In this document: in pieces, positions 1 through 64,000 of the stretch | How the letters are laid out: each line of letters opens with the position of its first letter | Numbering within the stretch: the first letter of the stretch is position 1 | NCBI RefSeq assembly: GCF_008710285.1 | Contig: NZ_VYQF01000001.1 | Span: forward strand, 806,001-870,000 | Length of the DNA stretch: 64,000 bases | Reading direction: 5' to 3' | Source of the DNA: Ginsengibacter hankyongi | GTDB taxonomy: Bacteria; Bacteroidota; Bacteroidia; Chitinophagales; Chitinophagaceae | Program-made: the position numbers and the translations under genes | Notes under the pieces: model-generated | What the model was told of the DNA's origin: nothing | The model's input: the letters and a program-made list of their open reading frames with translations, nothing else | The model's database searches: none

Positions 1-351
1 CAAATTCGTCAATCAACGGGATGTGACAATTCCTTAGGCGTTGTAAAATTTAATCTTACATCGCCGTTCAGCGTGTACCTGCATGATACCAATAATAAGA
101 ATGCATTTCTTTCGGGACTTCGTTACTACAGCCACGGCTGTATTCGCATCCAGGAGCCGATTGCACTTGCCAGCTATTTGTTGCCGGGCAAAATTGACAG
201 CACATTTTTAGAATCCTGTTTAAAGGATCAACAGCCCATTACTTTAAATTTACCTAAGCCGGTACCGATATTCGTGATCTATCAAACCGTAGAAACCAGC
301 ATTGCAGGTAAACTACAATATTTTAAAGATGTATATAGCTTTTTAAAATAG
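1..351 (+). CDS. L,D-transpeptidase (YkuD domain), C-terminal part
   Basis: The reading frame is open from the first base of the window, so the gene is 5'-truncated by the window edge. The translated piece carries the YkuD signature: a tyrosine-leucine-histidine-aspartate-threonine strand (about codons 26-30), followed about 20 residues later by the catalytic SHGCIRI box. The cysteine in that box is the nucleophile of L,D-transpeptidases, which make 3-3 peptidoglycan cross-links or attach proteins to peptidoglycan in the periplasm. The chain continues about 65 residues past the cysteine, as in the large YcbB/LdtD-like Bacteroidota members. The next gene begins 20 bp downstream on the same strand. 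The N-terminal domains cannot be seen. Confidence 0.85.
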   Translation, partial: QIRQSTGCDNSLGVVKFNLTSPFSVYLHDTNNKNAFLSGLRYYSHGCIRIQEPIALASYLLPGKIDSTFLESCLKDQQPITLNLPKPVPIFVIYQTVETSIAGKLQYFKDVYSFLK

Positions 352-371
352 ATTATAAATAGAACTGTTAT

Positions 372-2876
372 ATGCAACCCAATCCTAAAAATATACAAGG
401 CCTTAACACGTCAGAGATTGCAATATCAAGAGAAACTAATGGAACTAATACTACCGAGTCAGGCGAGCCGCGTTTATTGCTACATGTATTCAAAGAAATA
501 GTTTTTCAGCCCATGTTCATTTTGCTATTAGCTGCCTGCTTAATATATTTTTTTGTTGGAAGATCTTCAGATGGAATAATAATGCTGGTTTCTATTTTTA
601 TCGTTTCGGGTATCTCGTTATACCAGGAATACAGGAGCCAGGACGCTGTAAACGCTTTGAAAAAGTTATCAGCTCCCAAATCAACCGTTATACGAGATGG
701 AATGCAAATTAAAATACCCACGGAAGAAATAGTGGTAGATGATATTGTTGTATTAGAAGAAGGTGAAATTATTTCTGCAGATGGACTAATCATTTCGTCC
801 CACGATTTTTTTATTAATGAATCCATTCTTACGGGTGAGTCGTTACCTGTTAATAAAACGTCAGAGAACGATGATAAGGTTTACAAAGGCACGCAGGTAT
901 TTAGTGGCAATGCGATCATAAAAGTATTTGCCGTGGGCAACAAAACTATGTTGGGCAAAATTGGTTTATCTATTAAGGCAATCAATATCCTGAAAACGCC
1001 ACTTCAGCAACAAATTAATTCTTTTGTTCGCATAATGGTTTGGATTGGGGCGATAGCTTTTATAATTGTCGTTGTGTACCATTATTTGCAATCAGGCAAT
1101 ATTGTTCAATCTTTTTTACAGGGATTAACTCTTGCAATGAGTATTCTGCCCGAAGAGATTCCCGTGGCGTTTACTACATTTCAGGCTCTGGGCGCTTTTC
1201 GTTTATTGCGCAATAATATTATTGTAAAACAACCGCAGTATGTCGAAACTTTAGGATCTGCTACTGTAATATGTGTTGATAAAACCGGCACGCTCACAGA
1301 AAATAATATGAGCATTGCTTATGTATACGATGCTATAAATAAAATTTCGTTGAGTGTTGAGAATAAAAAAGAATTGCCCCGCAAGTTGATTGAATATGCA
1401 ATGTGGTCAAGCGAAACAGATCCATTTGATCCTATGGAAAAAGCGATTCATGAATTATATGCGCAAACTAGCGGTGCGGATAAACGCTTACAATATGAAC
1501 AGGTACATGAATACCCGGTAAGCGGGAAGCCGCCGATGATGACTCATATTTTTAAAAACCATTCAAATGAATTTATTATTGCCGCAAAAGGCGGGCCCGA
1601 AGCGTTGTTGAAGAAAAGTAATTTAAGTGTTGAACAAACAGACAAGATTCAACAACAACTGCAATCTTATGCCCAAGAAGGATTTAGAGTATTAGGAATT
1701 GGGAAAGGAGTTTGGCAAGAAAAAACATGGCCAGTATCGCAGGAAGAATTTGATATCCAGTTTCTGGGTCTTATAGCTTTTTATGATCCTCCCAAAGCAA
1801 AAATTGAGGAAACCCTAAAAACATTCAATGATGCCGGAATATCCGTAAAAATGCTTACCGGCGATTATCCTGAAACTTCAATGGCAATTGCCCACTTAAT
1901 TAAGCTGGACAAAAGCAGTAAATATATAACCGGAAAACAAGTAACTCATTTTTCAAAGGAAGAATTAAAAAAACAAGTTAAGGAAACAAACGTTTTTGCA
2001 AGAATGTTTCCCGAGGCAAAACTGGGAGTAATAAATGCTTTGATTGAAAACGGCGAAGTGGTTGCCATGACCGGTGACGGAGTAAATGATGCGCCGGCAT
2101 TAAGAGCCGCTCACATTGGCATTGCGATGGGTGAACGCGGAAGCGAAGTAGCAAAAAACACTGCTTCGCTGGTTATTACTGATGATGATCTTTCGCATTT
2201 GACAGAGGCGGTTGCGCTAGGGAGGAAAATTTATGACAATCTCAAAAAAGCTATTCAATATATAGTTTCTATTCATATTCCCATTATACTTATCGTTACC
2301 CTACCCTTGCTTTTGGGCTGGAAATTCAATGAGATTTTTACGCCTATTCACGTAATTTTTTTAGAATTAATTATGGGGCCAACCTGTTCCATTATTTATG
2401 AAAATGAGCCAATGGAGCCCGGGACTATGCTTCGCTTGCCCCGGCGATTATCTTCAACTTTTTTATCTGGAAAACAGCTTCAAATAAGTATAGTGCAGGG
2501 TTTGATGATAACGGCGGGATGCCTGGGAATTGGATATTATTTCACGAAACTCCAACAAAGCGAAAGTATGGTCCGGACTTCAATATTTATTACCCTGTTA
2601 TTTTGTAACATCTTTCTTACGCTCAGCAATCGCTCTTTCAGATATACAATTTTTAAAACCATCCGGTATAAAAATTATCTTATACCTTTCATGATTACCG
2701 TCACGCTTCTTTTTATTATTTCACTCTTATATATCCCTTTTTTTAGAAATCTCTTTCTTCTCACCAGGGTGTCCGAAATGGACGTGGCTATTTTTATAAT
2801 AGTCGCTTTGATAAGTACACTTTGGATAGAAATTTTGAAGTTTATAAAGCAAATTCGTGAAAAAAACCCGGGTTGA
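372..2876 (+). CDS. Cation-translocating P-type ATPase (P2-like, PEE[IF]P subgroup)
   Basis: An 834-aa P-type ATPase. The actuator-domain TGES motif is present (LTGESLPVNK). The phosphorylation motif DKTGTLTEN has its aspartate at about residue 303, and the hinge motif is GDGVNDAPAL. About ten membrane helices are expected: pairs near 40-85 and 215-260, and six after residue 620. The membrane motif reads LPEEIPVA where Ca2+ pumps have PEGLP. There are no heavy-metal HMA domains or CPC motif, so it is not a copper pump. The subgroup is often found beside universal stress proteins in oxygen-regulated clusters, as here. The transported ion (Ca2+, Mg2+ or another) cannot be told from sequence. 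It starts 20 bp after the L,D-transpeptidase and may be cotranscribed with it. Confidence 0.9.
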   Translation: MQPNPKNIQGLNTSEIAISRETNGTNTTESGEPRLLLHVFKEIVFQPMFILLLAACLIYFFVGRSSDGIIMLVSIFIVSGISLYQEYRSQDAVNALKKLSAPKSTVIRDGMQIKIPTEEIVVDDIVVLEEGEIISADGLIISSHDFFINESILTGESLPVNKTSENDDKVYKGTQVFSGNAIIKVFAVGNKTMLGKIGLSIKAINILKTPLQQQINSFVRIMVWIGAIAFIIVVVYHYLQSGNIVQSFLQGLTLAMSILPEEIPVAFTTFQALGAFRLLRNNIIVKQPQYVETLGSATVICVDKTGTLTENNMSIAYVYDAINKISLSVENKKELPRKLIEYAMWSSETDPFDPMEKAIHELYAQTSGADKRLQYEQVHEYPVSGKPPMMTHIFKNHSNEFIIAAKGGPEALLKKSNLSVEQTDKIQQQLQSYAQEGFRVLGIGKGVWQEKTWPVSQEEFDIQFLGLIAFYDPPKAKIEETLKTFNDAGISVKMLTGDYPETSMAIAHLIKLDKSSKYITGKQVTHFSKEELKKQVKETNVFARMFPEAKLGVINALIENGEVVAMTGDGVNDAPALRAAHIGIAMGERGSEVAKNTASLVITDDDLSHLTEAVALGRKIYDNLKKAIQYIVSIHIPIILIVTLPLLLGWKFNEIFTPIHVIFLELIMGPTCSIIYENEPMEPGTMLRLPRRLSSTFLSGKQLQISIVQGLMITAGCLGIGYYFTKLQQSESMVRTSIFITLLFCNIFLTLSNRSFRYTIFKTIRYKNYLIPFMITVTLLFIISLLYIPFFRNLFLLTRVSEMDVAIFIIVALISTLWIEILKFIKQIREKNPG

Positions 2877-3056
2877 AATGGTTTGAAACAGAAAAAAAAT
2901 CGATAAATCCGGAATAAAAGCAAAAAAATCCTTCGAACCTTAGAGTTTTTCCTGACAAATCTCATTCAAGTTACTGATTATCGTCCTAATCTCATGTTGA
3001 CCATAATGCTATTTTTATAACTGTAACTTATATCTATAACATTTAAAATCACTATC

Positions 3057-3500
3057 ATGGAAACAAGAGCATTAACCAGGTTGAACGAAACACTACCGTC
3101 CGTGTTTGACGAATTTTTAAGGCCTTGGACCGACCTGTTTGACAATGGAGGTTGGAATTTACGGCCAATAAATGTACCGGCTGTAAATATTACGGAACAA
3201 CCAAACGAATATCTTTTATCACTTGCTGCACCCGGCATGAAAAAGGAAGATTTTAAAATCGATGTTGACGGAAACATGCTTACCATCAGCAGCGAGAAGG
3301 AAGAGAACAAAGAAGAAAAAAACAAAAAATTTACACGCAAAGAGTATAGCTATTCTTCTTTTAGCCGTTGCTTCTCACTGCCCGAAGAAATTAAACAAGA
3401 AAACATTGATGCCAAATATGAAGATGGCGTACTAAAAATTACATTGCCACGCAAAGAAGAAGCAAAAAAACCTGCTGTTAAAAAAATTGCTGTTAAATAA
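3057..3500 (+). CDS. Hsp20/alpha-crystallin small heat shock protein
   Basis: A 147-aa protein with an alpha-crystallin domain at roughly residues 38-135. The domain begins with the PAVNI strand and includes LAAPGMKKEDFKI and the YEDGVLKITLP box, which precedes the conserved I-x-I/V-type lysine-rich tail. Small heat shock proteins are ATP-independent holdases that bind unfolding proteins in the cytoplasm. Length is normal for the family. It is monocistronic: 180 bp separates it from the ATPase, and a strong terminator hairpin follows directly. The neighbouring stress genes (universal stress proteins, P-type ATPase, cbb3 oxidase) suggest induction under low oxygen or stasis rather than only by heat. 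Confidence 0.95.
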   Translation: METRALTRLNETLPSVFDEFLRPWTDLFDNGGWNLRPINVPAVNITEQPNEYLLSLAAPGMKKEDFKIDVDGNMLTISSEKEENKEEKNKKFTRKEYSYSSFSRCFSLPEEIKQENIDAKYEDGVLKITLPRKEEAKKPAVKKIAVK

Positions 3501-3511
3501 AATTCAGGTTT

Positions 3512-3543
3512 CTGCTCTGCTATAACAAGCAGGGCAGTTTTTT
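3512..3543 (+). terminator. Rho-independent terminator of hsp20
   Basis: A 10-bp G+C-rich stem with one G-U pair (3512-3521 with 3528-3537) and a 6-nt loop is followed by six T residues on the + strand, 11 bp after the hsp20 stop codon. Confidence 0.85.
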
Positions 3544-3731
3544 ATAATGTTGTCAAAGTGAATTTAAGACAACGATTAAAAAATAAAGATTCTTAAACCC
3601 TGGAATAAAAACCTCTCGAAATACAGGAAAGAGCAATTATTAATTTGTTTCTGAAATTAAAAATCCTTTTATGCTACTTGTGCGGGAAATATTTAAAGGG
3701 TGTTGAAGTTCACAGATAACCAAACAGAAAC

Positions 3732-4154
3732 ATGAAAAATAATTTAGGTGATGACAGATTAAGTAGCTACGAAACCATGCAACAAAAAAAAATTAGTCAG
3801 CTTCAAATAGAAGTTAATACCTGGAAAAGACTTCTGAATTTTTTCAAAGAGGAAAACGTCTATTTAAAAAACAGGCTTTCAGATATCCTTAAGGATGGGT
3901 TCGACAGAAAGTTCCTGGACGAATTTGAAAATTTTCAAACGAAATTTATTAAGCAGGATGAAGTGATTAGTCTACTCAGAAATGATACAGCCGAACTTGA
4001 CAAATTATTAGATGGCGATCTGAATGCCGGAATAATTGATGAAAGTGTTGATAAAAAGCTTGCCCATCTTCGCAACAATATGGCTAATTATGAGAGGCAA
4101 TTTTTTCAGCTTCAATTAAACTTTAATACTTACCTGGCTGAAAAAATGTGCTAA
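3732..4154 (+). CDS. Uncharacterised coiled-coil protein
   Basis: A 140-aa, soluble, strongly helical protein without signal peptide or membrane segment. Heptad-like runs are visible around residues 15-50 and 105-135, with a central stretch rich in Asp, Glu, Lys and Leu. No family was recognised. It lies between hsp20 and the convergent response regulator gene (21 bp apart, tail to tail) inside the stress island. The start is an ATG preceded by an A-rich leader. The function is unknown. Confidence 0.7.
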   Translation: MKNNLGDDRLSSYETMQQKKISQLQIEVNTWKRLLNFFKEENVYLKNRLSDILKDGFDRKFLDEFENFQTKFIKQDEVISLLRNDTAELDKLLDGDLNAGIIDESVDKKLAHLRNNMANYERQFFQLQLNFNTYLAEKMC

Positions 4155-4175
4155 AAAGTATTGGGAAAATTTAAG

Positions 4176-5234
4176 CTAATTAATCATGTTCTCCAGCTTT
4201 TTCTTGTTGATGATCTTGATATTTCCCCCATTAATTTCAATTAATTTCTCGTTACGGAAATCGCTTAAAGTTCTTATTACCGATTCAGTGGCAGTACCTG
4301 CAATACTGGCCAGGTTTTCCCGGCTTATATCAATTGCAAATATTTCATCTTGTTCATTGCTGTATTTTTTCTGTAGCATTAACAATGCTTCCGCCACTTT
4401 TTTTCGCAAAGAATTATAAGCAAGGCCGAGCAGATGATTTTCCTTATCCGTAATATTTTTAGCTAATAACTTTATAAACTTTTTCGCTACTTCGGCGTTT
4501 TTGTTTATTAACTCTTTAAAATCCTCTTTGGGTATTACGGCCAACTCTGTTTCTTCTAAGGCCTCTGCGGAGTCCTTATAAACGGTGTCTTCTAACAGCG
4601 GAATATACCCGAGGAAATCGCCTGTACTATATAATTCAGTCACCAGTTCCTTGCCATCTTCATGAATTTTGAAAGTTTTCACTTTCCCCTTTACAACATA
4701 ATAAAGCCTGTTTGGATGATTTCCCTGCGAATAAATTAATTGTTTTTTCTTATAGATATTAATGTTGCGGTCTTCAGTAAAATCTTTCAAAGAATTTTTT
4801 CCGCCTGATGCTTCCATCAGGTTTTGCAAACCGTCCAGCCCGGGAATTAATTCCTTCTTTAGCAGATCGATTTTTTTTAAACGACTTTCCACCGCGTTTA
4901 ATAATTCAATTCCTTCAAAAGGCTTGGTGATGTAATCATCGGCACCCAGTTCCATTCCTTTACGAAAATCAGAACGTTCAGTTTTTGCAGTTAAAAAAAT
5001 AAAGGGAGTATTTTTTATTGTCTCATTTCTGTGTACAGCATGTAGAACGCCGTATCCATCAAGACCCGGCATCATTATATCGCATATAATAAGATCGGGC
5101 AAAAACTCAATTGCTTTTTCAACGCCGATTTTTCCATTTTCAGCCACAATCACATCGTAGTTGGAAAGCTCAAGTATTTCTGCTGTGTTTTCGCGAATGT
5201 CGTCATTGTCTTCAATAAGCAGAATTTTTTTCAT
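4176..5234 (-). CDS. Response regulator fused to a Crp/Fnr-type regulator
   Basis: A 352-aa protein. Residues 1-120 form a receiver domain with the acidic pocket EDNDD at 8-12, the phospho-acceptor Asp52 in CDIMMPG, and the conserved Thr/Lys of FLTAK and TKPF. Residues about 150-265 form a cyclic-nucleotide-binding-like beta-barrel, and about 280-345 a Crp-type winged helix. The recognition helix reads ATESVIRTL and keeps the Glu and Arg that contact the TGA half-site core in Crp/Fnr proteins. No FNR-type iron-sulfur cysteine cluster is visible, so input probably comes through phosphorylation by the kinase encoded just upstream (4-bp gap, same operon). It is the only transcription factor in the 25-kb stress island and the likely binder of the FNR-type palindromes listed below; that link is inferred. 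Confidence 0.9.
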   Translation of the reverse strand: MKKILLIEDNDDIRENTAEILELSNYDVIVAENGKIGVEKAIEFLPDLIICDIMMPGLDGYGVLHAVHRNETIKNTPFIFLTAKTERSDFRKGMELGADDYITKPFEGIELLNAVESRLKKIDLLKKELIPGLDGLQNLMEASGGKNSLKDFTEDRNINIYKKKQLIYSQGNHPNRLYYVVKGKVKTFKIHEDGKELVTELYSTGDFLGYIPLLEDTVYKDSAEALEETELAVIPKEDFKELINKNAEVAKKFIKLLAKNITDKENHLLGLAYNSLRKKVAEALLMLQKKYSNEQDEIFAIDISRENLASIAGTATESVIRTLSDFRNEKLIEINGGNIKIINKKKLENMIN

Positions 5235-5238
5235 GTTA

Positions 5239-6849
5239 TTATTTTAAATTTATTGTGATGATAAACTCTGTACCTTCTCCCAATTCGCTTTTATAGGTAA
5301 CAGAACCGTTCATGAGTTCAGCATATTTAGAAACTATATGTAACCCGAGTCCTGTTCCCTGGATGTTACTTACATTGGCGCCGCGGAAAAAACGTTCCAT
5401 TAAATGCTGCTGATCCACCTTCGAAATTCCTATTCCGTGATCTTTTACAGAAAGACTAAGCTGATGATCTTTACATACAGTTTTCATTTCAATAGAAGTA
5501 TTTTCCGGCGAAAATTTACTTGCATTTGAAACTAAGTTCATTACTATGTGCTTTAATAATGATGCGTCCGTTACAGCATTAGGATTTCCTTCATGATGAT
5601 AGGTAATCTCCTGCTTTTTCTTCAAATTATTTTTAATTTCCTCTGCTATGGTGGAAATTAAAGTTTCAATATTAAATTCTATCGGCTTCACTTGTATTTT
5701 GCCTTCTTCAATTTTACCAACACTCAAAAAATCATTTAAAATATCTGTGAGCATATTTACTGATGAAATAATTCTTTGCAAATGTTTTTCTCTTTTTAAC
5801 TGATCATCGGACGTGGCATATTTTTCAATTAAATAAGCTGATGAAAGTATGGTGCTTAGTGGCGTGCGAAATTCGTGAGACGCCATAGACACGAAATTTG
5901 ATTTGAGCTCATTCAATTCCTTTTCTTTCTCCAAGGCGTTTCTAAGATCTTCCTCTGCTTTTTTTCTCCGCGAAATATCAAAAGCAATTACCATAAAGCC
6001 CGTTATTCTCCCCGCATTATCTAATATAGTGGTAAGCGTTACCGATACGGGGAAAGTAGTGCCGTCTTTGCCTATATACCTATATTCCTCTTCTTCATGA
6101 ATGTGTTGCCGCGATTCTTCTACCAATACTCCAAAGTCATCTTCCAGGTTTACTCCATACTTTCGTATTAACTCTTTTCGTTTTTTTTCTAACTCCTTTT
6201 TATCATGAAAGAGTATGATTGAATTTTTATTGATTACTTCAGAATCATTATATCCCAGGTTAAGGGATGCTTCAGGATTCAGCAGCTTAATAATCCCATT
6301 TTCATCAGTAGCAATAATCATAGCTCCGGCATTGTCGAGCAAAGCCTTTTGATAAGATAAGGCATCTTGCAGCTTTTCGCTGGATATCTGTAACTGATAC
6401 AAAGTTTCCCTCAATTCTTTTGTACGTTGCTCCACTGTTGCTTCCAGTTCATCATTTAGTTTCTTAATTTCTTCTTCGGCTTTTTTACGTACAGTTATAT
6501 CACTAACAAAAGCGATTACGTTATTGTCTCCATTATTTTTATAGCTACCTAAACTTACCTCCACCGGAAATTCAGTTCCATCCTTTTTTACTGCAAAAAG
6601 ATCCATTCCTAATCCCATTGGCCTGCTCCTGGGGTCATGAATATAACCATCCCTGTGGTGCACATGTTTATGATGGAACCTGCCAGGAATAAGCATTTCA
6701 ACATGTTTACCAATTATCTCTTCGATTGAATATCCAAAAAGTTGTAAGGCAAAAGGATTTATAGACTGGATCTCCCCCTTGTCGTTAACAACAACAATAC
6801 CCATTGATGAGTTATTAAATAGCGCATAATTTTGGGGAGAAGATTGCAT
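5239..6849 (-). CDS. PAS-PAS sensor histidine kinase
   Basis: A 536-aa soluble kinase. There are two PAS/PAC modules (about residues 5-120 and 160-295) separated by a coiled coil (about 118-160). A HisKA dimerisation domain follows, with phospho-acceptor His325 in SHEFRTP, then an HATPase domain with N box (NLVSNASKFS), G1 box (DHGIGI) and G2 box (GTGLGLHIV). There is no membrane helix, so the signal is cytoplasmic. The first PAS contains a histidine-rich stretch (HHKHVHHRDG) of the FixL-like type that can bind haem, but haem binding cannot be proven from sequence. It is the first gene of a two-gene operon with the RR-Crp regulator. Confidence 0.92.
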   Translation of the reverse strand: MQSSPQNYALFNNSSMGIVVVNDKGEIQSINPFALQLFGYSIEEIIGKHVEMLIPGRFHHKHVHHRDGYIHDPRSRPMGLGMDLFAVKKDGTEFPVEVSLGSYKNNGDNNVIAFVSDITVRKKAEEEIKKLNDELEATVEQRTKELRETLYQLQISSEKLQDALSYQKALLDNAGAMIIATDENGIIKLLNPEASLNLGYNDSEVINKNSIILFHDKKELEKKRKELIRKYGVNLEDDFGVLVEESRQHIHEEEEYRYIGKDGTTFPVSVTLTTILDNAGRITGFMVIAFDISRRKKAEEDLRNALEKEKELNELKSNFVSMASHEFRTPLSTILSSAYLIEKYATSDDQLKREKHLQRIISSVNMLTDILNDFLSVGKIEEGKIQVKPIEFNIETLISTIAEEIKNNLKKKQEITYHHEGNPNAVTDASLLKHIVMNLVSNASKFSPENTSIEMKTVCKDHQLSLSVKDHGIGISKVDQQHLMERFFRGANVSNIQGTGLGLHIVSKYAELMNGSVTYKSELGEGTEFIITINLK

Positions 6850-6916
6850 CTGTAAATTTAATATAAAGAGAAAGATAAAATATCCTGTTATCTAAACGAA
6901 AAATAAAGATAAAAAC

Positions 6917-6942
6917 CTATCAATCTTTAAAAAACTATCAAT
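6917..6942. repeat. Direct repeat CTATCAAT, 18 bp apart
   Basis: The octamer CTATCAAT occurs twice on the + strand with an 18-bp period (6917-6924 and 6935-6942), about 70-90 bp upstream of the histidine kinase start. It contains the ATCAA half-site of the FNR-type boxes but not the inverted partner. It could be a regulator site for the kinase operon; this is a weak call. Confidence 0.3.
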
Positions 6943-7143
6943 AAATACCCAAATTCAAAACTGCGTTTTAAAATATTTTTCTTTATATCCCAGGTTAAAA
7001 TATGAGTTGTGTTATTAAAATTTTATTTATGAGAAACATAATTCACCGATTTATTTTTTAGGAGTAGGGAAAGTATTAAATTATTTATTGGACTATGATT
7101 CTATGTGGGCAGGCAGATAAAATATACTCTCGGTTAAAAAAGC

Positions 7144-7395
7144 TTAGTTGGTTTCTTTTTCTTCTCTTTCTACCGCAATGGTGCACTCTCCTATTATAGC
7201 TGCTAATGCGCCAATGGCCGCAAGAACAGGGGCAAACAATGCTCCGACCACGCCGACGGTTAACGGAAAGCTCATTAATTCCTTCCCGGACTTTTCTGTT
7301 ATAGTTATTCTTCGCACATTTCCTTCTTCTATAAGTTCCTTTATTTTTTGAAGTAAATGTTCTCCGTTAATCGTAAAAAATTCTTTTGTTCCCAT
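7144..7395 (-). CDS. DUF4342 domain protein
   Basis: An 83-aa protein. The N-terminal half matches the DUF4342 pattern: a GEHLLQKIKELIEEGNVRRI helix-strand, then SGKELMSFPLTVGVVGA. It continues into a hydrophobic glycine/alanine-rich segment (about residues 48-70) and ends in an acidic-basic tail (ECTIAVEREEKE). The function of the family is unknown; some members carry an N-terminal UBA-like helix, absent here. It is a single gene with an FNR-type palindrome and a near-consensus -7 box upstream, suggesting control by the island's regulator. Confidence 0.8.
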   Translation of the reverse strand: MGTKEFFTINGEHLLQKIKELIEEGNVRRITITEKSGKELMSFPLTVGVVGALFAPVLAAIGALAAIIGECTIAVEREEKETN

Positions 7396-7504
7396 TGTAA
7401 AATATTTTTCTGCTTTTAAATTTACAAATCAAATAATTAAGATACCATCTCCGCTTTAAGTTGTTTTCTTTTCAAAAACTTTTCACTTAGTCACAGAACA
7501 TTCA

Positions 7505-7548
7505 CAAAATTGCTTTATACTAAAAACTAAAAAGATGACGCATATCAT
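7505..7548 (-). promoter_or_regulatory. FNR-type box and -7 element upstream of the DUF4342 gene
   Basis: ATGAC-GCAT-ATCAT lies at 7535-7548. On the minus strand it is followed by CAATTTTG (7505-7512), which matches the Bacteroidota -7 consensus TAnnTTTG at 7 of 8 positions. The implied start near 7499 puts the palindrome centre at about -42, the class II activator position. The resulting leader to the ATG would be about 100 nt. Confidence 0.5.
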
Positions 7549-7691
7549 GGCTTTTTATGAGGATGGTCAGCTAAACCTCAATTTCTAAGAGTGTAGCTAG
7601 TTAATTTATTTCTTATATCGCATCAGAATTGATTTTTCCATTTTTGCTCCTGCCGGATGCCATTGTTCACATATTAGTTTATAAATAAAGA

Positions 7692-7713
7692 GGCCCCGGT
7701 AGAAACCGGGGCC
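7692..7713 (-). terminator. Strong hairpin terminator downstream of the CHAD-pfkB-CHAD operon
   Basis: A perfect 9-bp G+C-rich inverted repeat, GGCCCCGGT/ACCGGGGCC, with a 4-nt loop. Read on the minus strand it is followed by a T-rich run. It lies about 145 bp after the end of the last CHAD gene. The rest of the 7396-7858 gap holds only the DUF4342 control region; no gene longer than about 25 codons is supported there. Confidence 0.7.
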
Positions 7714-7858
7714 GTACCAAAACTAACTAATTATAAAAACTAAGTGTACAATTAGAAATACCTCAATTTTTACAATGCCGGCAAAATAGTAATAAAATCT
7801 CTAATACTTGCAATTTTTTTTTAATATGGATAAATTTTTACAAAAAAAAGTCACGTCT

Positions 7859-8728
7859 TCAAGTAAATGATATTCCTGGAGCGGAAAATAGCCTTGAAAA
7901 AATCTGCAGATGAGGTCGTATTTCACTTTGTAATTTAATTACAATACCGTTTTTAATTGCGTTCTTATCCGAACTGAATTTATCCTTAATCGCGATCAAT
8001 ACTTGTCGGTCATCAGTACTTAGTAAGTTCAGCCATTCATCATTCAAAAGCGCCAACGAGGTGATTTGATCCTGGAAATTTCCCAACTCTTCAAGAAGCC
8101 CGTCAAAATATTCCATTTCAGCTTTCGTAATTGCGGAGCCACAAAATTTCAATTCGTTCTTCGCATCTTCGAACACGTGAATAGTATAAAAAACATCTTT
8201 CAGTCTTTTTCTTATCACATGCATATTCGCATCAGTAAAGTTGCCGCTTATAATAATTGCTACTATTGCGGCACAGTTATCTTCTATAAACTTGACTCCA
8301 CAGATCGAATTGATTTTTTTACCATCTAAAACTTTGGCTTTCTTAATGGATTTATTAATTGCTTTTTTTAAAGAAATACTTGCAAACTCACCTTTTAATT
8401 TATTTATATTTCTTTCAAGGAGCTGGTGGTAAGCACCTGTAGGATTTATTTCTTTTGTTTTTATTGCCAACATTCGTTGATGTTGTAGCTGGAGGTCGCG
8501 AATTTCGCCAGCAACGTGGTAAGCATTTTTTAATTTTTTGGAAATCTTTATTTTTTTACCGCAGTCATTTTCTACTGAAATCATCCTCAAAAAGGCTCTC
8601 AACTTTTTGTATTCAACCCTCAGGCGGTGAATAGATTCAGGTTCAAAATGCTTATTTACTTTTCTAATAAATTTATTTAGCTGCCGGTAATGATTATTGA
8701 TGATATTTCTTATTTCACTTTCCGTCAT
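7859..8728 (-). CDS. CHAD domain protein (polyphosphate-associated)
   Basis: A 289-aa, all-helical, lysine-rich protein. It carries both halves of the CHAD repeat: ESIHRLRVEYKKLRAFLRM near the N-terminus, with the conserved His and basic residues, and NMHVIRKRLKDVFYTIHVFE in the second half. CHAD domains bind inorganic polyphosphate through their basic face and localise to polyphosphate granules; no enzymatic activity is expected. A longer reading from 8791 exists, but it overlaps pfkB by 44 bp. The internal ATG at 8728, 19 bp after the pfkB stop, gives the usual CHAD N-terminus and is preferred. It is the last gene of the CHAD-pfkB-CHAD operon. Confidence 0.85.
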   Translation of the reverse strand: MTESEIRNIINNHYRQLNKFIRKVNKHFEPESIHRLRVEYKKLRAFLRMISVENDCGKKIKISKKLKNAYHVAGEIRDLQLQHQRMLAIKTKEINPTGAYHQLLERNINKLKGEFASISLKKAINKSIKKAKVLDGKKINSICGVKFIEDNCAAIVAIIISGNFTDANMHVIRKRLKDVFYTIHVFEDAKNELKFCGSAITKAEMEYFDGLLEELGNFQDQITSLALLNDEWLNLLSTDDRQVLIAIKDKFSSDKNAIKNGIVIKLQSEIRPHLQIFSRLFSAPGISFT

Positions 8729-8747
8729 TGAAGTTGTATAATTAAAT

Positions 8748-9680
8748 TCAAGAAGCTGTACACATAGAATTATAAAGCCGAAACGCGTCATCCCTTTTGC
8801 ACAATTCTGTTCCGGGATTCATTGTTGCCGCGGTACCACAGGCAACCCCAAATTTAGCAGCTTCCAGCAGGCTTTTGCCCGTTGAAAGAAAAAAAACAAT
8901 TCCAGCAACCATGCTGTCGCCCGCCCCAACCGTGCTTTTTCTGGTAACTTTTGGTGCAGTAATTATATCCACTGTATCTTTTGTTATAATTGTCGCGCCT
9001 TCCATTCCCATTGATATAACAATTGCTTCGCATTGTCCTTTTTCGATTATTTTTTTAGCAACTATTGCAATTTCTCCCGGAAGCAATTTGTCTTTCCCCG
9101 CTAAGTAGGCCAATTCACCAATATTTGGTTTTAGAAGAAATAGCCCTTTTTGTACCGCTTCCTTTAAAGCTTCGCCCGAAGTATCAACAATTAATTTTGC
9201 ATTTTTATTCTTTGCAATTTCGGCGAGCATCGCATAAATATTAACAGGAACACCGGGTGGGAGGCTTCCGCTGGCAATTATAAATTCGATATTATTTATC
9301 TCTTCCACTGCCTGTAAACAGGCTTTCCATTCATGCTCAGCCAGTTCACTACCGGGCATACCTAAACGATATTGAGCATTTATTGATTGATCAAGCACTA
9401 TGATATTTTCACGTGTTTCATTTTTTATTTCAATTATTTTACAATTAATATTTTCCAGTTCCATTAAATGATTAAAAAACTTTCCGGTGTAGCCTCCTGA
9501 TGGGAATATAGCGATAGCATCTTCTCCAAGTTTTCTCAAAGCCCGGGCAACGTTGATACCACCACCTCCAGGCTCAAGTTTTGGCGCACTACATTGTAAT
9601 TTTTTTTCAGGGATTAATGATGGCACAGAGGTGCTTTTATCAATGCATGGACTGAAGGTTATCGTTATAATTTTTGACAT
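8748..9680 (-). CDS. pfkB: PfkB-family sugar kinase (6-phosphofructokinase 2 / 1-phosphofructokinase type)
   Basis: A 310-aa ribokinase-fold kinase. The first PfkB signature is seen around GGGGINVARALRKLGE, and the second signature contains the GAGDSMVAG anion hole with its catalytic aspartate. The N-terminus (ITFSPCIDKS) and the substrate region (ASGSLPPGVP, KPNIGELAYL) fit the Pfk-2/LacC/FruK branch rather than ribokinase. It would phosphorylate fructose-6-phosphate or fructose-1-phosphate with ATP in the cytoplasm. In mycobacteria and proteobacteria a pfkB of this type belongs to hypoxia regulons together with universal stress proteins and Hsp20, as here. It sits between two CHAD genes, 49 bp after one and 19 bp before the other. 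Confidence 0.9.
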   Translation of the reverse strand: MSKIITITFSPCIDKSTSVPSLIPEKKLQCSAPKLEPGGGGINVARALRKLGEDAIAIFPSGGYTGKFFNHLMELENINCKIIEIKNETRENIIVLDQSINAQYRLGMPGSELAEHEWKACLQAVEEINNIEFIIASGSLPPGVPVNIYAMLAEIAKNKNAKLIVDTSGEALKEAVQKGLFLLKPNIGELAYLAGKDKLLPGEIAIVAKKIIEKGQCEAIVISMGMEGATIITKDTVDIITAPKVTRKSTVGAGDSMVAGIVFFLSTGKSLLEAAKFGVACGTAATMNPGTELCKRDDAFRLYNSMCTAS

Positions 9681-9729
9681 AAGGCATCATTAATTATTGC
9701 CCGGTAAATGTTTCCTGGCAAGCCGCAGG

Positions 9730-10581
9730 CTAATCAATGTACTGCTCATTCAACATAAACGAACTAATGTTTCCCTGCGTAAGTTGTAATGTTTTTAGGC
9801 AACTGTAAATTTTTATCTTGAGTTCTTGTTTTTCTTTTTGCCATTGATGCTCTATTTTTTGCAGGAACTTTTTCTCGTCCACTGTAAATGAATCGTCATA
9901 ATATGTTTTCAAAAGCACCAGGTCAATACACTTGTCCCTGAAAATCTCAAGCTGTTCTATACACGACAAGATATTTTTTTCTTGGCCGAGCGCCTCAGGA
10001 ACAGAGATGGAAAAATAATGTATAGCAGGTAAATTATAGGCTACGTCCTGTAGGAATTTCCTGATACTATGCAGCACTTCATCGTCATCCTGGTGTTTTA
10101 CCAAAACATTCAATTCGTAAAAAGTATATTGCAGTAGCTTTTTGATTGAGCTCTTTGTTATTTTATCGGGCAACTCCGATAACATTATTTCTTCATCATT
10201 GTAAAAATTGTTATCCGAATTCATAAAACTTTTTGCGTTTACCTTCCAGTACTGTATTTCTCTATCTATTTTTGTTAGATATGATTCCGGAATGCTCACG
10301 GTTACTTCATCACAAAAACTACGGATATTTTTAAGGTGAAGCTGAAGGTTACGAATAATTCCTGCATAACCGTAAAAAGTCTTTAGCTTTTTAGTTATCC
10401 TGAATTCATAGCCGTTTGTAAATTGCATATTTACCAGGTGAAGAAAAGATCGTAGCTTTTTTATTTCTACCCTGAATTCTAAAATATCATCCACGTCGAA
10501 ATCAATGATTATTCTATGGAATAATTTATCAATTATTTTGAAATGTTGTTTAATCACCGGTTGTATCTCATCATTTTTCAT
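9730..10581 (-). CDS. Divergent CHAD domain protein
   Basis: A 283-aa helical protein with CHAD architecture. Segment 1 (about VDDILEFRVEIKKLRSFLHL) keeps the Arg/Lys pattern but lacks the usual first histidine. Segment 2 (EVLHSIRKFLQDVAYNL) keeps the histidine. It is therefore a paralogue of the CHAD gene on the other side of pfkB that has lost part of the signature; polyphosphate binding may still be possible through the basic residues. A longer reading starts at 10677, but the ATG at 10581 (MKNDEIQPVIKQHFKIIDKL) gives the normal family N-terminus, and the extra 32 residues look untranslated. Confidence 0.75.
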   Translation of the reverse strand: MKNDEIQPVIKQHFKIIDKLFHRIIIDFDVDDILEFRVEIKKLRSFLHLVNMQFTNGYEFRITKKLKTFYGYAGIIRNLQLHLKNIRSFCDEVTVSIPESYLTKIDREIQYWKVNAKSFMNSDNNFYNDEEIMLSELPDKITKSSIKKLLQYTFYELNVLVKHQDDDEVLHSIRKFLQDVAYNLPAIHYFSISVPEALGQEKNILSCIEQLEIFRDKCIDLVLLKTYYDDSFTVDEKKFLQKIEHQWQKEKQELKIKIYSCLKTLQLTQGNISSFMLNEQYID

Positions 10582-10746
10582 TGTACATAATTTATAATAT
10601 TGCCTCTGCTCCAAACTTTTATAAAAAATTAAATCCAAAACTTTTAAATTATTCAGTAAACAGGTACGGCCACGCAACTCAGTTATTTAATAGAATAATT
10701 TACACCGGTTAAAACAAATTTTACAGATCCAAAAAATTGCCGCCCG

Positions 10747-10911
10747 TCACTCGATACCATGTTGAATAATTAACTCATATAATTTTACAAGCACATAAAC
10801 AACCAAATTTCTTAAATAAGGAAAAAAAATGATAGACAACAGCGCCGTAATAAACCAGCTTTCAGATTTATGCAAATTGGTTTTAGCAATATGGTGTTGT
10901 GACGTTATCAT
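10747..10911 (-). CDS. Small membrane protein, 54 aa, leading the CHAD-pfkB-CHAD operon
   Basis: The minus-strand frame from ATG at 10911 to TGA at 10747 encodes 54 residues. A polar N-terminus (MITSQHHIAKTNLHKSE) is followed by a hydrophobic stretch beginning WFITALLSIIFFPYL and continuing through a VVYVLVKLYELI segment: one or two membrane helices. A perfect -7 box (TAATTTTG, 10930-10937) lies just upstream, with an FNR-type palindrome about 42 bp from the implied start. The ORF starts about 13 nt into that transcript and fills what would otherwise be a 340-nt leader. No family was recognised. Position and composition argue that it is real. Confidence 0.55.
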   Translation of the reverse strand: MITSQHHIAKTNLHKSESWFITALLSIIFFPYLRNLVVYVLVKLYELIIQHGIE

Positions 10912-10929
10912 TAAATTTTATATCCACAA

Positions 10930-10973
10930 CAAAATTATTTTTCAATCATGTAGCCCGCAATGATTGCAATCAA
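10930..10973 (-). promoter_or_regulatory. FNR-type box and perfect -7 element for the CHAD-pfkB-CHAD operon
   Basis: ATGAT-TGCA-ATCAA (10960-10973) matches the FNR consensus TTGAT-N4-ATCAA at 9 of 10 positions. On the minus strand TAATTTTG (10930-10937) matches TAnnTTTG fully. The transcription start would be near 10924, with the palindrome centre at about -42. A related element, TGACGTTATCA, lies at about 10901-10911, overlapping the start of the small ORF. A 44-codon + strand frame at 10829-10963 was not accepted. Confidence 0.6.
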
Positions 10974-11061
10974 GAAAAAGTATGATTGTGATTTTTATTG
11001 ACTGTGAAAGCGGCAGATCAGAAAATAGAAGGTTTTTGAACCGGGAAATAAATGTTAATAT

Positions 11062-11886
11062 TTATCTATGTGCAATAAAAACAGGAGTTTTATGATCTTT
11101 AATTGTTTTAATAATAAAACTTCTGTTGAATAATTGAGAGATATCAGACCTGCTAAATGAACCACTTACCAGTAAAGGATTTGATTGTTCGGCCAGCCAT
11201 TCATTAAAATGGTCTTTATCTTTGCCGGGAATTTTATTTATAGTAAGATCTTCAAAATGGCTTACTGCAAATTCTTCAATTAATTGTTCGTCGGGAATAG
11301 TTTGTTTCTCATCGCCAGCATACACCAACATTGTTTTAAGCGAACATAACTCAGGGAATAAATTTGCAAATTGCTTAATAGCATACACCGAAGATTCAGA
11401 CCCATCATACGCCAGAATTATATGAACTGGGAAATTAAACTTTTCCGGAACAATCATCACGGGACATTCAGTAGCATGTAATGCATGCAGCAAATATTCA
11501 AGTGGGCCATTCGTGATATTTGAATAAAATATTTCACTCCCGATTATCATAAGATCCGCAAAACGTGTTTCTTTTGTTAATTGCGGAAGTGCTGAGTCAT
11601 ATAAATCTTCATGCACTTTATATTTTATATTATTCTTATCGCATAATCGTTTAAACTCGCCGATATTGTTTGCTGAAATCTCTTCATCAACGCCTTCTTT
11701 CACGGGTATATACAATGGAGCCGTAAATGCACTGGGGAAAAAAAATAACGGAGTATAAGTTACTGCTGGTAAAAAAATACCTGTTAATAAAACCGGGTTC
11801 TTTTCATTGATATTACAGGCAAATGAAAATGCACCGTTTGAAAAATTTCCTCCATCAAAAGGAATAATTATTTTTCTCATCGTCAT
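11062..11886 (-). CDS. Universal stress protein, tandem UspA domains
   Basis: A 274-aa protein made of two UspA folds (about residues 1-145 and 150-274). The start MRKIIIPFDGG and the second-domain AYDGSESSVYAIKQF are typical of USP strand 1 and helix 1. The ATP-binding glycine pattern at the end of domain 1 is partly degenerate (MIIGSEIFYSN), and domain 2 ends LLVSGSFSRSD. USPs are cytoplasmic nucleotide-binding or signalling proteins needed for survival in growth arrest and anoxia. The ORF begins with two methionines in tandem context (MTM); the second is equally possible. Its organisation is shared with the USP at 13081. Confidence 0.9.
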   Translation of the reverse strand: MTMRKIIIPFDGGNFSNGAFSFACNINEKNPVLLTGIFLPAVTYTPLFFFPSAFTAPLYIPVKEGVDEEISANNIGEFKRLCDKNNIKYKVHEDLYDSALPQLTKETRFADLMIIGSEIFYSNITNGPLEYLLHALHATECPVMIVPEKFNFPVHIILAYDGSESSVYAIKQFANLFPELCSLKTMLVYAGDEKQTIPDEQLIEEFAVSHFEDLTINKIPGKDKDHFNEWLAEQSNPLLVSGSFSRSDISQLFNRSFIIKTIKDHKTPVFIAHR

Positions 11887-11948
11887 TAATTTTAAACATG
11901 AAATATACCGGTAACAATTAAAGACACTTTTTCAGTTTAATGCTTCTT

Positions 11949-12812
11949 TTAAATTTCAACAGCTTTCTTGTTATGAATAGTATTATTTTTTTCTAAAAGT
12001 TTTTCTGGCAAAATTAATAACGGCACATAGCTATGAAAGATCATATCTTTTGTTTCGCTTTTTTTAAAAATCCGTTCGAACCATTCGTGCCTGTGCGGCA
12101 TCATTATCAACATTTCAGCTTTATTTTTTTCTATAAAAGAGTTAAGTGCATTTGTAATATCAATATCAACCGGATATTCAAAAGTTGTATCAGTTGCCTC
12201 AAAAGCCTTTCTTAATGTTTGCGGAGTATTTAATACTTCAAACCATTCTTTATTCTTGTTTTTCAATACCGTCACCACATATAATTTCGATTTGAAAAAC
12301 CTGAATATATCCGTTAATTCATCTATTGCATGCAAGTCGCCTCCTACTCCTAAATCACTTGCAAAGACTATAGTTTCGGGGTTCCTGTAGCCTGCATTTT
12401 CCGGTATTAATATTAAAGGTACATTAGTCTTCCTGGTAAGTGAAACAGCAGTACTTCCAAATATATTTTTAAAACTTTTGCCCGAACCTTTCATACCAGC
12501 GATAATAAAATCAATCTTTTTTTCATTGGCAATATTAATAATTGCATCTTCGGGCTCCCCTTCATCGCATATAATTTCAATTAAGGAGCGTTTTGTATCC
12601 AGGAAATCTGCTTCATCCATTAATTTCTTATCCGTCTGCATCATTATATCGTACCGGGATATGCCCACATTAAATGAAGGAACCGCATGTGCAACTTTAT
12701 AGGCATTAAATAAAATAATTTTAGCATCCAATGCTTTTGCAAATTGTACCCCCCATAACGCCGCCACCCTGGATCCGTTTGAAAAATCTGTAGCAATTAA
12801 TATAGTTTTCAT
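11949..12812 (-). CDS. Universal stress protein, tandem UspA domains
   Basis: A 287-aa two-domain USP. The ATG at 12812 yields MKTILIATDFSNGS, the canonical N-terminus; a longer frame from 12845 adds 11 residues not seen in the family. Domain 1 ends with the ATP-binding GMKGSGKSFKNIFGSTA motif (G-x2-G-x9-G-S/T), which is intact. Domain 2 (about 150-287) ends in MPHRHEWFERIFKKSET. Of the three USPs here it is the one with the clearest nucleotide-binding site. It is transcribed away from the USP at 13081; the 268-bp region between them carries two FNR-type palindromes. Confidence 0.9.
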   Translation of the reverse strand: MKTILIATDFSNGSRVAALWGVQFAKALDAKIILFNAYKVAHAVPSFNVGISRYDIMMQTDKKLMDEADFLDTKRSLIEIICDEGEPEDAIINIANEKKIDFIIAGMKGSGKSFKNIFGSTAVSLTRKTNVPLILIPENAGYRNPETIVFASDLGVGGDLHAIDELTDIFRFFKSKLYVVTVLKNKNKEWFEVLNTPQTLRKAFEATDTTFEYPVDIDITNALNSFIEKNKAEMLIMMPHRHEWFERIFKKSETKDMIFHSYVPLLILPEKLLEKNNTIHNKKAVEI

Positions 12813-12879
12813 GAAATTCTGTTTAGGCAAAAGTATTCCCGCCATTTATTTTTTTAGATGACTTCCATTAGAAATATCA

Positions 12880-12960
12880 TTGATTCATATCATCAGTTTG
12901 TGTTTTAAAAAGCTGATAACGATCATCCGCAGGGTTGTTAAATATCATACGTTACCTTTT
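12880..12960. promoter_or_regulatory. Divergent USP control region with two FNR-type boxes
   Basis: TTGAT-TCAT-ATCAT (12880-12893) and CTGAT-AACG-ATCAT (12913-12926) are spaced 33 bp centre to centre, about three helical turns. On the + strand TACCTTTT (12953-12960) matches the -7 consensus at 7 of 8 positions. It would place the second palindrome at about -47 for the + strand USP. The first palindrome lies 68 bp before the minus-strand USP start, so it may serve both genes. Confidence 0.55.
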
Positions 12961-13080
12961 TAAAAGAGAATAATTTTACCTGCATCGGAATAGATATGAA
13001 TAAAAATACCCCTTTACCAAAGGGCGTTTTCATTCATATAACCTTTAGAAAACAATGCCCAATTTTTAAATTTTATCAGA

Positions 13081-13920
13081 ATGAAAAAAATCTTGCTGGC
13101 AATAAATGCAATTGACCCGGATAAAAATTCCCTTGAATTTGCATGTTACCTGGGAAGGTTAACCAATTCAGGTATCACTGGTATTTTTCTTGAAAATTAT
13201 GGCGATGAAGAAATTCTTAAAGTTAAACCTGTATTTAAATATACCTATTCAGAAGAGCAGGAAAATGAGTATACACAAGATCAGCTAAGCAGGGCAGAAT
13301 TGATAGAAAAAAATATATTATCCTATAAAGAAGCATCAGTTAACCGGGGAGTAAATTTTAGCTTTCATCGCGACAGAGGCGTACCGGTACAGGAGTTGAT
13401 TTCAGAAAGCAGGTATGCGGATATACTGGTGGTAGATCCCGCAACATCATTTAATAAAACTTTTGAGGGAACTCCTACTGACTTTATAAAAAATGTTTTG
13501 AAAAATACAGAATGCCCGGCAATTGTTGCTCCTGAAGGCTTTGAAGCTATAGACGAAATCATTTTTACTTATGACGGCTCTGCCAGTTCAGTATTTGCAA
13601 TTAAACAGTTCACGTACATTTTTCCCCAATTACATGATAAAAAAGCAAATGTTGTTCACATTAACGATACCGGCGAATGGAACGACGCCAACAGGTTTAA
13701 ACTTAAAGAACATCTTAAAAATTACTATTATGATTTGAATTTCGAAGTGCTTAAAGGAAATATTTATAACAACCTGATTGAATACGTTTTTAAGAAAAAA
13801 AATACCTTCCTGGTAATGGGCGCTTACGGAAGAAATAGTTTATCCAGGTTTTTTAAACCAAGCAAAGCCGATTTAATTATTAAAACCATACCACAACCAA
13901 TATTTATCGCACATTTTTAA
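13081..13920 (+). CDS. Universal stress protein, tandem UspA domains
   Basis: A 279-aa two-domain USP, start MKKILLAINAIDPDKNSLEFA. Domain 2 begins IIFTYDGSASSVFAIKQFTYIFP, close to the second domain of the USP at 11062, so these two are likely paralogues. Domain 2 ends with VMGAYGRNSLSRFFKPS, an intact-looking G-x2-G-x8-S/T nucleotide-binding end, whereas domain 1 is degenerate. The predicted role is survival in low oxygen or stationary phase. It is divergent from the USP at 11949 and followed after 100 bp by the ccoI gene. Confidence 0.9.
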   Translation: MKKILLAINAIDPDKNSLEFACYLGRLTNSGITGIFLENYGDEEILKVKPVFKYTYSEEQENEYTQDQLSRAELIEKNILSYKEASVNRGVNFSFHRDRGVPVQELISESRYADILVVDPATSFNKTFEGTPTDFIKNVLKNTECPAIVAPEGFEAIDEIIFTYDGSASSVFAIKQFTYIFPQLHDKKANVVHINDTGEWNDANRFKLKEHLKNYYYDLNFEVLKGNIYNNLIEYVFKKKNTFLVMGAYGRNSLSRFFKPSKADLIIKTIPQPIFIAHF

Positions 13921-13931
13921 ACCTGGTCTAT

Positions 13932-13981
13932 TCGATAAAGATCAATGCCGGATAAACCAGGGTCTGCTTTTACTAATTTTT
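13932..13981 (+). promoter_or_regulatory. FNR-type box and probable -7 element upstream of ccoI
   Basis: TCGAT-AAAG-ATCAA (13932-13945) matches the FNR consensus at 9 of 10 positions. TAATTTTT (13974-13981) resembles TAnnTTTG with one mismatch. The implied start near 13987 leaves a leader of about 35 nt before the proposed ccoI start and puts the palindrome at about -48. Confidence 0.5.
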
Positions 13982-14020
13982 CTCATAATACTTTGAAGAG
14001 ATAACAATAAAACCAATAAT

Positions 14021-16453
14021 ATAATAACAGATACAACCATACAAACTTCCTGTTACCATTGCAGCGAACCTTGCGATGACACCATTAAAGCCGATGATAA
14101 AGCATTTTGTTGTAATGGCTGTAAACAGGTATACTTGCTTCTTAATGAAAATAATCTTTGCAATTATTATAAACTCGAAAAAAACCCCGGTATAAAAGCT
14201 AAGGGAAAATTTACTTCCGAAAGGTTTGGTTATCTCGAGGATGCAGCGATAATAAATAAACTGGTGGAGTTTAACAGCACCCAGCAAACCAATGTTGTTT
14301 TTCAGTTACCGCAAATGCATTGTTCTTCCTGCATCTTTCTACTGGAAAACCTGCATAAAATTAATGAAGGTATTGTAACATCGAAATCAAATTTCCAGAA
14401 GAAGGAAGTATTTATTGTTTTTAATCCACAGCTTATCACGTTAAGAAAAGTCGTGGAGCTGCTGGCTTTTATTGGCTATGAGCCAAATATAACACTTAAC
14501 GATACACGAAATAAAAAGCCGGTTACTTTTAACTGGAAGCAGATTTATAAAATCGGGGTTGCAGGCTTTTGCTTTGCGAATATTATGATGCTTAGTTTCC
14601 CGGAATATTTCTCGGGAGGAAACATTGGGCAAGCCGGGCTCAAAGAAACATTCACCTGGATGAATCTTGCATTATCGTTGCCGGTATTGTTTTTCAGCGC
14701 CTCAGGCATTTTCATCTCTGCATGGAAAGGCCTGCGACAAAACTATTTAAACATCGAGGCACCCATAGCTTTGGCTATTGTAGTTACGTTTGGAAGAAGC
14801 TATTATGAAATTACAACCGGGCATGGCGCGGGCTACCTCGATTCAGGAACAGGAATCGTGTTCTTCATGTTAATAGGCCGTTGGTTTCAAAATAAAACTT
14901 ATGAGTCATTTTCATTCGACAGGAATTACAAGTCGTATTTCCCTTTAGGCGTCACCGTTATAAAAGATGGAATAGAAAAAAATATTCCTGTTACGCAATT
15001 AAAAAAAGCCGACCGTATTATTCTTCGCAACGAAGAAATGATTCCTGCAGATTCAATATTAATAAAAGGAAATGCCAGCATTGATTACAGTTTTGTAAGT
15101 GGTGAAACAACTCCTGTTGAGAAAAAAACAGGCGATCTGATTTATGCAGGTGGTAAACAAACAGGAAGCTCTATTGAGCTGGAAATCATTAAGGAGGCAT
15201 CTCAAAGTTATATTACAGAACTTTGGAACAACGACATCTTCAATAGCAAAAAGAACGAGGAAAAATCGTTCATTCATCCATGGAGCCGCTACTTTACGCT
15301 GGCATTATTTACCATTGCTTTTTTCACAATATTATTTTGGTGGAAGTATGACAGCTCGAAAATATTGCCTTCACTTACGGCAGTTTTAATTGTCGCCTGT
15401 CCGTGCTCACTTTTACTTTCAGCAACTTTTACCTATGGCAACATGCTTCGCATTTTTGGCAAGAACAAGTTATATTTAAAAAATGCAAGCGTAATAGAAG
15501 CATTGGCAAAAGTTAATACGATTGTTATTGATAAAACAGGAACCATTACCCAAAATAAACCTTCCCAGGTGACTTATGAAGGTACGCCATTAACTGCTAA
15601 AGAATTATTGGCAGTTAAAAACATTACCCGGCATTCATCGCATACTTTGAGTAAAATTATCGCCTCTTCACTTCAATCAGAGCCAGGATCATTACACGTT
15701 GAAGAGTTTAAGGAATATGCCGGCAAAGGATTGGAAGCAAAAGTAAATAACATGTATGTAAGAATGGGATCTGCCGGTTTTATAAATCAATTTGATCATG
15801 GACTTATTTCATACGATACAGGTACACACGTGCATGTGATGATGAATGATGTACACATGGGCAAGTTTACCGTGAGCAACCAATACCGCGATGGGATCCA
15901 GGAATTGGCAGATAATTTAAAAAAAGAAAAATATGGTCTTTATATTTTGTCTGGCGACAATGATTCTGAAAAGGAAAAACTAAAAAAAATATTTAATAAG
16001 AACACGCAGCTTCGGTTTAACCAATCGCCTCAGCAAAAATTAGATTTTATAAAATCACTCCAAGGATTTTCTATTTCATCTCCGGGGCTCAGAGGCAAAA
16101 ATGTGCTAATGCTCGGTGACGGCCTTAATGATGCAGGGGCGCTAATGCAAAGTAACGTAGGCATTGCCGTTAGTGATAACTCGTCACAATTTTCCCCGGC
16201 GTGTGATGCTATTTTGGATGGCACTAATGTAAAATTGCTTGATAAATTTATTGCCTTCGCAAGGTCCGGAAAAACTATTGTTACTATAAGTTTTATTCTT
16301 TCCATTTTATACAATATTGTTGGCTTGTCATACGCGGTACGCGGAATGTTATCTCCAATGATCGCAGCTATTTTAATGCCGGCCAGCAGCATAAGTATCG
16401 TACTCCTGGTAACTGTGCTCTCTTCAATAAGCGCACGAACAAAGAATTTGTAA
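14021..16453 (+). CDS. ccoI: Heavy-metal P-type ATPase of cbb3 oxidase assembly (CcoI)
   Basis: A copper-exporting P1B ATPase that delivers Cu to the cbb3 oxidase. The N-terminal cysteine module CYHCSEPC (first Cys codon at 14051) and FCCNGC are in frame. They are followed by an HMA-type domain (MHCSSCIFLLEN), CPC at residues 460-462 counted from 14021, DKTGT (Asp504) and GDGLNDAGAL. About eight membrane helices are expected. There is no ATG, GTG or TTG between the in-frame TGA at 13994 and the cysteine module; only ATA codons (14021, 14024, 14039) are available. The first usable TTG (14135) would remove both cysteine motifs. The start is set at the ATA at 14021 by homology and is uncertain. 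It is the first gene of the cco operon. Confidence 0.88.
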   Translation: MITDTTIQTSCYHCSEPCDDTIKADDKAFCCNGCKQVYLLLNENNLCNYYKLEKNPGIKAKGKFTSERFGYLEDAAIINKLVEFNSTQQTNVVFQLPQMHCSSCIFLLENLHKINEGIVTSKSNFQKKEVFIVFNPQLITLRKVVELLAFIGYEPNITLNDTRNKKPVTFNWKQIYKIGVAGFCFANIMMLSFPEYFSGGNIGQAGLKETFTWMNLALSLPVLFFSASGIFISAWKGLRQNYLNIEAPIALAIVVTFGRSYYEITTGHGAGYLDSGTGIVFFMLIGRWFQNKTYESFSFDRNYKSYFPLGVTVIKDGIEKNIPVTQLKKADRIILRNEEMIPADSILIKGNASIDYSFVSGETTPVEKKTGDLIYAGGKQTGSSIELEIIKEASQSYITELWNNDIFNSKKNEEKSFIHPWSRYFTLALFTIAFFTILFWWKYDSSKILPSLTAVLIVACPCSLLLSATFTYGNMLRIFGKNKLYLKNASVIEALAKVNTIVIDKTGTITQNKPSQVTYEGTPLTAKELLAVKNITRHSSHTLSKIIASSLQSEPGSLHVEEFKEYAGKGLEAKVNNMYVRMGSAGFINQFDHGLISYDTGTHVHVMMNDVHMGKFTVSNQYRDGIQELADNLKKEKYGLYILSGDNDSEKEKLKKIFNKNTQLRFNQSPQQKLDFIKSLQGFSISSPGLRGKNVLMLGDGLNDAGALMQSNVGIAVSDNSSQFSPACDAILDGTNVKLLDKFIAFARSGKTIVTISFILSILYNIVGLSYAVRGMLSPMIAAILMPASSISIVLLVTVLSSISARTKNL

Positions 16454-16458
16454 ATAAA

Positions 16459-16524
16459 CTGATTGAAATCATTTTTTAATTTGATAGTCATCATAAAGTG
16501 AGACTGCAACGGCGGGTATTTTTG
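16459..16524 (+). promoter_or_regulatory. Tandem FNR-type boxes and perfect -7 element upstream of ccoS-ccoNO
   Basis: CTGAT-TGAA-ATCAT (16459-16472) and TTGAT-AGTC-ATCAT (16481-16494) are 22 bp apart centre to centre, two helical turns. They are followed by TATTTTTG (16517-16524), a full match to TAnnTTTG. The implied start near 16530 puts the downstream palindrome at about -42 and the upstream one at about -64, a classic arrangement for a strongly activated Fnr-type promoter. Confidence 0.7.
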
Positions 16525-16544
16525 AGACTTAAAATTTACATTCA

Positions 16545-16730
16545 TTGAGTGCATTAATTATTTTAATAGGTGCAAGCATCCTGGTAGCCACCGGTTTTTT
16601 AATCGCTTTTTTGTGGAGCGCTAAATCAGGTCAATATGACGACGATTACACGCCATCCATTCGCATGCTTTTTGAAGATGCGCCCAAATCTATTGAGGTT
16701 ATCGAAGAGAAAATCCCAAATAAAAAATAG
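16545..16730 (+). CDS. ccoS: cbb3-type cytochrome oxidase assembly protein CcoS
   Basis: A 61-aa protein with one N-terminal membrane helix (about residues 2-25), followed by the CcoS signature WSAKSGQYDDDYTPSIRML. CcoS is needed for insertion of haem and copper into the cbb3 oxidase. The frame has no ATG; an in-frame TAA lies 5 codons upstream, so the TTG at 16545 is the best start. It lies between ccoI and ccoNO, as in most Bacteroidota cco loci, and is the first gene after a tandem FNR-box promoter. Confidence 0.92.
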   Translation: MSALIILIGASILVATGFLIAFLWSAKSGQYDDDYTPSIRMLFEDAPKSIEVIEEKIPNKK

Positions 16731-16762
16731 AAATTAATTATCACTTAAAATAAGCTCAGAAT

Positions 16763-18913
16763 ATGCAGGTAGAAAAATTTTATTACGATAACAAAATTGT
16801 CAGAAACTTCGCTTACGCCACTATTGTGTGGGGCGCCATAGGAATGCTTGTCGGCCTTTGGATAGCGCTGCAATTAGTTTTTCCTGCTCCTTTTCCTCAC
16901 GGATTAAACTTAGCGCCTTACTTTAATTTCGGAAGGCTTCGTCCTTTGCATACCAATGCAGTAATTTTTGCATTTGTGGGCAATGGCATTTTCATGGGCG
17001 TGTACTATTCATTGCAGCGGCTTTGCAAGGCAAGAATGTTTAGTGATAAACTTAGTTACATACATTTTTGGGGATGGCAATTAATTATTGTTGCTGCGGC
17101 TATTACACTTCCATTAGGCCTTACTGACAGTGGCGAATATGCGGAATTGATATGGCCAATAGATGTAGCTATCACTATAATCTGGGTTGTGTTTGGATGG
17201 AATATGTTTGGCACAATTATTAAAAGAAGAGAGAAGCACTTATATGTAGCAATCTGGTTTTATATCGTGACGTTTGTTACGGTTGCAGTTCTACATATTG
17301 TCCGTTCCGGTGAATTGCCCTACACCTGGTTAAAAAGTTATAGCTGGTATGCTGGCGTTCAGGATGCATTGGTGCAATGGTGGTATGGGCATAACGCGGT
17401 GGCATTTTTTTTAACAACGCCTTACCTGGGCCTCATGTATTATTTTATGCCAAAGGCTGCTAACAGACCCGTTTATTCTTACAAGCTTTCTATCATTCAC
17501 TTTTGGGCATTAATCTTTTTATATATCTGGGCCGGCCCTCACCATTTGTTGTATACTGCATTACCTAACTGGGCGCAATCATTGGGTGTTGTGTTCTCTT
17601 TCATGCTTATTTTTCCGAGCTGGGGAGGAATGATAAATGGCTTATTAACGCTGCGTGGTGCGTGGGATCGTGTACGCGATGACGTTATCCTAAAGTTTAT
17701 GGTGGTAGCAGTTACTGCCTATGGCATGGCAACTTTTGAAGGCCCAATGCTTTCATTAAAAAGTGTGAGTGTCATATCACATTATACCGACTGGATTATT
17801 GCCCACGTACACATCGGCGCATTAGGCTGGAACGGTATGCTTACGTTTGGCATTTTATACTGGCTCGTCCCAAGAATTTTTAAAACAGACCTCTTTTCAA
17901 AAAAGCTGGCAAATGTGCACTTCTGGTTAGGTACACTGGGCATTTTGTTTTATGCAATTCCATTGTATTGGGCAGGCTTTACGCAAAGCTCCATGTGGAA
18001 ACAATTTACTGAGGCAGGACAGTTAAAATACACTTTTCTTGAAACAGTTACCTACCTGAAACCATTTTATGCAATGCGCTCTTTGGGTGGCACTCTTTAC
18101 CTGGTGGGTGTTCTGTTTATGGTATATAATATTTACAAAACCGTAAGATCAGGAAAGTTAGTTGCCAATGAAGAAGCTGAGGCAGCACCATTGCAAAAAG
18201 AATATGTGGCTCACAAAGGCGAACACTGGCACAGGTGGATTGAAAGAAGGCCTGTTCAATTTATGGTGTTAAGCCTCGTTGTGATTTTAATCGGCGGTAT
18301 TGTAGAACTGGTTCCTACGTTCCTCATTAAGTCAAATGTTCCCACCATCAGCAGCGTTAAACCCTACACGCCACTGGAACTGGAAGGAAGAGACATTTAT
18401 ATACGTGAAGGATGTTACGTGTGCCATTCTCAAATGATCCGCCCATTTAGAAGTGAGACGGAGCGTTATGGAGAATATTCCAAAGCTGGAGAATTTGTTT
18501 ATGATCATCCATTTCAATGGGGCAGTAAACGCACCGGGCCGGACCTGGCAAGAGAAGGTGCAGGTAACCTCAAGAAAACCGATGGATGGCACTTTCGCCA
18601 TTTTCGTGAACCAGCATCTATGAGCGAAGGCTCAATTATGCCTTCGTATGCTTTCTTACTTTTTGATGATTTGGATACTTCAGAACTACCTGCAAAGATC
18701 CATGCCATGAAAACTCTCGGTGTACCGTACCCGAAAAATTACGAGAAGACTGCAATGCAGGATCTTGACAGGCAATCATTAGAAATTTCCAACAGCTTAC
18801 TTAGCGATAGCATAAGGGTTTCTCCTAAAAAAGAAGTGATTGCATTAATCGCTTATATACAGCGCCTGGGAACCGATATATCTAAAAATACAACAACCAC
18901 TTATAATAAATAA
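16763..18913 (+). CDS. ccoNO: cbb3-type cytochrome c oxidase, fused subunits I and II (CcoNO)
   Basis: A 716-aa fusion. Residues 1 to about 475 are CcoN, the haem-copper oxidase subunit I with about 12 membrane helices. Metal-ligand histidines are recognisable in HTNAVIFAF, WYGHNAV, GPHHLLY and AHVHIGALGWNG. Residues about 490-716 are CcoO: one membrane anchor, then a single c-type haem site CYVCH (Cys551, His555) in the family motif REGCYVCHSQMIRP. It forms the catalytic core of the high-affinity terminal oxidase that reduces O2 to water in the cytoplasmic membrane. The fused form is common in Bacteroidota. It starts 32 bp after ccoS; ccoQ starts 3 bp after its stop. Confidence 0.96.
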   Translation: MQVEKFYYDNKIVRNFAYATIVWGAIGMLVGLWIALQLVFPAPFPHGLNLAPYFNFGRLRPLHTNAVIFAFVGNGIFMGVYYSLQRLCKARMFSDKLSYIHFWGWQLIIVAAAITLPLGLTDSGEYAELIWPIDVAITIIWVVFGWNMFGTIIKRREKHLYVAIWFYIVTFVTVAVLHIVRSGELPYTWLKSYSWYAGVQDALVQWWYGHNAVAFFLTTPYLGLMYYFMPKAANRPVYSYKLSIIHFWALIFLYIWAGPHHLLYTALPNWAQSLGVVFSFMLIFPSWGGMINGLLTLRGAWDRVRDDVILKFMVVAVTAYGMATFEGPMLSLKSVSVISHYTDWIIAHVHIGALGWNGMLTFGILYWLVPRIFKTDLFSKKLANVHFWLGTLGILFYAIPLYWAGFTQSSMWKQFTEAGQLKYTFLETVTYLKPFYAMRSLGGTLYLVGVLFMVYNIYKTVRSGKLVANEEAEAAPLQKEYVAHKGEHWHRWIERRPVQFMVLSLVVILIGGIVELVPTFLIKSNVPTISSVKPYTPLELEGRDIYIREGCYVCHSQMIRPFRSETERYGEYSKAGEFVYDHPFQWGSKRTGPDLAREGAGNLKKTDGWHFRHFREPASMSEGSIMPSYAFLLFDDLDTSELPAKIHAMKTLGVPYPKNYEKTAMQDLDRQSLEISNSLLSDSIRVSPKKEVIALIAYIQRLGTDISKNTTTTYNK

Positions 18914-18916
18914 CAC

Positions 18917-19108
18917 ATGTTTACATTCATAAAACAATATGCGGAAAAAATAAACGGCGCTCACATTTATGCCTATATATCATTATTTATTTTCCTGGTC
19001 TTCTTTATTGTATTGCTAATACTTGTAAAAAAAATGAGCAAGGAAAGAGTCAAAGAATTATCCAACATTCCTTTTGACAAAGAGGAATTAAATAACTCAA
19101 TCATATAA
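18917..19108 (+). CDS. ccoQ: cbb3-type oxidase small subunit CcoQ
   Basis: A 63-aa protein with one membrane helix (about residues 17-38, ISLFIFLVFFIVLLILV) and a short charged tail (KKMSKERVKELSNIPFDKEE), the usual CcoQ layout. CcoQ stabilises the oxidase. It lies between ccoNO and ccoP with gaps of 3 and 10 bp. The sequence is too short for identification without this position. Confidence 0.85.
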   Translation: MFTFIKQYAEKINGAHIYAYISLFIFLVFFIVLLILVKKMSKERVKELSNIPFDKEELNNSII

Positions 19109-19118
19109 TTAAGAAAGT

Positions 19119-20270
19119 ATGAAACATATTCATTTATCAAAGAAGATAGCCACTACCGCGTTAACCGCATTAATGGGAATACCTGCTGCAATAGCTCAAG
19201 ACTCAACTGGTACCGCAAAAGCATCAGGCACGGGCAATAACCTGTTAACTCTCTTATTAGTAATTATGGGTCTTTTGGTTTTTGTAATCTGGCTGCTGGG
19301 CCGCGTTTTATTAGTATTAGGCAAGCAGTTAATTGAAAAAACAAAAACCTCAAAAATACTCCCCTTATTAATAGCAGGCCTATTGGTACTTACTGCACAA
19401 TCGTCCTCTGCACAAGATGCAGTAAAAACGGAGACGGTAAAGGCAGTCTCCAACTATGGAGGGCTTTCTACGGGTACTTTTTATTTACTGGTATCGGTAT
19501 TGGCAACAGAAATTATTATTATATTTTTCTTCACCTTCCTTATACGAAGATTCTCAGCAGAATTATTACCACAGAAAAAAGTTGCACTTGCCAAGGCAAA
19601 TAAGGTTAAGACCTGGTGGGCAAGGCTGAATAAAAAATTAACCAGGGCGATACCAGTTGAAAAAGAAGCTGATGTTATGCTGGATCATGATTATGATGGC
19701 ATAAGAGAATTGGATAACGCGTTACCACCCTGGTGGAAATATGGATTCTATATTACCATTGGAGTGGCAATTGTTTACCTGTTAAACTTTCATGTTTTTG
19801 GTTATGGAAAAAATCCAACGCAAGAGTATCAGGCAGAAATGGAACAGGCAAGAATTAAAAAGGAAATATATGAATCGAATAATAAAGATAAGATTGATGA
19901 AAACAATGTACCTATGGCAGATGCTGCCGGATTAGCCAAAGCAAAAGAAATTTTTACAGCTACTTGTTTTGCCTGTCATGGCAAATTGGGTGAAGGTGGT
20001 GCCGGGCCAAATCTCACAGATGATTATTGGCTGCACAAAGGTTCACTCAATGATATTTACCAGTCAATAAAGCACGGTTATCCAGACAAGGGAATGCAAT
20101 CCTGGTCTACCGTTTACTCGCCAAAAGAAATAAGTTTTTTGGCGAGCTATATAAAAACGTTGCATGGCACTAAACCTCCTAACCCTAAAGCACCGCAGGG
20201 AGATTTATATGTAGAGCCATCATCAACGCCGCAAACAGGCGCTGCTGATTCTTCAGCAATAGGTAAATAA
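19119..20270 (+). CDS. ccoP: cbb3-type oxidase cytochrome c subunit CcoP, mono-haem
   Basis: A 383-aa protein. It has an N-terminal signal-like segment (about 1-27) and helices at about 42-67, 80-98 and 115-142. The CcoP landmark DHDYDGIRELDNALPPWW precedes a further helix (about 208-228). A periplasmic cytochrome c domain carries CFACH (Cys283, His287). Proteobacterial CcoP has two CXXCH motifs; only one is present here, and the protein has extra N-terminal helices. It would pass electrons from periplasmic cytochrome c to CcoO. The C-terminus after about residue 350 is a low-complexity Pro/Ser/Thr tail. Confidence 0.93.
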   Translation: MKHIHLSKKIATTALTALMGIPAAIAQDSTGTAKASGTGNNLLTLLLVIMGLLVFVIWLLGRVLLVLGKQLIEKTKTSKILPLLIAGLLVLTAQSSSAQDAVKTETVKAVSNYGGLSTGTFYLLVSVLATEIIIIFFFTFLIRRFSAELLPQKKVALAKANKVKTWWARLNKKLTRAIPVEKEADVMLDHDYDGIRELDNALPPWWKYGFYITIGVAIVYLLNFHVFGYGKNPTQEYQAEMEQARIKKEIYESNNKDKIDENNVPMADAAGLAKAKEIFTATCFACHGKLGEGGAGPNLTDDYWLHKGSLNDIYQSIKHGYPDKGMQSWSTVYSPKEISFLASYIKTLHGTKPPNPKAPQGDLYVEPSSTPQTGAADSSAIGK

Positions 20271-20329
20271 AAGCTGGCCCCTAAAAGTTTACCTAAGATA
20301 ACGAGAGGCAAACAGAATAAACTTTTACT

Positions 20330-21811
20330 ATGGAAGCAACTTCAGCAATTGATAAAAAAGAAAGTTACCGGGATTCTGTTGCTACAATAAGCAAGGAAGG
20401 GAAAAGAAATTTCATTAATCCCAAAAAGCCAAAGGGAAGTCTATATAAATTAAGAACGCGGTTTAGCATCTTTTATCTTATTGTTTTCTTTACGTTGCCC
20501 TTTCTTAAGGTAAACAACGAACCGTTGTTGATGCTTAACATCCTCGACAGAAAGTTTATCATATTTGGTATGGTATTCTGGCCGCAGGATTTTTTCATTT
20601 TTGGGATTGCCATGCTCACATTCGTAGTTTTCATTATCCTGTTTACGGTAGTTTTCGGACGTATATTTTGCGGCTGGGCATGTCCGCAAACCATATTCAT
20701 GGAGATGGTCTTTCGCAAAATTGAATATTGGATTGATGGTGATTCTGCACAGCAAAGAAGGTTGAAAGATATGCCGCGGAATTCACTTAAGGCAAGAAAA
20801 CGCATTACCAAGTTTATCATATTTTTCCTCATTTCATTTATAATAGCAAATTTCTTCCTGGCCTATCTTATAAGTATGGATCAATTACTGGGCTATTTAA
20901 AAAATCCGTTTGCGCACATTGGAACATTAATCTCTTTACTGGTGTTCACCAGCATATTCTTTTTCGTGTATTGGTGGTTTAGAGAACAAGCCTGTATAGT
21001 TGTATGTCCTTATGGAAGATTACAAGGCGTCTTATTGGATAGAGACTCAATTGTAGTAGCATACGATCATAAACGGGGAGAACCAAGAGGTAAATTAAAA
21101 AAGAAAGAAGACCATGACTGTAAATGTGTTGATTGCAAGGAAGACGGCGCCTGCAAAAGTATGGCTCAAAAGATAGAATCAATGGTTCCGCAGGGCGATT
21201 GTATTGACTGTTTTGCATGTGTGCGTGTATGCCCAACGGGTATCGATATACGAAATGGCACACAACTGGAATGCATAAACTGCACCGCGTGTATTGATGC
21301 CTGTGATAGTATAATGACAAGTATTAAAAAACCTTTGGGTTTAATCCGTTTTGCATCAGAAAACAGTATCGTAAAAGGAGTAAAGCTGAGATTTACAGCA
21401 AGGATAAAAGCATATACAGCCGTACTTGCTTTATTATTATCGTTGCTGGTTTTTCTTTTAGTAAGCCGCACCGATCTTGATGCCCGGCTTATGCGCACTG
21501 CAGGCATGACTTATACGACTTTGCCTGACGGCCGGATTAGCAATCTCTATAACCTGAAACTAGCTAATAAAACACATGAGGACATTCCTTATACTTTAAA
21601 GCTCGAAAATATAAAAGGTGAAATTGAAATTATCGCTAATACCAGCCTGGTTGTAAAAAAAGAAGAATACGCCCACCTGCAGTTTTTTGTAAAACTTAAC
21701 CGGAGCGATATTAAAAGCTGGAAAACGGATTTAAAGATTGGAATGTATCAAAACAATAAAAAAATAAAAACTTTGGAAGCCGATTTCATTGGCCCCGAAA
21801 TTTATAACTGA
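20330..21811 (+). CDS. ccoG: Cytochrome c oxidase accessory protein CcoG (FixG)
   Basis: A 493-aa membrane iron-sulfur protein. Helices lie near 45-65, 85-112, 160-180 and 200-222. There is a C-x3-CP pair in IFCGWACPQT and a second in ACIVVCPYGR. Two ferredoxin-type clusters follow (CIDCFACVRVCP and CINCTACIDAC). A last helix (about 365-385) leads to a C-terminal Ig-like domain, as in FixG. An additional cysteine-rich insert (CKCVDCKEDGAC, about residues 263-274) precedes the ferredoxin part. CcoG reduces Cu(II) to Cu(I) for cbb3 assembly. It is in the same operon as ccoP (59-bp gap). Confidence 0.95.
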   Translation: MEATSAIDKKESYRDSVATISKEGKRNFINPKKPKGSLYKLRTRFSIFYLIVFFTLPFLKVNNEPLLMLNILDRKFIIFGMVFWPQDFFIFGIAMLTFVVFIILFTVVFGRIFCGWACPQTIFMEMVFRKIEYWIDGDSAQQRRLKDMPRNSLKARKRITKFIIFFLISFIIANFFLAYLISMDQLLGYLKNPFAHIGTLISLLVFTSIFFFVYWWFREQACIVVCPYGRLQGVLLDRDSIVVAYDHKRGEPRGKLKKKEDHDCKCVDCKEDGACKSMAQKIESMVPQGDCIDCFACVRVCPTGIDIRNGTQLECINCTACIDACDSIMTSIKKPLGLIRFASENSIVKGVKLRFTARIKAYTAVLALLLSLLVFLLVSRTDLDARLMRTAGMTYTTLPDGRISNLYNLKLANKTHEDIPYTLKLENIKGEIEIIANTSLVVKKEEYAHLQFFVKLNRSDIKSWKTDLKIGMYQNNKKIKTLEADFIGPEIYN

Positions 21812-21824
21812 TAAATATTTTACT

Positions 21825-22259
21825 ATGAACTGGGGATATAAAATTCTTATCGTTTACCTTGGTTTTGTTAGCGGCATAATCTTGCTAGTTTTCAAATCAT
21901 CAAGCCAGAAAGTGGATTTAGTAACTACAGATTATTATGCAAAGGAGCTGAAGTATCAGGAAAAGATAGATGCAATGAAAAGCGTTCATCAATTGTCCGA
22001 CACGGTAAAATATGCGATGAACGATGGAAAGTTAGCCATTGTTTTTCCCAAAGATTTTTCAGGAAAAACAATTGATGGCAAGGTGTTGCTTTATTGCCCT
22101 TCAGATGAGGACAAGGACATTACGCGTAACTTTTCAGTAAAAGATTTACAGGTATTGGTTCCGGTACACACCGCAGGCAAACTGGAGTATCAACTGCAAT
22201 TGAGCTGGCAGGCTGATGGAACGAGTTATTATTTCGAAAAGAAATTAATTATAAATTAA
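21825..22259 (+). CDS. ccoH: FixH/CcoH family protein
   Basis: A 144-aa protein with one N-terminal helix (MNWGYKILIVYLGFVSGIIL) and the FixH landmark KVDLVTTDYYAKELKYQEKID right after it, then a periplasmic beta-domain. CcoH works with the CcoI copper pump in maturation of the cbb3 oxidase. A longer frame from 21789 overlaps the end of ccoG; the ATG at 21825, 13 bp after the ccoG stop, gives the standard N-terminus. Confidence 0.92.
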   Translation: MNWGYKILIVYLGFVSGIILLVFKSSSQKVDLVTTDYYAKELKYQEKIDAMKSVHQLSDTVKYAMNDGKLAIVFPKDFSGKTIDGKVLLYCPSDEDKDITRNFSVKDLQVLVPVHTAGKLEYQLQLSWQADGTSYYFEKKLIIN

Positions 22260-22269
22260 AGCACGCATT

Positions 22270-22980
22270 ATGCCTCAGTTATTAATTACTGCGTTTATGA
22301 TGGGTCTGCTGGGAAGCTTTCATTGCGTGGGCATGTGTGGACCTATAGCATTATCTCTCCCCTTAAAACACGACAGCGATTGGGCAAAATTTTCCGCGGC
22401 GTTGTTTTATAATTCCGGGCGCATTGTTACGTACGCCGTATTTGGTTTAATTTTCGGGTTAATTGGCAAGAGCGTTGCGCTGTTTGGATACCAGCAATGG
22501 TTATCAGTTATCTTAGGAGTATTGATACTTTTTTTCATATTCCTCCCAAAAAGATTTGCATTTTTTCAACACCAAAATTTAATACTTGCTTCTTTTCAAA
22601 AATTGCGCACGGCGTTAGGCAGGCTTTTTTTAAAGAAAAATTTTTCATCTTTATTTTCAATTGGTCTATTAAATGGCTTACTTCCCTGTGGCCTTGTTTA
22701 TATGGCTGCAGCAGTTGCGGTTTCAGCCGGAGATATCATAAACAGTATAGCGTTTATGGCATTTTTTGGATTGGGAACACTACCCATGATGTGGAGTATC
22801 GCATTCTTTGGGAATTATATAGGCGTCAGCGTTCGTCAAAAAATAAGAAAAGCATATCCCTACATGATGATGCTGGTTGCTTGTCTTTTAATACTTCGTG
22901 GTATGGGTTTAGGAATTCCTTACATAAGCCCGGTGGTTGAAAAAAGCGTTGTTCAAAATTGTTGTGTTAAGCCTGTATAA
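22270..22980 (+). CDS. SafE/TauE-like membrane protein of the cbb3 locus
   Basis: A 236-aa integral membrane protein with about six helices. The motif FHCVGMCGPIALSLPL in helix 1 and GLLPCGLVYMAAAVAVSAGD in helix 4 place it in the sulfite exporter TauE/SafE-like (UreH-like) family that regularly closes cco operons. The conserved Cys/Met/His motif suggests a metal (copper) role in oxidase assembly rather than sulfite export; that is inferred from context. It starts 10 bp after ccoH. Confidence 0.88.
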   Translation: MPQLLITAFMMGLLGSFHCVGMCGPIALSLPLKHDSDWAKFSAALFYNSGRIVTYAVFGLIFGLIGKSVALFGYQQWLSVILGVLILFFIFLPKRFAFFQHQNLILASFQKLRTALGRLFLKKNFSSLFSIGLLNGLLPCGLVYMAAAVAVSAGDIINSIAFMAFFGLGTLPMMWSIAFFGNYIGVSVRQKIRKAYPYMMMLVACLLILRGMGLGIPYISPVVEKSVVQNCCVKPV

Positions 22981-23048
22981 AATTATCGCGACATAAAACG
23001 GTTATTATAACCTGTTGCATCTTTCCTTATATAATTCCATTTTCCTTC

Positions 23049-23114
23049 ATGACATTAATCACCTTTATTAATGCCAGATATCATAATCTTAAATATAAGC
23101 CTCTCCTATTTTTG
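23049..23114 (+). promoter_or_regulatory. FNR-type box and perfect -7 element upstream of the PNPOx-like gene
   Basis: ATGAC-ATTA-ATCAC (23049-23062) is followed by TATTTTTG (23107-23114), a full TAnnTTTG match. The implied start near 23120 places the palindrome centre at about -65, a class I-type distance, with a 28-nt leader to the ATG. Confidence 0.5.
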
Positions 23115-23148
23115 AACACTTTATTTTTTATAAAACTTTATTAACACT

Positions 23149-23601
23149 ATGTTGGGTGAATTAAATGAAATGCAAATAAATAATTTCCTGGTTAGCCAAG
23201 CTGTAGGCAGAATAGCGTGTTCCGATGGGAAAAAGCCGTATATAGTACCTGTAACCTATGTGTATAACGGTAAAGATATAATAGGACAGACGACGGAAGG
23301 AAAGAAGCTTCATATTATGCGCAATAATCCAAATGTATGTTTTGAAGTAGACTCAATGAATAATATGGCGAACTGGCGAAGCGTTATTATTAATGGAGTA
23401 TTTAACGAGCTGAAGGGTGTTGCGGCAACCAAAGCGAGAAATTATCTATTCAATCATATATGGCCTTATTTAACAAGTTCCACAATTCATTCCCATGAAC
23501 ACGAGCCACCGGTCTCAGATATTGATGACAGCAATAGAATTAAGCCCGTCATGTTCCGGATTAAAGTAAAAGAAAAAACAGGAAGATTTGAAAAACAATA
23601 A
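23149..23601 (+). CDS. Pyridoxamine 5'-phosphate oxidase-fold flavoprotein (NimA-like)
   Basis: A 150-aa protein with a split-barrel FMN-binding fold. The N-terminal LNEMQINNFLVSQAVGRIACS segment, the PYIVPVTYVYNG strand and the RNNPNVCFEVD turn are typical of the NimA/PNPOx-like group. It is likely a cytoplasmic FMN or F420-type reductase of unknown substrate; the sequence does not show true PdxH active-site spacing. A -7 box and an FNR-type palindrome upstream tie it to the low-oxygen regulon. Confidence 0.85.
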   Translation: MLGELNEMQINNFLVSQAVGRIACSDGKKPYIVPVTYVYNGKDIIGQTTEGKKLHIMRNNPNVCFEVDSMNNMANWRSVIINGVFNELKGVAATKARNYLFNHIWPYLTSSTIHSHEHEPPVSDIDDSNRIKPVMFRIKVKEKTGRFEKQ

Positions 23602-23703
23602 AAAACAAACCTTTGTTATAACTTTCCAACCAGTTAAAAATTTTCTTTCCAATTAAATTCTCAATCCAAAAGTTATCTCTAATTAAAATTTAATATTATA
23701 ATA

Positions 23704-24990
23704 ATGGAATATAAAAAAGATGTTTCTGTCGAAGATGCAGTAAAGATTATCAAATCGGGCAACAGGGTGTTTATACATGGAAGCGCAGCCACGCCGGTGT
23801 ATATTTTGGAAGCGCTTCAAAAAAGATATGAAGAATTAAATAATGTTGAACTAGTTAGCATCACCACCTTTGGAAATATAAATTTTAATAACCCTATTTA
23901 TAAAAAAAGCTTCTTTATAAACTCTTTATTTGTATCAGAAAATACGCGTGCTGTTGTTAACAGTGATCACGGGGATTATGTACCCATATTCTTAAGCGAG
24001 ATCCCACAATTATTTAAAAGAAATATTTTACCGTTAGATGTGGCAATTGTGCAGGTTTCGCCACCAGATCGGCATGGGTACTGTTCCCTGGGAACTTCCG
24101 TAGATATTGCCAGGGCCGCTGTAGATACTGCTAAGCACATTATTGCGCAGGTAAATTCAAGAATGCCCCGTACACATGGCCAGGGTTTTATTCATGTAGA
24201 TAAAATTAATGCCCTGGTTTGGCATGATGCTGAACTCCCTGAAATAGACTACTCATCAAAATCAAATGACACGGTAACTCAAATTGGAAGGAACGTCGCG
24301 TCGCTTATTGAAGATGGGGCGACCTTACAGTTAGGCATAGGTGCAATTCCCGACCAGGTATTAAGAAATCTTTCCACGCATAAATGCCTTGGCATCCATA
24401 CAGAAATGCTATCCGATGGAGTAATTCCGCTGATAGAAAAAGGTATTATTGATAATAGTCGTAAGAAAATAAACATGGGGAAAACCGTAACGGGATTTAT
24501 GGCAGGAACAAGAAGGCTATACGATTTTGTAGATGATAATCCTGCAATAAGAGTAATGGACATCAGCTATGTAAACGATACGAGTATTATAAGAAAAAAT
24601 CCACGGGCAACCGCTATAAACAGCGCAATTGAAATTGATCTAACGGGACAGGTATGCGCAGATTCATTTGGAACATATCAATATTCTGGCATAGGTGGTC
24701 AAATGGATTTTATAAGAGGAGCGTCATTGTCCGAAGGCGGAAAACCAATTATAGCCATGCCATCCATAACATCAAAGGGAGTTTCCCGTATAGTACCCTT
24801 TTTAAAGGAAGGTGCCGGTGTAGTCACTACCAGGGGGCACGTACATTGGGTCGTAACAGAGTTTGGTATGGCTGACCTGTTTGGAAAGAACCTGAGGCAA
24901 AGAGCAAAAGAGCTGATTCGCATAGCTCACCCGGATCATAAAGAATTTTTAGAAAAGGCATTTCGTGAACGATTTAAATCCCTTGCATAA
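23704..24990 (+). CDS. Acetyl-CoA hydrolase/transferase family protein
   Basis: A 428-aa protein of the butyryl-CoA:acetate/4-hydroxybutyrate CoA-transferase family. The glycine-rich LQLGIGAIPDQVL loop is followed by the catalytic-glutamate region GIHTEMLSDGVI. The late motifs YSGIGGQMDFIRGA and TEFGMADLFGK complete the fold. It probably moves CoA between acetate and other acyl-CoAs in the cytoplasm, useful for overflow or fermentation metabolism when respiration is limited. Its place after the oxidase and PNPOx genes fits that. The exact acyl group cannot be told from sequence. Confidence 0.88.
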   Translation: MEYKKDVSVEDAVKIIKSGNRVFIHGSAATPVYILEALQKRYEELNNVELVSITTFGNINFNNPIYKKSFFINSLFVSENTRAVVNSDHGDYVPIFLSEIPQLFKRNILPLDVAIVQVSPPDRHGYCSLGTSVDIARAAVDTAKHIIAQVNSRMPRTHGQGFIHVDKINALVWHDAELPEIDYSSKSNDTVTQIGRNVASLIEDGATLQLGIGAIPDQVLRNLSTHKCLGIHTEMLSDGVIPLIEKGIIDNSRKKINMGKTVTGFMAGTRRLYDFVDDNPAIRVMDISYVNDTSIIRKNPRATAINSAIEIDLTGQVCADSFGTYQYSGIGGQMDFIRGASLSEGGKPIIAMPSITSKGVSRIVPFLKEGAGVVTTRGHVHWVVTEFGMADLFGKNLRQRAKELIRIAHPDHKEFLEKAFRERFKSLA

Positions 24991-25067
24991 ATTTTTGCCA
25001 AATCTTCTTTCGTGTAGCCTCAACCGTAAGAAAACGACTTCTTTACAGCAGTTATAAATAAAAACTT

Positions 25068-27791
25068 TTAATCGTCAACATCTGTTCTTTCTTTTTTTGG
25101 GATCGTCATCCGCTTAGGATAAGGCGTATCGCCCTTTGAGGCAAACCAAAGTATCCTGTTAAGGAGATCATCATTGCCGCCGTCAATATGGTCGAATTCC
25201 GGCAACGAAGACTGGAGAGAAAATTTTCTGGCCTTGCCTGATAAGGCCGAAGCTTTCTTATTCATTTCATCCAGCGGGATGTTATTCTTTAAAAAAGAAT
25301 ACGTCTCCTTATTAGCCATCTCATTAAAGCAATCAAACATTGGCAGCGCGGTTGCGTCCATTACATTCATTGGTGGTAAACCCAAAATTTGTTCAATCGT
25401 TCTAACTATGCAGGTTTGATTGTAATTCGTATGTATTGTTTTTTTGAGATGAGAATACGGGCTGATTACAAATCCCGTGGTGCGATACGCAGAAACGTGA
25501 TCCCAGCCGTCTTGTGAATCGTCCTCAGTAATAAACACAACCGTCGAATCCCAGAAACGGCTTCTTGTAAGGCCTTCTATTATTTTCCCCAATGCAAGAT
25601 CATTATCTGCTACCATCGCCCTGGGAGTTGGAAATCCCTGTGCCATGCCCGAAGTATGATCGGCAGGCAGCGCAAGAATCATTAAATCAGGTAATTGATC
25701 GCCGGGCTTTTTTTCAATTTCATTCAGCTCATTTAAAAATTCATCAGCCCGAAGCTGGTCTGTAAATTTATGCCCGTCATAACAAGGATAATCCTTTGAC
25801 ATTACAGGCCGGACCCGTGAGATAGTTGTTGTATTTGTAAATTCGGTTTTGCCACCATTAAGATAAGTTTGATAAATCTTTGTCCAATCTAAACTTTCAT
25901 CAAATTCGGGCACACATGCTTCGCCATATATTCTCACCGTTTTGCCATGGTCCAGCGCATTGTTCCAGATGAAACCCTTTTTATTATAAACAAGAGCGTC
26001 ATACAAAACGTGCGGATAACTTCTAAACCATGCCCTCACATTTTTTTCAACATAGTCTGTAACAATCGCCGCATCGGTCCATGAATGCCCTTCAGCAGAC
26101 GATTTACCGGATGCATAATAATTATCTAAAAGCAAATAATCTTTTGCCAGCTTATGTTGATTAGGCGTTACGTTATTTCCGTAAATGCATAATGAACTTT
26201 GGCCATCGCCTTCCTTCATGTCGCCCAATACCTGGTCGTATGTCCTGTTTTCTTTAATGATGTAAACCACGTGTTTAAAAACTGAGGGCTCGCCAATTCT
26301 TTCAGGCACCGGCTTTGAAGCAACTCCTTTTCTTGGCAGAAGGCCTGTAAATCTTGTACGGAATATTAAGTTAGCGGCTTCTACTCTCTTCGTGTATGCG
26401 TTTAAGATGGTATCACCCGGCAGCGCTATAATTGAAACAGTAGCTTGTTGGCGGTGGCTGTTATAACTACCGTCAGTTGCCGTTCTTGCTCCTTCTCCTT
26501 CTAGGTTGGCAACAAACAACATGTTCTTTGTTAGCACTAACCCTGCGGGATAAGCTTCTGTTGGTATAAACCCTGTAACTCTAGACACTTCTTTGCCGGA
26601 TGACGAAGATTTTTTGCCCAACGCTACTACCGCCACCGCATTATCCATTCCATTTGAGACATATAATTTATCGCCCGCTTCGTTTACGGCGAGAGCGTTA
26701 GGCGAATCTCCAATAAACGTATTCGCACCATCTGTTAGCTTTACTGAGATGGATTCTGATATTTTATCCTTCGATGCGTTTATCACGGAAATATTATCAC
26801 TGTTTCCATTAGCAGCATAGATAAATTTATGATCACCGGCGGCGATAATTGCGTTGGGATGCAATCCAACTTCCATTTCCTTTTCAAGCTTGCCGGTTTT
26901 TAAATTAAAAATACTTACTGTTCCGGAGGAAGTCGCCCCGGTTTTTGCATCAACATACACCTCTCCGTAAGGAATACCCGCTGTTTCCTTTGAAGTGTCG
27001 GTTGGTACAGAGCCTGCCCAATTGGTAACGTATGCTTTTGATGCAGTTAATGCAATGCCGAACGGCGCCATTCCGGTAGCGGCTGTCCAAATAATTTTTT
27101 TATCCCTTAACCTTAATTTCGAAAGTTGGTTGTTACCGTTTAATACTACATACAAATAATTTTCCCCTGCTTCTTTATTAATCGCAATATCGTTGGGCAA
27201 CGCCATTGGCGCAGGTGTAACTGTTGCAAAAGAGATTGAATCTTCGATTAGCGCTTTATTACCGTCCCATGAAGCGCTAAGAATGAGTGACAGATTATTA
27301 TAAGGGTTAGCAGCGCCCCATAGAACATGAGTTCCGTGGTCATCCTCATAAACTTTTATCCCGGAATAAGTACTCATCAGCCCTTTGTAGTTTCCGGAAT
27401 AATCCAGGTGAAATAGCAGTTTATTTTCCGCTACATCAATGAAAGCCACTCCATACCTGTCTTCCACTGCCAACACCTTTTCGCCCGGTAGCAACACACA
27501 ATCCAGGCTATGATTTTCAAGCGCTGAATTGCCAAAACGGATCACCGTTCCTGCAGGATCTATAAAGCGATTATTAGGCATGAGTATAGAACTATTATCA
27601 ACCGTCAAAGTAGTATCATCATAATTGCTATGATAATTTTCATCGGTGGTAACAGACGATTTATAAATGCGGGTAGTTTTACACGACGCAAAAACTAACC
27701 AAGCGAGAAACAAAAAGATTTTGCAAGGACCGGTAAGCGCGGAGAAATTGATTTTTGCAATGGAATTATTATAAATATATTTTATTCTCAT
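25068..27791 (-). CDS. Lipoprotein with YncE-like beta-propeller and alkaline-phosphatase-fold domain
   Basis: A 907-aa exported protein. A hydrophobic segment ends in the lipobox-like FASC (Cys at about residue 37). Residues about 60-470 form a YncE/SMP-30-like beta-propeller with repeated PNA(I/L)A-type blades. Residues about 500-860 form a phosphoesterase of the alkaline phosphatase/phospholipase C superfamily (VVYIIKENRTYDQVLGDM, then ALPADHTSG and ITEDDSQDGWDHV, with metal-ligand Asp/His). This bifunctional arrangement is common in Bacteroidota, but its substrate is unknown. It is on the same strand as the phosphonate operon, 382 bp after its last gene. A role in releasing phosphate from extracellular esters is plausible but inferred. 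Confidence 0.88.
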   Translation of the reverse strand: MRIKYIYNNSIAKINFSALTGPCKIFLFLAWLVFASCKTTRIYKSSVTTDENYHSNYDDTTLTVDNSSILMPNNRFIDPAGTVIRFGNSALENHSLDCVLLPGEKVLAVEDRYGVAFIDVAENKLLFHLDYSGNYKGLMSTYSGIKVYEDDHGTHVLWGAANPYNNLSLILSASWDGNKALIEDSISFATVTPAPMALPNDIAINKEAGENYLYVVLNGNNQLSKLRLRDKKIIWTAATGMAPFGIALTASKAYVTNWAGSVPTDTSKETAGIPYGEVYVDAKTGATSSGTVSIFNLKTGKLEKEMEVGLHPNAIIAAGDHKFIYAANGNSDNISVINASKDKISESISVKLTDGANTFIGDSPNALAVNEAGDKLYVSNGMDNAVAVVALGKKSSSSGKEVSRVTGFIPTEAYPAGLVLTKNMLFVANLEGEGARTATDGSYNSHRQQATVSIIALPGDTILNAYTKRVEAANLIFRTRFTGLLPRKGVASKPVPERIGEPSVFKHVVYIIKENRTYDQVLGDMKEGDGQSSLCIYGNNVTPNQHKLAKDYLLLDNYYASGKSSAEGHSWTDAAIVTDYVEKNVRAWFRSYPHVLYDALVYNKKGFIWNNALDHGKTVRIYGEACVPEFDESLDWTKIYQTYLNGGKTEFTNTTTISRVRPVMSKDYPCYDGHKFTDQLRADEFLNELNEIEKKPGDQLPDLMILALPADHTSGMAQGFPTPRAMVADNDLALGKIIEGLTRSRFWDSTVVFITEDDSQDGWDHVSAYRTTGFVISPYSHLKKTIHTNYNQTCIVRTIEQILGLPPMNVMDATALPMFDCFNEMANKETYSFLKNNIPLDEMNKKASALSGKARKFSLQSSLPEFDHIDGGNDDLLNRILWFASKGDTPYPKRMTIPKKERTDVDD

Positions 27792-28173
27792 TCTATTTCA
27801 TTTTTAAAAGTACCAACTTTCTCTTTTATGCCAATGGCAAAAGCTATAATGCATTTAATGAAACATAAAAGAATGAAAGTTCTCGCAAAAGTATTTCATT
27901 AAACAGTAAAGTTTTAACCCCGTCTTCGTTGATTATCGGCTTAATTCTGCAAATAAACCCTGGGAGTTAGTAATAACGCATCAACCCCAATTCATTTATC
28001 TTCCTTAGATTTCGTTGTTTTATTATTAAATGATTATGCAAATGCGGGAAAAAACCGGGTAACCCTTTTCAGTCCGTAAGAGTTTAAAAAGCATATACGA
28101 TTAACCGCTAGTAACAAAAACTTACGAATAAAATGAGACAATGAAATAGGTCTTAGCGATAATGGTCAATGAA
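27792..28173. other. Intergenic region without recognised genes
   Basis: These 382 bp separate the end of the phosphonate operon from the propeller/phosphoesterase gene. No ORF above 25 codons with protein-like sequence, no RNA fold of a known class and no convincing terminator were found. It should contain the promoter of the downstream minus-strand gene. Confidence 0.5.
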
Positions 28174-29301
28174 TTATGAAATGGTACCCACCATTTCTTC
28201 GGCAAGCCCAAAGGATAAAGTCATACCTGCACCGCCCAGTCCATTTAGGATATAAACACCTTCTTCAGCCTGTATAAAAACATCCGTTTTACCATCAGTC
28301 ATTTTTGGATAAATACCATGCCACGACTGAACAAGTTTCCAGTTGTCGACAATGGCAAATCTTTTAAGATAAGTTGTAATTAAATCATTGATGTAAGCTT
28401 CGTCAAATGGTGAAAATGTTGATCCGTATTCATGCGAATCACCCACGGTAAGTTCGCCTTTTCCATTTTGGGAAACCATAACATGAACGCCTAACTGAAG
28501 ATATTCACTTAATTCATTCTGGTACCTTTCTTTCAGCAAAGGTAATGATGGAGCAGCTTTGAAACTCTCATAATGGATAAGCGATAACCCGCCACATAAA
28601 GAAGTACCAATTCTAAATTTAGATTCACTACTTATATACCGCATCATTTGGAGTTTGCATTTGGTAAGTTGCAGCTCAGCAAATTTTTCAGGGTATAATG
28701 TTTCAAAATCGGCGCCCGAGCAAATAAAAATAATATCAGCCTGGATGGTTTCATCACCCATCATTACTTTATTTCTTTCAACTGCCACTACATTTTTATT
28801 CCATATAAATTGAACATTGTGATTCTCTATTAAATACAAAGGCAATGCTGCAATTGCCTCCCGCGGATCAATGATTAATTCTGTTTTGCAGAATAAACCA
28901 CCGATTAAGTTATGATGATTAACGCCATTTACTTTTTCGCCTATTTGAGTAGGATTCATTAACTCAACGGACCGACCATTTTTATTAAAAGCTTCATTTA
29001 ATTCCTGTAAAACTATCCACTCATCTTCATGGTAGGCAAGATGAATGCTTCCACATTCATCGAACCAGAAACCGGCAGCATCAGCAATTTCCTTCCAAAT
29101 ATTTCTGCTGCGAAATGCACGATTATACATTTTCCCATCTGGCTGTCCAATGGGCCATATCATTCCAAAATTTCTTACAGATGCACCAACGGCCATACCC
29201 GACCTTTCTACAACAGTTACCGTAAATCCGTTTAAAGAAAGTGCACGCGCCGTAGCAAGGCCCACTATGCCCGCACCTATTACAACAGCTGATTTATTCA
29301 T
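28174..29301 (-). CDS. TIGR03364-type FAD-dependent oxidoreductase of phosphonate clusters
   Basis: A 375-aa member of the DAO/glycine-oxidase family. There is an N-terminal Rossmann FAD motif (VVIGAGIVGLATARALSLNG) and a C-terminal FAD contact (GVYILNGLGGAGMTLSFG). The RNFGMIWPIGQPDG segment after the first FAD motif is typical of the subgroup linked to phosphonate catabolism. Related enzymes oxidise 2-aminoethylphosphonate or its N-methyl form to phosphonoacetaldehyde. Here it lies with a phosphonatase-like hydrolase and a PhnZ-like oxygenase in one operon that lacks the PhnW transaminase, so it may supply the aldehyde. Substrate preference is inferred. Confidence 0.85.
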   Translation of the reverse strand: MNKSAVVIGAGIVGLATARALSLNGFTVTVVERSGMAVGASVRNFGMIWPIGQPDGKMYNRAFRSRNIWKEIADAAGFWFDECGSIHLAYHEDEWIVLQELNEAFNKNGRSVELMNPTQIGEKVNGVNHHNLIGGLFCKTELIIDPREAIAALPLYLIENHNVQFIWNKNVVAVERNKVMMGDETIQADIIFICSGADFETLYPEKFAELQLTKCKLQMMRYISSESKFRIGTSLCGGLSLIHYESFKAAPSLPLLKERYQNELSEYLQLGVHVMVSQNGKGELTVGDSHEYGSTFSPFDEAYINDLITTYLKRFAIVDNWKLVQSWHGIYPKMTDGKTDVFIQAEEGVYILNGLGGAGMTLSFGLAEEMVGTIS

Positions 29302-29322
29302 GAAGGCTTATTGATTTTCTTT

Positions 29323-30663
29323 TTAGTAAATGAGGACAGATTTCTTAAGATCTAAATTTTCCGAATTAATGACTTCTGTTTTAACGAAATCATCTTTATA
29401 TTTTTTATTAAAATAACGGAGTGCCATAAACGTTCCGATAACTCCTATAACCGACAAGTACATTACACCATTAGAATACACGGTTGCCCATGGCAATTTA
29501 TTGGTGAAGGCAGATTTACTGATGATAACAATTACACTGCCCATGTAACCAAATGAGTCGGCCACGTACATTAGAAAGCCAACATTTCCACCTTTTTTAA
29601 AAGTGGCAATGAGGCGTTCAAATATGATACAATTAAAAGGAATATAGCCAATATATAGTCCGAGCCCAACTAATGTCATCCACATAAAGGGAGAAAGATG
29701 ATGGTTAATAAACATCCACGAACTGATGCCCGACAATAAAAATCCTGCTACAATCATAATGTGCGTAATCACAAGCGCCTTGCGATTATTGCGAATAAGA
29801 ATCATACTGCCAATCAAAATCAAAACAATAATAGTTATGGGAATTTCTGTCGCGCTAAACACTGATGGCTGGTTGCCAAAACCCAATTCCCGCCATATAT
29901 CGGCGGCGAAATTATCGCGGATATCACGGAAAACTGTAAGGAACACATACAAAATAATAAGTACAACCAGGCCATATGAAAATTGGGAAAAGAAATTTTT
30001 TCTCTCTGCTTTGGACATTGGTAAACGAACAACACGATGTTCAATATCGGATTGCGATGGCAAAGGAATCTTCTCTAATAAATAAACAAAAAATAGTAAG
30101 GGCAGGATAAACAAAAGCCCCGTTAGAAAAGGAAGCCACCAGTCGGTAACATTAAAATTAACCTTTAAATATTCAGCAACAGATTTTACAAAACCTGATG
30201 AAAAGATAAAACTCACGGCAAGCGAAGCCCCAATAAAATCAGTTGCTTTTCTCCCTTCAACATAAGAAAAAACAATACCCCAAATGATACCTAGCGGGAA
30301 ACCATTTATTAATAAAAAAATAATATTATACGGAGCAGAAACCAGTGCGAAAAGTAACAATGAGGCCCATGAAATACCCACCAATAATATAATTATTTTT
30401 CCCCTGCCAATGTTTTTTAATTCTGCTATAAATTTTATTCCAAAAAATTTACTCAGCATGTAACCGAATACCTGGCTTATTACCAAAGCATCTTTATAAG
30501 CCAATCCAAAAATAAGAGGTGCTTTGCTGAAACTTCCGACTGTAAAGGGTTTTCTAAATGCATAGACCGACGCGTATGTAGCGAATGTAATAAGGGAGGC
30601 AAACACGGCAACATAAGTATCGTGGTACTTTTGCCGGTGTTTTTTTAATAATATGGCCTGCAT
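29323..30663 (-). CDS. DUF5690 family membrane transporter (MFS-like)
   Basis: A 446-aa protein with about 12 membrane helices. It begins with VFASLITFATYASVYAFRKPF, which resembles the GlpT/UhpT organophosphate:phosphate antiporter branch of the MFS. A central cytoplasmic loop (about residues 205-230) separates the two halves. The start is 1 bp after the hydrolase stop and the FAD oxidoreductase follows after 21 bp, so it is in the operon. It is the only inner-membrane carrier in the locus and is the best candidate for cytoplasmic uptake of the phosphonate. Confidence 0.82.
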   Translation of the reverse strand: MQAILLKKHRQKYHDTYVAVFASLITFATYASVYAFRKPFTVGSFSKAPLIFGLAYKDALVISQVFGYMLSKFFGIKFIAELKNIGRGKIIILLVGISWASLLLFALVSAPYNIIFLLINGFPLGIIWGIVFSYVEGRKATDFIGASLAVSFIFSSGFVKSVAEYLKVNFNVTDWWLPFLTGLLFILPLLFFVYLLEKIPLPSQSDIEHRVVRLPMSKAERKNFFSQFSYGLVVLIILYVFLTVFRDIRDNFAADIWRELGFGNQPSVFSATEIPITIIVLILIGSMILIRNNRKALVITHIMIVAGFLLSGISSWMFINHHLSPFMWMTLVGLGLYIGYIPFNCIIFERLIATFKKGGNVGFLMYVADSFGYMGSVIVIISKSAFTNKLPWATVYSNGVMYLSVIGVIGTFMALRYFNKKYKDDFVKTEVINSENLDLKKSVLIY

Positions 30664-30664
30664 A

Positions 30665-31348
30665 TTAAAGTATTAAAGAAGGCAAAAATTCCAAGGAATC
30701 TATAATATAGTCGGGTTGATATTTTACCAATTGATCTTTCGTGTAGGCGCCGGTAGTTACACTCACCACAATTCCGCACCCCGCATTCCGGCCTTCTTCA
30801 ATATCCACTTTTGTATCACCAACTTTCGCCACATCATCTGCAAAACTGATGTTCAGTTTTTGCATGAGTTTTTCTATCATAAAAGGGTGAGGCCTGCCTT
30901 CAGAAACTTCATCGCTGCATATAACTTCGTCTATGAACGATGCCGCATCCCAACCTAATCTTTTTAATATTGGAGTAGTAATCGTTCTTGTAAAACCTGT
31001 GTTAAGCGCCACTTTCACTTTATTATTTTGCAGTTCGCGGAAAACTCTTTCAGCATAAGGTAACGGCACAAGCCCTTCGTATGTTTCATAATGCAATACC
31101 ATTTGATTATTAAAATCTCGGTGAATAGTTTCAATAAATTCTACATCATTTTCATAACCGGGTTTATACTTTTCAACTATTATTTCTATTGCCTCTTTTT
31201 TTCTATAGCCCATAACCTCATCTACATCGGCAACCTCTACCTCTGCTATTCCTACATTTGAAAAAGCTTTTCTAAAAACATCATTGATATTGCCTTCATC
31301 TGCAACGGTGGTTCCCGCAATGTCAAATACTACCAGTTTAATACTCAT
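30665..31348 (-). CDS. Phosphonatase-like HAD hydrolase (TIGR03351 type)
   Basis: A 227-aa HAD hydrolase. Motif I reads VVFDIAGTTVAD, with the nucleophile Asp and the Ala/Gly-Thr-Thr pattern of phosphonatases. Motif II threonine is in ALNTGFTRT. The C-terminal GRPHPFMI and KVGDTKVDIEEG carry the Lys/Asp ligands for Mg2+. The cap-domain MGYRK keeps a lysine four residues after Met-Gly, as does the Schiff-base lysine region of phosphonoacetaldehyde hydrolase PhnX. It likely splits phosphonoacetaldehyde or a close analogue into an aldehyde and phosphate. Gaps are 4 bp to the upstream gene and 1 bp to the downstream gene. Confidence 0.87.
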   Translation of the reverse strand: MSIKLVVFDIAGTTVADEGNINDVFRKAFSNVGIAEVEVADVDEVMGYRKKEAIEIIVEKYKPGYENDVEFIETIHRDFNNQMVLHYETYEGLVPLPYAERVFRELQNNKVKVALNTGFTRTITTPILKRLGWDAASFIDEVICSDEVSEGRPHPFMIEKLMQKLNISFADDVAKVGDTKVDIEEGRNAGCGIVVSVTTGAYTKDQLVKYQPDYIIDSLEFLPSLIL

Positions 31349-31352
31349 TAAT

Positions 31353-31925
31353 TTATTTTTTAGTCAGGTGATTGATCATCATGTCCCGGTAATGTTGTAA
31401 TTCCGGCAGGGGAAGCCGTTCTTCTTTTGCCTTCTCATCCCATGCTCTTAAAGTAATGTATAGACTGAACCATTCTTCTTTTTCAAAATGCATTGCTTCG
31501 TTATCATTCATTCGTCCGCCCTGGAAATTTAATGTGGCCTTACTAGCTTCCGATAGTTGATTATAATAGACAGGATTTTTGAAAGTGAGGTAACGTTTTG
31601 CATCTACGTGCGATGCAATTAACCTGGTGATTTTTTCTGAAAAGCCTTTTTCTTTAAGATAATCTGCACCAATCTTTTCATGATCTGCTATTCCAAAATC
31701 ATCCATATAATTTACCGGCATAATGTGCTCACATAAATGGCCTAAGTCATGAAAAAACGCAGCGAGGATTACTTCGTCATCATAATTTTCTTTCTCGGCT
31801 AATTGTGCGCATTGGCACATGTGTTCAATTTGAGAAACGGGTTCGCCAATATAATCCTGGTCGCCATACATTTTGTACAGCCCCAATATTTCATCGGCGA
31901 TTTTTTCAGCTTCTGAATTTTCCAT
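31353..31925 (-). CDS. PhnZ-like HD-domain oxygenase of phosphonate degradation
   Basis: A 190-aa HD-domain protein. It begins with the PhnZ landmark YIGEPVSQIEH, whose Tyr and Glu gate the di-iron site in PhnZ. It continues with the FFHDLGHL (HD) pair, DHEKIGADYL and ASHVDAKRYL metal ligands. PhnZ cleaves the C-P bond of 2-amino-1-hydroxyethylphosphonate with O2, giving glycine and phosphate. No PhnY hydroxylase gene lies in the window, so the substrate may differ or the partner may lie elsewhere. Its start codon overlaps the stop of the upstream phosphatase-fold gene, implying translational coupling. Confidence 0.87.
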   Translation of the reverse strand: MENSEAEKIADEILGLYKMYGDQDYIGEPVSQIEHMCQCAQLAEKENYDDEVILAAFFHDLGHLCEHIMPVNYMDDFGIADHEKIGADYLKEKGFSEKITRLIASHVDAKRYLTFKNPVYYNQLSEASKATLNFQGGRMNDNEAMHFEKEEWFSLYITLRAWDEKAKEERLPLPELQHYRDMMINHLTKK

Positions 31926-33004
31926 TATTTATAGATTGTAGTTATTGGTTGGGCTATTGGATGGTTTGCGGTAAAAGTAAAGCCCAGCAATTTTGCAAAC
32001 GTTGCTGCCAGTTGCTCCTGGTACAATATATTTTTATTTTTCATTTCGCCGCCGGGCTTGGTATCAGGCCCTAAAGCTGCAATCCATATATGGCCGGCAT
32101 CTTTAATTTTTTCACCATGATCTGTCCAGTTCTCTTTAGGATTATCGCCCCTTCCATGATCGCAAGTGATGATCGAAGTTGTTTTGTTTTTATACTGTGG
32201 TGTTGATTGAATATAGTTCCATAAATCTGCTATCATGCCATCCTCCGCATGTGCGCTTCCCAAATAAAGATTATACATACCCGCATGCGCCAAATCATCT
32301 GTTTCATCAAAAGCTATGTACAAAACTTTAGGTTTCCTTTCTTTCATGTATTCCCTGGCGGCAATATAAGTAAGCACATCAGGACGTACACCAATGGGGC
32401 GTGTGGTAAGAGATTCTATATCATCAATAAGCCTGAATTTTTCAGTGATGTAAGGCAAAGAATCCGTATCGCTGTTTACATAAATTCCACTTTCCCATTT
32501 ATTAAAAATATAAGGAAATGCATCCCATGTGGTAAACGCTGCTACTTTATTTTTAAAACCATTTTGCTGGTTGAGAAACCCTAAAACATTACTGTTTTTA
32601 TTTGGAATTTTATCATTGGAATTTACAGTCGTGTCCGGATAGCCTGTGAAAATTTCATTATATCCCGGGTAGGAAAATTTGTACCGGTTGGCGTTATTCA
32701 CCTTATTTCCATCCCACCTGTTTCCGTATAACTGTCCCTTACTTACAATAGTGCTCCATAAAAACGGAAATAATTTTTTTCTTCTTTCTTCAATACTATT
32801 ACTCCAGAATTTTGAACTGGTTTCTGCGCTATCTTTTGTAAAGTCATTATTTTTTAATAAAGCAGAATCAGCACCTCCATACACTTCCTGCCAGCGCATT
32901 CCATCCAAGGTTACTATTACCAGGTTTTCAGTTTTTAATTGCGCTGACGTTTTTTGCGTAACATTAAACACAAACAGGAAAACAATAGCTATATATTTAT
33001 TCAT
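31925..33004 (-). CDS. Exported alkaline-phosphatase-superfamily hydrolase
   Basis: A 359-aa protein with a signal peptide (about residues 1-21, ending TSAQ). Fold landmarks are the metal-ligand Asp in IVTLDGMRWQEVYGG, the nucleophile region SYPGYNEIFTGYPD, DETDDLAHAG, TCDHGRGD and a late His in DAGHIW. It belongs to the family that includes phosphodiesterases, phosphoglycerate mutase and phosphonoacetate hydrolase (PhnA). Being periplasmic, it could free a phosphonate head group from an ester before uptake; this is inferred from position, first in the operon after SusD. The substrate is unproven. Confidence 0.82.
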   Translation of the reverse strand: MNKYIAIVFLFVFNVTQKTSAQLKTENLVIVTLDGMRWQEVYGGADSALLKNNDFTKDSAETSSKFWSNSIEERRKKLFPFLWSTIVSKGQLYGNRWDGNKVNNANRYKFSYPGYNEIFTGYPDTTVNSNDKIPNKNSNVLGFLNQQNGFKNKVAAFTTWDAFPYIFNKWESGIYVNSDTDSLPYITEKFRLIDDIESLTTRPIGVRPDVLTYIAAREYMKERKPKVLYIAFDETDDLAHAGMYNLYLGSAHAEDGMIADLWNYIQSTPQYKNKTTSIITCDHGRGDNPKENWTDHGEKIKDAGHIWIAALGPDTKPGGEMKNKNILYQEQLAATFAKLLGFTFTANHPIAQPITTIYK

Positions 33005-33019
33005 AAATTTTTTTTAAAA

Positions 33020-33045
33020 AAGGCAGAACCAAAAGGCTCCGCCTT
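33020..33045 (-). terminator. Terminator or attenuator between susD and the phosphonate catabolic genes
   Basis: On the minus strand an 8-bp stem (33038-33045 with 33020-33027, one G-T pair) is followed by a T-rich run. It lies in the 73-bp gap between the SusD gene and the phosphatase-fold gene. It may lower expression of the enzyme genes relative to the SusCD pair. Confidence 0.6.
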
Positions 33046-33077
33046 CGCATAAGAAAAACCAGTCTGCAAAATTCTAT

Positions 33078-34709
33078 TCATTTTAAGAGCCACATAGTTT
33101 GGTTGAGGTCATCTGCAGAATATTGTTGAGCAGATAATGCAGCATTCCAATTGGCTTTGTTTTGTGTTTGTTCCGAAACCGGGTAAGCCCATCTTTTAGG
33201 TATAACTCCGTTGTTACCAACACCGGCACCGGCCTGGAATGCAGGAACACCTGTTCTGCGCCAATTATAATAGGGTTCATATCCTGAGTTTTCAAAACAG
33301 GCTATATATTTCTGCAGAACTATTTGGCTAATCGCTGTTGAAGGAGTTGAAGAAAGTTTTACCGAAGGTTGATTATAATAATTTGAAAAATTAAATGCGA
33401 ACGGATACGGCGCCACCTGGGTAACGGAATTTGCACCTGCCGGTAAAAAATATGCTGTAAAATTTGATTGCTTTATATCGATACCATAAAATGCCATGGA
33501 AGCGGTAATTCCTTCCTTATACCAGTCTTCCGCATCAACATTATTCTTGCCGGGAACCCAGCCCCGAACGATTGCTTCAGCAATATTGAAACACATTTCC
33601 TTATAGCCTACTAAAACATCCGGCTCCCCGATAAAATTTGAATAATAACGATGCCTGTTAATAAATGAATATAATCCTGCACTTGCATTACCGTACATGC
33701 TTTGAACAGACTCGCCGGTGCTGGCTCCCACAAAATATTTAAATTGTGCAGGGTTGGGATCATTCAGCGCAAGAGCAGTTGCCGGTTCGCACGTAATAAA
33801 AACACGCGGATCACTTAACGTTGTAAGTGCACTTACATAGGTAGCTGCCATATTATAACGTCCCGCAATAGAACCAAAATTACTTGGATTAAAAGGATAA
33901 GTACTATAAGTATTTGATCCGCCGGGATTATAAGCAAACGAGAAATCATCAGTTTGATTTTCAAAAATGGGATACTTTGCCGGGTTATCAATAATACTGG
34001 CAAACCGTGCAGGCACATTCAATGTTGCATCGGAAGCTTTATTACTAACGCTGACGAGCACACGAAGTTTAAAAGTATTTACCAGCTTTTGCCACGCAGC
34101 AAGATTGCCATGGTAGTATATATCCTGCGAAGCCGATAACGAATTGTCATTGGCAGCAATCAACGATGTAAAATCGGCGTTAGCTGTATCCAATTCGTTT
34201 AACACGTATTGAAACACCTGTTCCTGTGGCGTGTAAGCAGGTTTGGAATTGTTAGAACCCTGCAGCGCTTCGGTCAATGGAACATCACCAAATAAGGACG
34301 TAGTATTATAAAAGTAGTAAGCACGGATAAACCTCCCTACAGCTTCATAAGGGTTTACATTTGATGCTCCGCGTGAAGTTGCTTCCTTTTCCATTTGAAT
34401 CACATTCTTTATAACCAGGTACGGATTAAAGGAGCCATCTGTCCATGAATAAATATTGTTACCATAATAATCATAATTCTGGCAATGATATTGATTCCAC
34501 GCCTGCACATTATCCCAGGAGTTGATACCGCCCAATCCGCCTGCGCTTCCTGTTCCGGATAGATCCGTTAACACAGTTCCTAAAATTAAACCTGGAGGAA
34601 CACTGGTGGGGTTATTGGGGTCAAGTTGCTTTTCCTGGATTTGTTTTTTGCAGGAAACCATAAGCCAGGTTCCTATAGTTATTAAAAATATATATTTTAT
34701 CTGTTTCAT
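33078..34709 (-). CDS. SusD/RagB-family outer-membrane lipoprotein
   Basis: A 543-aa lipoprotein with signal peptide and lipobox ending WLMVSC (Cys20). The TPR-rich SusD fold is indicated by NPYEAVGRFIRAYYFYNTTSLFGDVPL, and the C-terminal region ends in the usual RRTGVPAFQAGAG-type segment. SusD proteins cap the SusC porter on the cell surface and bind the substrate. The start is 20 bp after the susC stop; the two form the uptake module in front of the phosphonate genes. Confidence 0.95.
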   Translation of the reverse strand: MKQIKYIFLITIGTWLMVSCKKQIQEKQLDPNNPTSVPPGLILGTVLTDLSGTGSAGGLGGINSWDNVQAWNQYHCQNYDYYGNNIYSWTDGSFNPYLVIKNVIQMEKEATSRGASNVNPYEAVGRFIRAYYFYNTTSLFGDVPLTEALQGSNNSKPAYTPQEQVFQYVLNELDTANADFTSLIAANDNSLSASQDIYYHGNLAAWQKLVNTFKLRVLVSVSNKASDATLNVPARFASIIDNPAKYPIFENQTDDFSFAYNPGGSNTYSTYPFNPSNFGSIAGRYNMAATYVSALTTLSDPRVFITCEPATALALNDPNPAQFKYFVGASTGESVQSMYGNASAGLYSFINRHRYYSNFIGEPDVLVGYKEMCFNIAEAIVRGWVPGKNNVDAEDWYKEGITASMAFYGIDIKQSNFTAYFLPAGANSVTQVAPYPFAFNFSNYYNQPSVKLSSTPSTAISQIVLQKYIACFENSGYEPYYNWRRTGVPAFQAGAGVGNNGVIPKRWAYPVSEQTQNKANWNAALSAQQYSADDLNQTMWLLK

Positions 34710-34729
34710 ATTTTGTGCTTTTACGGGTA

Positions 34730-37700
34730 TTAGAATGATAGATTTACGTTGAAGCCATAACTGCGTGTGGTGGGAGTTTGCAAGCCAGAGCCCGAATCCT
34801 GGGTGTATTGATCTACGTCCAAATCTTTATATTTATTTGGAAAGAAGTATAATAAATTCCTGCCCACCAAAGAGACCGTTGCTTGTTTGATAAAAGACCT
34901 GTTACCAAATACATTTTGTGGCACGAGATAAGTAAACGTTACTTCCCTTAATTTGGCATAAGTCTTTTTAATAATGTCTAGGTCGGGGATGGAAGCCATA
35001 CGGGTAACGAAAGGCTGAACCTGGCTTTTGGTAGTATTTTGTGTTACCGTTAAATCTTTATAGTTCGTAATTTCCCCAGTTATAGGATCGAGGATTATAG
35101 GTGCCCCGGTCAGGTTAACTCCACTGCCAGTATAAGCTGCCACATTTGCTTCGTCAGAAGGCCTTGCTGCTCCGAAAGCTCCTGTGGCACTTTCTATATG
35201 GCGTCCGCCTTGCAATGTTTTCTTTCTAACGTAATCTTCCATTACACCGCCCACCATTCCATCAAATTGAAAATGTAATGAAAAGCTTTTGTAGCTCACC
35301 ATGTTCACAAGCCCCCACTGCCAATCAGGATCTGAATGCCCAAATACTTTTTGTGCTGAAACGCCCAAATCAGAAAACCGTGTATAAACTCCGGTTGCCG
35401 GATCGATAACCATTTTGCCATCCGGTGTTCTTACAAATGCATTTCCATAAACCAAATCAATCCTCTTGCCATTGTATTCATAACTATTAGGGTTGGCATC
35501 ATTTACCCATTTTCTTATATAAGAGGAGAAGTTGGCAGTTACATTCCAGCTAAATCCATTCGGATGTGTAACAGGACGGGCATTCATAGTAACTTCCCAT
35601 CCGTCGTTAGTGTATACGTTACCGTTAGTTAGGTAAGATGAATATCCGGATGCTGATGATGTTCCCTGGTTTACAATACCTGTGTTTCTATAATGGTAAT
35701 GGGTTATATCAAACGCTAATTTGTTGTTAAGGAAACGAATATCAGCACCAAACTCAGTAGCTTTTCTGTCAGCAGTAAAAATGGTAGGGCTTACTGTTTG
35801 ATCACTGTATTTAGCACTATTTTGACTTGAGTAAGTTGGACTTAATGAATAGGGCTGTGAAAATTGGTAGCCAGGTCCTCCGTACGGTGAATTCCAGGTA
35901 TAACCATAATCGCCGGCCGGCGTAGCGCTCACATTGGGGGAGAAAAGCGGAGAAGTGCCTCCGTCCTTACTCTCTGCATAAGAACCTCTCAATTTTAAAA
36001 ATGATATTGCTTTTGGCAAGTGCATGTATTCAGAAACCACCGTTGCCAGGTTAAATGATGGATAATAATAACTATTGGTATTGCTAGGTAATGCAGATGA
36101 TTTATCAACACGGCCCGTAACGTTAGCCGTTAAGTAAGATTTGTATCCCGCATCTACCGAGTAATAAGCGCTTAAAACCAGCATGCTCGAACGAAAACTA
36201 CTTCCCGTTAAAGTTCCCTTGGAGTTAGAAAAAGAATAAATGCCGGGAACATTCAAATAATTGGTAGATTCAAAGTTAGAATTGAAACTGAAATTCCTTG
36301 CGGTTGCACCCGCTAATGCCTGAACATCTAAAAATCCCAATATATTATCTTCATGATATCTCGCTTGTGCGTCTACGTTAGTCTCGAATAAAGACCTCCT
36401 GTCTTCGCGGTAATCTCCCTGGTGAAGTTCTCTTCCATATACGTCCGCTGAATAAGGCAACTTTTCTGAATTAACCATGTCGTATGCAGTCATACTTGGC
36501 CTGAATTGAAAATCAATATTATTATTGAGTTTATAATTCAATGATAAGTATCCATATTCGTTATTCTGGTAATGGCCTCTTAACCATTCGTAAGACATAA
36601 ACCAGGGATTATTATACCGGTAATACTCCGCGTAGTTTTGCTGGATTCCTGTTTTGCCCGGCTGCCAGTAGTTGCGGATATTAGGATCATTTACATTCCA
36701 GTCTGCACCGCCCCAAAGTATAAAATTGTATATGATACTATTAGGGCCATAACTTACATCAGGTACATTTGGTGTTGATTGCCTGCTATAATTGAAATAA
36801 GATGTCAATGAGAATTTCCTATTAAATCTTTCTACAAGGCTTACTGTAAAGTTTCCATTATTTAATTGTGTGTTTGGAACAATGCCACGCTGGTACGTAT
36901 TTCCCACTGAAAGCCGAAAATCTGTTTTATCAGTTGATGAACCCACGGAAATACTGTTAGACTGAAGAAGACCTGTTTGTAAAAACTTTTTCAAATTATC
37001 TTTACCTCTTGCCACCCACGGTGTTGGCACAACGTGGCCTGTATACTTGGTTCCATCAGCAAAAACGGTCGTGAAAGTTTGAGATGGATCATAAACACCA
37101 TCGTACTGCGGTAATAACTGACCCCTGAATTGCGGGCCCCACACATCATAATCATAGTCATTTATACCAACCCCAACGGCTCCGTTTCCAAAGTATGAAG
37201 CCGGGCTTGAACCCCCACCACCGAATGCGTACTTACCATTATCGCCGGGGCCGTACAAATCATTGTATTTAGGTAAAGCAATAAATCCTTTATTAAATTG
37301 GGTGCTTGAATTAAATGTAACCTGCAGCCCCCTTTTATCTTTAGTTCCTTTTTTTGTAGAAATAATAATGGCACCGTTCTTTCCCTGGAAGCCATATAAT
37401 GCTGCTGCATTTGGGCCTTTTAGAATGGTAAATGTTTCGATGTCATCAGGGTTAAGATTGTAAGTATCAGAACTAATAGGAACACCATCCACTACAAATA
37501 ACGGACGGTTATTCGGATCATTTTCTCCGCGGATAATTACGTCCGGGGCATGGCCAATTTCGGAGTTAATATTTATAGCAAGGCCTGCAGCATTGCCTTT
37601 CAAGGAATTGATAGGATCTGCCTCCCGTGCTTTCGTTAACGCAGCAGCGTCGATTGTTTGAATAGAATATCCCAAACGCTTTGCTTCTTTTTTTATGCCT

Positions 37701-38050
37701 GTCGCCGTTATAACAACTTCATTTAATTGTTGCGTGGAAGCAGTCAGTTGAATCGTAATATTTTTTTGCGAAGCATTTATTTCTTTTGGTTCATATCCCA
37801 CAAAAGATGCAAGAATTTTGCTGTTTTTTGGAGCGTCTATAGAAAAATTCCCATTTACATCTGAAGAGGTTCCGACGCTGGAATTCTTAATTGAAATACT
37901 CACCCCTGCAAGAGGAGACTTATTTGCCGCATCAATAACTTTCCCTTGAATTTTATTGCCCTGGGCATAAATAAAAGGAGTTATAAAAAATAAAAATACT
38001 GTGAGAAATATAGTTCCCGTAAAAGGGAGGTTGGGTCGCTTCATAACCAA
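34730..38050 (-). CDS. SusC/RagA-family TonB-dependent outer-membrane transporter
   Basis: A 1106-aa protein. It has a signal peptide (about 1-29), an N-terminal carboxypeptidase-regulatory-like beta-sandwich (about 33-115, IQGKVIDAANKSPLAGVSI), a TonB-box-proximal LNEVVITATG, a plug domain (about 120-235, with the RGENDPNNRPLFVVDGVPIS landmark) and a 22-strand barrel ending in NVNLSF with a C-terminal aromatic residue. It imports a ligand captured by SusD using TonB energy. It is the first gene of the locus; no ECF sigma/anti-sigma pair or hybrid two-component regulator is next to it. Confidence 0.96.
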   Translation of the reverse strand: MVMKRPNLPFTGTIFLTVFLFFITPFIYAQGNKIQGKVIDAANKSPLAGVSISIKNSSVGTSSDVNGNFSIDAPKNSKILASFVGYEPKEINASQKNITIQLTASTQQLNEVVITATGIKKEAKRLGYSIQTIDAAALTKAREADPINSLKGNAAGLAININSEIGHAPDVIIRGENDPNNRPLFVVDGVPISSDTYNLNPDDIETFTILKGPNAAALYGFQGKNGAIIISTKKGTKDKRGLQVTFNSSTQFNKGFIALPKYNDLYGPGDNGKYAFGGGGSSPASYFGNGAVGVGINDYDYDVWGPQFRGQLLPQYDGVYDPSQTFTTVFADGTKYTGHVVPTPWVARGKDNLKKFLQTGLLQSNSISVGSSTDKTDFRLSVGNTYQRGIVPNTQLNNGNFTVSLVERFNRKFSLTSYFNYSRQSTPNVPDVSYGPNSIIYNFILWGGADWNVNDPNIRNYWQPGKTGIQQNYAEYYRYNNPWFMSYEWLRGHYQNNEYGYLSLNYKLNNNIDFQFRPSMTAYDMVNSEKLPYSADVYGRELHQGDYREDRRSLFETNVDAQARYHEDNILGFLDVQALAGATARNFSFNSNFESTNYLNVPGIYSFSNSKGTLTGSSFRSSMLVLSAYYSVDAGYKSYLTANVTGRVDKSSALPSNTNSYYYPSFNLATVVSEYMHLPKAISFLKLRGSYAESKDGGTSPLFSPNVSATPAGDYGYTWNSPYGGPGYQFSQPYSLSPTYSSQNSAKYSDQTVSPTIFTADRKATEFGADIRFLNNKLAFDITHYHYRNTGIVNQGTSSASGYSSYLTNGNVYTNDGWEVTMNARPVTHPNGFSWNVTANFSSYIRKWVNDANPNSYEYNGKRIDLVYGNAFVRTPDGKMVIDPATGVYTRFSDLGVSAQKVFGHSDPDWQWGLVNMVSYKSFSLHFQFDGMVGGVMEDYVRKKTLQGGRHIESATGAFGAARPSDEANVAAYTGSGVNLTGAPIILDPITGEITNYKDLTVTQNTTKSQVQPFVTRMASIPDLDIIKKTYAKLREVTFTYLVPQNVFGNRSFIKQATVSLVGRNLLYFFPNKYKDLDVDQYTQDSGSGLQTPTTRSYGFNVNLSF

Positions 38051-38506
38051 TTAATTTTTTTTGATTGAGCGGCAAAACTATCTTTCGAATGTTAAGGATT
38101 TATTAAAGGCGTATGAACAAAAAGTTATGAAAAGGTTAAGCGAATAATTCCGTGTGAGAGCAAGAATGTAAAAAGTTATCTCCCTTGCTTATATACAAAC
38201 TCAAACCATTAAGTTCGACTAAAAACCCTTACTAGACAAGGCTTTCATAAAAAAAGATGCAATACTATAAATTCAAAAGGCGAATAACCGATCGATATGG
38301 TTTTATCAATAGCTGTATTAAGACCATCTTTTGCCACTATAAATCTTCGGATAAAATATTTTTTTTAAAACGGCGTTTAAGCTTATCCGTTACATTGCTT
38401 TTTTAAAAATAAATTTGGCAAGCATTCCATTTTTTTACTTTCTGATAACTCCCAGGCGAGTAATTTCTGTAGCTAATTCATCTTCATCATTTAATTATCT
38501 TAAAAT
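38051..38506. other. Promoter-bearing intergenic region upstream of susC
   Basis: On the minus strand TAGTTTTG (38073-38080) is a full match to the -7 consensus TAnnTTTG, 23 bp before the susC ATG. No clear TTG -33 element was found at the expected 17-23 bp distance. The rest, up to the tRNA terminator, contains no supported gene; a 49-codon + strand frame at 38257 is basic low-complexity and was rejected. Confidence 0.5.
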
Positions 38507-38541
38507 AAAAAACCTTGAAAGTAAATACTAACAAGGTTTTT
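38507..38541 (-). terminator. Terminator of tRNA-Leu(UAA)
   Basis: Read on the minus strand, an AAAACCTTG/CAAGGTTTT stem with a 14-nt loop is followed by a T-rich run, 10 bp after the tRNA 3' end. Confidence 0.65.
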
Positions 38542-38550
38542 AAAATCTAC

Positions 38551-38639
38551 TGGTACCCGGGATGGGAGTTGAACCCACACGACCATTGCTGATCACAGGA
38601 TTTTAAGTCCTGCGTGTCTACCAGTTCCACCACCCGGGT
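38551..38639 (-). tRNA. tRNA-Leu (anticodon UAA)
   Basis: A class II tRNA with a 7-bp acceptor stem ACCCGGG/CCCGGGT, discriminator A and encoded CCA. The anticodon arm is CAGGA-CTTAAAA-TCCTG (anticodon TAA), with a long variable arm, and the T arm contains GTTCAAC. It is complete. Confidence 0.95.
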
Positions 38640-38667
38640 AAACACATTTGTAAAAAATCAAAAAAAA

Positions 38668-38684
38668 TCCCGACCGGGTCGGGA
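38668..38684 (-). terminator. Hairpin terminator between tRNA-Gly and tRNA-Leu
   Basis: An inverted repeat TCCCGAC/GTCGGGA with a 3-nt loop. On the minus strand a run of T residues follows. It lies 8 bp after the 3' end of tRNA-Gly, so the two tRNAs are probably separate transcripts. Confidence 0.75.
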
Positions 38685-38691
38685 AATTATG

Positions 38692-38764
<73 letters not shown>

Positions 38765-38824
38765 AAATGTTAAGAACTAAAAAATGGATTGCAAAAGTAA
38801 TAATTACACTTGCTTAAGCAAAAT

Positions 38825-39046
38825 TTATTTGTATTGCGGATTGTACAAAGTATTACCAGGAACTTCCACTTCTGGTTTACCAGTGTACCTGTGCTTATAC
38901 ATTGTATAACATCCACCCAAAACCAGCGCAATAAATATTATTATCTGGCAATAAAAAAGAAAACGTGAAGAGGAAACCCAATTATGAGCAATATCCTTAT
39001 CCGAATTATCAAGATCTGAATTATCAAGAACTTCTTCGTGTTCCAT
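38825..39046 (-). CDS. Small single-pass membrane protein of unknown function
   Basis: A 73-aa protein. An acidic N-terminus (about 1-25, with the repeated LDNSD) is followed by one membrane helix (about 30-50, FYCQIIIFIALVLGGCY) and a short Pro/Glu-rich tail. No family was recognised. It is transcribed with tRNA-Gly downstream and the glycosyltransferase upstream on the same strand (44-bp gap). The sequence looks protein-like and has a normal ATG start. Confidence 0.6.
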   Translation of the reverse strand: MEHEEVLDNSDLDNSDKDIAHNWVSSSRFLFYCQIIIFIALVLGGCYTMYKHRYTGKPEVEVPGNTLYNPQYK

Positions 39047-39090
39047 ATATTAAATTTTGCACGGCAAAAATAACCGATTGAGCTTAAAAA

Positions 39091-40122
39091 TCATTTTTTA
39101 AGAGGAATAATTTCAGAAAATGTTTTTTTCTTTTTTATAAAATATTGCCAAACGATACTCCTGTCATATACAGAAACAATAGTTTTCATTTTTAATTTGG
39201 GAAATTTTTCTCCTCGTTTGCCAATCAAAAGCCATTCTGCATAATGCATGTGCGCAGATGCAATTGAAATGAAAGTACTAAAATTACCATCAACTAAAGA
39301 ACGGTAAGCTGCTATTACATCCAGGAAAATTCGTAATGGAATTTTCCAAACCTTTTCCGCCACAGGCAAATTTTTAGTGATCATTACAAGGTTGTTCCTG
39401 AAGTTGAGGAAAACTTTTTTCCTGCTGCCCATTGGTAGCGCGCCTCCGCCAACATGATACACAACCGAAGCGGGAACTACGTAAATTATATAGCCTTTCC
39501 GCTGCATTCGCCAGCATAAATCAATCTCTTCCTGGTGGGCGAAAAAAAATTCATCAAAGCCATTTAATTCGTGAAATACTTTTGCTCTTACAAATAAAGC
39601 CGCGCCGGTAGCCCAAAAAATTTGCATTGCATTATCGTATTGGCCGCTATCGGTTTCGCAGGTTTCGAATATGCGGCCACGTGAAAACGGGTATCCTAAT
39701 ATATCGATAAAGCCGCCGGAAGCGCCGGCGTATTCGAATTTAGTTTTCTCCGTATACGATAAAACTTTTGGCTGGCATGCGGCAATTTTTTCATCTGATT
39801 CCATCAATGAAATAACAGGCTCAATCCAATCCGCGGTCACTTCCACATCGCTGTTCAGTAAAATATAATAATCAGCCGAAACCTGCTGTAATGCGGTATT
39901 ATAGCCTTTGGCAAATCCTTCATTTATGTTGCTCAATATTATTTTTATAGCAGGATAATTCTTTTTCAAAAAATCAACTGAATCATCGTCAGACGCATTA
40001 TCAGCAACAATAACACTAAAGTTATTATAGGTAGATTCCAATACGAAAGGAAGAAATTTTTCCAGGAATGGTTTTCCATTCCAATTAAGGATAACAACAG
40101 CTACAGATGGTAAAGAGATCAA
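39091..40122 (-). CDS. Family 2 glycosyltransferase
   Basis: A 343-aa GT-A enzyme. It begins VAVVILNWNGKPFLEKFLP, then VIVADNASDDDS (nucleotide-binding Asp) and LLNSDVEVTADW (the DxD-equivalent). The acceptor-side FFAHQEEIDLCWRMQRKGY motif is typical of rhamnosyltransferase-like GT2. A C-terminal amphipathic or membrane-associated stretch follows. It probably adds a sugar to a lipid- or polysaccharide-linked acceptor on the cytoplasmic face. The frame lacks an ATG at its 5' end; the TTG at 40122 directly precedes the conserved N-terminus, with an in-frame stop two codons before. Confidence 0.9.
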   Translation of the reverse strand: MISLPSVAVVILNWNGKPFLEKFLPFVLESTYNNFSVIVADNASDDDSVDFLKKNYPAIKIILSNINEGFAKGYNTALQQVSADYYILLNSDVEVTADWIEPVISLMESDEKIAACQPKVLSYTEKTKFEYAGASGGFIDILGYPFSRGRIFETCETDSGQYDNAMQIFWATGAALFVRAKVFHELNGFDEFFFAHQEEIDLCWRMQRKGYIIYVVPASVVYHVGGGALPMGSRKKVFLNFRNNLVMITKNLPVAEKVWKIPLRIFLDVIAAYRSLVDGNFSTFISIASAHMHYAEWLLIGKRGEKFPKLKMKTIVSVYDRSIVWQYFIKKKKTFSEIIPLKK

Positions 40123-40218
40123 AATTTATTTTATTAATAAACACAAACATAAAAATTTTAGATTTCAATTCTGATAATTATCGGAAATAGCTTTTAGATT
40201 TGATAAGAATCATTTTTA

Positions 40219-41370
40219 ATGCTTGCACAACTTTTTAACTTTAGAACATGGATTGCAGTAATTGCCGTTGCGATAGTTACCGGCACTGTTTTCTATTCAA
40301 ATTTCCTGGCAAAAAAAATAGCCGTTGAAGAAGGACAAAAGGTTAACGTGTGGGTGCAGGCGTTAAAAACGCGGGCTGAAACTACTGAGAAATCAGCACT
40401 TGATCTTACCAATATCATCACTTCAGAAAATAAGGACATTCCAATTATTGAGACTGACGAAAATGACAAACCATCCGGAATGGTTTTAAACCTTGATTCA
40501 GCGTTGGTAAAAAAAGATAGCCATTATGTTTATAAAAAACTGGCTGAATTTAAAAAACAACACAAGCCTATTACTATTGAGATAAGCACAGATCCTCTGA
40601 TTATTAATAAATATTATTATGGAGATTCTGATTTGCTAAAACAGGTAAGATATTATCCCATTGTGCAATTAATTATTGTAGCGCTTTTTATCATCATTAC
40701 TTTATATGCCATAACCACGAGGAACACCTCTACTCAAAACCAGGTGTGGGCGGGCATGGCAAAGGAAACTGCACATCAATTAGGCACGCCTATTTCATCG
40801 TTGGAAGGTTGGGTTGAAATGCTAAAGGAAAGTGAAGTGTCTAATTCTATTTCTGTTGAGATGGAAAAAGATGTTAATCGTTTAAAACTTATCAGCGACC
40901 GTTTTGGAAAAATTGGAAGCGCACCAAAACTGGAAGATTATAACATAACAGAACAAGTAGAAAAGATGGTGGCATATATAAAAAGAAGAGCTACTGACAA
41001 AGTAAATTTTGTGGTAGAAGCCCCACCCAGCAAGGTCATCACGAAAATTTCAGCACCTTTATTTGATTGGGTTATTGAAAATCTTTTGAAAAATGCGTTG
41101 GATGCAATGGAAGGAAAAGGGAACATTCACATTAAAATAAGGGAGCGACCGGGAAATATAGTTATAGACGTTACGGATAATGGCAGAGGCATCAGCAAAC
41201 AAAATATTTCAAAAGTTTTCAAACCCGGATTCACTACAAAAAAGCGTGGATGGGGCCTTGGCTTATCTCTTTCAAAAAGAATAATAGAACAATATCATAA
41301 AGGGCAACTATATGTAAAATCCTCAGAACCTAATAAGGGAACTACTTTCAGGATTGTTTTAAACACATAG
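40219..41370 (+). CDS. Membrane sensor histidine kinase
   Basis: A 383-aa kinase with two membrane helices (about 8-30 and 147-168) that enclose a periplasmic sensor of about 115 residues. HisKA carries the phospho-acceptor His186 in AKETAHQLGTPISSLEGW, and HATPase has NLLKNALDAMEG, VTDNGRGIS and GWGLGLSLSKRII. No response regulator gene is adjacent, so it is an orphan kinase. It is divergent from the glycosyltransferase (96 bp) and followed by tRNA-Leu(GAG). Confidence 0.93.
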   Translation: MLAQLFNFRTWIAVIAVAIVTGTVFYSNFLAKKIAVEEGQKVNVWVQALKTRAETTEKSALDLTNIITSENKDIPIIETDENDKPSGMVLNLDSALVKKDSHYVYKKLAEFKKQHKPITIEISTDPLIINKYYYGDSDLLKQVRYYPIVQLIIVALFIIITLYAITTRNTSTQNQVWAGMAKETAHQLGTPISSLEGWVEMLKESEVSNSISVEMEKDVNRLKLISDRFGKIGSAPKLEDYNITEQVEKMVAYIKRRATDKVNFVVEAPPSKVITKISAPLFDWVIENLLKNALDAMEGKGNIHIKIRERPGNIVIDVTDNGRGISKQNISKVFKPGFTTKKRGWGLGLSLSKRIIEQYHKGQLYVKSSEPNKGTTFRIVLNT

Positions 41371-41455
41371 ATTTTTAATTAAAGGGTTTTATTAAATTTG
41401 CATTCCTTAGTAACACCTTATTTATAAAGATTTTATTTTGATGGTAGCAAAAAAT

Positions 41456-41539
41456 GCGGCGATGGCGAAATTGGTAGACGCACTACTTTGAGGTGGTAGC
41501 GCCCGAAAGGGTGTGGGAGTTCGAATCTCCTTTGCCGCA
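41456..41539 (+). tRNA. tRNA-Leu (anticodon GAG)
   Basis: A class II tRNA with acceptor GCGGCGA/TTGCCGC. The anticodon arm is CTACT-TTGAGGT-GGTAG (anticodon GAG), the variable arm is CGCCCGAAAGGGTG-like, and the T loop is TTCGAAT. Discriminator A; CCA is not encoded. Confidence 0.95.
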
Positions 41540-41541
41540 CA

Positions 41542-41574
41542 AAATCCTGTTTCTTTGAAACAGGATTTTTTAAT
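41542..41574 (+). terminator. Terminator of tRNA-Leu(GAG)
   Basis: An 11-bp stem AATCCTGTTTC/GAAACAGGATT with a 3-nt loop and a T run starts 3 bp after the tRNA. The next gene starts 15 bp later. Confidence 0.85.
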
Positions 41575-41588
41575 AAAAAACATTCTCT

Positions 41589-42857
41589 ATGCCAACATTA
41601 ATAACATGCCCCAGTTGTAAACATGAATTTGCACCGGAAGATGCAATTGCAAAATCATTGGAAAAAGAATATGAAGAAAAATTAAATCAAGAAAGACAAA
41701 AGCTGGGCCGGCAGTTTTCTGAACAGGAAAAATTACTGGATGAACAAAGAAAGGAATTTGAGAAAAAGAAGGAAAAGGAAAATGAATTATTTGCAGAAAG
41801 AATGCAAAAAGAAAAGTTGAAAATTGAAACTGAAATACAGGAAAAATTAAGAAAATCAATCAGCAGTGATTTTGAAAACCAGATCAAAATTCTGCAGCAA
41901 TCCAATAATGATAATGAAGAAAAATTAAAATCGGCAAGACAAAAGGAGCTCGAGTTTCTAAAGAAGGTCCAGGAATTAAAAAATAAAGAAGAGGAAATGG
42001 AAATCGCTCTTCAAAAAAAATTATCGGAAGAAAGAGCAATGTTAAGTGAACAGATAAGAAAGCAGGAAATAGAAAAAAATACTATTAAGGAAACTGAAAA
42101 TAATTTAAAATTTAAAGAGCTTGAAAAACAACTGGAAGATCAAAAAAAATTAGTTGATGAAATGAAACGCAAAGCCGAACAAGGTTCAATGCAACGGCAG
42201 GGCGAGGTACAGGAAATTGCGTTGGAAGAAATTTTACGCAACAATTTTCCATTTGATATAATTACTGAAGTCGGTAAAGGAACAAGAGGTGCAGATTGCG
42301 TTCAAATGGTGAGAAATAATTTTGGGCAGGAATGTGGTAAAATAATTTATGAAAGTAAACGCACCGAAAATTTTGGCGGCGACTGGATTGAGAAATTTAA
42401 AAAAGATATGCGCAGCACCGGCGCCGACATTGCTGTGCTGGTTACTAAAACAATGCCCAAAGACATGGATTGCTTCGGGTTGAAAGATGGCATTTGGGTT
42501 TGTACATTTTCTGAGGTGAAAGCGCTGGCCAATGTTTTAAGAGATGGAATTATCCGCATTTATTCTTCGGCAAAAAGCCAGGAAAACAAGGGCGATAAAA
42601 TGCATTTGTTGTATGATTATTTAACCAGTAACGAATTCAGTGAGCAATGGAAAGCCATTCGTGAAGGGTTTTTTGCAATGAAAGTTGGGATTCAAAAAGA
42701 AAGGGATTCCATGGAACGTTTGTGGAAGGCAAGAGAAAAACAATTGGAAAAAGTTTTATTAAACTCGGCACATGTAAAAGGTTCAATAGAAGGAATTGCC
42801 GGGCAGGATTCTATTGATATGAGTTTATTGGACGAACCGGGATTGCTGGAAGATTAA
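41589..42857 (+). CDS. DUF2130 domain protein
   Basis: A 422-aa protein. An N-terminal zinc-ribbon-like CPSCKHEF is followed by a long charged coiled coil (about residues 25-205). The C-terminal DUF2130 nuclease-like domain (about 205-400) contains GADCVQMVRN and KIIYESKRTENFGGDWIEKFKKD, whose Asp, Glu and Lys resemble a PD-(D/E)XK core. The family function is not established; DNA-related activity is suspected from the fold. It is a single gene, convergent with the phosphopantetheinyl transferase gene (25 bp). Confidence 0.9.
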   Translation: MPTLITCPSCKHEFAPEDAIAKSLEKEYEEKLNQERQKLGRQFSEQEKLLDEQRKEFEKKKEKENELFAERMQKEKLKIETEIQEKLRKSISSDFENQIKILQQSNNDNEEKLKSARQKELEFLKKVQELKNKEEEMEIALQKKLSEERAMLSEQIRKQEIEKNTIKETENNLKFKELEKQLEDQKKLVDEMKRKAEQGSMQRQGEVQEIALEEILRNNFPFDIITEVGKGTRGADCVQMVRNNFGQECGKIIYESKRTENFGGDWIEKFKKDMRSTGADIAVLVTKTMPKDMDCFGLKDGIWVCTFSEVKALANVLRDGIIRIYSSAKSQENKGDKMHLLYDYLTSNEFSEQWKAIREGFFAMKVGIQKERDSMERLWKAREKQLEKVLLNSAHVKGSIEGIAGQDSIDMSLLDEPGLLED

Positions 42858-42882
42858 TTAAAACGAATTTCAGTAGAGCACA

Positions 42883-43497
42883 TCAGCCTACAACCCACGC
42901 AAGACACAAATTTTCAAACAGATGAAAATTTATATATAAATCTTTTTGACAGTTTTTTAAAAATGTACATTCTATAACTCCACGTACATCCTTAACTGTT
43001 ATATTACTTATATGAATGTGATTTATAAAATCAACGCCACCTTTTCCGTACCATTTATAAACTGCTTCTTTGCAGCTCCAGCATAAAGTAAGAAGCGTTT
43101 GATCTGCTCCAGGCAACAATTTTAATTCATCGGCGGATAAAAATTTATGCTGTATCAGTTTAACTTTTGGAGTTATTAATTCCACATCAATACCTGCGCT
43201 TGTATTTTCGCTTACTACAGCTGCTGCAAAATCGCCACAATGTGAAATTGAAAAGTGATAAGATTCATCCTGCAGCATTGGCTTATTTGACTCTGCTATT
43301 TCAATTAAATGCAGCGGAAATTCCGGGTGCAATAACTGGAGCAAATAGCGCCCTGCAAGATGTTGCACCCTTTTATGGGGATGATGTATTTCTTTTTGTA
43401 AATGCACATTTTGAAGGAAGAAATTTTCAGGCTCGGTAATATGCCATACGGCAAGTTTGGATGTATCGTTGATATTATGTTGATAAAACAAAGGCAT
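42883..43497 (-). CDS. 4'-phosphopantetheinyl transferase superfamily protein
   Basis: A 204-aa Sfp/AcpT-like enzyme. The fold core shows FSISHCGDFAAAVVSENTSAGIDVE (Asp and Glu for Mg2+) and the distal LCWSCKEAVYKWYGKGG motif (W-x-x-K-E-A). It transfers 4'-phosphopantetheine from CoA to acyl carrier proteins. A longer frame to 43545 exists; the ATG at 43497 (MPLFYQHNINDTSKLAVWHI) matches the usual start and leaves room for the divergent dcd promoter. Confidence 0.9.
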   Translation of the reverse strand: MPLFYQHNINDTSKLAVWHITEPENFFLQNVHLQKEIHHPHKRVQHLAGRYLLQLLHPEFPLHLIEIAESNKPMLQDESYHFSISHCGDFAAAVVSENTSAGIDVELITPKVKLIQHKFLSADELKLLPGADQTLLTLCWSCKEAVYKWYGKGGVDFINHIHISNITVKDVRGVIECTFLKNCQKDLYINFHLFENLCLAWVVG

Positions 43498-43566
43498 TCG
43501 AAAAAAAGTTACGCTTGTTTTGCAGATGTATGAATTATTTTGCAAAAAATAAAATAAAGGAAAGAA

Positions 43567-44103
43567 ATGATCTTATCGGATTCACGTATTTTGGAAGAGA
43601 TAGAAAAGAAAACCATCGTTATTGAACCTTACAGCCGGGAATGTTTAGGCAGTAATTCATATGATGTGCATTTGGGAAAATGGCTGGCAACTTATAAAGA
43701 GCATATACTCGATGCTAAGAAACATAACACTATAGATTATTTTGAAATACCTGAAGACGGCTTCGTTTTGTATCCGCACATTTTTTATCTCGGTGTTACA
43801 GAAGAATATACTGAGACACATGCGCATGTTCCTTTTCTGGAAGGTAAATCTTCTACAGGCCGCCTTGGTATTGATATTCATGCGACAGCGGGAAAAGGCG
43901 ATGTTGGCTTCTGCGGCAACTGGACCCTTGAAATTTCGGTAAAGCAACCGGTAAAAATTTATAAAAGCATGCCAATAGGCCAACTGATCTATTTTCCCGT
44001 TGATGGCGAAATTGAAGTGAAATACAATCAAAAGAAAGACGCGAAATACAGCGGTCAGATTAATAAGCCTGTTGAAAGCATGATGTGGAAGAATAAGTTT
44101 TAA
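43567..44103 (+). CDS. dcd: dCTP deaminase
   Basis: A 178-aa trimeric dUTPase-fold enzyme. The substrate-binding SSTGRLGIDIHATAGKGDVGF includes the family's conserved Ser/Arg and catalytic Glu region (GNWTLEI). The N-terminus is LSDSRILEEIEKK. It deaminates dCTP to dUTP for dTTP synthesis. Length is as expected for the family. A purine-rich AAGGAAAGAA lies just before the ATG. Confidence 0.95.
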   Translation: MILSDSRILEEIEKKTIVIEPYSRECLGSNSYDVHLGKWLATYKEHILDAKKHNTIDYFEIPEDGFVLYPHIFYLGVTEEYTETHAHVPFLEGKSSTGRLGIDIHATAGKGDVGFCGNWTLEISVKQPVKIYKSMPIGQLIYFPVDGEIEVKYNQKKDAKYSGQINKPVESMMWKNKF

Positions 44104-44127
44104 GAACTCCTAACACCTAAAGGGGAA

Positions 44128-45378
44128 TTAAGTTAATTCTATCACGGTTATCTCAGGCAATATCCCTACCCTGCCCGGATAACCAATAAAACCGTAACCC
44201 GGGTTTACATATAATTTTTGCCTTCCTTCTTCATAAAGGCCGTCCCATTGTTTATAAACATATTGAACAGGGCTCCATTTAAAACCCGGAATTTCTACGC
44301 CAAACTGCATTCCGTGCGTATGCCCGCTTAAAGTAAGATCAACGTCACCATATTGAGGACGAACTTCTGCATCCCAATGACTGGGATCGTGGCTTATCAA
44401 AATTTTGAATGGATATTTTTCAGTGCCTGCATAAGCCTTTGCCATATCCCCATATTTAGGAAATCTTGCTTTGGCGCTCCAGTTTTGTACACCAATAAGT
44501 GCAATCTGTTCCCCGTTTTTTTCCAGGGCTACATGTTCATCCATCATAAGCCTCCAACCTAAATCTTTATGCACCTGCATAAGATTTTTTAGATTTTGCG
44601 CCTTGGTAATTCCATCCTGTGGCCAACTAACATAATCTCCATAATCATGATTTCCGAAAGTAGAATACACGCCCATTGGCGCCTTTATTTTATTAAAGGC
44701 ATCCATATAATCTTTCATTTCTATCGTCTTGTCATTTACAAGATCACCGCTAAAAATAACCAGGTCTGCATTTTGTGCCATAATCTTTTCAATGCCATGT
44801 TTAACCGCTTCTTTGTTGGTAAAGCTCCCGGAATGAACATCACTAAAATGAACAATTTTCAATCCCTTAAAGGACGCAGGCAGGTTATCATACTTTAAAG
44901 AAACTCTTTTAACCTGGTAGTTGTATTTATTGCTGAAGCCATATACCAAACTTCCAAAGAGTGTACCGCCCGCCGCCACGCCAAGCCAACTTAGAAATAG
45001 TGACCGGCTGATATGATCCTCACTGATGGTTTCTCCTTCGGTATTTTTAAAAAAAAGTTTTCCTGAAGCCCATTGAATTAATCGTCTTATATCATCTACC
45101 AAAAAGAAAACAACGGCAAGAAATTTTGCAAGAAACAAACCAATTACGGTTGCAAAAAGATAGGTTCTTACTTTTCTTGGCAAAAAATCAGGGCCAGTAA
45201 ATACAAAAAGTATAAAGCCGATTATGGCAATTATTGAAATAGCCCAGTAAATAGAAAAAATAATGGTTCTTGTTCTTGGAGAAGCAGATTGGCTCAGTGT
45301 TTTTATTACCTGGAAAACATAAGCGTCCAGCAGCAGCATGATAATTACGAAAATAAAGGCTCCTAAAGGTGTTCGCAT
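44128..45378 (-). CDS. Membrane-anchored metallophosphoesterase
   Basis: A 416-aa protein. Four N-terminal membrane helices (about residues 4-26, 38-62, 72-95 and 127-147) precede a calcineurin-like phosphoesterase with all five motifs: HFSDVHSG, FSGDLVND, FGNHDYGD, LISHDPSHWD and SGHTHGMQFG. It is similar to YaeI/YkuE-type phosphodiesterases that act on lipid-linked substrates at the membrane; the substrate is unknown here. It is upstream of nothing in operon range and convergent with dcd. Confidence 0.92.
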   Translation of the reverse strand: MRTPLGAFIFVIIMLLLDAYVFQVIKTLSQSASPRTRTIIFSIYWAISIIAIIGFILFVFTGPDFLPRKVRTYLFATVIGLFLAKFLAVVFFLVDDIRRLIQWASGKLFFKNTEGETISEDHISRSLFLSWLGVAAGGTLFGSLVYGFSNKYNYQVKRVSLKYDNLPASFKGLKIVHFSDVHSGSFTNKEAVKHGIEKIMAQNADLVIFSGDLVNDKTIEMKDYMDAFNKIKAPMGVYSTFGNHDYGDYVSWPQDGITKAQNLKNLMQVHKDLGWRLMMDEHVALEKNGEQIALIGVQNWSAKARFPKYGDMAKAYAGTEKYPFKILISHDPSHWDAEVRPQYGDVDLTLSGHTHGMQFGVEIPGFKWSPVQYVYKQWDGLYEEGRQKLYVNPGYGFIGYPGRVGILPEITVIELT

Positions 45379-45412
45379 GAAATATTCTTTTAGTTACGCG
45401 AATTATAGCAAT

Positions 45413-45910
45413 TTAATAATTTATAAATTCAGTTAATTGTTCGTCAATCACCTTTAAAGTTTCCTCATTTAGCCGGCCATCTTTATCCATTACTTTATCA
45501 ATAACTGAAATGGGTAATTTATTATGATGCACATTCATCTTAAGATAATGTAGAGAAGCAGAAAGGTGGTCCATCCCTCTTAAATTACCCGCTCTTCCCG
45601 TTGATACGCCGGTGAGCAAAGCTTTCTTATAATACCATACTTTTTTAACGTCGCTATTGTCTATCATAGCTTTTAAAACACCCGGAAAAGTACCATTGTA
45701 TTCGGGTAAAATAAAAATAAATTTTTGCGTGGGAATTAATATTTCATTTTCAATTTTTAAAAACTCCGGCGTTCTTTTGAGCACGTCAAGGTCAATTAAT
45801 GAAAAAATGCCGGCATCGATATTTTTTTCCTTCAACAATCGCTGATATTCTATGGCGACTTTCCCGGTATGGCTTGCAGGACGGTTCGTTCCGCTTATTA
45901 TTGTGTACAT
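45413..45910 (-). CDS. NADPH-dependent FMN reductase family protein
   Basis: A 165-aa flavodoxin-like reductase. The FMN phosphate loop is ISGTNRPASHTGKVA, the middle motif is FILPEYNGTFPGVLKAMID, and the isoalloxazine contact is STGRAGNLRGMDHL. It reduces FMN or quinone-type acceptors in the cytoplasm. A -7 box (TAACTTTG on the minus strand, 45939-45946) lies about 30 bp before the ATG. Confidence 0.9.
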   Translation of the reverse strand: MYTIISGTNRPASHTGKVAIEYQRLLKEKNIDAGIFSLIDLDVLKRTPEFLKIENEILIPTQKFIFILPEYNGTFPGVLKAMIDNSDVKKVWYYKKALLTGVSTGRAGNLRGMDHLSASLHYLKMNVHHNKLPISVIDKVMDKDGRLNEETLKVIDEQLTEFINY

Positions 45911-46217
45911 CTTATAATTTTACCGGCTAATGATTTTGCAAAGTTAAATTGTTAGAAACTGGTTGATTAATAAACCATTTTTATAGGCTGAATGTTCTCT
46001 AATATTAAGCCTAATATTTAAATTTGCCAATCTGGCATTAAATTGACTTAAAATTATTTCGCCGGTTATAAAACAATATTCTTTTTGGGACAATATTAAA
46101 GTAATGTCTTTAAATTAATGTTTACTTTAGCGCCCCTGCTAAACAGGAAAGAATACTAATTATGTAAATATTTAGGTCTTTTGAAAAAGAATTTGGGGTA
46201 AAATTATTGTTTGAAAT
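45911..46217. other. Divergent promoter region between the FMN reductase gene and parA
   Basis: These 307 bp contain the minus-strand -7 box TAACTTTG (45939-45946) and a + strand TAAATTTG (46019-46026). No parS-like 16-bp palindrome of the GTTTCACGTGAAAC type was found here. Confidence 0.4.
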
Positions 46218-47024
46218 ATGGGTAAAATTATAGGGATAGCAAATCAAAAAGGTGGCGTAGGCAAAACAACTACAGCCATAAATCTTGCTGCAAGCCTTGG
46301 CGTACTTGAATATAAGACTTTACTGGTAGATGCTGACCCCCAGGCCAACAGTACAACAGGCGTTGGCTTTGATCTTCATAACATTAATACTGGTATTTAC
46401 GATTGTATGGTAAATGAAACGCCTGCAAAAGACGTTATTTTGAAAACAGAAATTCCGTATCTTGATTTAATGCCATCGCATATTGACCTTGTGGGAGCCG
46501 AAATTGAAATGATTAATTACCCCGAAAGGGAAAGTGTTTTAAAAAATATTTTGCGTGATATCAAGGATCAGTATGAGTTTATAATTATTGATTGCTCCCC
46601 TTCATTAGGATTAATTACCGTGAATGCGCTAACCGCGGCCGATAGCGTGTTGGTGCCTGTACAAGCGGAATTTTTTGCATTGGAAGGGCTTGGTAAATTA
46701 TTAAATACAATAAAAATTGTTCAAAGCAGGCTCAATACTTCCCTGCAAATTGAAGGCCTCCTGATGACGATGTACGATGGAAGGCTTCGTTTATGCAACC
46801 AGGTTGTAAGCGAAGTTCGCCGGCATTTTGAAGATCTTGTATTTAATAGCATTATTCATCGCAATACCAAATTGAGTGAAGCTCCAAGTTTTGGTAAACC
46901 CGCCATTCTTTATGATGCAGATAGCAAAGGAGCCGTTAATTATTTAAATCTTGCCAAAGAAATACTACAGCGAAATAATATGACTAAGATTCATCAGAAA
47001 CAAAGAGTGATGGAACATCCATAA
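46218..47024 (+). CDS. parA: Chromosome-partitioning ATPase ParA (Soj)
   Basis: A 268-aa Walker-type ATPase. The deviant Walker A motif is NQKGGVGKTTTAIN, followed by LVDADPQANSTTG, Walker B IIIDCSPSLGL, and the C-terminal SEAPSFGKPAILYD box. It moves and positions chromosome origins with ParB. It is directly followed by parB in the same operon (34-bp gap), the universal pair of chromosomal partition genes. Length is typical of chromosomal Soj. Confidence 0.97.
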   Translation: MGKIIGIANQKGGVGKTTTAINLAASLGVLEYKTLLVDADPQANSTTGVGFDLHNINTGIYDCMVNETPAKDVILKTEIPYLDLMPSHIDLVGAEIEMINYPERESVLKNILRDIKDQYEFIIIDCSPSLGLITVNALTAADSVLVPVQAEFFALEGLGKLLNTIKIVQSRLNTSLQIEGLLMTMYDGRLRLCNQVVSEVRRHFEDLVFNSIIHRNTKLSEAPSFGKPAILYDADSKGAVNYLNLAKEILQRNNMTKIHQKQRVMEHP

Positions 47025-47058
47025 ACAACGTGGTAAAATTTTAGTAAAAAATTTAAAC

Positions 47059-47979
47059 ATGAGTATTCCCAATAAAAAAGATGCTTTAGGAAAAGGTATC
47101 AGGTCTTTATTACAAAATATAGATGTAGACCTTTCTACAACTGCCAATAGTTTAAAAAAAGAGATCCCGGAAAAGTTAAGCCCGGTGAATACCCGCATTC
47201 CACTTAGTCTTATCGAGCCAAACCCCGAACAGCCGAGGCGGGATTTTGATGAGAGTTCATTGAGCGAATTAGCTGCATCGTTAAAGATGCATGATATTAT
47301 TCAGCCAATTACTGTTGCAAAAATCGCTAACGGTAAATACAGAATAATAGCGGGAGAAAGAAGATACAGGGCGGCAAAAATAGCGGGCCTTACCGATGTT
47401 CCGGTTTATATAAGAGAACCCAAAGATTCAAAAGTTCTTGAACTTGCATTACTCGAAAATTTACAACGGGAAGATCTTAATGCAATAGAAATTGCGCTTA
47501 GCTATAAGCAATTAATGGATGAACTTGATTACACACAGGAACAACTGGCAGAGCGGATGGGAAAAGAAAGAAGCACTGTTACCAATTATATTCGTTTACT
47601 TAAATTGCCGCCCGATATACAAGCCGCAGTAAGAAATGGAATTATAAGTATGGGCCATGCAAGAGCGCTTATAAATGTAGATGTGGTTGATAAACAATTG
47701 TATATTTTTAATGAAATTAAAAATAAAGAACTCTCTGTAAGGCAAACTGAAGACCTTGTACGAAAATTATATACTCCCATAAACGACTCTGTTAATAATT
47801 CGGTAAAAGCCACGCTGCCACCGTCTTTAAAGAAAATTGAAGATAATTTAGCATCCTATTTCAGCACTAAAGTGAAAATGACACAAAATAAAAAAGGAAC
47901 CGGCAGCATTACTTTAGACTATTATTCAATCGACGAATTAACTTCCATTTTAGAAAAGATGCAGGTTCCTGTGGACTAA
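47059..47979 (+). CDS. parB: Chromosome-partitioning protein ParB (Spo0J)
   Basis: A 306-aa ParB. The N-terminal GKGIRSLLQNI is the ParA-interacting tail. The CTPase/nuclease-like core (about 45-130) has IEPNPEQPRRDF and GERRYRAAK, with the GERR CTP motif. The helix-turn-helix (about 150-200) has TQEQLAERMGKERSTVTNYIR. The C-terminal dimerisation domain is short. It binds parS sites and loads SMC. DUF5683 follows 4 bp later. Confidence 0.96.
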   Translation: MSIPNKKDALGKGIRSLLQNIDVDLSTTANSLKKEIPEKLSPVNTRIPLSLIEPNPEQPRRDFDESSLSELAASLKMHDIIQPITVAKIANGKYRIIAGERRYRAAKIAGLTDVPVYIREPKDSKVLELALLENLQREDLNAIEIALSYKQLMDELDYTQEQLAERMGKERSTVTNYIRLLKLPPDIQAAVRNGIISMGHARALINVDVVDKQLYIFNEIKNKELSVRQTEDLVRKLYTPINDSVNNSVKATLPPSLKKIEDNLASYFSTKVKMTQNKKGTGSITLDYYSIDELTSILEKMQVPVD

Positions 47980-47983
47980 ATTT

Positions 47984-48631
47984 ATGCTAAAAACATTCTT
48001 ACTTTTTGGCGCATTTTTTTTTCTCTTCATAATATGTGATACCAAAATATTTGCGCAGCAAAAAGAAGATACGGTCATATTAAAAGAAAATACCAGCATT
48101 GATACAACCGGGAAAAAAGTTCCTGCCGCTTCTGTTGTAAAGAAAAAATACAATCCAAAAGTTGCCACATTTCGTTCTGCAGTATTGCCAGGCTGGGGAC
48201 AAGCATACAATAGAAAATATTGGAAGATCCCGATTATTTATGGCGCATTAGGCACCACTGCAGGAGTATTTTTTTTTAATTTAAAAACTTATAAAAGATT
48301 GCGCCAGGCAGTAATACTTCGTTCTGATACAATACTCAGTAACGATAACCAGGTATATAAGGATTTCATAAACCTATCCACAGAATCTATCAGATCGTAC
48401 CGAAACGAATACAGGCAAAATATAGATTATTCGGTTCTATTTTTTATGTTGTTTTGGGGATTGAATGTTGTAGATGCTACTGTTGATGCACATTTAAAAT
48501 CATTTGATGTAAGCCCCGATATCAGTATGAAGATTCGTCCGGGCCTAAACACTGCTAACAACGGGCCGGGCATTTCATTTGTGTTCTTTTTTAAAAATAA
48601 TCATTCTAAAGTTTTATTGCCACTTCCCTAA
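47984..48631 (+). CDS. DUF5683 family membrane protein
   Basis: A 215-aa protein with a signal peptide (about 1-24), then the Bacteroidota DUF5683 core AVLPGWGQAYNRKYWKIPIIYGALGT and two further hydrophobic segments (about 80-100 and 145-165). It is found between parB and dapB throughout the phylum; the function is unknown. The start is 4 bp after parB and dapB follows after 35 bp, so all four probably share one transcript. Confidence 0.85.
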   Translation: MLKTFLLFGAFFFLFIICDTKIFAQQKEDTVILKENTSIDTTGKKVPAASVVKKKYNPKVATFRSAVLPGWGQAYNRKYWKIPIIYGALGTTAGVFFFNLKTYKRLRQAVILRSDTILSNDNQVYKDFINLSTESIRSYRNEYRQNIDYSVLFFMLFWGLNVVDATVDAHLKSFDVSPDISMKIRPGLNTANNGPGISFVFFFKNNHSKVLLPLP

Positions 48632-48666
48632 GGTTTTCTTATTTTCATTTCAACAATTAATTTATT

Positions 48667-49383
48667 ATGAATATTGCATTATTAGGTTACGGTAAAATGG
48701 GCAAAGCCATTGAGGAAATTGCTTTACAAAAAGGTCATAATATCATTTTACGAATACATGATCAGAATCTTGATGAATTGACCACGGCTAATCTTCAACA
48801 AGCAGATGTTGCCATTGAGTTTACCAGCCCGCAAAGTGCTGTTCATAATATTTTATTGTGCTTTGGTTCGGGGGTTCCGGTGGTGTGCGGAACAACAGGC
48901 TGGCTTAAGGAAATGGAAATGGTTCAACAAAAATGCAAAGAACTTGGCGGTACTTTTTTATATGCCAGCAATTTTAGCATTGGAGTAAATATTTTTTTTG
49001 AACTGAACAAGAAATTGGCAGAGTTGATGAAGCACCAGGTGAATTATAACGTTAGTATGGAAGAAATACATCACACTGAAAAGAAAGATGCCCCAAGCGG
49101 AACTGCGATTACTCTTGCGGAGGAAATTATTAAAATTTCTCAACAAAAAAATAAATGGGTAAATCACTTTTCAGATGTTCCTAACGAACTTTCAATTACA
49201 AGTAAAAGGATAGATCCCGCCGCTGGAACTCATTCAGTAAAATATTCTTCCGACGTTGACGATATAGAAATTATTCACACGGCGCACAACAGGAAAGGCT
49301 TTGCTGCAGGGGCCGTTCTTGCAGCAGAATTTATCTTCAATAAAAAAGGAGTTTTTAGCATGAAAGATGTGTTGAATTTCTAA
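48667..49383 (+). CDS. dapB: 4-hydroxy-tetrahydrodipicolinate reductase
   Basis: A 238-aa reductase. The N-terminal NAD(P)-binding loop is ALLGYGKMGKAI. The active-site motif EEIHHTEKKDAPSGTA includes the His-His pair and Lys of the DapB signature. The C-terminal ends in AAEFIFNKKGVFSMKDVL. It works in the diaminopimelate/lysine pathway for peptidoglycan. In relatives lepB often follows; here the next gene is convergent. Confidence 0.97.
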   Translation: MNIALLGYGKMGKAIEEIALQKGHNIILRIHDQNLDELTTANLQQADVAIEFTSPQSAVHNILLCFGSGVPVVCGTTGWLKEMEMVQQKCKELGGTFLYASNFSIGVNIFFELNKKLAELMKHQVNYNVSMEEIHHTEKKDAPSGTAITLAEEIIKISQQKNKWVNHFSDVPNELSITSKRIDPAAGTHSVKYSSDVDDIEIIHTAHNRKGFAAGAVLAAEFIFNKKGVFSMKDVLNF

Positions 49384-49430
49384 AGCCTTTAAGACTTTTC
49401 CATCATTACTTGACTTTTATTAAAATAAAA

Positions 49431-49452
49431 ATGGCCTCCGCTAAGAGGCCAT
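49431..49452 (-). terminator. Terminator of the outer-membrane protein gene
   Basis: A TGGCCTC/GAGGCCA stem with a 6-nt loop; read on the minus strand a T-rich run follows. It lies 22 bp after the stop of the gene at 49474. It could also serve dapB in the opposite direction, although the + strand lacks a T run. Confidence 0.75.
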
Positions 49453-49473
49453 CAAACTTTAATTATTTAATTC

Positions 49474-49974
49474 TTAAAAATTATAAGCAAGACGAACACC
49501 AATCTCGCCTATCGTTGTACTGTTTTTGCTAAATGCAAGGTATTTAATTGAGCCATCAAAATTGGGGCTGAAATAATATCCTATGCTGGGTGCGTAAGCA
49601 AAGGCACCGCCGCCACCGCTTTCTGTAGAAAATGCGTAACCTAATTGAGCGTGGCCGTAAACCTTATCGCTTCCCAAATTAAATTTTGCGCCCGCTAAAA
49701 GGGGTATAAACCCTGACCTTCCGCCACCAAAGGAAGATTTGATTGAATAATTCTCATAGCCGCCGCTTGCAGTAATTTTCAGTCCCTCTGTAGCTGCAAA
49801 ATCTGCCTGTAGATCCGCGCCAAAAGCGAATGAATAAACGGAAGGTGAAGAAATAGGAATGCCTGCATTAACAGCAATACTTATTCCCGTTTTTTTAGAA
49901 CTCTTATCGTCCTGCGCCTTAACTGAGGCAATGGAGATGGTTAGAACCGCAACCGCTAAAATTGTCTTTTTCAT
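49474..49974 (-). CDS. Small outer-membrane beta-barrel protein
   Basis: A 166-aa protein with a signal peptide (about 1-20, cleavage after VKA) and alternating hydrophobic strands (GISIAVNAGIPIS, LKITASGGYENYS, KVYGHAQLGYAF, SIKYLAFS), ending IGVRLAYNF. The terminal aromatic residue and strand pattern suggest an eight-stranded barrel of the porin-like OmpA/PagP size class. No function is assigned. Confidence 0.8.
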   Translation of the reverse strand: MKKTILAVAVLTISIASVKAQDDKSSKKTGISIAVNAGIPISSPSVYSFAFGADLQADFAATEGLKITASGGYENYSIKSSFGGGRSGFIPLLAGAKFNLGSDKVYGHAQLGYAFSTESGGGGAFAYAPSIGYYFSPNFDGSIKYLAFSKNSTTIGEIGVRLAYNF

Positions 49975-50112
49975 TTTAAATTTTTTCGTTAATAATTGGT
50001 TAGTAGAACTTAATATTAAATAAATATTATCTTTTCACCGCACAAATATGTATCAATAAAATTGAAAATGCAATACTTTGACTATCATTTTTTTATTGCC
50101 TTTGTGGAAAAA

Positions 50113-51054
50113 TTATTTCACATTCTTAAGCATTTCGGTAGTCATTTTGGTGAGATCGAAGGCCGGCTTCCAATTCCAATCATTTTTTGCCACGCTGTCA
50201 TCAATACTTTGGGGCCAGCTTTCGGCTATGGGTTGCCGGTAATCAGGCTCATAAATAATTTCAAATTCGGGAATGTGCTTTTTAATTTCAGCACTTAGTT
50301 CTTTTGGAGAAAAACTCATGCCCGAAATATTATAAGACGTGCGGACTGATATATTGCTTGCATCTGCTTCCATCAATTCAATAGTTGCCCTGATAGCGTC
50401 GGGCATATACATCATAGGTAAGTATGTATCCTCTTTCAAAAAACAGGTATATTTTTTTTCTTTCAGCGCATCATAAAATATTTCCACTGCATAATCTGTT
50501 GTTCCACCCCCCGGCTCGCTTTTGTAACTAATAAGGCCAGGGTAACGCATGCTTCTTACATCAAGACCATAACGGTGGTTGTAATAATTACACCAAAATT
50601 CTCCTGCATATTTACTGATACCATAAACCGTTATCGGCTCAATTATGGTGTGTTGCGGGCAATTTCTCTTGGGCGATGTTGGCCCAAATACCGCAATGCT
50701 GCTTGGCCAATATACTTTTTTTATTTGCTCATCTTTGGCTATGTCCAATACATTTAAAAGGCTTTGCATATTAAGGCTCCACGCAAGGTTGGGGTTTTTT
50801 TCGCCGGTGGCAGATAAAATGGCGGCCAGTAAATAAACCTGGGTAATATTTTGCCTGATGATTTGCACATGAAGCATTTCCTTGTTCATCACATCGAGGC
50901 TTACATAAGGACCTGTGCCTTTCAGCAACTCGTTCTCTTCGCGGAGATCGGAAGCCACTACCTGGGCGCCCCCATAAATTCGTCTAAGCTCAAGTGTTAG
51001 TTCAACACCAATTTGGCCGCAGGCCCCGATAACCAATATTTTTTCTTTTATCAT
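50113..51054 (-). CDS. L-threonine 3-dehydrogenase, short-chain (SDR/epimerase) type
   Basis: A 313-aa NAD-dependent enzyme. The Rossmann motif is VIGACGQIGVEL, the catalytic Tyr-Lys is in YGISKYAGE, and the substrate-side motifs RYPGLISYKSEPGGGTTDYA and DTYLPMMYMPDAI belong to the Bacteroidota threonine dehydrogenase group. It oxidises L-threonine to 2-amino-3-ketobutyrate. The ATG at 51054 gives MIKEKILVIGACG; a longer frame to 51114 adds residues not expected. A TTACTTTG/TTG element pair lies about 16-45 bp upstream of it. Confidence 0.85.
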   Translation of the reverse strand: MIKEKILVIGACGQIGVELTLELRRIYGGAQVVASDLREENELLKGTGPYVSLDVMNKEMLHVQIIRQNITQVYLLAAILSATGEKNPNLAWSLNMQSLLNVLDIAKDEQIKKVYWPSSIAVFGPTSPKRNCPQHTIIEPITVYGISKYAGEFWCNYYNHRYGLDVRSMRYPGLISYKSEPGGGTTDYAVEIFYDALKEKKYTCFLKEDTYLPMMYMPDAIRATIELMEADASNISVRTSYNISGMSFSPKELSAEIKKHIPEFEIIYEPDYRQPIAESWPQSIDDSVAKNDWNWKPAFDLTKMTTEMLKNVK

Positions 51055-51237
51055 AACAAGTTTTCGTGTGCAAAGTAAAATTGAAATAATCAAAGAGCAA
51101 AGAATTAGATTCAATCATAAAAATCAGATGTAAAATACCTTACATCAATTTTTTTTAATTGAAGAAAACAAAGTCTTAAAAATGACTATTGTTATATACT
51201 TTCTATTCTCTAATTTTCGTTTTCCTAAAAATGCAAA

Positions 51238-52206
51238 ATGAAAAAGACTATTTGCCTGGCCGCTGTAGCTATTTTTAACTTATTGGTTATAACAACTGTT
51301 TGTTATGCACAAGAGGTAAAGCCAGACACAGTTAAAACCGGAATATATATTACAAGTGTGCATGATATCGATTTTAAGCAAAAAGAATACACGGTTACTT
51401 TCTGGTTGTGGTTAAAATATAAAAATAAAGACTTTGATTTTTTACAGAATCTTGAGGTGCCTATGGCCAAAACCGTTTCAAGGTCTTTTGCTACTGTTGA
51501 CAGCTCAGACGGTCAAATATATTTATTGATGAAATTACAGTGCGTTATGAAAGATTCCTGGAAGATTAGCAACTTCCCTTTCGATCAACAGAAATTAAGG
51601 CTTTCCATAGAAAATTCTCAATTTGATTCTCACTCATTGATTTTTGTTGCAGATACTTTAGGTAAACATTATGATCCGCGGTTTACACTAAATGGATGGA
51701 ATATTGATAGCTGCATAATTTATACAGGAACAAAAATTTATGAAACTGCCTTCGGCGATGAAAGCCTTCCAAAACCACACAGCGAGTACAGCGCCTTTAG
51801 AGTGAGGCTCAACTTAACGAGGAACGCTTTGGGATTATTTTGGAAAATGTTTATCGGAATGTATATCGCTTTCCTGATAGCTTACGTATGTTTTTACATT
51901 CACCCGGATGGTATTGATTCACGTTTTGGTTTAAGCGTAGGTGCTTTGTTTGCCGTTATAGGTAATAAATATATTATTGATTCGGCTTTGCCAGAATCTA
52001 CGTCTTTCACCCTGGTTGATACCTTGCATGGGCTTACTTTATCGTTCATTCTTATAATTATCAGTGCTACTGCCTATTCTCTCAAGCTTGTAAAAAAGGG
52101 CAAAGAAAAACAAGCAAAACGGTTTGACATGTTCGTTGCGCAGGCGATTCTTGTATTATACCTTTTTTTAAATATTTATTTTATTTCGCAGGCAAATGGG
52201 AATTAA
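51238..52206 (+). CDS. Pentameric ligand-gated ion channel homologue
   Basis: A 322-aa protein. The signal peptide is about 1-24. The extracellular ligand-binding-like beta-sandwich (about 30-200) carries NFPFDQQKLRLSIEN, the FPFD-x-Q landmark of Cys-loop/pLGIC proteins, here without flanking loop cysteines as in bacterial GLIC/ELIC. Four membrane helices follow: about 203-222, 228-250 (RFGLSVGALFAVIGNKYII, pore M2), 260-282, and 300-318. The ALPES..FTLVDTLHGL stretch between M2 and M3 matches the M2-M3 loop of the family. It is predicted to be a pentameric cation or anion channel gated by an unknown ligand; the ion selectivity cannot be called. Confidence 0.82.
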   Translation: MKKTICLAAVAIFNLLVITTVCYAQEVKPDTVKTGIYITSVHDIDFKQKEYTVTFWLWLKYKNKDFDFLQNLEVPMAKTVSRSFATVDSSDGQIYLLMKLQCVMKDSWKISNFPFDQQKLRLSIENSQFDSHSLIFVADTLGKHYDPRFTLNGWNIDSCIIYTGTKIYETAFGDESLPKPHSEYSAFRVRLNLTRNALGLFWKMFIGMYIAFLIAYVCFYIHPDGIDSRFGLSVGALFAVIGNKYIIDSALPESTSFTLVDTLHGLTLSFILIIISATAYSLKLVKKGKEKQAKRFDMFVAQAILVLYLFLNIYFISQANGN

Positions 52207-52320
52207 TAGTTGAAACGGAAATGTAAGGCTATACATTTATTATCCATTCTTTTATTGAGTTGATATCCTTAGTGAGTCGTTTTTATAGCTCCGTTATAAT
52301 TATAACTTATAGCAGTCATA

Positions 52321-53466
52321 TTAAAAAGGATCCTGACTATTGGAAATGGCGAGGCCAACAAATGAATCCGCAGTGCCATAATATAAAAACCATTTATTTT
52401 TGAAGAAGACCAGTCCTTCGGCAAAGGTAGTGCCCGCCTGGTATTGGCCCGTAGTTTCATGAGGCAAGGAAGGTTTTAAGAAACTTGTTTCTGATCGCCC
52501 AATAACTTTTTCAGGATCATTTTTATCAAAAATAATTTCGCCGGTTGAGTACGTTCCTTTAGGCAATGAAGTGTCAGCCTCTTCGTTAGTGGCATTTTTT
52601 CCATTGTACAGTAAAACAATTCCTTTACTGGTTATAATTGCTGGCGGCCCACATTCTGTAAGGTCACTGTCAAATTTTTTTCGCCGCGGTGCAGTCAGCG
52701 ATTTTAGTTTTCCATTTTCATCCAGCAAAGGATTCCAGGTATATAAATTATCGGACCATGCAAGATTAATAAAATGTTCTCCCCAATACATCCAGTATTT
52801 TCCATTTATTTTAGCGGCAACCGGTTTGCCATTTTTCATTTTCGTAATTATTGATCCCGATTTACTCCATCCATCCTGGAATTTTTGCTCATACTCTTTA
52901 GCAAATGCAGGACCCTTTTTTTGCCAATGAATAAGATCTTTTGAAAATGCTATAGACAATCTTGCGGTTTTATTATTCCAAGAAGTATATGCAACAACAT
53001 ATAAACCTTGTTCTGTTTGAACCACGCGGGGGTCTTCACAACCTCCGGGATAATCATATTGCGTATATCCGTCTTTGTCGGGATATAAAACCGGTGTCGG
53101 GTATTTTTTAAAATGTATTCCATCTTCACTTTCGGCTAGCCCTAGCCGTGAGGTCCTGCCGCCTATTGCTGCGGCGGGATTATCTTCACAACGGTATATC
53201 AAAAAAATTTTATTGTCTTTTACTATTGCGGCAGGATTAAATACATCAGCTTTTTGCCACTTTACTTTTCGTTTTGCGATAGGATCTGTAAAGGCAAAGG
53301 AGGAATCGGCTTTTAGTATCGGGTTTTCTTTTGGTTTATAAAAACTATTGACATTTAAATTTATATTGTTCTGTTGCGCCAGGCAAAAAAAACCAGAAAA
53401 AACCAATAATAAAATAAGGGGGATTTTTTTTCTGCAAATATTAATAAATGTGAAACTTTTGCTCAT
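52321..53466 (-). CDS. Exported GH130-family glycoside phosphorylase/hydrolase-like protein
   Basis: A 381-aa five-bladed beta-propeller protein with a signal peptide (about 1-29). GH130 landmarks are VFNPAAIVKDNKIFLIYR, GLAESEDGIHF, YDYPGGCEDPRVV, SKDLIHWQKKGPAF, LYNGKNA and YYGTADSFVGLAIS. GH130 enzymes act on beta-mannosides by phosphorolysis in the cytoplasm, or hydrolysis when exported. A signal peptide argues for a hydrolase. It is an isolated gene without SusCD partners nearby. Confidence 0.85.
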   Translation of the reverse strand: MSKSFTFINICRKKIPLILLLVFSGFFCLAQQNNINLNVNSFYKPKENPILKADSSFAFTDPIAKRKVKWQKADVFNPAAIVKDNKIFLIYRCEDNPAAAIGGRTSRLGLAESEDGIHFKKYPTPVLYPDKDGYTQYDYPGGCEDPRVVQTEQGLYVVAYTSWNNKTARLSIAFSKDLIHWQKKGPAFAKEYEQKFQDGWSKSGSIITKMKNGKPVAAKINGKYWMYWGEHFINLAWSDNLYTWNPLLDENGKLKSLTAPRRKKFDSDLTECGPPAIITSKGIVLLYNGKNATNEEADTSLPKGTYSTGEIIFDKNDPEKVIGRSETSFLKPSLPHETTGQYQAGTTFAEGLVFFKNKWFLYYGTADSFVGLAISNSQDPF

Positions 53467-53521
53467 AAGTAAATCTATGATTTTCTACTTAAGCCCTTAA
53501 AAAAAACAGGCTATTTAATCA

Positions 53522-54556
53522 TTAGTTTAAATTATTTTCTTTTTCTATTGTAACACATATTCTTGTTCCCTGGCCTATTTCGTTTTGAACGGCCAAATGA
53601 CCGTTGATAGAAGAAGCATGCTCTCTCACATTGATCAAGCCAGGAGTTTCCATTTGATGTGCGGCATCAAATCCTCTGCCGTCATCAGTACTACAGAGTT
53701 GTATAGCTTTAGGTGATTCTGCAATCCTGATTTTTACATTGCTTGCCATCACATGATCTATAACATTGGTGAGAGATTCCTGGCAAATTCTAAAGAAGTC
53801 TGTTTTCATTTCTTGTGTTAATCTTTCCTCATTGTATGCACTTTCAAAGCTACAGGGAATCTCATTCAAAATATAAAACTCGTTACATAACCATTCGATT
53901 GTTGAATTTAACCCAAAGTCGCTCAACATATTCGGGCTAATAGAAAAAGAAATTTTTTGAATAGTTTTAATGATAATTTTTGACACAGCCAAGGCATGCT
54001 CAATCATGCTCTTTGAAGATGCGGACATTTGTGTTTCATTATTGGCTACCCATTCAATATCCATTTTTACTGCAGCAACTAATTGCGCCAATTCCTCATG
54101 CAATTCATACGCAAAATATTTCCTCTCTTTTTCAATTTTATTTTTAAAATGAGCAGTTAATCCCTTATACTTCTTATATTTTTCTTCTACTACTTTTTCG
54201 ATGTGTTTTCTTTCGGTTACATCTTTCGCAATTGCAAATACAATCTCTTTATTAGGAAAATATATCGAAGTCCATTCGAGCCACACCAGTTGCCCGTTTT
54301 TGGCAATATACCGGTTTTCAAAATTTAATAGCACTTTTCCATTAAGTAACTCTTTTCTGTTATGATGAGTAAATTCCTTATCGTCAGGATGTATAAAAGA
54401 GGCTATAGGCAAAGCAAATAATTCTTTCTCTGTATAACCCAACTTTTTAATAACTGCAGGATTCACCTTTCTAAAAAATCCATCTTTACCAGCTATACAT
54501 ACAAGATCAGGAGTCATCTCAAACAGAGTAAATAATTCAATTTCAGCGCTTTCCAT
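53522..54556 (-). CDS. PAS sensor histidine kinase, NarX/DesK-type (HisKA_3)
   Basis: A 344-aa soluble kinase. One PAS/PAC domain (about 5-120) is followed by a coiled region and a HisKA_3 dimerisation domain with ERKYFAYELHEELAQLVAAVKMD, where the phospho-acceptor His is in YELHEE. A short HATPase follows (SLTNVIDHVMAS, STDDGRGFDA, GLINVREHASSINGHL). No membrane segment is seen. No NarL-type response regulator gene is next to it. A TAAATTTG element lies only 8-15 bp upstream of the ATG, suggesting a very short leader if used. Confidence 0.9.
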   Translation of the reverse strand: MESAEIELFTLFEMTPDLVCIAGKDGFFRKVNPAVIKKLGYTEKELFALPIASFIHPDDKEFTHHNRKELLNGKVLLNFENRYIAKNGQLVWLEWTSIYFPNKEIVFAIAKDVTERKHIEKVVEEKYKKYKGLTAHFKNKIEKERKYFAYELHEELAQLVAAVKMDIEWVANNETQMSASSKSMIEHALAVSKIIIKTIQKISFSISPNMLSDFGLNSTIEWLCNEFYILNEIPCSFESAYNEERLTQEMKTDFFRICQESLTNVIDHVMASNVKIRIAESPKAIQLCSTDDGRGFDAAHQMETPGLINVREHASSINGHLAVQNEIGQGTRICVTIEKENNLN

Positions 54557-54677
54557 AATGCATCAAATTTATTTACTTCTTGAATTACTTTCAGGGGTTG
54601 GATAAAATTCTACATTCTAATAGAATTCCGCTAAATAATTTTTCTAAAATCTTTTTATAAGTTTTTTTTATTCCTTA

Positions 54678-54974
54678 TTAACAATTTATTTCAAATAAGG
54701 CAACGGCAATTTCTTCCCATTCCTTTTCAATAGAAACTGAAGGTCTTACTTTACCTGCCTGGTTATACCAATAATCAGCATTAGAAAAATCTCCCTCTTT
54801 ACGGTGCAAGTAGGCATGTATCCATGCCGCATTTTTATTTTGTTTATGCTGAATCAATTCATGAGCTTTGCTCCAATTTCCCTTTGCATCGTACCACAAA
54901 GCTTTTAAGCAATCCGAAATATTTTCACCTGGTTGTTTGCCTCTAAGGCTATCTTTAAATGAAGATAGGGTCAT
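54678..54974 (-). CDS. Small uncharacterised protein, TPR-like
   Basis: A 98-aa soluble helical protein. The sequence DCLKALWYDAKGNWSKAHELIQ followed by AAWIHAYLHRKEGDFSNADYWY reads as a pair of TPR-like helical hairpins. It resembles small Bacteroidota proteins of unknown function. A TTG directly precedes the ATG; the ATG at 54974 is taken as start. Confidence 0.65.
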   Translation of the reverse strand: MTLSSFKDSLRGKQPGENISDCLKALWYDAKGNWSKAHELIQHKQNKNAAWIHAYLHRKEGDFSNADYWYNQAGKVRPSVSIEKEWEEIAVALFEINC

Positions 54975-55129
54975 CAATAAATTTTTTTATTTTATCTTTT
55001 TCAAATTTAAAAATTATTTCTATTTACGCTGGGTCATTAAGACTATACTTTGTTTTTGCGATAAACCAGATAATACTAAAAAATACTATTCAATAATTTT
55101 ATTAAACTTTGCTATTTAAAAATTGTAGC

Positions 55130-56089
55130 ATGCCTTCTCATAAAAATATAAATCCCTTTTCAAAGCAAAATAACGATACAGGTTTTGCGAGCAATACCAG
55201 TGAAATAGGTGGCCGCTTTATTAATAAAGATGGAAGTTATAATCTTGTGAAAGAAGGGATGCCTTTCTTTAAGAGATTCAGCCTTTTCCAGGACATGCTA
55301 AACCTTCCCTTATGGAAATTTATTACTGTCATCTTTCTTTTTTACCTCGTGATTAACATTCTTTTTACTTTGATTTACCTGCTCATCGGTCCGCAGCAAT
55401 TAGAAGGCATGATTAAGGGTAGTTCCTGGAAAATCGCCAGGGAAGTTTTTTATTTCAGCACACAAACGCTTACCACGGTTGGTTATGGTCATGTAAATCC
55501 TGTTGGAGATGGTGCTAATATTGTAGCAGCGGTAGAAGCCTTAACGGGGTTCCTTTCACTTGCCATAGCAACAGGTTTAATATATGGCCGGTTTTCAAAG
55601 CCAAGGAGTTATCTTATGTTTAGTGATCATGCATTGATAAGTCCATACAAAGATGGTAAAGGACTTATGTTCCGCTTTGCCGCTTTTAAAGATAAACATG
55701 CACTTACCGACCTTGATATAAGAGTAAACACGGGTTTGCTTTTATTAGAAAATGAAACACCCGTTTACAAATATTTTAGCCTGGCGCTTGAAAGAACAAG
55801 AGTAGAAAGTATGCCAATGAGCTGGACCGTTGTGCATCCGATTAATGAGGACAGCCCTTTCAATGGATTTACAGAAGAAGATATAAGAACTGCTGACGTG
55901 GAATTATATGTAATGCTGCGGGGCTTTGATGATGTATTTTCTAACTATGTGCAGCAACGAACGTCCTATACATTTAATGAAATACTTTTTAACAGGAAAT
56001 TTATACCAATGTTCCGCGAGAGTGACGATGGTAAAACAACAATACTTGAGTTGCATAAACTCAACCTTCATAAAGAGATTGACTTCTGA
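55130..56089 (+). CDS. KirBac-type inward-rectifier potassium channel
   Basis: A 319-aa channel. The N-terminal slide-helix region is followed by helix 1 (about 60-85), pore helix and selectivity filter TTVGYGH (about 113-119), and helix 2 (about 128-152, AVEALTGFLSLAIATGLIYGRFSKP). The C-terminal immunoglobulin-like cytoplasmic domain (about 155-310) has the Kir landmarks LMFSDHALISPYKDGKGLMFR and FNGFTEEDI. It is predicted to conduct K+; the residue after GYG is His rather than the frequent Asp or Phe. A longer frame from 55109 adds seven unlikely residues; the ATG at 55130 is chosen. Confidence 0.9.
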   Translation: MPSHKNINPFSKQNNDTGFASNTSEIGGRFINKDGSYNLVKEGMPFFKRFSLFQDMLNLPLWKFITVIFLFYLVINILFTLIYLLIGPQQLEGMIKGSSWKIAREVFYFSTQTLTTVGYGHVNPVGDGANIVAAVEALTGFLSLAIATGLIYGRFSKPRSYLMFSDHALISPYKDGKGLMFRFAAFKDKHALTDLDIRVNTGLLLLENETPVYKYFSLALERTRVESMPMSWTVVHPINEDSPFNGFTEEDIRTADVELYVMLRGFDDVFSNYVQQRTSYTFNEILFNRKFIPMFRESDDGKTTILELHKLNLHKEIDF

Positions 56090-56188
56090 CACCCACCGGC
56101 TAATTTTAAGTTTAATTTAAAAACTGATAACCTCCATTTCTCAGAAGAACTACCGTATAAGGCTACCTGCGATAGATGCTTTTTCAAC

Positions 56189-57022
56189 TTATCTCCCCAG
56201 CGCTGTTTCAAAATTTTGAACAATATTATAAAATGTTAAAGCCTCTGAATCTGTTAATCCATTTCCAATGCTTGCTAATCCACATTCCCTTTGTCCTACT
56301 AACGGAGCATTAACTACTGACCCAATAAGAATTGGCAAGTTCGTAAAAGTTGCAGTCGGCGCGGAGCCTTTTGCATCTGTAACTATGCCATTATCATATC
56401 TTTTAACATCTCCAGGCGTACACGAAAGCATAAATAGCCCCACTGTATTTGCAGATTGAATTCCTAATGCAAAAAAACCAAACCAGTTTGTGGCATCCGA
56501 ACCATGATAAATTGAAAATTCGTTCCAAGGACTTTTACTATCACTACAACCCATGTCGTAACCGCTTATTGTATTTTGTGTTCTTGAATAATATGCTATT
56601 GAATTATTATTTGATCCAGCCAGCGTATTATCAATTAAATGCGTATCAGCATAGTCCGAAACAGTAGGAAATAATACACCGGTAGATGCAAATACTGCAG
56701 ATCCGTTAAAAGTTAATCTATAGGCGGAATCCAAATCCCTGGGATCTTTTAAATTCCATTTAGCGGTCGATGCCGAACCTCCCACCATTGGATATATAGC
56801 TTTAAATTTCAACCATAATGAAGAATCTTTTAACTGGCTGACAAATTCATCTATTGCAAATCTTTGAGTAGTATCTGAAATACCTATGCTGTCAATAAAT
56901 CTTAAGGCATCCGCGTCATACACGTGTGGAGGCCTGGCATTGGGATCCGAAAATTCTTTTTGACACGATGAAATAATTAAACAGGATAATACAATAAAGA
57001 TAAATGGGAAAGGGCTCTTCAT
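56189..57022 (-). CDS. Lipoprotein with a phage-tail-like LamG-type module
   Basis: A 277-aa lipoprotein with signal peptide and lipobox ending LIISSC (Cys20). Residues about 85-277 follow a pattern common in phage and prophage tail/virion proteins: KWNLKDPRDLDSAYRLTF, a tract with SAVFASTGVLFPTVSDYADTHL, SIAYYSRTQN, and the ending ASIGNGLTDSEALTFYNIVQ. The module is usually attached to tail fibres, yet here it follows a cellular lipoprotein signal and there are no other phage genes around. It may be a surface-displayed carbohydrate-binding protein. The function is unknown. Confidence 0.7.
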   Translation of the reverse strand: MKSPFPFIFIVLSCLIISSCQKEFSDPNARPPHVYDADALRFIDSIGISDTTQRFAIDEFVSQLKDSSLWLKFKAIYPMVGGSASTAKWNLKDPRDLDSAYRLTFNGSAVFASTGVLFPTVSDYADTHLIDNTLAGSNNNSIAYYSRTQNTISGYDMGCSDSKSPWNEFSIYHGSDATNWFGFFALGIQSANTVGLFMLSCTPGDVKRYDNGIVTDAKGSAPTATFTNLPILIGSVVNAPLVGQRECGLASIGNGLTDSEALTFYNIVQNFETALGR

Positions 57023-57361
57023 TTAGTTTTCTTTTAGAGGTTAAATTAAAAATGTTGGTTAAAGGTTTGGGATTTAGCCTAACATATTTTACGAGCTAAA
57101 TTAATCAATAACATTTTATTTAATAAATTTATTGCATCTGCAGCCGGCAACTTATACTTAACTCAATAATATAATTTAACTCCAAACTAAATTCGTGCCA
57201 TTTAGTTATGTCTTTTTCGAACAAGTGAGGGTTAAAATTGGCAATTATTCTCTTAAACTCACCTCATCAACTTTCTGTTAAAACATTTTTCCATGTTCAT
57301 CGTTTTAAGAAATATGAAGTCAAATGTGTAAATTCAATATTATAATCAAAAACATATAAAT
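57023..57361. other. Divergent intergenic region
   Basis: These 339 bp lie between the minus-strand lipoprotein gene and the + strand gene at 57362. They are A+T-rich with no ORF, RNA fold or repeat recognised. They must carry both promoters, but no full TAnnTTTG match with a -33 partner was found. Confidence 0.4.
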
Positions 57362-58081
57362 ATGAAATCTTTATCTGAAACTTGGTTTGCAGAAGGTTAT
57401 ATTGATTTCGAATTGAAAAAATATACGTTGCTTGCTTATCTCCAACATGTAAATTCTTATTTTAATCAAAACAAGTTATATCCGCAACTTGCTGATATTA
57501 TTTTCCATTACAATAATATTGTGGCATTCAGGGAAAACAGGAGATTTTTGCAGGAACACTTTCCAAAGCAACTAACCGAAATAAACTTAAAAAAGCTGCA
57601 ACTTGAATATGAGAGGATCATAGAAGATAATGACCTGATGAAAGAAATGGAAGACATTGTTCGCTATTCTGCAGAAAAAATAAAGGTCACAATTAAGAAC
57701 GGAACAGAAATATATGAGTTTGTTGAAGCAAAGTTGGATATTGAGCCTGTAGGCCTTATTCCGCTCGACACTAATGAAGGTTATTTATTAATATGCGACG
57801 GAAGATTTAATACAACAGTCGCCTATCAATATCATTTGACTATTTACGAAAAGCATGATGAAAAATATCGCGGCATCCGTACGGATTTTATAAGCCAATG
57901 GAAACGCTCTGTAAGTAATTCCGCTGAAAATATAAAAGCAGAATTAATTAGAAACCGCCGGGAACTGCCGAATCCTGCTGTATATAACATTAAAACAGAA
58001 TTGACTTATCCTATGGAGGAAACATTATTGCCTATCGCTAAAAGAAGTTTTGTAAAATATATCAGCAGCGAGCAACATTGA
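57362..58081 (+). CDS. Uncharacterised conserved protein
   Basis: A 239-aa soluble protein with no signal or membrane segment. It has two parts: a helical N-terminal half (about 1-100, with FELKKYTLLAYLQHVNSYF and RFLQEHFPKQL) and a beta-rich C-terminal half (VGLIPLDTNEGYLLICDG, VAYQYHLTIYEKHDEKYRG) ending in MEETLLPIAKRSFVKYI. No family with a known function was recognised. It is a single gene, convergent with the esterase. Confidence 0.75.
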   Translation: MKSLSETWFAEGYIDFELKKYTLLAYLQHVNSYFNQNKLYPQLADIIFHYNNIVAFRENRRFLQEHFPKQLTEINLKKLQLEYERIIEDNDLMKEMEDIVRYSAEKIKVTIKNGTEIYEFVEAKLDIEPVGLIPLDTNEGYLLICDGRFNTTVAYQYHLTIYEKHDEKYRGIRTDFISQWKRSVSNSAENIKAELIRNRRELPNPAVYNIKTELTYPMEETLLPIAKRSFVKYISSEQH

Positions 58082-58118
58082 CTTGTAATAACTACCTCGA
58101 GTAAACGCAATTGAAAAT

Positions 58119-58895
58119 TTATTTATGTTGCCTGAACAACCATTCCATCATTAGCGGGTCGCTATATGCGCCTAACCACGAAAAATGCCCGACCGCAGGA
58201 TATTGTGTAAATCCGGGGTGAGCTCCAGCCTTAAAAAGGGCTTCTACCATGTCGAGCGAATACAATGGATTTACCGCAGCATCTTCAGCCCCGGCAAAAA
58301 TCCAGATAGGAATATGAGCTATTGAAGAAGCCCTCGTCACATCTCCCCCTCCACAAACCGGTACAGCCGCCGCAAATAGTTCCGGGTAACGTTCAATTGC
58401 ATCGTAAGTACCGTGACCACCCATAGAGAGCCCTGTTATATAAATACGATTGGTATCAACCGGTAACTTTTTTATTATCTGATGAACAAGCTCAATCAAA
58501 AGTTCCATTGGTTTGGAAGGCGTGGGCTGCAGAAGCTTTTCACGGCTGTTTTTCTTATTAGAAAAATTGGCCCAGCCCATTTTCTCAGGGCATTGCGGAG
58601 CAATAACAATTGCGGGATATTTTATCATATTCTGATCGGTAGCAAAATTCATGACTCCCCACTTTAATTGGGCTTCGTTATCGTTGCCCCGTTCGCCGGA
58701 ACCATGCAAAAAAATTACGAGAGGATATTTACGGAGCGTATCATAGTCGGGGTAAAGGCGCCGGTAGTTTAGCGTATCACCTTTATCGTTAGTAAATTTC
58801 TCATAGCTAAAAACCGATTGCTGGGCAGATACCAGATTTACGGTAACGGCAACAAAAAGAAATATCAATACCGTAACTAATTTGATTTTTTTCAT
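58119..58895 (-). CDS. Exported alpha/beta hydrolase, PHB-depolymerase/esterase-like
   Basis: A 258-aa protein with a signal peptide (about 1-24). The oxyanion HGSGERGNDNE, nucleophile elbow GLSMGGHGTYDAI, an acid residue in WIFAGAEDAAVNP and the catalytic His in PAVGHFSWLGAY make a complete triad. It is related to the feruloyl esterase/peptidase family associated with polysaccharide degradation. It hydrolyses an ester outside the cytoplasm; the substrate is unknown. Confidence 0.88.
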   Translation of the reverse strand: MKKIKLVTVLIFLFVAVTVNLVSAQQSVFSYEKFTNDKGDTLNYRRLYPDYDTLRKYPLVIFLHGSGERGNDNEAQLKWGVMNFATDQNMIKYPAIVIAPQCPEKMGWANFSNKKNSREKLLQPTPSKPMELLIELVHQIIKKLPVDTNRIYITGLSMGGHGTYDAIERYPELFAAAVPVCGGGDVTRASSIAHIPIWIFAGAEDAAVNPLYSLDMVEALFKAGAHPGFTQYPAVGHFSWLGAYSDPLMMEWLFRQHK

Positions 58896-59218
58896 TTTTT
58901 ATATCTTTTAAAATGTTTATTAGAAGAAGGGATATGTAATATTTGAACGAAAGTTAGAAATCCTGGTATTTATAAGAACACATGTCACACAGGTATTTTA
59001 AAAAAGGCATCATTATTTCTTAACAGCGATTGCACAAAAACGATAAATTTTTCTTGCAAAAATTTTTTATCCTTATGCAATAAAACAAAATTACAACCGT
59101 TATTAATATGGTCGAGGCAAATAATAACTACCTGAATCTACCCCGGCTCTGCACTACCTCTGAACTCTTGAAAAAAATCCACAACTAAAGCTGCCTCTGG
59201 TGGCTTTTTTTATGCCTT
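58896..59218. other. Intergenic region with a + strand terminator-like hairpin
   Basis: These 323 bp lie between the esterase gene and the end of the dipeptidyl peptidase pseudogene. At 59188-59212 a 7-bp stem with two G-U pairs is followed by seven T on the + strand. No + strand gene ends there, so the preceding approximately 100 nt could be a small RNA or the hairpin may be fortuitous. Confidence 0.3.
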
Positions 59219-59742
59219 TTATCTTCCTCCCGGCGGGCAATACTATCTCAGATAATTTGTATATAACGTTTGCAAATGTTCCCCTGTTCCTTCTCCCTCA
59301 AAAATTCCATGCGACCGGTTGGGATAAGGCATAAATTGAAATTGCTTGTTATACTCTATTAATTCATTCAATATCATTTCTGCATTCTGAATGAACATTA
59401 TCATCACCCGTTCCATGAATATATAATAAATTACCCCGTAGGTTCATAACGCCATACCCGCATTGAATTGGTATAAATAAGTATTTTAGTTCCATCATTT
59501 GAAAAGAAAAAATTGCGAACAGATAATGGCGTTGATTCACCAGGCGAGGTTAATTGCTCCATTGTTACAACAATTGTTGATTTAGCAGTACCAGAATCGT
59601 TTTGAATGATTTCTCCATTTTTCACTTCATAATAACTATTGCCATCTTTTGACCAATGAATACCCTGTGGCGGTTGTGCATTTACCAAAATAGAAACAAA
59701 AGAAAGAATGAGTATCGCAATTAATTTTACAGGTGAGGGCAT
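59219..59742 (-). pseudogene. Decayed S9B dipeptidyl peptidase IV gene with internal deletion
   Basis: The first 103 codons (59742-59431) match the DPP-IV N-terminus: signal peptide, GIHWSKDGNSYYEV, then FFFSNDGTKILIYTNS and VWRY. The reading then jumps to the C-terminal catalytic part: GNLLYIHGTGDDNVH (Asp of the triad), and after loss of 2 nt near 59390 QNAEMILNELIEYNKQF, MPYPNRSHGIFEGEG (His of the triad) and NYLR. An in-frame TAG (59243-59245) replaces the expected Glu/Lys codon, followed by YCPPGGR and TAA. About 500 central codons, including the nucleophile serine, are missing. Three lesions show it is dead. Confidence 0.85.
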
Positions 59743-59881
59743 AAAAATTATTTTAGAAAGTGAAAATAAAAGTTATCAGCAAAATTATTAATTACGCGGA
59801 TGAAGAAAATCAAGATTGAAATAAGAATTTCCAATGTAAAAAATAACAATAACTCTTAAGTTGACAATCTTATAAATAAAA

Positions 59882-59902
59882 AAGCCGGCACGATGCCGGC
59901 TT
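59882..59902 (-). terminator. Terminator of the fasciclin gene
   Basis: A 9-bp inverted repeat AAGCCGGCA/TGCCGGCTT with a 3-nt loop, followed on the minus strand by a T run. It lies 32 bp after the stop codon. Confidence 0.85.
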
Positions 59903-59934
59903 CATAAAATAAATTTTACCTAAGGATACTTACT

Positions 59935-60492
59935 TTATTTAGGTAACAGTACTTTGTCAATTACATGTATTACACCGTTGCTTTGATTTACATCAGCGAT
60001 AGTTACAGTTGCAACACCACCATTTTCGTCTGTTATCATAATTTTCTTCCCTTTCATACTAACGTATAAATTTTCGCCCTGCACTGTTTTTAAAGTTGCT
60101 TTACCCATACCGGCTTTCATCATAGACATTAATTCTTTTGAATCCAGTTTTCCGGGAACCACATGGTAAGTCAATACCGCTGTAAGCTTTGCTTTATTTT
60201 CAGGTTTCAAAAGCGTTTCAACTGTTCCCGCAGGCAATTTATTGAATGCGCTGTTTGTTGGAGCAAACACGGTGAAAGGACCCGGGCGCTCCAATGTTTC
60301 AAAAAGACCGGCCGCTTTTACAGCCGCAACTAAAGTTGTGTGATCTTTAGAATTTACGGCATTTTCAATAATATTTTTCGAGGGGTACATGGCTGCTCCA
60401 CCCACCATTACAGTTTTTCCCATTTGCGCAAAAGTTGCAGATGTAAAAAAAGCTGAAAGAATAAATAATCCTAATACTTTAATAGTTTTCAT
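59935..60492 (-). CDS. Fasciclin (FAS1) domain protein
   Basis: A 185-aa exported protein with a signal peptide (about 1-22) and one FAS1 domain. The H1 box is FTVFAPTNSAFNKLP and the H2 box is VIHVIDKVLLPK, with YHVVPGKLDS between them. FAS1 domains mediate adhesion or matrix contacts. It has a strong terminator downstream. Confidence 0.93.
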   Translation of the reverse strand: MKTIKVLGLFILSAFFTSATFAQMGKTVMVGGAAMYPSKNIIENAVNSKDHTTLVAAVKAAGLFETLERPGPFTVFAPTNSAFNKLPAGTVETLLKPENKAKLTAVLTYHVVPGKLDSKELMSMMKAGMGKATLKTVQGENLYVSMKGKKIMITDENGGVATVTIADVNQSNGVIHVIDKVLLPK

Positions 60493-60620
60493 TTTATAAA
60501 TTTTTAAGTTATTGATGTATCCATTTACGCTTTAATGAAAGGGTTGGATTTATTTGTATAAAAAATATTTATACAACGGTAACGGCTACCTGAAGGAGAA
60601 CGTAGAAGCTTTAGATGAAT

Positions 60621-62249
60621 TTATTTTTCCTGCTGAATACCGCCTTGAAATAATAAATTAATATTTGGATCTAATGAAATTGCCTCCGGTTTAAAATTAA
60701 GCGGCATACTGATATTAATAGTCCTGTTAATGAAGTCAATAGTTTTAAAAACATTTTTATTTCCGTCTTTTATAGCGATTTCCAATGGAAATTGAAACAC
60801 AAAATTCTGTGTTTGATGTATGACTATGTTTAATACTTTCTTGTTTACGTCATAAGACCATTTTCCCTGCAACGTGGGCTGCCCCTCGTTATAGAGCCAC
60901 TGTTTAAAAAACAACTGCAGGTTTTGTTTACTCACTTTTTCCATAATATGCATAAAATCATCTGTCGATGCATTTTTACCTTTATAAGCTGCATAATAAG
61001 TTTGTATTCCTTTTTTGAAGACTTCATCTCCTAATTTCCTTCGCAGCATGTGCAACACCCAACTCCCTTTTTGATACGTATTATCATTTAATAACTGCAT
61101 CAAATTTTTACCTGCAGTTGTATCAACAACAGGTGTTTTACGCTTTTTATAAAATGCAATCACTTCATCCCTGTCATGCTTCATTCCCTTTTTTAATGTA
61201 TCAGTTCCATAGCGATGCTCCATATACAAATGCGTCATATAAGTTGCAAAACCCTCGCTGAGCCAAAGATGCGGCCAGTCTATTTCTGATGCTTCGTCAC
61301 CAAACCATTGATGTGCTGTTTCGTGAGCAAAAAGTTCTTCAATTGATCTTTGATGTTTTGAGTGAAACGTGTCCATCGCTACAGAATTCTGATAATAAAA
61401 AATATTACCCGCATTCTCCATTCCGCCAAATATGGTTTTAGATTGCACATTGGCTAATTTTTTATAAGGATAAGGGCCAATATAATTTTCATAAAACGGA
61501 AGAATGTTTTTTGAAACAGCATATTGTGCAAAGCCACTATCCCTGTTTTCAGGAAATACCCAACTGGTTATAGGAATGCAGTTGATAGTTGAATTAAGCT
61601 GAACAGCAAAATCGGCAACGCCTATCACCATAACTTTTGTCGGTAACACCATATCTTCTTTCCAATGCGTAAGTTTCAAATGATTGGGCATATTGGTTTC
61701 TTCTTCAAGAATTCCATTGGCAATTACCTGGTAATGATCTGGCGCTGTAACCATAAACTCAACTGATGCTTTATCAGCAGGGTGATCGTTACACGGAATC
61801 CAGTTATGTGCACGGTTGGGCCAGTTATCCGCAAAAAAAGTACGGTGATCAAATTTATTCGTATCAATAATAAGCCCGTCAGCAGGCACTCCTGCATAAC
61901 TTATAGAAATAATTTTCTCAGCATATAACGGCAACGGAGAATCGAAGAAAATATTTACCCGATCAGTATCCTGTGTAAATTTTAAACTCTTGTTATTTTC
62001 TAATACATGCAGAACTTTCATTCCTTTTTGAGTAGAATCGATAAAACCTCTCAGATCAAAATAAACCATTGCGGATGGCTGTTCTGCAACGAAATCAATT
62101 CCTGCAGTTCCCTGAATTATGTTATTGCTATCATTAAGAGAAATTGCAAAACTATAATGCCGCACGTCTATTGCTCTATTCTGGGATAAAAGTTTATGGC
62201 TACTTATTGTAAGAAAAAAGGTGAACAAGAGGTAACAATATTCCCTCAT
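60621..62249 (-). CDS. M1-family metallopeptidase (aminopeptidase N-like), short form
   Basis: A 542-aa exported peptidase with a signal peptide (about 1-22). It has the N-terminal beta-saddle domain (about 25-210), the exopeptidase motif FGGMENAGN, and the zinc site HETAHQWFGD with the distal Glu in LWLSEGFATYM. It ends shortly after the catalytic helical region and an all-beta segment, lacking the C-terminal HEAT-like domain of E. coli PepN. It is likely periplasmic or surface-exposed and trims peptides. Confidence 0.93.
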   Translation of the reverse strand: MREYCYLLFTFFLTISSHKLLSQNRAIDVRHYSFAISLNDSNNIIQGTAGIDFVAEQPSAMVYFDLRGFIDSTQKGMKVLHVLENNKSLKFTQDTDRVNIFFDSPLPLYAEKIISISYAGVPADGLIIDTNKFDHRTFFADNWPNRAHNWIPCNDHPADKASVEFMVTAPDHYQVIANGILEEETNMPNHLKLTHWKEDMVLPTKVMVIGVADFAVQLNSTINCIPITSWVFPENRDSGFAQYAVSKNILPFYENYIGPYPYKKLANVQSKTIFGGMENAGNIFYYQNSVAMDTFHSKHQRSIEELFAHETAHQWFGDEASEIDWPHLWLSEGFATYMTHLYMEHRYGTDTLKKGMKHDRDEVIAFYKKRKTPVVDTTAGKNLMQLLNDNTYQKGSWVLHMLRRKLGDEVFKKGIQTYYAAYKGKNASTDDFMHIMEKVSKQNLQLFFKQWLYNEGQPTLQGKWSYDVNKKVLNIVIHQTQNFVFQFPLEIAIKDGNKNVFKTIDFINRTINISMPLNFKPEAISLDPNINLLFQGGIQQEK

Positions 62250-62293
62250 ACATTTTTTAATTAAATGATGAATTTTTTTATTTGTAAATATTA

Positions 62294-62392
62294 TTATTTA
62301 TTCCGGTATTGATGCCAGAAAAAACCAATGGCAAATCCTACAAGGATGTAAATAAGTATTTTAATAATCCTTTCTTTAGTGTTGCTATTCAT
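62294..62392 (-). CDS. Very small membrane protein, 32 aa, overlapping the preceding gene
   Basis: ATG at 62392 to TAA at 62294 encodes 32 residues: MNSNTKERIIKILIYILVGF followed by a hydrophobic end and a WHQYRNK tail, a single membrane helix. The start overlaps the stop of the upstream 256-aa gene by 8 bp in another frame (ATGAATAG), a typical coupling. Too short for family assignment. Confidence 0.55.
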   Translation of the reverse strand: MNSNTKERIIKILIYILVGFAIGFFWHQYRNK

Positions 62393-63155
62393 TTTTTAAA
62401 TTATATACTTTTTTTAATTTATCAATTAAGGTGGTTGCATGCTGCAATAAGGTATCGGCATCCTTAAGCTGATTGGGCAAAAATCTTGAACGGATCATCT
62501 CAAGATATTCGTTAAACAATGTTTTATCATAAGTTAGTAATGGTGGATTGGTCTTCATAAAAGAATCAATTCTCTCCTGGTTAAATGAAGTTTTGTTTGC
62601 CAGATAAATATTGTTAGCTGCATCATTGTATTTGAATTCAAAAATTTTTGCCCTTGCTTTTCTCACTTCCGTATAAATTCCAATATCTATTTCTTCTAAC
62701 TTCCCCCATCTGCGGCAAAGTTGATCATACTGTGCTACGTTCCGGTTAAGTGAGGCGTCAGTAAAATAACGCAGCGCACCTGAACTTTCCATTTGATGAA
62801 TAGTGGCATCGTGTGATACAAAAGAGCCATGAGCCCCGCCAAATAAACCATACCAGTACAATTTGCCCGAAGGAATTTGCCTTGGATCCTTGGCAGAAAT
62901 CAGTTGTATGAGTGTATCAATTTTACCAACTCCATATCCGGTATAATTGATGTAGTATTTTAAATCTGCAGTGTCACTTTTAAGATCGCTGATCATTTCT
63001 TGTGCATATTCCTTTGCATGCTTGTGCTCCGTTACGTATTCCCGCAGGCTTTCCGCCAAAAATCCAAGTGTTACGGCAAGAAATATCATTACAAATTCCA
63101 AAAAATATTCTTTGAAGCCTTTTTTTTCTACGTGTGGATGATGATGTACTTCCAT
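62385..63155 (-). CDS. Bacteroidota membrane-anchored protein of unknown function
   Basis: A 256-aa protein. The N-terminus reads MEVHHHPHVEKKGFKEYFLE, followed by a membrane helix (about 20-38, FVMIFLAVTLGFLAESLRE). A long helical extracytoplasmic region (about 45-255) comes next. The His-rich N-terminus plus single-helix layout recurs in many Bacteroidota proteins, none with a known role. It is translationally coupled to a 32-aa membrane ORF downstream. Confidence 0.75.
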   Translation of the reverse strand: MEVHHHPHVEKKGFKEYFLEFVMIFLAVTLGFLAESLREYVTEHKHAKEYAQEMISDLKSDTADLKYYINYTGYGVGKIDTLIQLISAKDPRQIPSGKLYWYGLFGGAHGSFVSHDATIHQMESSGALRYFTDASLNRNVAQYDQLCRRWGKLEEIDIGIYTEVRKARAKIFEFKYNDAANNIYLANKTSFNQERIDSFMKTNPPLLTYDKTLFNEYLEMIRSRFLPNQLKDADTLLQHATTLIDKLKKVYNLKNE

Positions 63156-63402
63156 ATTTATTTAAGATGATGTTTGTTTTTATAGAAGGCAATAAGATTA
63201 ATGGCTTTGATTTCTAAACCACTTATTAATAATCGCTGCGCTTTTATAGCACGTAAAGACAATTGCAGTTGGTAAACCATTTATTCAACATAGCCCGGTC
63301 ATCCGAAAACAATAAGGGACCGCTTAAAGTGCTGGTGCCAACATCTACAGCAGTACCCCGTGAAACCTCCTGTGCCGGAGCATTTACCCTGAAATCGGCG
63401 AT
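63156..63402. other. Intergenic stretch with an in-frame open tail after the kinase
   Basis: On the minus strand the kinase stop TGA is followed in the same frame by about 53 open codons (IADFRVNAPAQEVS near the start, then VDVGTSTLSGPLLF, ending CNCLYVL, stop near 63245). It could be a decayed C-terminal remnant or chance. No independent gene is called. Confidence 0.3.
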
Positions 63403-64000
63403 TCAGACAACTGGTAATTGAATAATAAATTTACTTCCTTCTCCTTCTTTACTCTCCACCTTTATTTCCCCACCATGCGCTTTTACAATATCATAACTCA
63501 AACTCAATCCCAACCCCGTTCCTGATCCTGTCGGTTTTGTGGTGAAGAAAGGCTGAAAGATTTTTTCTTTGATTGACTCAGGAATACCGCCGCCATTATC
63601 TCTAACGGTTATGAGCACACTATTTCCGGATTTATTTGTGGTTACTGATACAGATGGTTCATGCTCTTTGCCTTGGGCTTCTTGCCTTTTGTTTACCGCA
63701 TAAAAAGCATTATTAAAAAGATTCAACAACACGCGACCGATATCCTGCGGAACGATATTTATTTTTCCGATCGAAGGATCAAAATCGGTCTTTATTTCTG
63801 CATTAAAGCCATTGTCTTTTGACCTTAATCCATGATAACTTAACCTTAAATATTCATCACATAATGCGTTTATGTCTGTGGGTTCTTTTTTCCCGGAAGA
63901 TTCTCTTGAATGTTGCAACATACTTTTTACAATCGCATCGGCTCGTTTGCCATGATGAATTATTTTCTGCTCATTACTTTTTATGTCATCAGCAATTTCA
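63403..64000 (-). CDS. Sensor histidine kinase, C-terminal part (5' end off window)
   Basis: The frame stays open to the window edge on the minus strand. The visible 199 residues start EIADDIKSNEQKIIHHGKRA, then DAIVKSMLQHSR, the dimerisation/phospho-acceptor region of this kinase subgroup (His in IIHHGKRAD). The HATPase domain has NLFNNAFYAVNKRQ, VRDNGGGIP and GTGLGLSLSYDIVKAHGGE. Similar Bacteroidota kinases have N-terminal 7TMR, TPR or propeller sensors, which cannot be seen here. Confidence 0.9.
   Translation of the reverse strand, partial: EIADDIKSNEQKIIHHGKRADAIVKSMLQHSRESSGKKEPTDINALCDEYLRLSYHGLRSKDNGFNAEIKTDFDPSIGKINIVPQDIGRVLLNLFNNAFYAVNKRQEAQGKEHEPSVSVTTNKSGNSVLITVRDNGGGIPESIKEKIFQPFFTTKPTGSGTGLGLSLSYDIVKAHGGEIKVESKEGEGSKFIIQLPVV

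Follow-up and report, generated by a model that had tools for sequence, protein, structure and literature searches.

Known systems related to the locus

Phosphonates make up a considerable pool of phosphorus, and most of the well-known systems for their uptake are ABC-type importers. Phosphate utilization systems (PusCD), induced by phosphate depletion, have been described in Flavobacterium, and according to one sentence of that account their clusters include phosphonate-degrading enzymes (Lidbury et al., 2020, PMC8115612). With this Flavobacterium precedent, the idea of SusCD serving phosphonates is less new than an earlier note on the present DNA had stated, although the part of the account available to us names no phosphonate gene ('phn'), regulator or phosphonate substrate. 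The locus analyzed here lies in a 64,000-nucleotide stretch of the Ginsengibacter hankyongi genome (contig NZ_VYQF01000001.1, positions 806,001 to 870,000; hereafter the window). As in PusCD clusters, SusC and SusD homologs are adjacent and co-located with exported proteins, here of the PF01663 and PF04185 families, with predicted phosphomono- or diesterase activity. Beyond PusCD, the window locus has a defined 2-aminoethylphosphonate (AEP) pathway, an exported alkaline-phosphatase (AP) superfamily branch and a DUF5690 protein, and its sister loci in other genomes have a local XRE-cupin regulator.

The PbfD2-PhnX clusters (Zangelmi et al., 2023, PMC10590968) are similar to the window locus in combining a PbfD-group FAD oxidase with PhnX without PhnW, a combination from which formation of phosphonoacetaldehyde by oxidation of AEP and N-methyl-AEP follows. 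In the same work PbfD1 is annotated as TIGR03364, and oxidation of N-methyl-AEP or AEP was shown for two PbfD enzymes, distinct from that of the window. As far as the text available to us extends, SusCD, an exported esterase, TonB, 'Bacteroid' and alkaline phosphatase are unmentioned there, and PhnZ is confined to the introduction and references (PMC10590968). The window locus also shares with the oxidative PhnY-PhnZ pathway for AEP a PhnZ-like oxygenase whose best PDB match is PhnZ (E 3.9e-48), but no PhnY was recognized, and the substrate would need to arrive already hydroxylated. Polysaccharide utilization loci, like the window locus, have SusC-SusD followed by an exported hydrolase; the window locus differs in carrying phosphoesterases and C-P cleaving enzymes and no glycan-active enzyme. 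We consider the window locus to be, with good probability, a phosphonate-specialized phosphate utilization system, on the basis of its gene content, a conserved gene association, retained catalytic residues and candidate regulatory sites.

Gene content and predicted functions

The seven-gene minus-strand run that the earlier note had placed at 28174-38050 was recovered with every gene in position. Reading from susC downward, the locus and its nearest features are as follows (profile scores in bits):

38113..38139, minus strand: Pho-box-like direct repeat TTAAC-N6-ATAAC-N6-TTCAT, before susC
38073..38080, minus strand: Bacteroidota-type -7 promoter element TAGTTTTG, match to TAnnTTTG, which we take to be the Bacteroidota consensus
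34730..38044, minus strand: SusC-like TonB-dependent transporter (TIGR04056, 445.4 against a cut-off of 368.25; CarbopepD_reg_2 and Plug domains)
33078..34709, minus strand: SusD-like_2 surface lipoprotein (PF12771, 202.2, over cut-off; PF12741, 125.1; lipobox LMVSC, read by eye)
31925..33004, minus strand: exported AP-superfamily enzyme, candidate phosphonate/phosphate ester hydrolase (PF01663, 26.7, over cut-off; signal peptide read by eye)
31353..31925, minus strand: PhnZ-like HD-domain oxygenase (TIGR03276, 210.3, narrowly under the cut-off of 214.6; PDB matches to PhnZ)
30665..31348, minus strand: PhnX-like phosphonatase-type HAD hydrolase (TIGR03351, 185.7, under the cut-off of 218.9; PDB matches)
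29323..30663, minus strand: DUF5690 carrier of MFS fold, candidate inner-membrane importer (PF18943, 532.7, over cut-off; Foldseek)
28174..29301, minus strand: TIGR03364 FAD oxidoreductase, HpnW/PbfD type (422 against a curated cut-off of 285.1)
25068..27791, minus strand: exported lipoprotein with beta-propeller and phosphoesterase domain (PF04185, 45.9)

Intergenic gaps within the run are 20, 73, -1, 4, 1 and 21 bp, and 382 bp separate the TIGR03364 gene from the exported phosphoesterase gene. The listed susC ORF begins at a TTG at 38050, and its ATG start is at 38044. In SusC the family scan did not list an STN domain. Family scans of ten locus and flank proteins (NCBIfam/Pfam type) found no glycan-active enzymes and, in agreement with the earlier note, no PhnW, PhnY or ABC transporter gene. 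Across the whole genome, PhnW had no match at E 1e-20 and neither PhnD nor PhnJ was found; an Rfam scan of 24000-41000 returned two tRNAs and nothing else.

The PhnX-like hydrolase also scored under the cut-off of the PhnX model TIGR01422 (117.2 of 220 bits), and its best PDB matches are phosphonoacetaldehyde hydrolase. Aligned with 1RQL it keeps DxAGT (D9, A11), presumably the nucleophile motif of phosphonatase-type HAD hydrolases, and has K50 opposite the PhnX lysine, which we take to be their Schiff-base lysine. The oxygenase matched PhnZ (4MLM, 4N71, 4N6W; E about 4e-48) and TmpB (6NPA), and shares with 4MLM the same letters in the columns that we take to hold the iron ligands (His/Asp set) and the Tyr/Glu lid of PhnZ-type oxygenases. 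Four PhyH-family oxygenases are encoded in the genome, the best of which reached 53.5 of the 500-bit cut-off of the NCBI PhnY model, itself a methylphosphonate-hydroxylase model not specific to AEP.

In an alignment of 58 sequences of the exported AP-superfamily enzyme, D34, D236, D282 and H283 are invariant and S111, H240 and H296 at least 90% conserved, with roles that we presume from the superfamily. The AlphaFold2 model (pLDDT 95) has an AP-superfamily core by Foldseek, and the branch, which has at least 576 relatives, carries a serine at the presumed nucleophile place and the motif TLDGxRWQ...SYPGYNE. No close relative was found among solved structures. Assignment as a phosphonoacetate hydrolase was rejected, since no NCBIfam family, the PhnA model included, matched at E 0.001. 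Of 112 sister loci fetched, nine have a relative of the PF04185 phosphoesterase, always inside or directly adjoining the cluster, and the 25068-27791 protein is probably an extra member of the locus.

The description of the DUF5690 protein as 'GlpT-like' holds only at the level of the MFS fold: its AlphaFold2 model (pLDDT 93) ranked human G6PT first and second in Foldseek, with NorA, phosphate and sugar carriers close behind. GlpT homology by sequence found no support, as no PDB match was obtained by sequence and profile comparison with the GlpT/PgtP-like carriers of sister clusters was not significant (probability 1.6%).

Conserved association of SusD with TIGR03364

The TIGR03364 oxidoreductase was present in 33 of 395 Bacteroidota genomes, 30 of which had any SusD match. 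In 16 of the 33, counting this genome, the neighborhood search that the earlier note had proposed put the best match to the window SusD no more than 10 kb from TIGR03364, where 0.13 were expected (15 of 29 with this genome excluded). Conversely, 17 of the 395 genomes encode a close SusD, and TIGR03364 was found in 14 of these 17, against 33 of 395 overall. An ordinary glycan-uptake SusCD pair lying beside a phosphonate operon by chance might be imagined, given that SusCD pairs are common in Bacteroidota and that this genome alone has six matches to the window SusD at E 1e-10, itself counted. With 16 genomes observed against 0.13 expected, and with genes that stay together while their order shifts, this explanation was rejected as very improbable, and the SusD-TIGR03364 link is not due to chance.

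PhnW over its cut-off was found in none of the 16 SusD-linked genomes, one of which (G204) has a sub-cut-off match, compared with 7 of the 17 other TIGR03364 genomes. This absence agrees with the published finding that a PbfD2 enzyme is able to replace PhnW (PMC10590968). The two are not strictly exclusive, since PhnW adjoins TIGR03364 and SusCD in locus L104.

Variation among sister loci

A set of 80 loci was anchored on relatives of the AP enzyme, the top 80 out of at least 576; it leans to phosphonate loci because the query came from AP genes already in TIGR03364 loci. SusD adjoins AP in 46 of these 80. In 16 of 32 loci anchored on TIGR03364, SusD was not found in the fetched stretch, some of which are cut by contig ends. 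The sets overlap, L073 and L154 each lying on a 128,494-base contig and L076 and L171 each on a 395,071-base contig. Gene order varies between loci. A single GH1 lies just outside cluster L105.

Sister loci swap in other known AEP genes. In Limnovirga soli, PhnA, phosphonoacetaldehyde dehydrogenase and PhnW, all over cut-off, lie within a SusC-SusD-AP-PhnZ...DUF5690 run, and in L057 PbfA, over cut-off, takes the place of PhnZ in a SusCD locus. These swaps, the conserved co-location and the regulatory sites of sister loci back the original proposal of a phosphonate locus built on SusCD.

SusC-SusD-AP also occurs without any of the four phosphonate/carrier genes in the fetched stretch of seven loci (L115, L123, L128, L137, L170, L172, L173), which suggests that SusCD may serve phosphoesters in general. 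One gene separates SusD and AP in L128, L137 and L173, and the genomes of L170, L172 and L173 have no TIGR03364 match at E 1e-60. SusC-SusD-AP might accordingly be a general organophosphate-ester scavenging module, adjoined by phosphonate enzymes since both are phosphate-starvation genes, with free phosphonates entering via porins and DUF5690 rather than SusCD. AEP is small enough for porins, and GDPD follows AP in several sister loci. Against this, 50 of the 55 SusD-bearing loci of the phosphonate-leaning AP-anchored set have one or more of PhnZ, PhnX, TIGR03364 and DUF5690, and the SusD clade tracks TIGR03364 over 395 genomes; we regard general scavenging as rather unlikely.

SusCD pairs classically import glycans, and AEP-decorated glycans exist. 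The locus could thus be a polysaccharide utilization locus in which SusCD takes in phosphonoglycan fragments and AP strips AEP from the sugars. The 50 SusD-bearing phosphonate loci contain 51 extra ORFs of at least 150 aa; no glycoside hydrolase was recognized in the 21 that were scanned, the other 30 being judged on their first 50 residues only, nor in the window locus, and we find the glycan reading improbable. The recurrent extra exported enzymes of sister clusters are phosphodiesterase types. Of the polymer and lipid head-group targets suggested earlier, the polymer was not supported, and head-group esters fit better than polysaccharide.

Proposed pathway

For the preferred reading, a phosphonate-specialized system, we infer the substrate, its release from esters, which way SusCD and DUF5690 transport and what they carry, and the induction. 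SusD would capture and SusC import phosphonate esters of the AEP type, with lipid head groups or glycerol esters of these as the likeliest candidates. The AP-fold enzyme, aided by the PF04185 phosphoesterase, would release free aminophosphonate in the periplasm, and DUF5690 would move it into the cytoplasm. There the TIGR03364 oxidase may convert AEP and N-methyl-AEP to phosphonoacetaldehyde, which the PhnX-like hydrolase would split into acetaldehyde and phosphate, and the PhnZ-like oxygenase may convert (R)-1-hydroxy-AEP to glycine and phosphate. Of the two C-P cleavage routes suggested earlier, both enzyme sets are present, but they probably handle two substrates: AEP and N-methyl-AEP by TIGR03364 and PhnX, and (R)-1-hydroxy-AEP by PhnZ. 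The latter assignment follows from the lack of a recognized PhnY and the replacement of PhnZ by PbfA in L057.

If correct, the SusCD route would explain how Bacteroidota without ABC-type importers gain access to ester-bound phosphonates, and would give a function to DUF5690 as well as to an exported branch of the AP superfamily that has hundreds of relatives. The locus would be a clean set of parts for asking if SusCD pairs can specialize in phosphorus rather than sugar. Possible, though less likely than not, is a wider generalization: a widespread, modular uptake of phosphonolipid head groups in environmental Bacteroidota, with the AP branch as periplasmic phosphonate-ester hydrolase, DUF5690 as a new class of aminophosphonate importer and XRE-cupin as phosphonate sensor.

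Candidate regulatory sites

Among sister loci bearing the XRE-cupin regulator, the palindrome GTTTA-N7-TAAAC precedes susC in 14 of 24 and phnX in 10 of 24. Many of these loci come from closely related bacteria (Pedobacter, Mucilaginibacter), so that the 14 cases do not count as 14 independent events. In regulator-free loci it precedes susC in 1 of 56 and phnX in 0 of 56. Five of 31 regulator-bearing susC upstreams were without the palindrome, and at one mismatch it is present in five of the 27 remaining upstreams. XRE-cupin may be a phosphonate sensor binding this palindrome, and the same site before susC and phnX is a further point against general ester scavenging. The window locus has neither the regulator nor the palindrome.

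Induction of the window locus would probably be by phosphate starvation. Its TTAAC-type repeat, picked after the window promoter had been seen, resembles one that precedes this genome's pst operon. At one mismatch it precedes 3 of 50 window genes, and it was found in 8 of 27 palindrome-free susC upstreams against 0.87 expected, with the window and the L073/L154 pair counted in. Genome-wide the three-copy pattern occurs 18 times, more rarely than a reversed control (60). An E. coli-type Pho box (CTGTCAT repeats) was not enriched before susC (1 of 27 at up to three mismatches, 0.3 expected). Nine of 80 loci have a PhoB/PhoR-like pair nearby. Scans for generic promoters and terminators gave no signal above shuffles. 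Across 58 susC upstreams, 21 -7 elements were counted, 14 of them 21-40 bp before the start.

Gene Content and Linkage

The seven minus-strand genes that the earlier note placed at 28174-38050 of the window were present as described. Read from the promoter, they encode SusC, SusD, an exported alkaline-phosphatase-superfamily enzyme (AP), a PhnZ-like HD oxygenase, a PhnX-like HAD hydrolase, DUF5690 and a TIGR03364 FAD oxidoreductase, with intergenic gaps of 20, 73, −1, 4, 1 and 21 bp. Genes for tRNA-Gly and tRNA-Leu lie just ahead of the locus start; tRNA genes are common insertion points. The flanking features are:

25068-27791: exported lipoprotein of 907 aa with a beta-propeller and a PF04185 phosphoesterase domain (signal read by eye)
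38551-38764: tRNA-Leu and tRNA-Gly genes, directly ahead of the susC promoter region

The lipoprotein gene lies 382 bp past the TIGR03364 gene and probably belongs to the locus, because 9 of the 112 sister loci have a relative of it; in L050 and L081, for example, this relative directly follows TIGR03364, and in L049 it lies between AP and SusD.

Of 395 Bacteroidota genomes, 33 contain a TIGR03364 match of E 1e-60 or better, which in 32 of them exceeds the family cut-off. Regions of up to 20 kb around 32 genes, several cut by contig ends, were compared, with the window as the 33rd. The neighbourhood search proposed earlier bore out the association, with SusC and SusD together in 14 of the 32 loci, SusD in 16, PhnX-like genes in 23, DUF5690 in 23, PhnZ-like genes in 13 and AP in 12. 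Gene order and orientation were variable, as expected for a functional, not merely inherited, linkage. The window SusD found a match in 30 of the 33 TIGR03364 genomes, and the best match lay within 10 kb of TIGR03364 in 16 (15 without G. hankyongi itself) against 0.13 expected, which makes a chance neighbourhood very unlikely. Close SusD relatives (E 1e-60) occurred in 17 of the 395 genomes, 14 of which also hold TIGR03364; those without it are G007, G126 and G286. The G126 (Limnovirga) locus contains PhnW, PhnA, phosphonoacetaldehyde dehydrogenase and another FAD enzyme scoring 61 bits to TIGR03364.

An AP profile search recovered at least 576 relatives, and the best 80 were fetched with flanks of up to 10 kb, a set that leans to phosphonate loci owing to how the query was made. 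SusD was present in 55 of these best 80 loci (adjoining AP on the same strand in 46), PhnZ-like genes in 54, DUF5690 in 53, TIGR03364 in 48, PhnX-like genes in 44 and an XRE-cupin regulator in 24. Within this leaning set, 50 of the 55 SusD-holding loci had at least one of PhnZ-like, PhnX-like, TIGR03364 and DUF5690 genes and 27 had all four, and the 51 full-length loci comprised 37 with SusD and phosphonate genes, 3 with SusD only, 2 with phosphonate genes only and 9 with neither. SusC, SusD and AP also occurred without the four phosphonate/carrier genes, in L115, L123, L128, L137 and the truncated L148, and in L170, L172 and L173, whose genomes gave no TIGR03364 match; the AP module is thus wider than phosphonates. 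A single gene separates SusD from AP in L128, L137 and L173.

Tandem AP-superfamily genes were observed in L099 (10001-12245) and L115 (8851-11071), the latter also carrying tandem GDPD-like genes and lacking every phosphonate gene searched for. In L137 (8674-9948) and L128, SusC-SusD-AP is accompanied by genes that look by eye like sigma/anti-sigma factors, again with none of the searched phosphonate genes, and the protein between SusD and AP in L137 gave a weak, sub-cut-off metallo-beta-lactamase match; such loci may form a sister system that handles a different organophosphorus substrate. In L043, L064 and L068, which lack window-type SusCD, TIGR03364 lies beside PbfA, PhnA, phosphonoacetaldehyde dehydrogenase and a GlpT/PgtP-like carrier. 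These loci also encode exported-looking AP-superfamily proteins of very large size (about 820 aa), a second class of AP linked with phosphonate clusters. The G. hankyongi genome has 24 PF00884 sulfatase matches, seven of which lie on contig C33, a sign that the organism uses sulfated glycans through other loci.

The principle of phosphonate-degrading enzymes in Flavobacterium PusCD clusters is already in print, according to the available text of Lidbury et al. (2020; PMC8115612), and the available portions of two related papers (PMC8812569, PMC9426549) add no phosphonate SusCD locus. A description of the present gene set, regulator or distribution was not found, in the text available, among the matches listed from literature whose coverage leaves most subscription journals and preprints outside.

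Proposed Ester Release and Import

The AP enzyme carries a signal peptide (by eye), and in an alignment of 58 sequences D34, D236, D282 and H283 were invariant and S111, H240 and H296 at least 90% conserved. Its predicted model (pLDDT 95) gave 746 structural matches, the 50 listed being spread over YejM, LtaP/LtaS, PafA and sulfatases, with a best TM by query of 0.60 (PafA) among those listed; a PDB sequence search gave no convincing match. The earlier note had allowed for a polymer-directed PUL, which the additional genes disfavour. Exported-type extras in the 112 sister loci were GDPD (11), PF04185-propeller (9), calcineurin-type esterases (5) and phospholipase C (3), counts that include some genes beyond the cluster bounds and some GDPD loci in which AP occurs without SusD. 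The L126 phospholipase C, situated between SusD and PhnZ, scores over cut-off. No glycoside hydrolase was detected in 21 scanned of 51 extra ORFs located inside the 50 SusD-bearing phosphonate loci, the rest being judged by eye. Together, the phosphodiesterase-type extras and the lack of glycoside hydrolases in the scanned ORFs favour head-group esters over polysaccharide as the likely substrate. A GH1-like family occurs in four loci, and its only scanned member (L105) adjoins a full cluster.

DUF5690 had been called GlpT-like. Its predicted model has an MFS fold (pLDDT 93), and human G6PT, an organophosphate carrier, took the first two Foldseek ranks, closely followed by other MFS carriers. 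Profile comparison with the GlpT/PgtP-like carriers of the DUF5690-free clusters L043, L064 and L068 (two of three scanned, under curated cut-offs) was not significant (probability 1.6%). Of 25 genomes tested, 3 had a PhnD-type binding protein scoring over cut-off; G. hankyongi had none.

Predicted Substrate

Likeness to PbfD, the PhnX-like motif, the Limnovirga genes and PbfA point to a 2-aminoethylphosphonate (AEP)-type substrate. In the available text of Zangelmi et al. (2023; PMC10590968), PbfD1, annotated TIGR03364, oxidises N-methyl-AEP to phosphonoacetaldehyde, and PbfD2 also converts AEP to phosphonoacetaldehyde and can hence replace PhnW. PhnW was over cut-off in 7 of the 33 TIGR03364 genomes and in none of the 16 SusD-linked ones, where G204 alone had a match, a weak one; we infer that the window enzyme may be of the PbfD2 kind. 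The PhnX-like enzyme scores below both curated cut-offs and retains DxAGT and, in the alignment, a lysine at the position of the PhnX lysine, for both of which we assume the accepted roles. Limnovirga soli has a SusC-SusD-AP-PhnZ run like that of the window, with PhnA at 496 bits against a cut-off of 407.55, phosphonoacetaldehyde dehydrogenase at 665.1 against 635.65 and PhnW at 485.1 against 400.8; the locus lacks a PhnX-like gene. PhnW over cut-off lies beside TIGR03364 in L104, and in L057 a gene beside SusCD scores over the cut-off for PbfA, the (R)-1-hydroxy-AEP ammonia-lyase. PhnZ-like genes (13) and PbfA (5 by phmmer, one checked against its model) never share any of the 32 TIGR03364 loci, which makes (R)-1-hydroxy-AEP the probable substrate of the window PhnZ. 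The genome encodes four PhyH-family oxygenases but yielded no recognisable PhnY.

Regulation

The XRE-cupin gene stands directly before susC in several sister Chitinophagaceae loci. Of 24 XRE-cupin loci, 14 had an exact GTTTA-N7-TAAAC palindrome within 300 bp of susC and 10 had one within 300 bp of phnX; among the 56 regulator-free loci these counts were 1 and 0. The 24 loci contained 41 sites vs 1.8 in shuffles. With one mismatch allowed, the palindrome was found in 26 of 31 regulator-locus susC upstreams vs 5 of 27 others (both locus sets). Its position before both susC and phnX places SusCD under the same predicted regulator as the C-P enzymes in these relatives. The window has neither regulator nor palindrome. 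Two further features are:

38139-38113: Pho-box-like repeat TTAAC-N6-ATAAC-N6-TTCAT in the window susC promoter
L158, 3241-4428: exported-looking protein of 395 aa without family match, heading the pst operon, behind its Pho-box-like repeat

TTAAC-type repeats, a motif picked post hoc, were present in 8 of 27 palindrome-free susC upstreams (0.87 expected; at most 2 in 30 shuffles), and one precedes the gene heading the pst operon of G. hankyongi. PhoB-like/PhoR-like gene pairs flank 9 of the 80 AP loci, the one kinase and one regulator scanned scoring under the PhoR and PhoB cut-offs. Next to 13 of the 80 lies a metallophosphoesterase-glycosyltransferase pair (one glycosyltransferase, two phosphoesterases scanned) that recalls lipid remodelling under phosphate starvation. 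The susC and pst repeats and both kinds of pair suggest that the locus may be under phosphate control. The 395-aa protein of L158 is possibly a phosphate porin.
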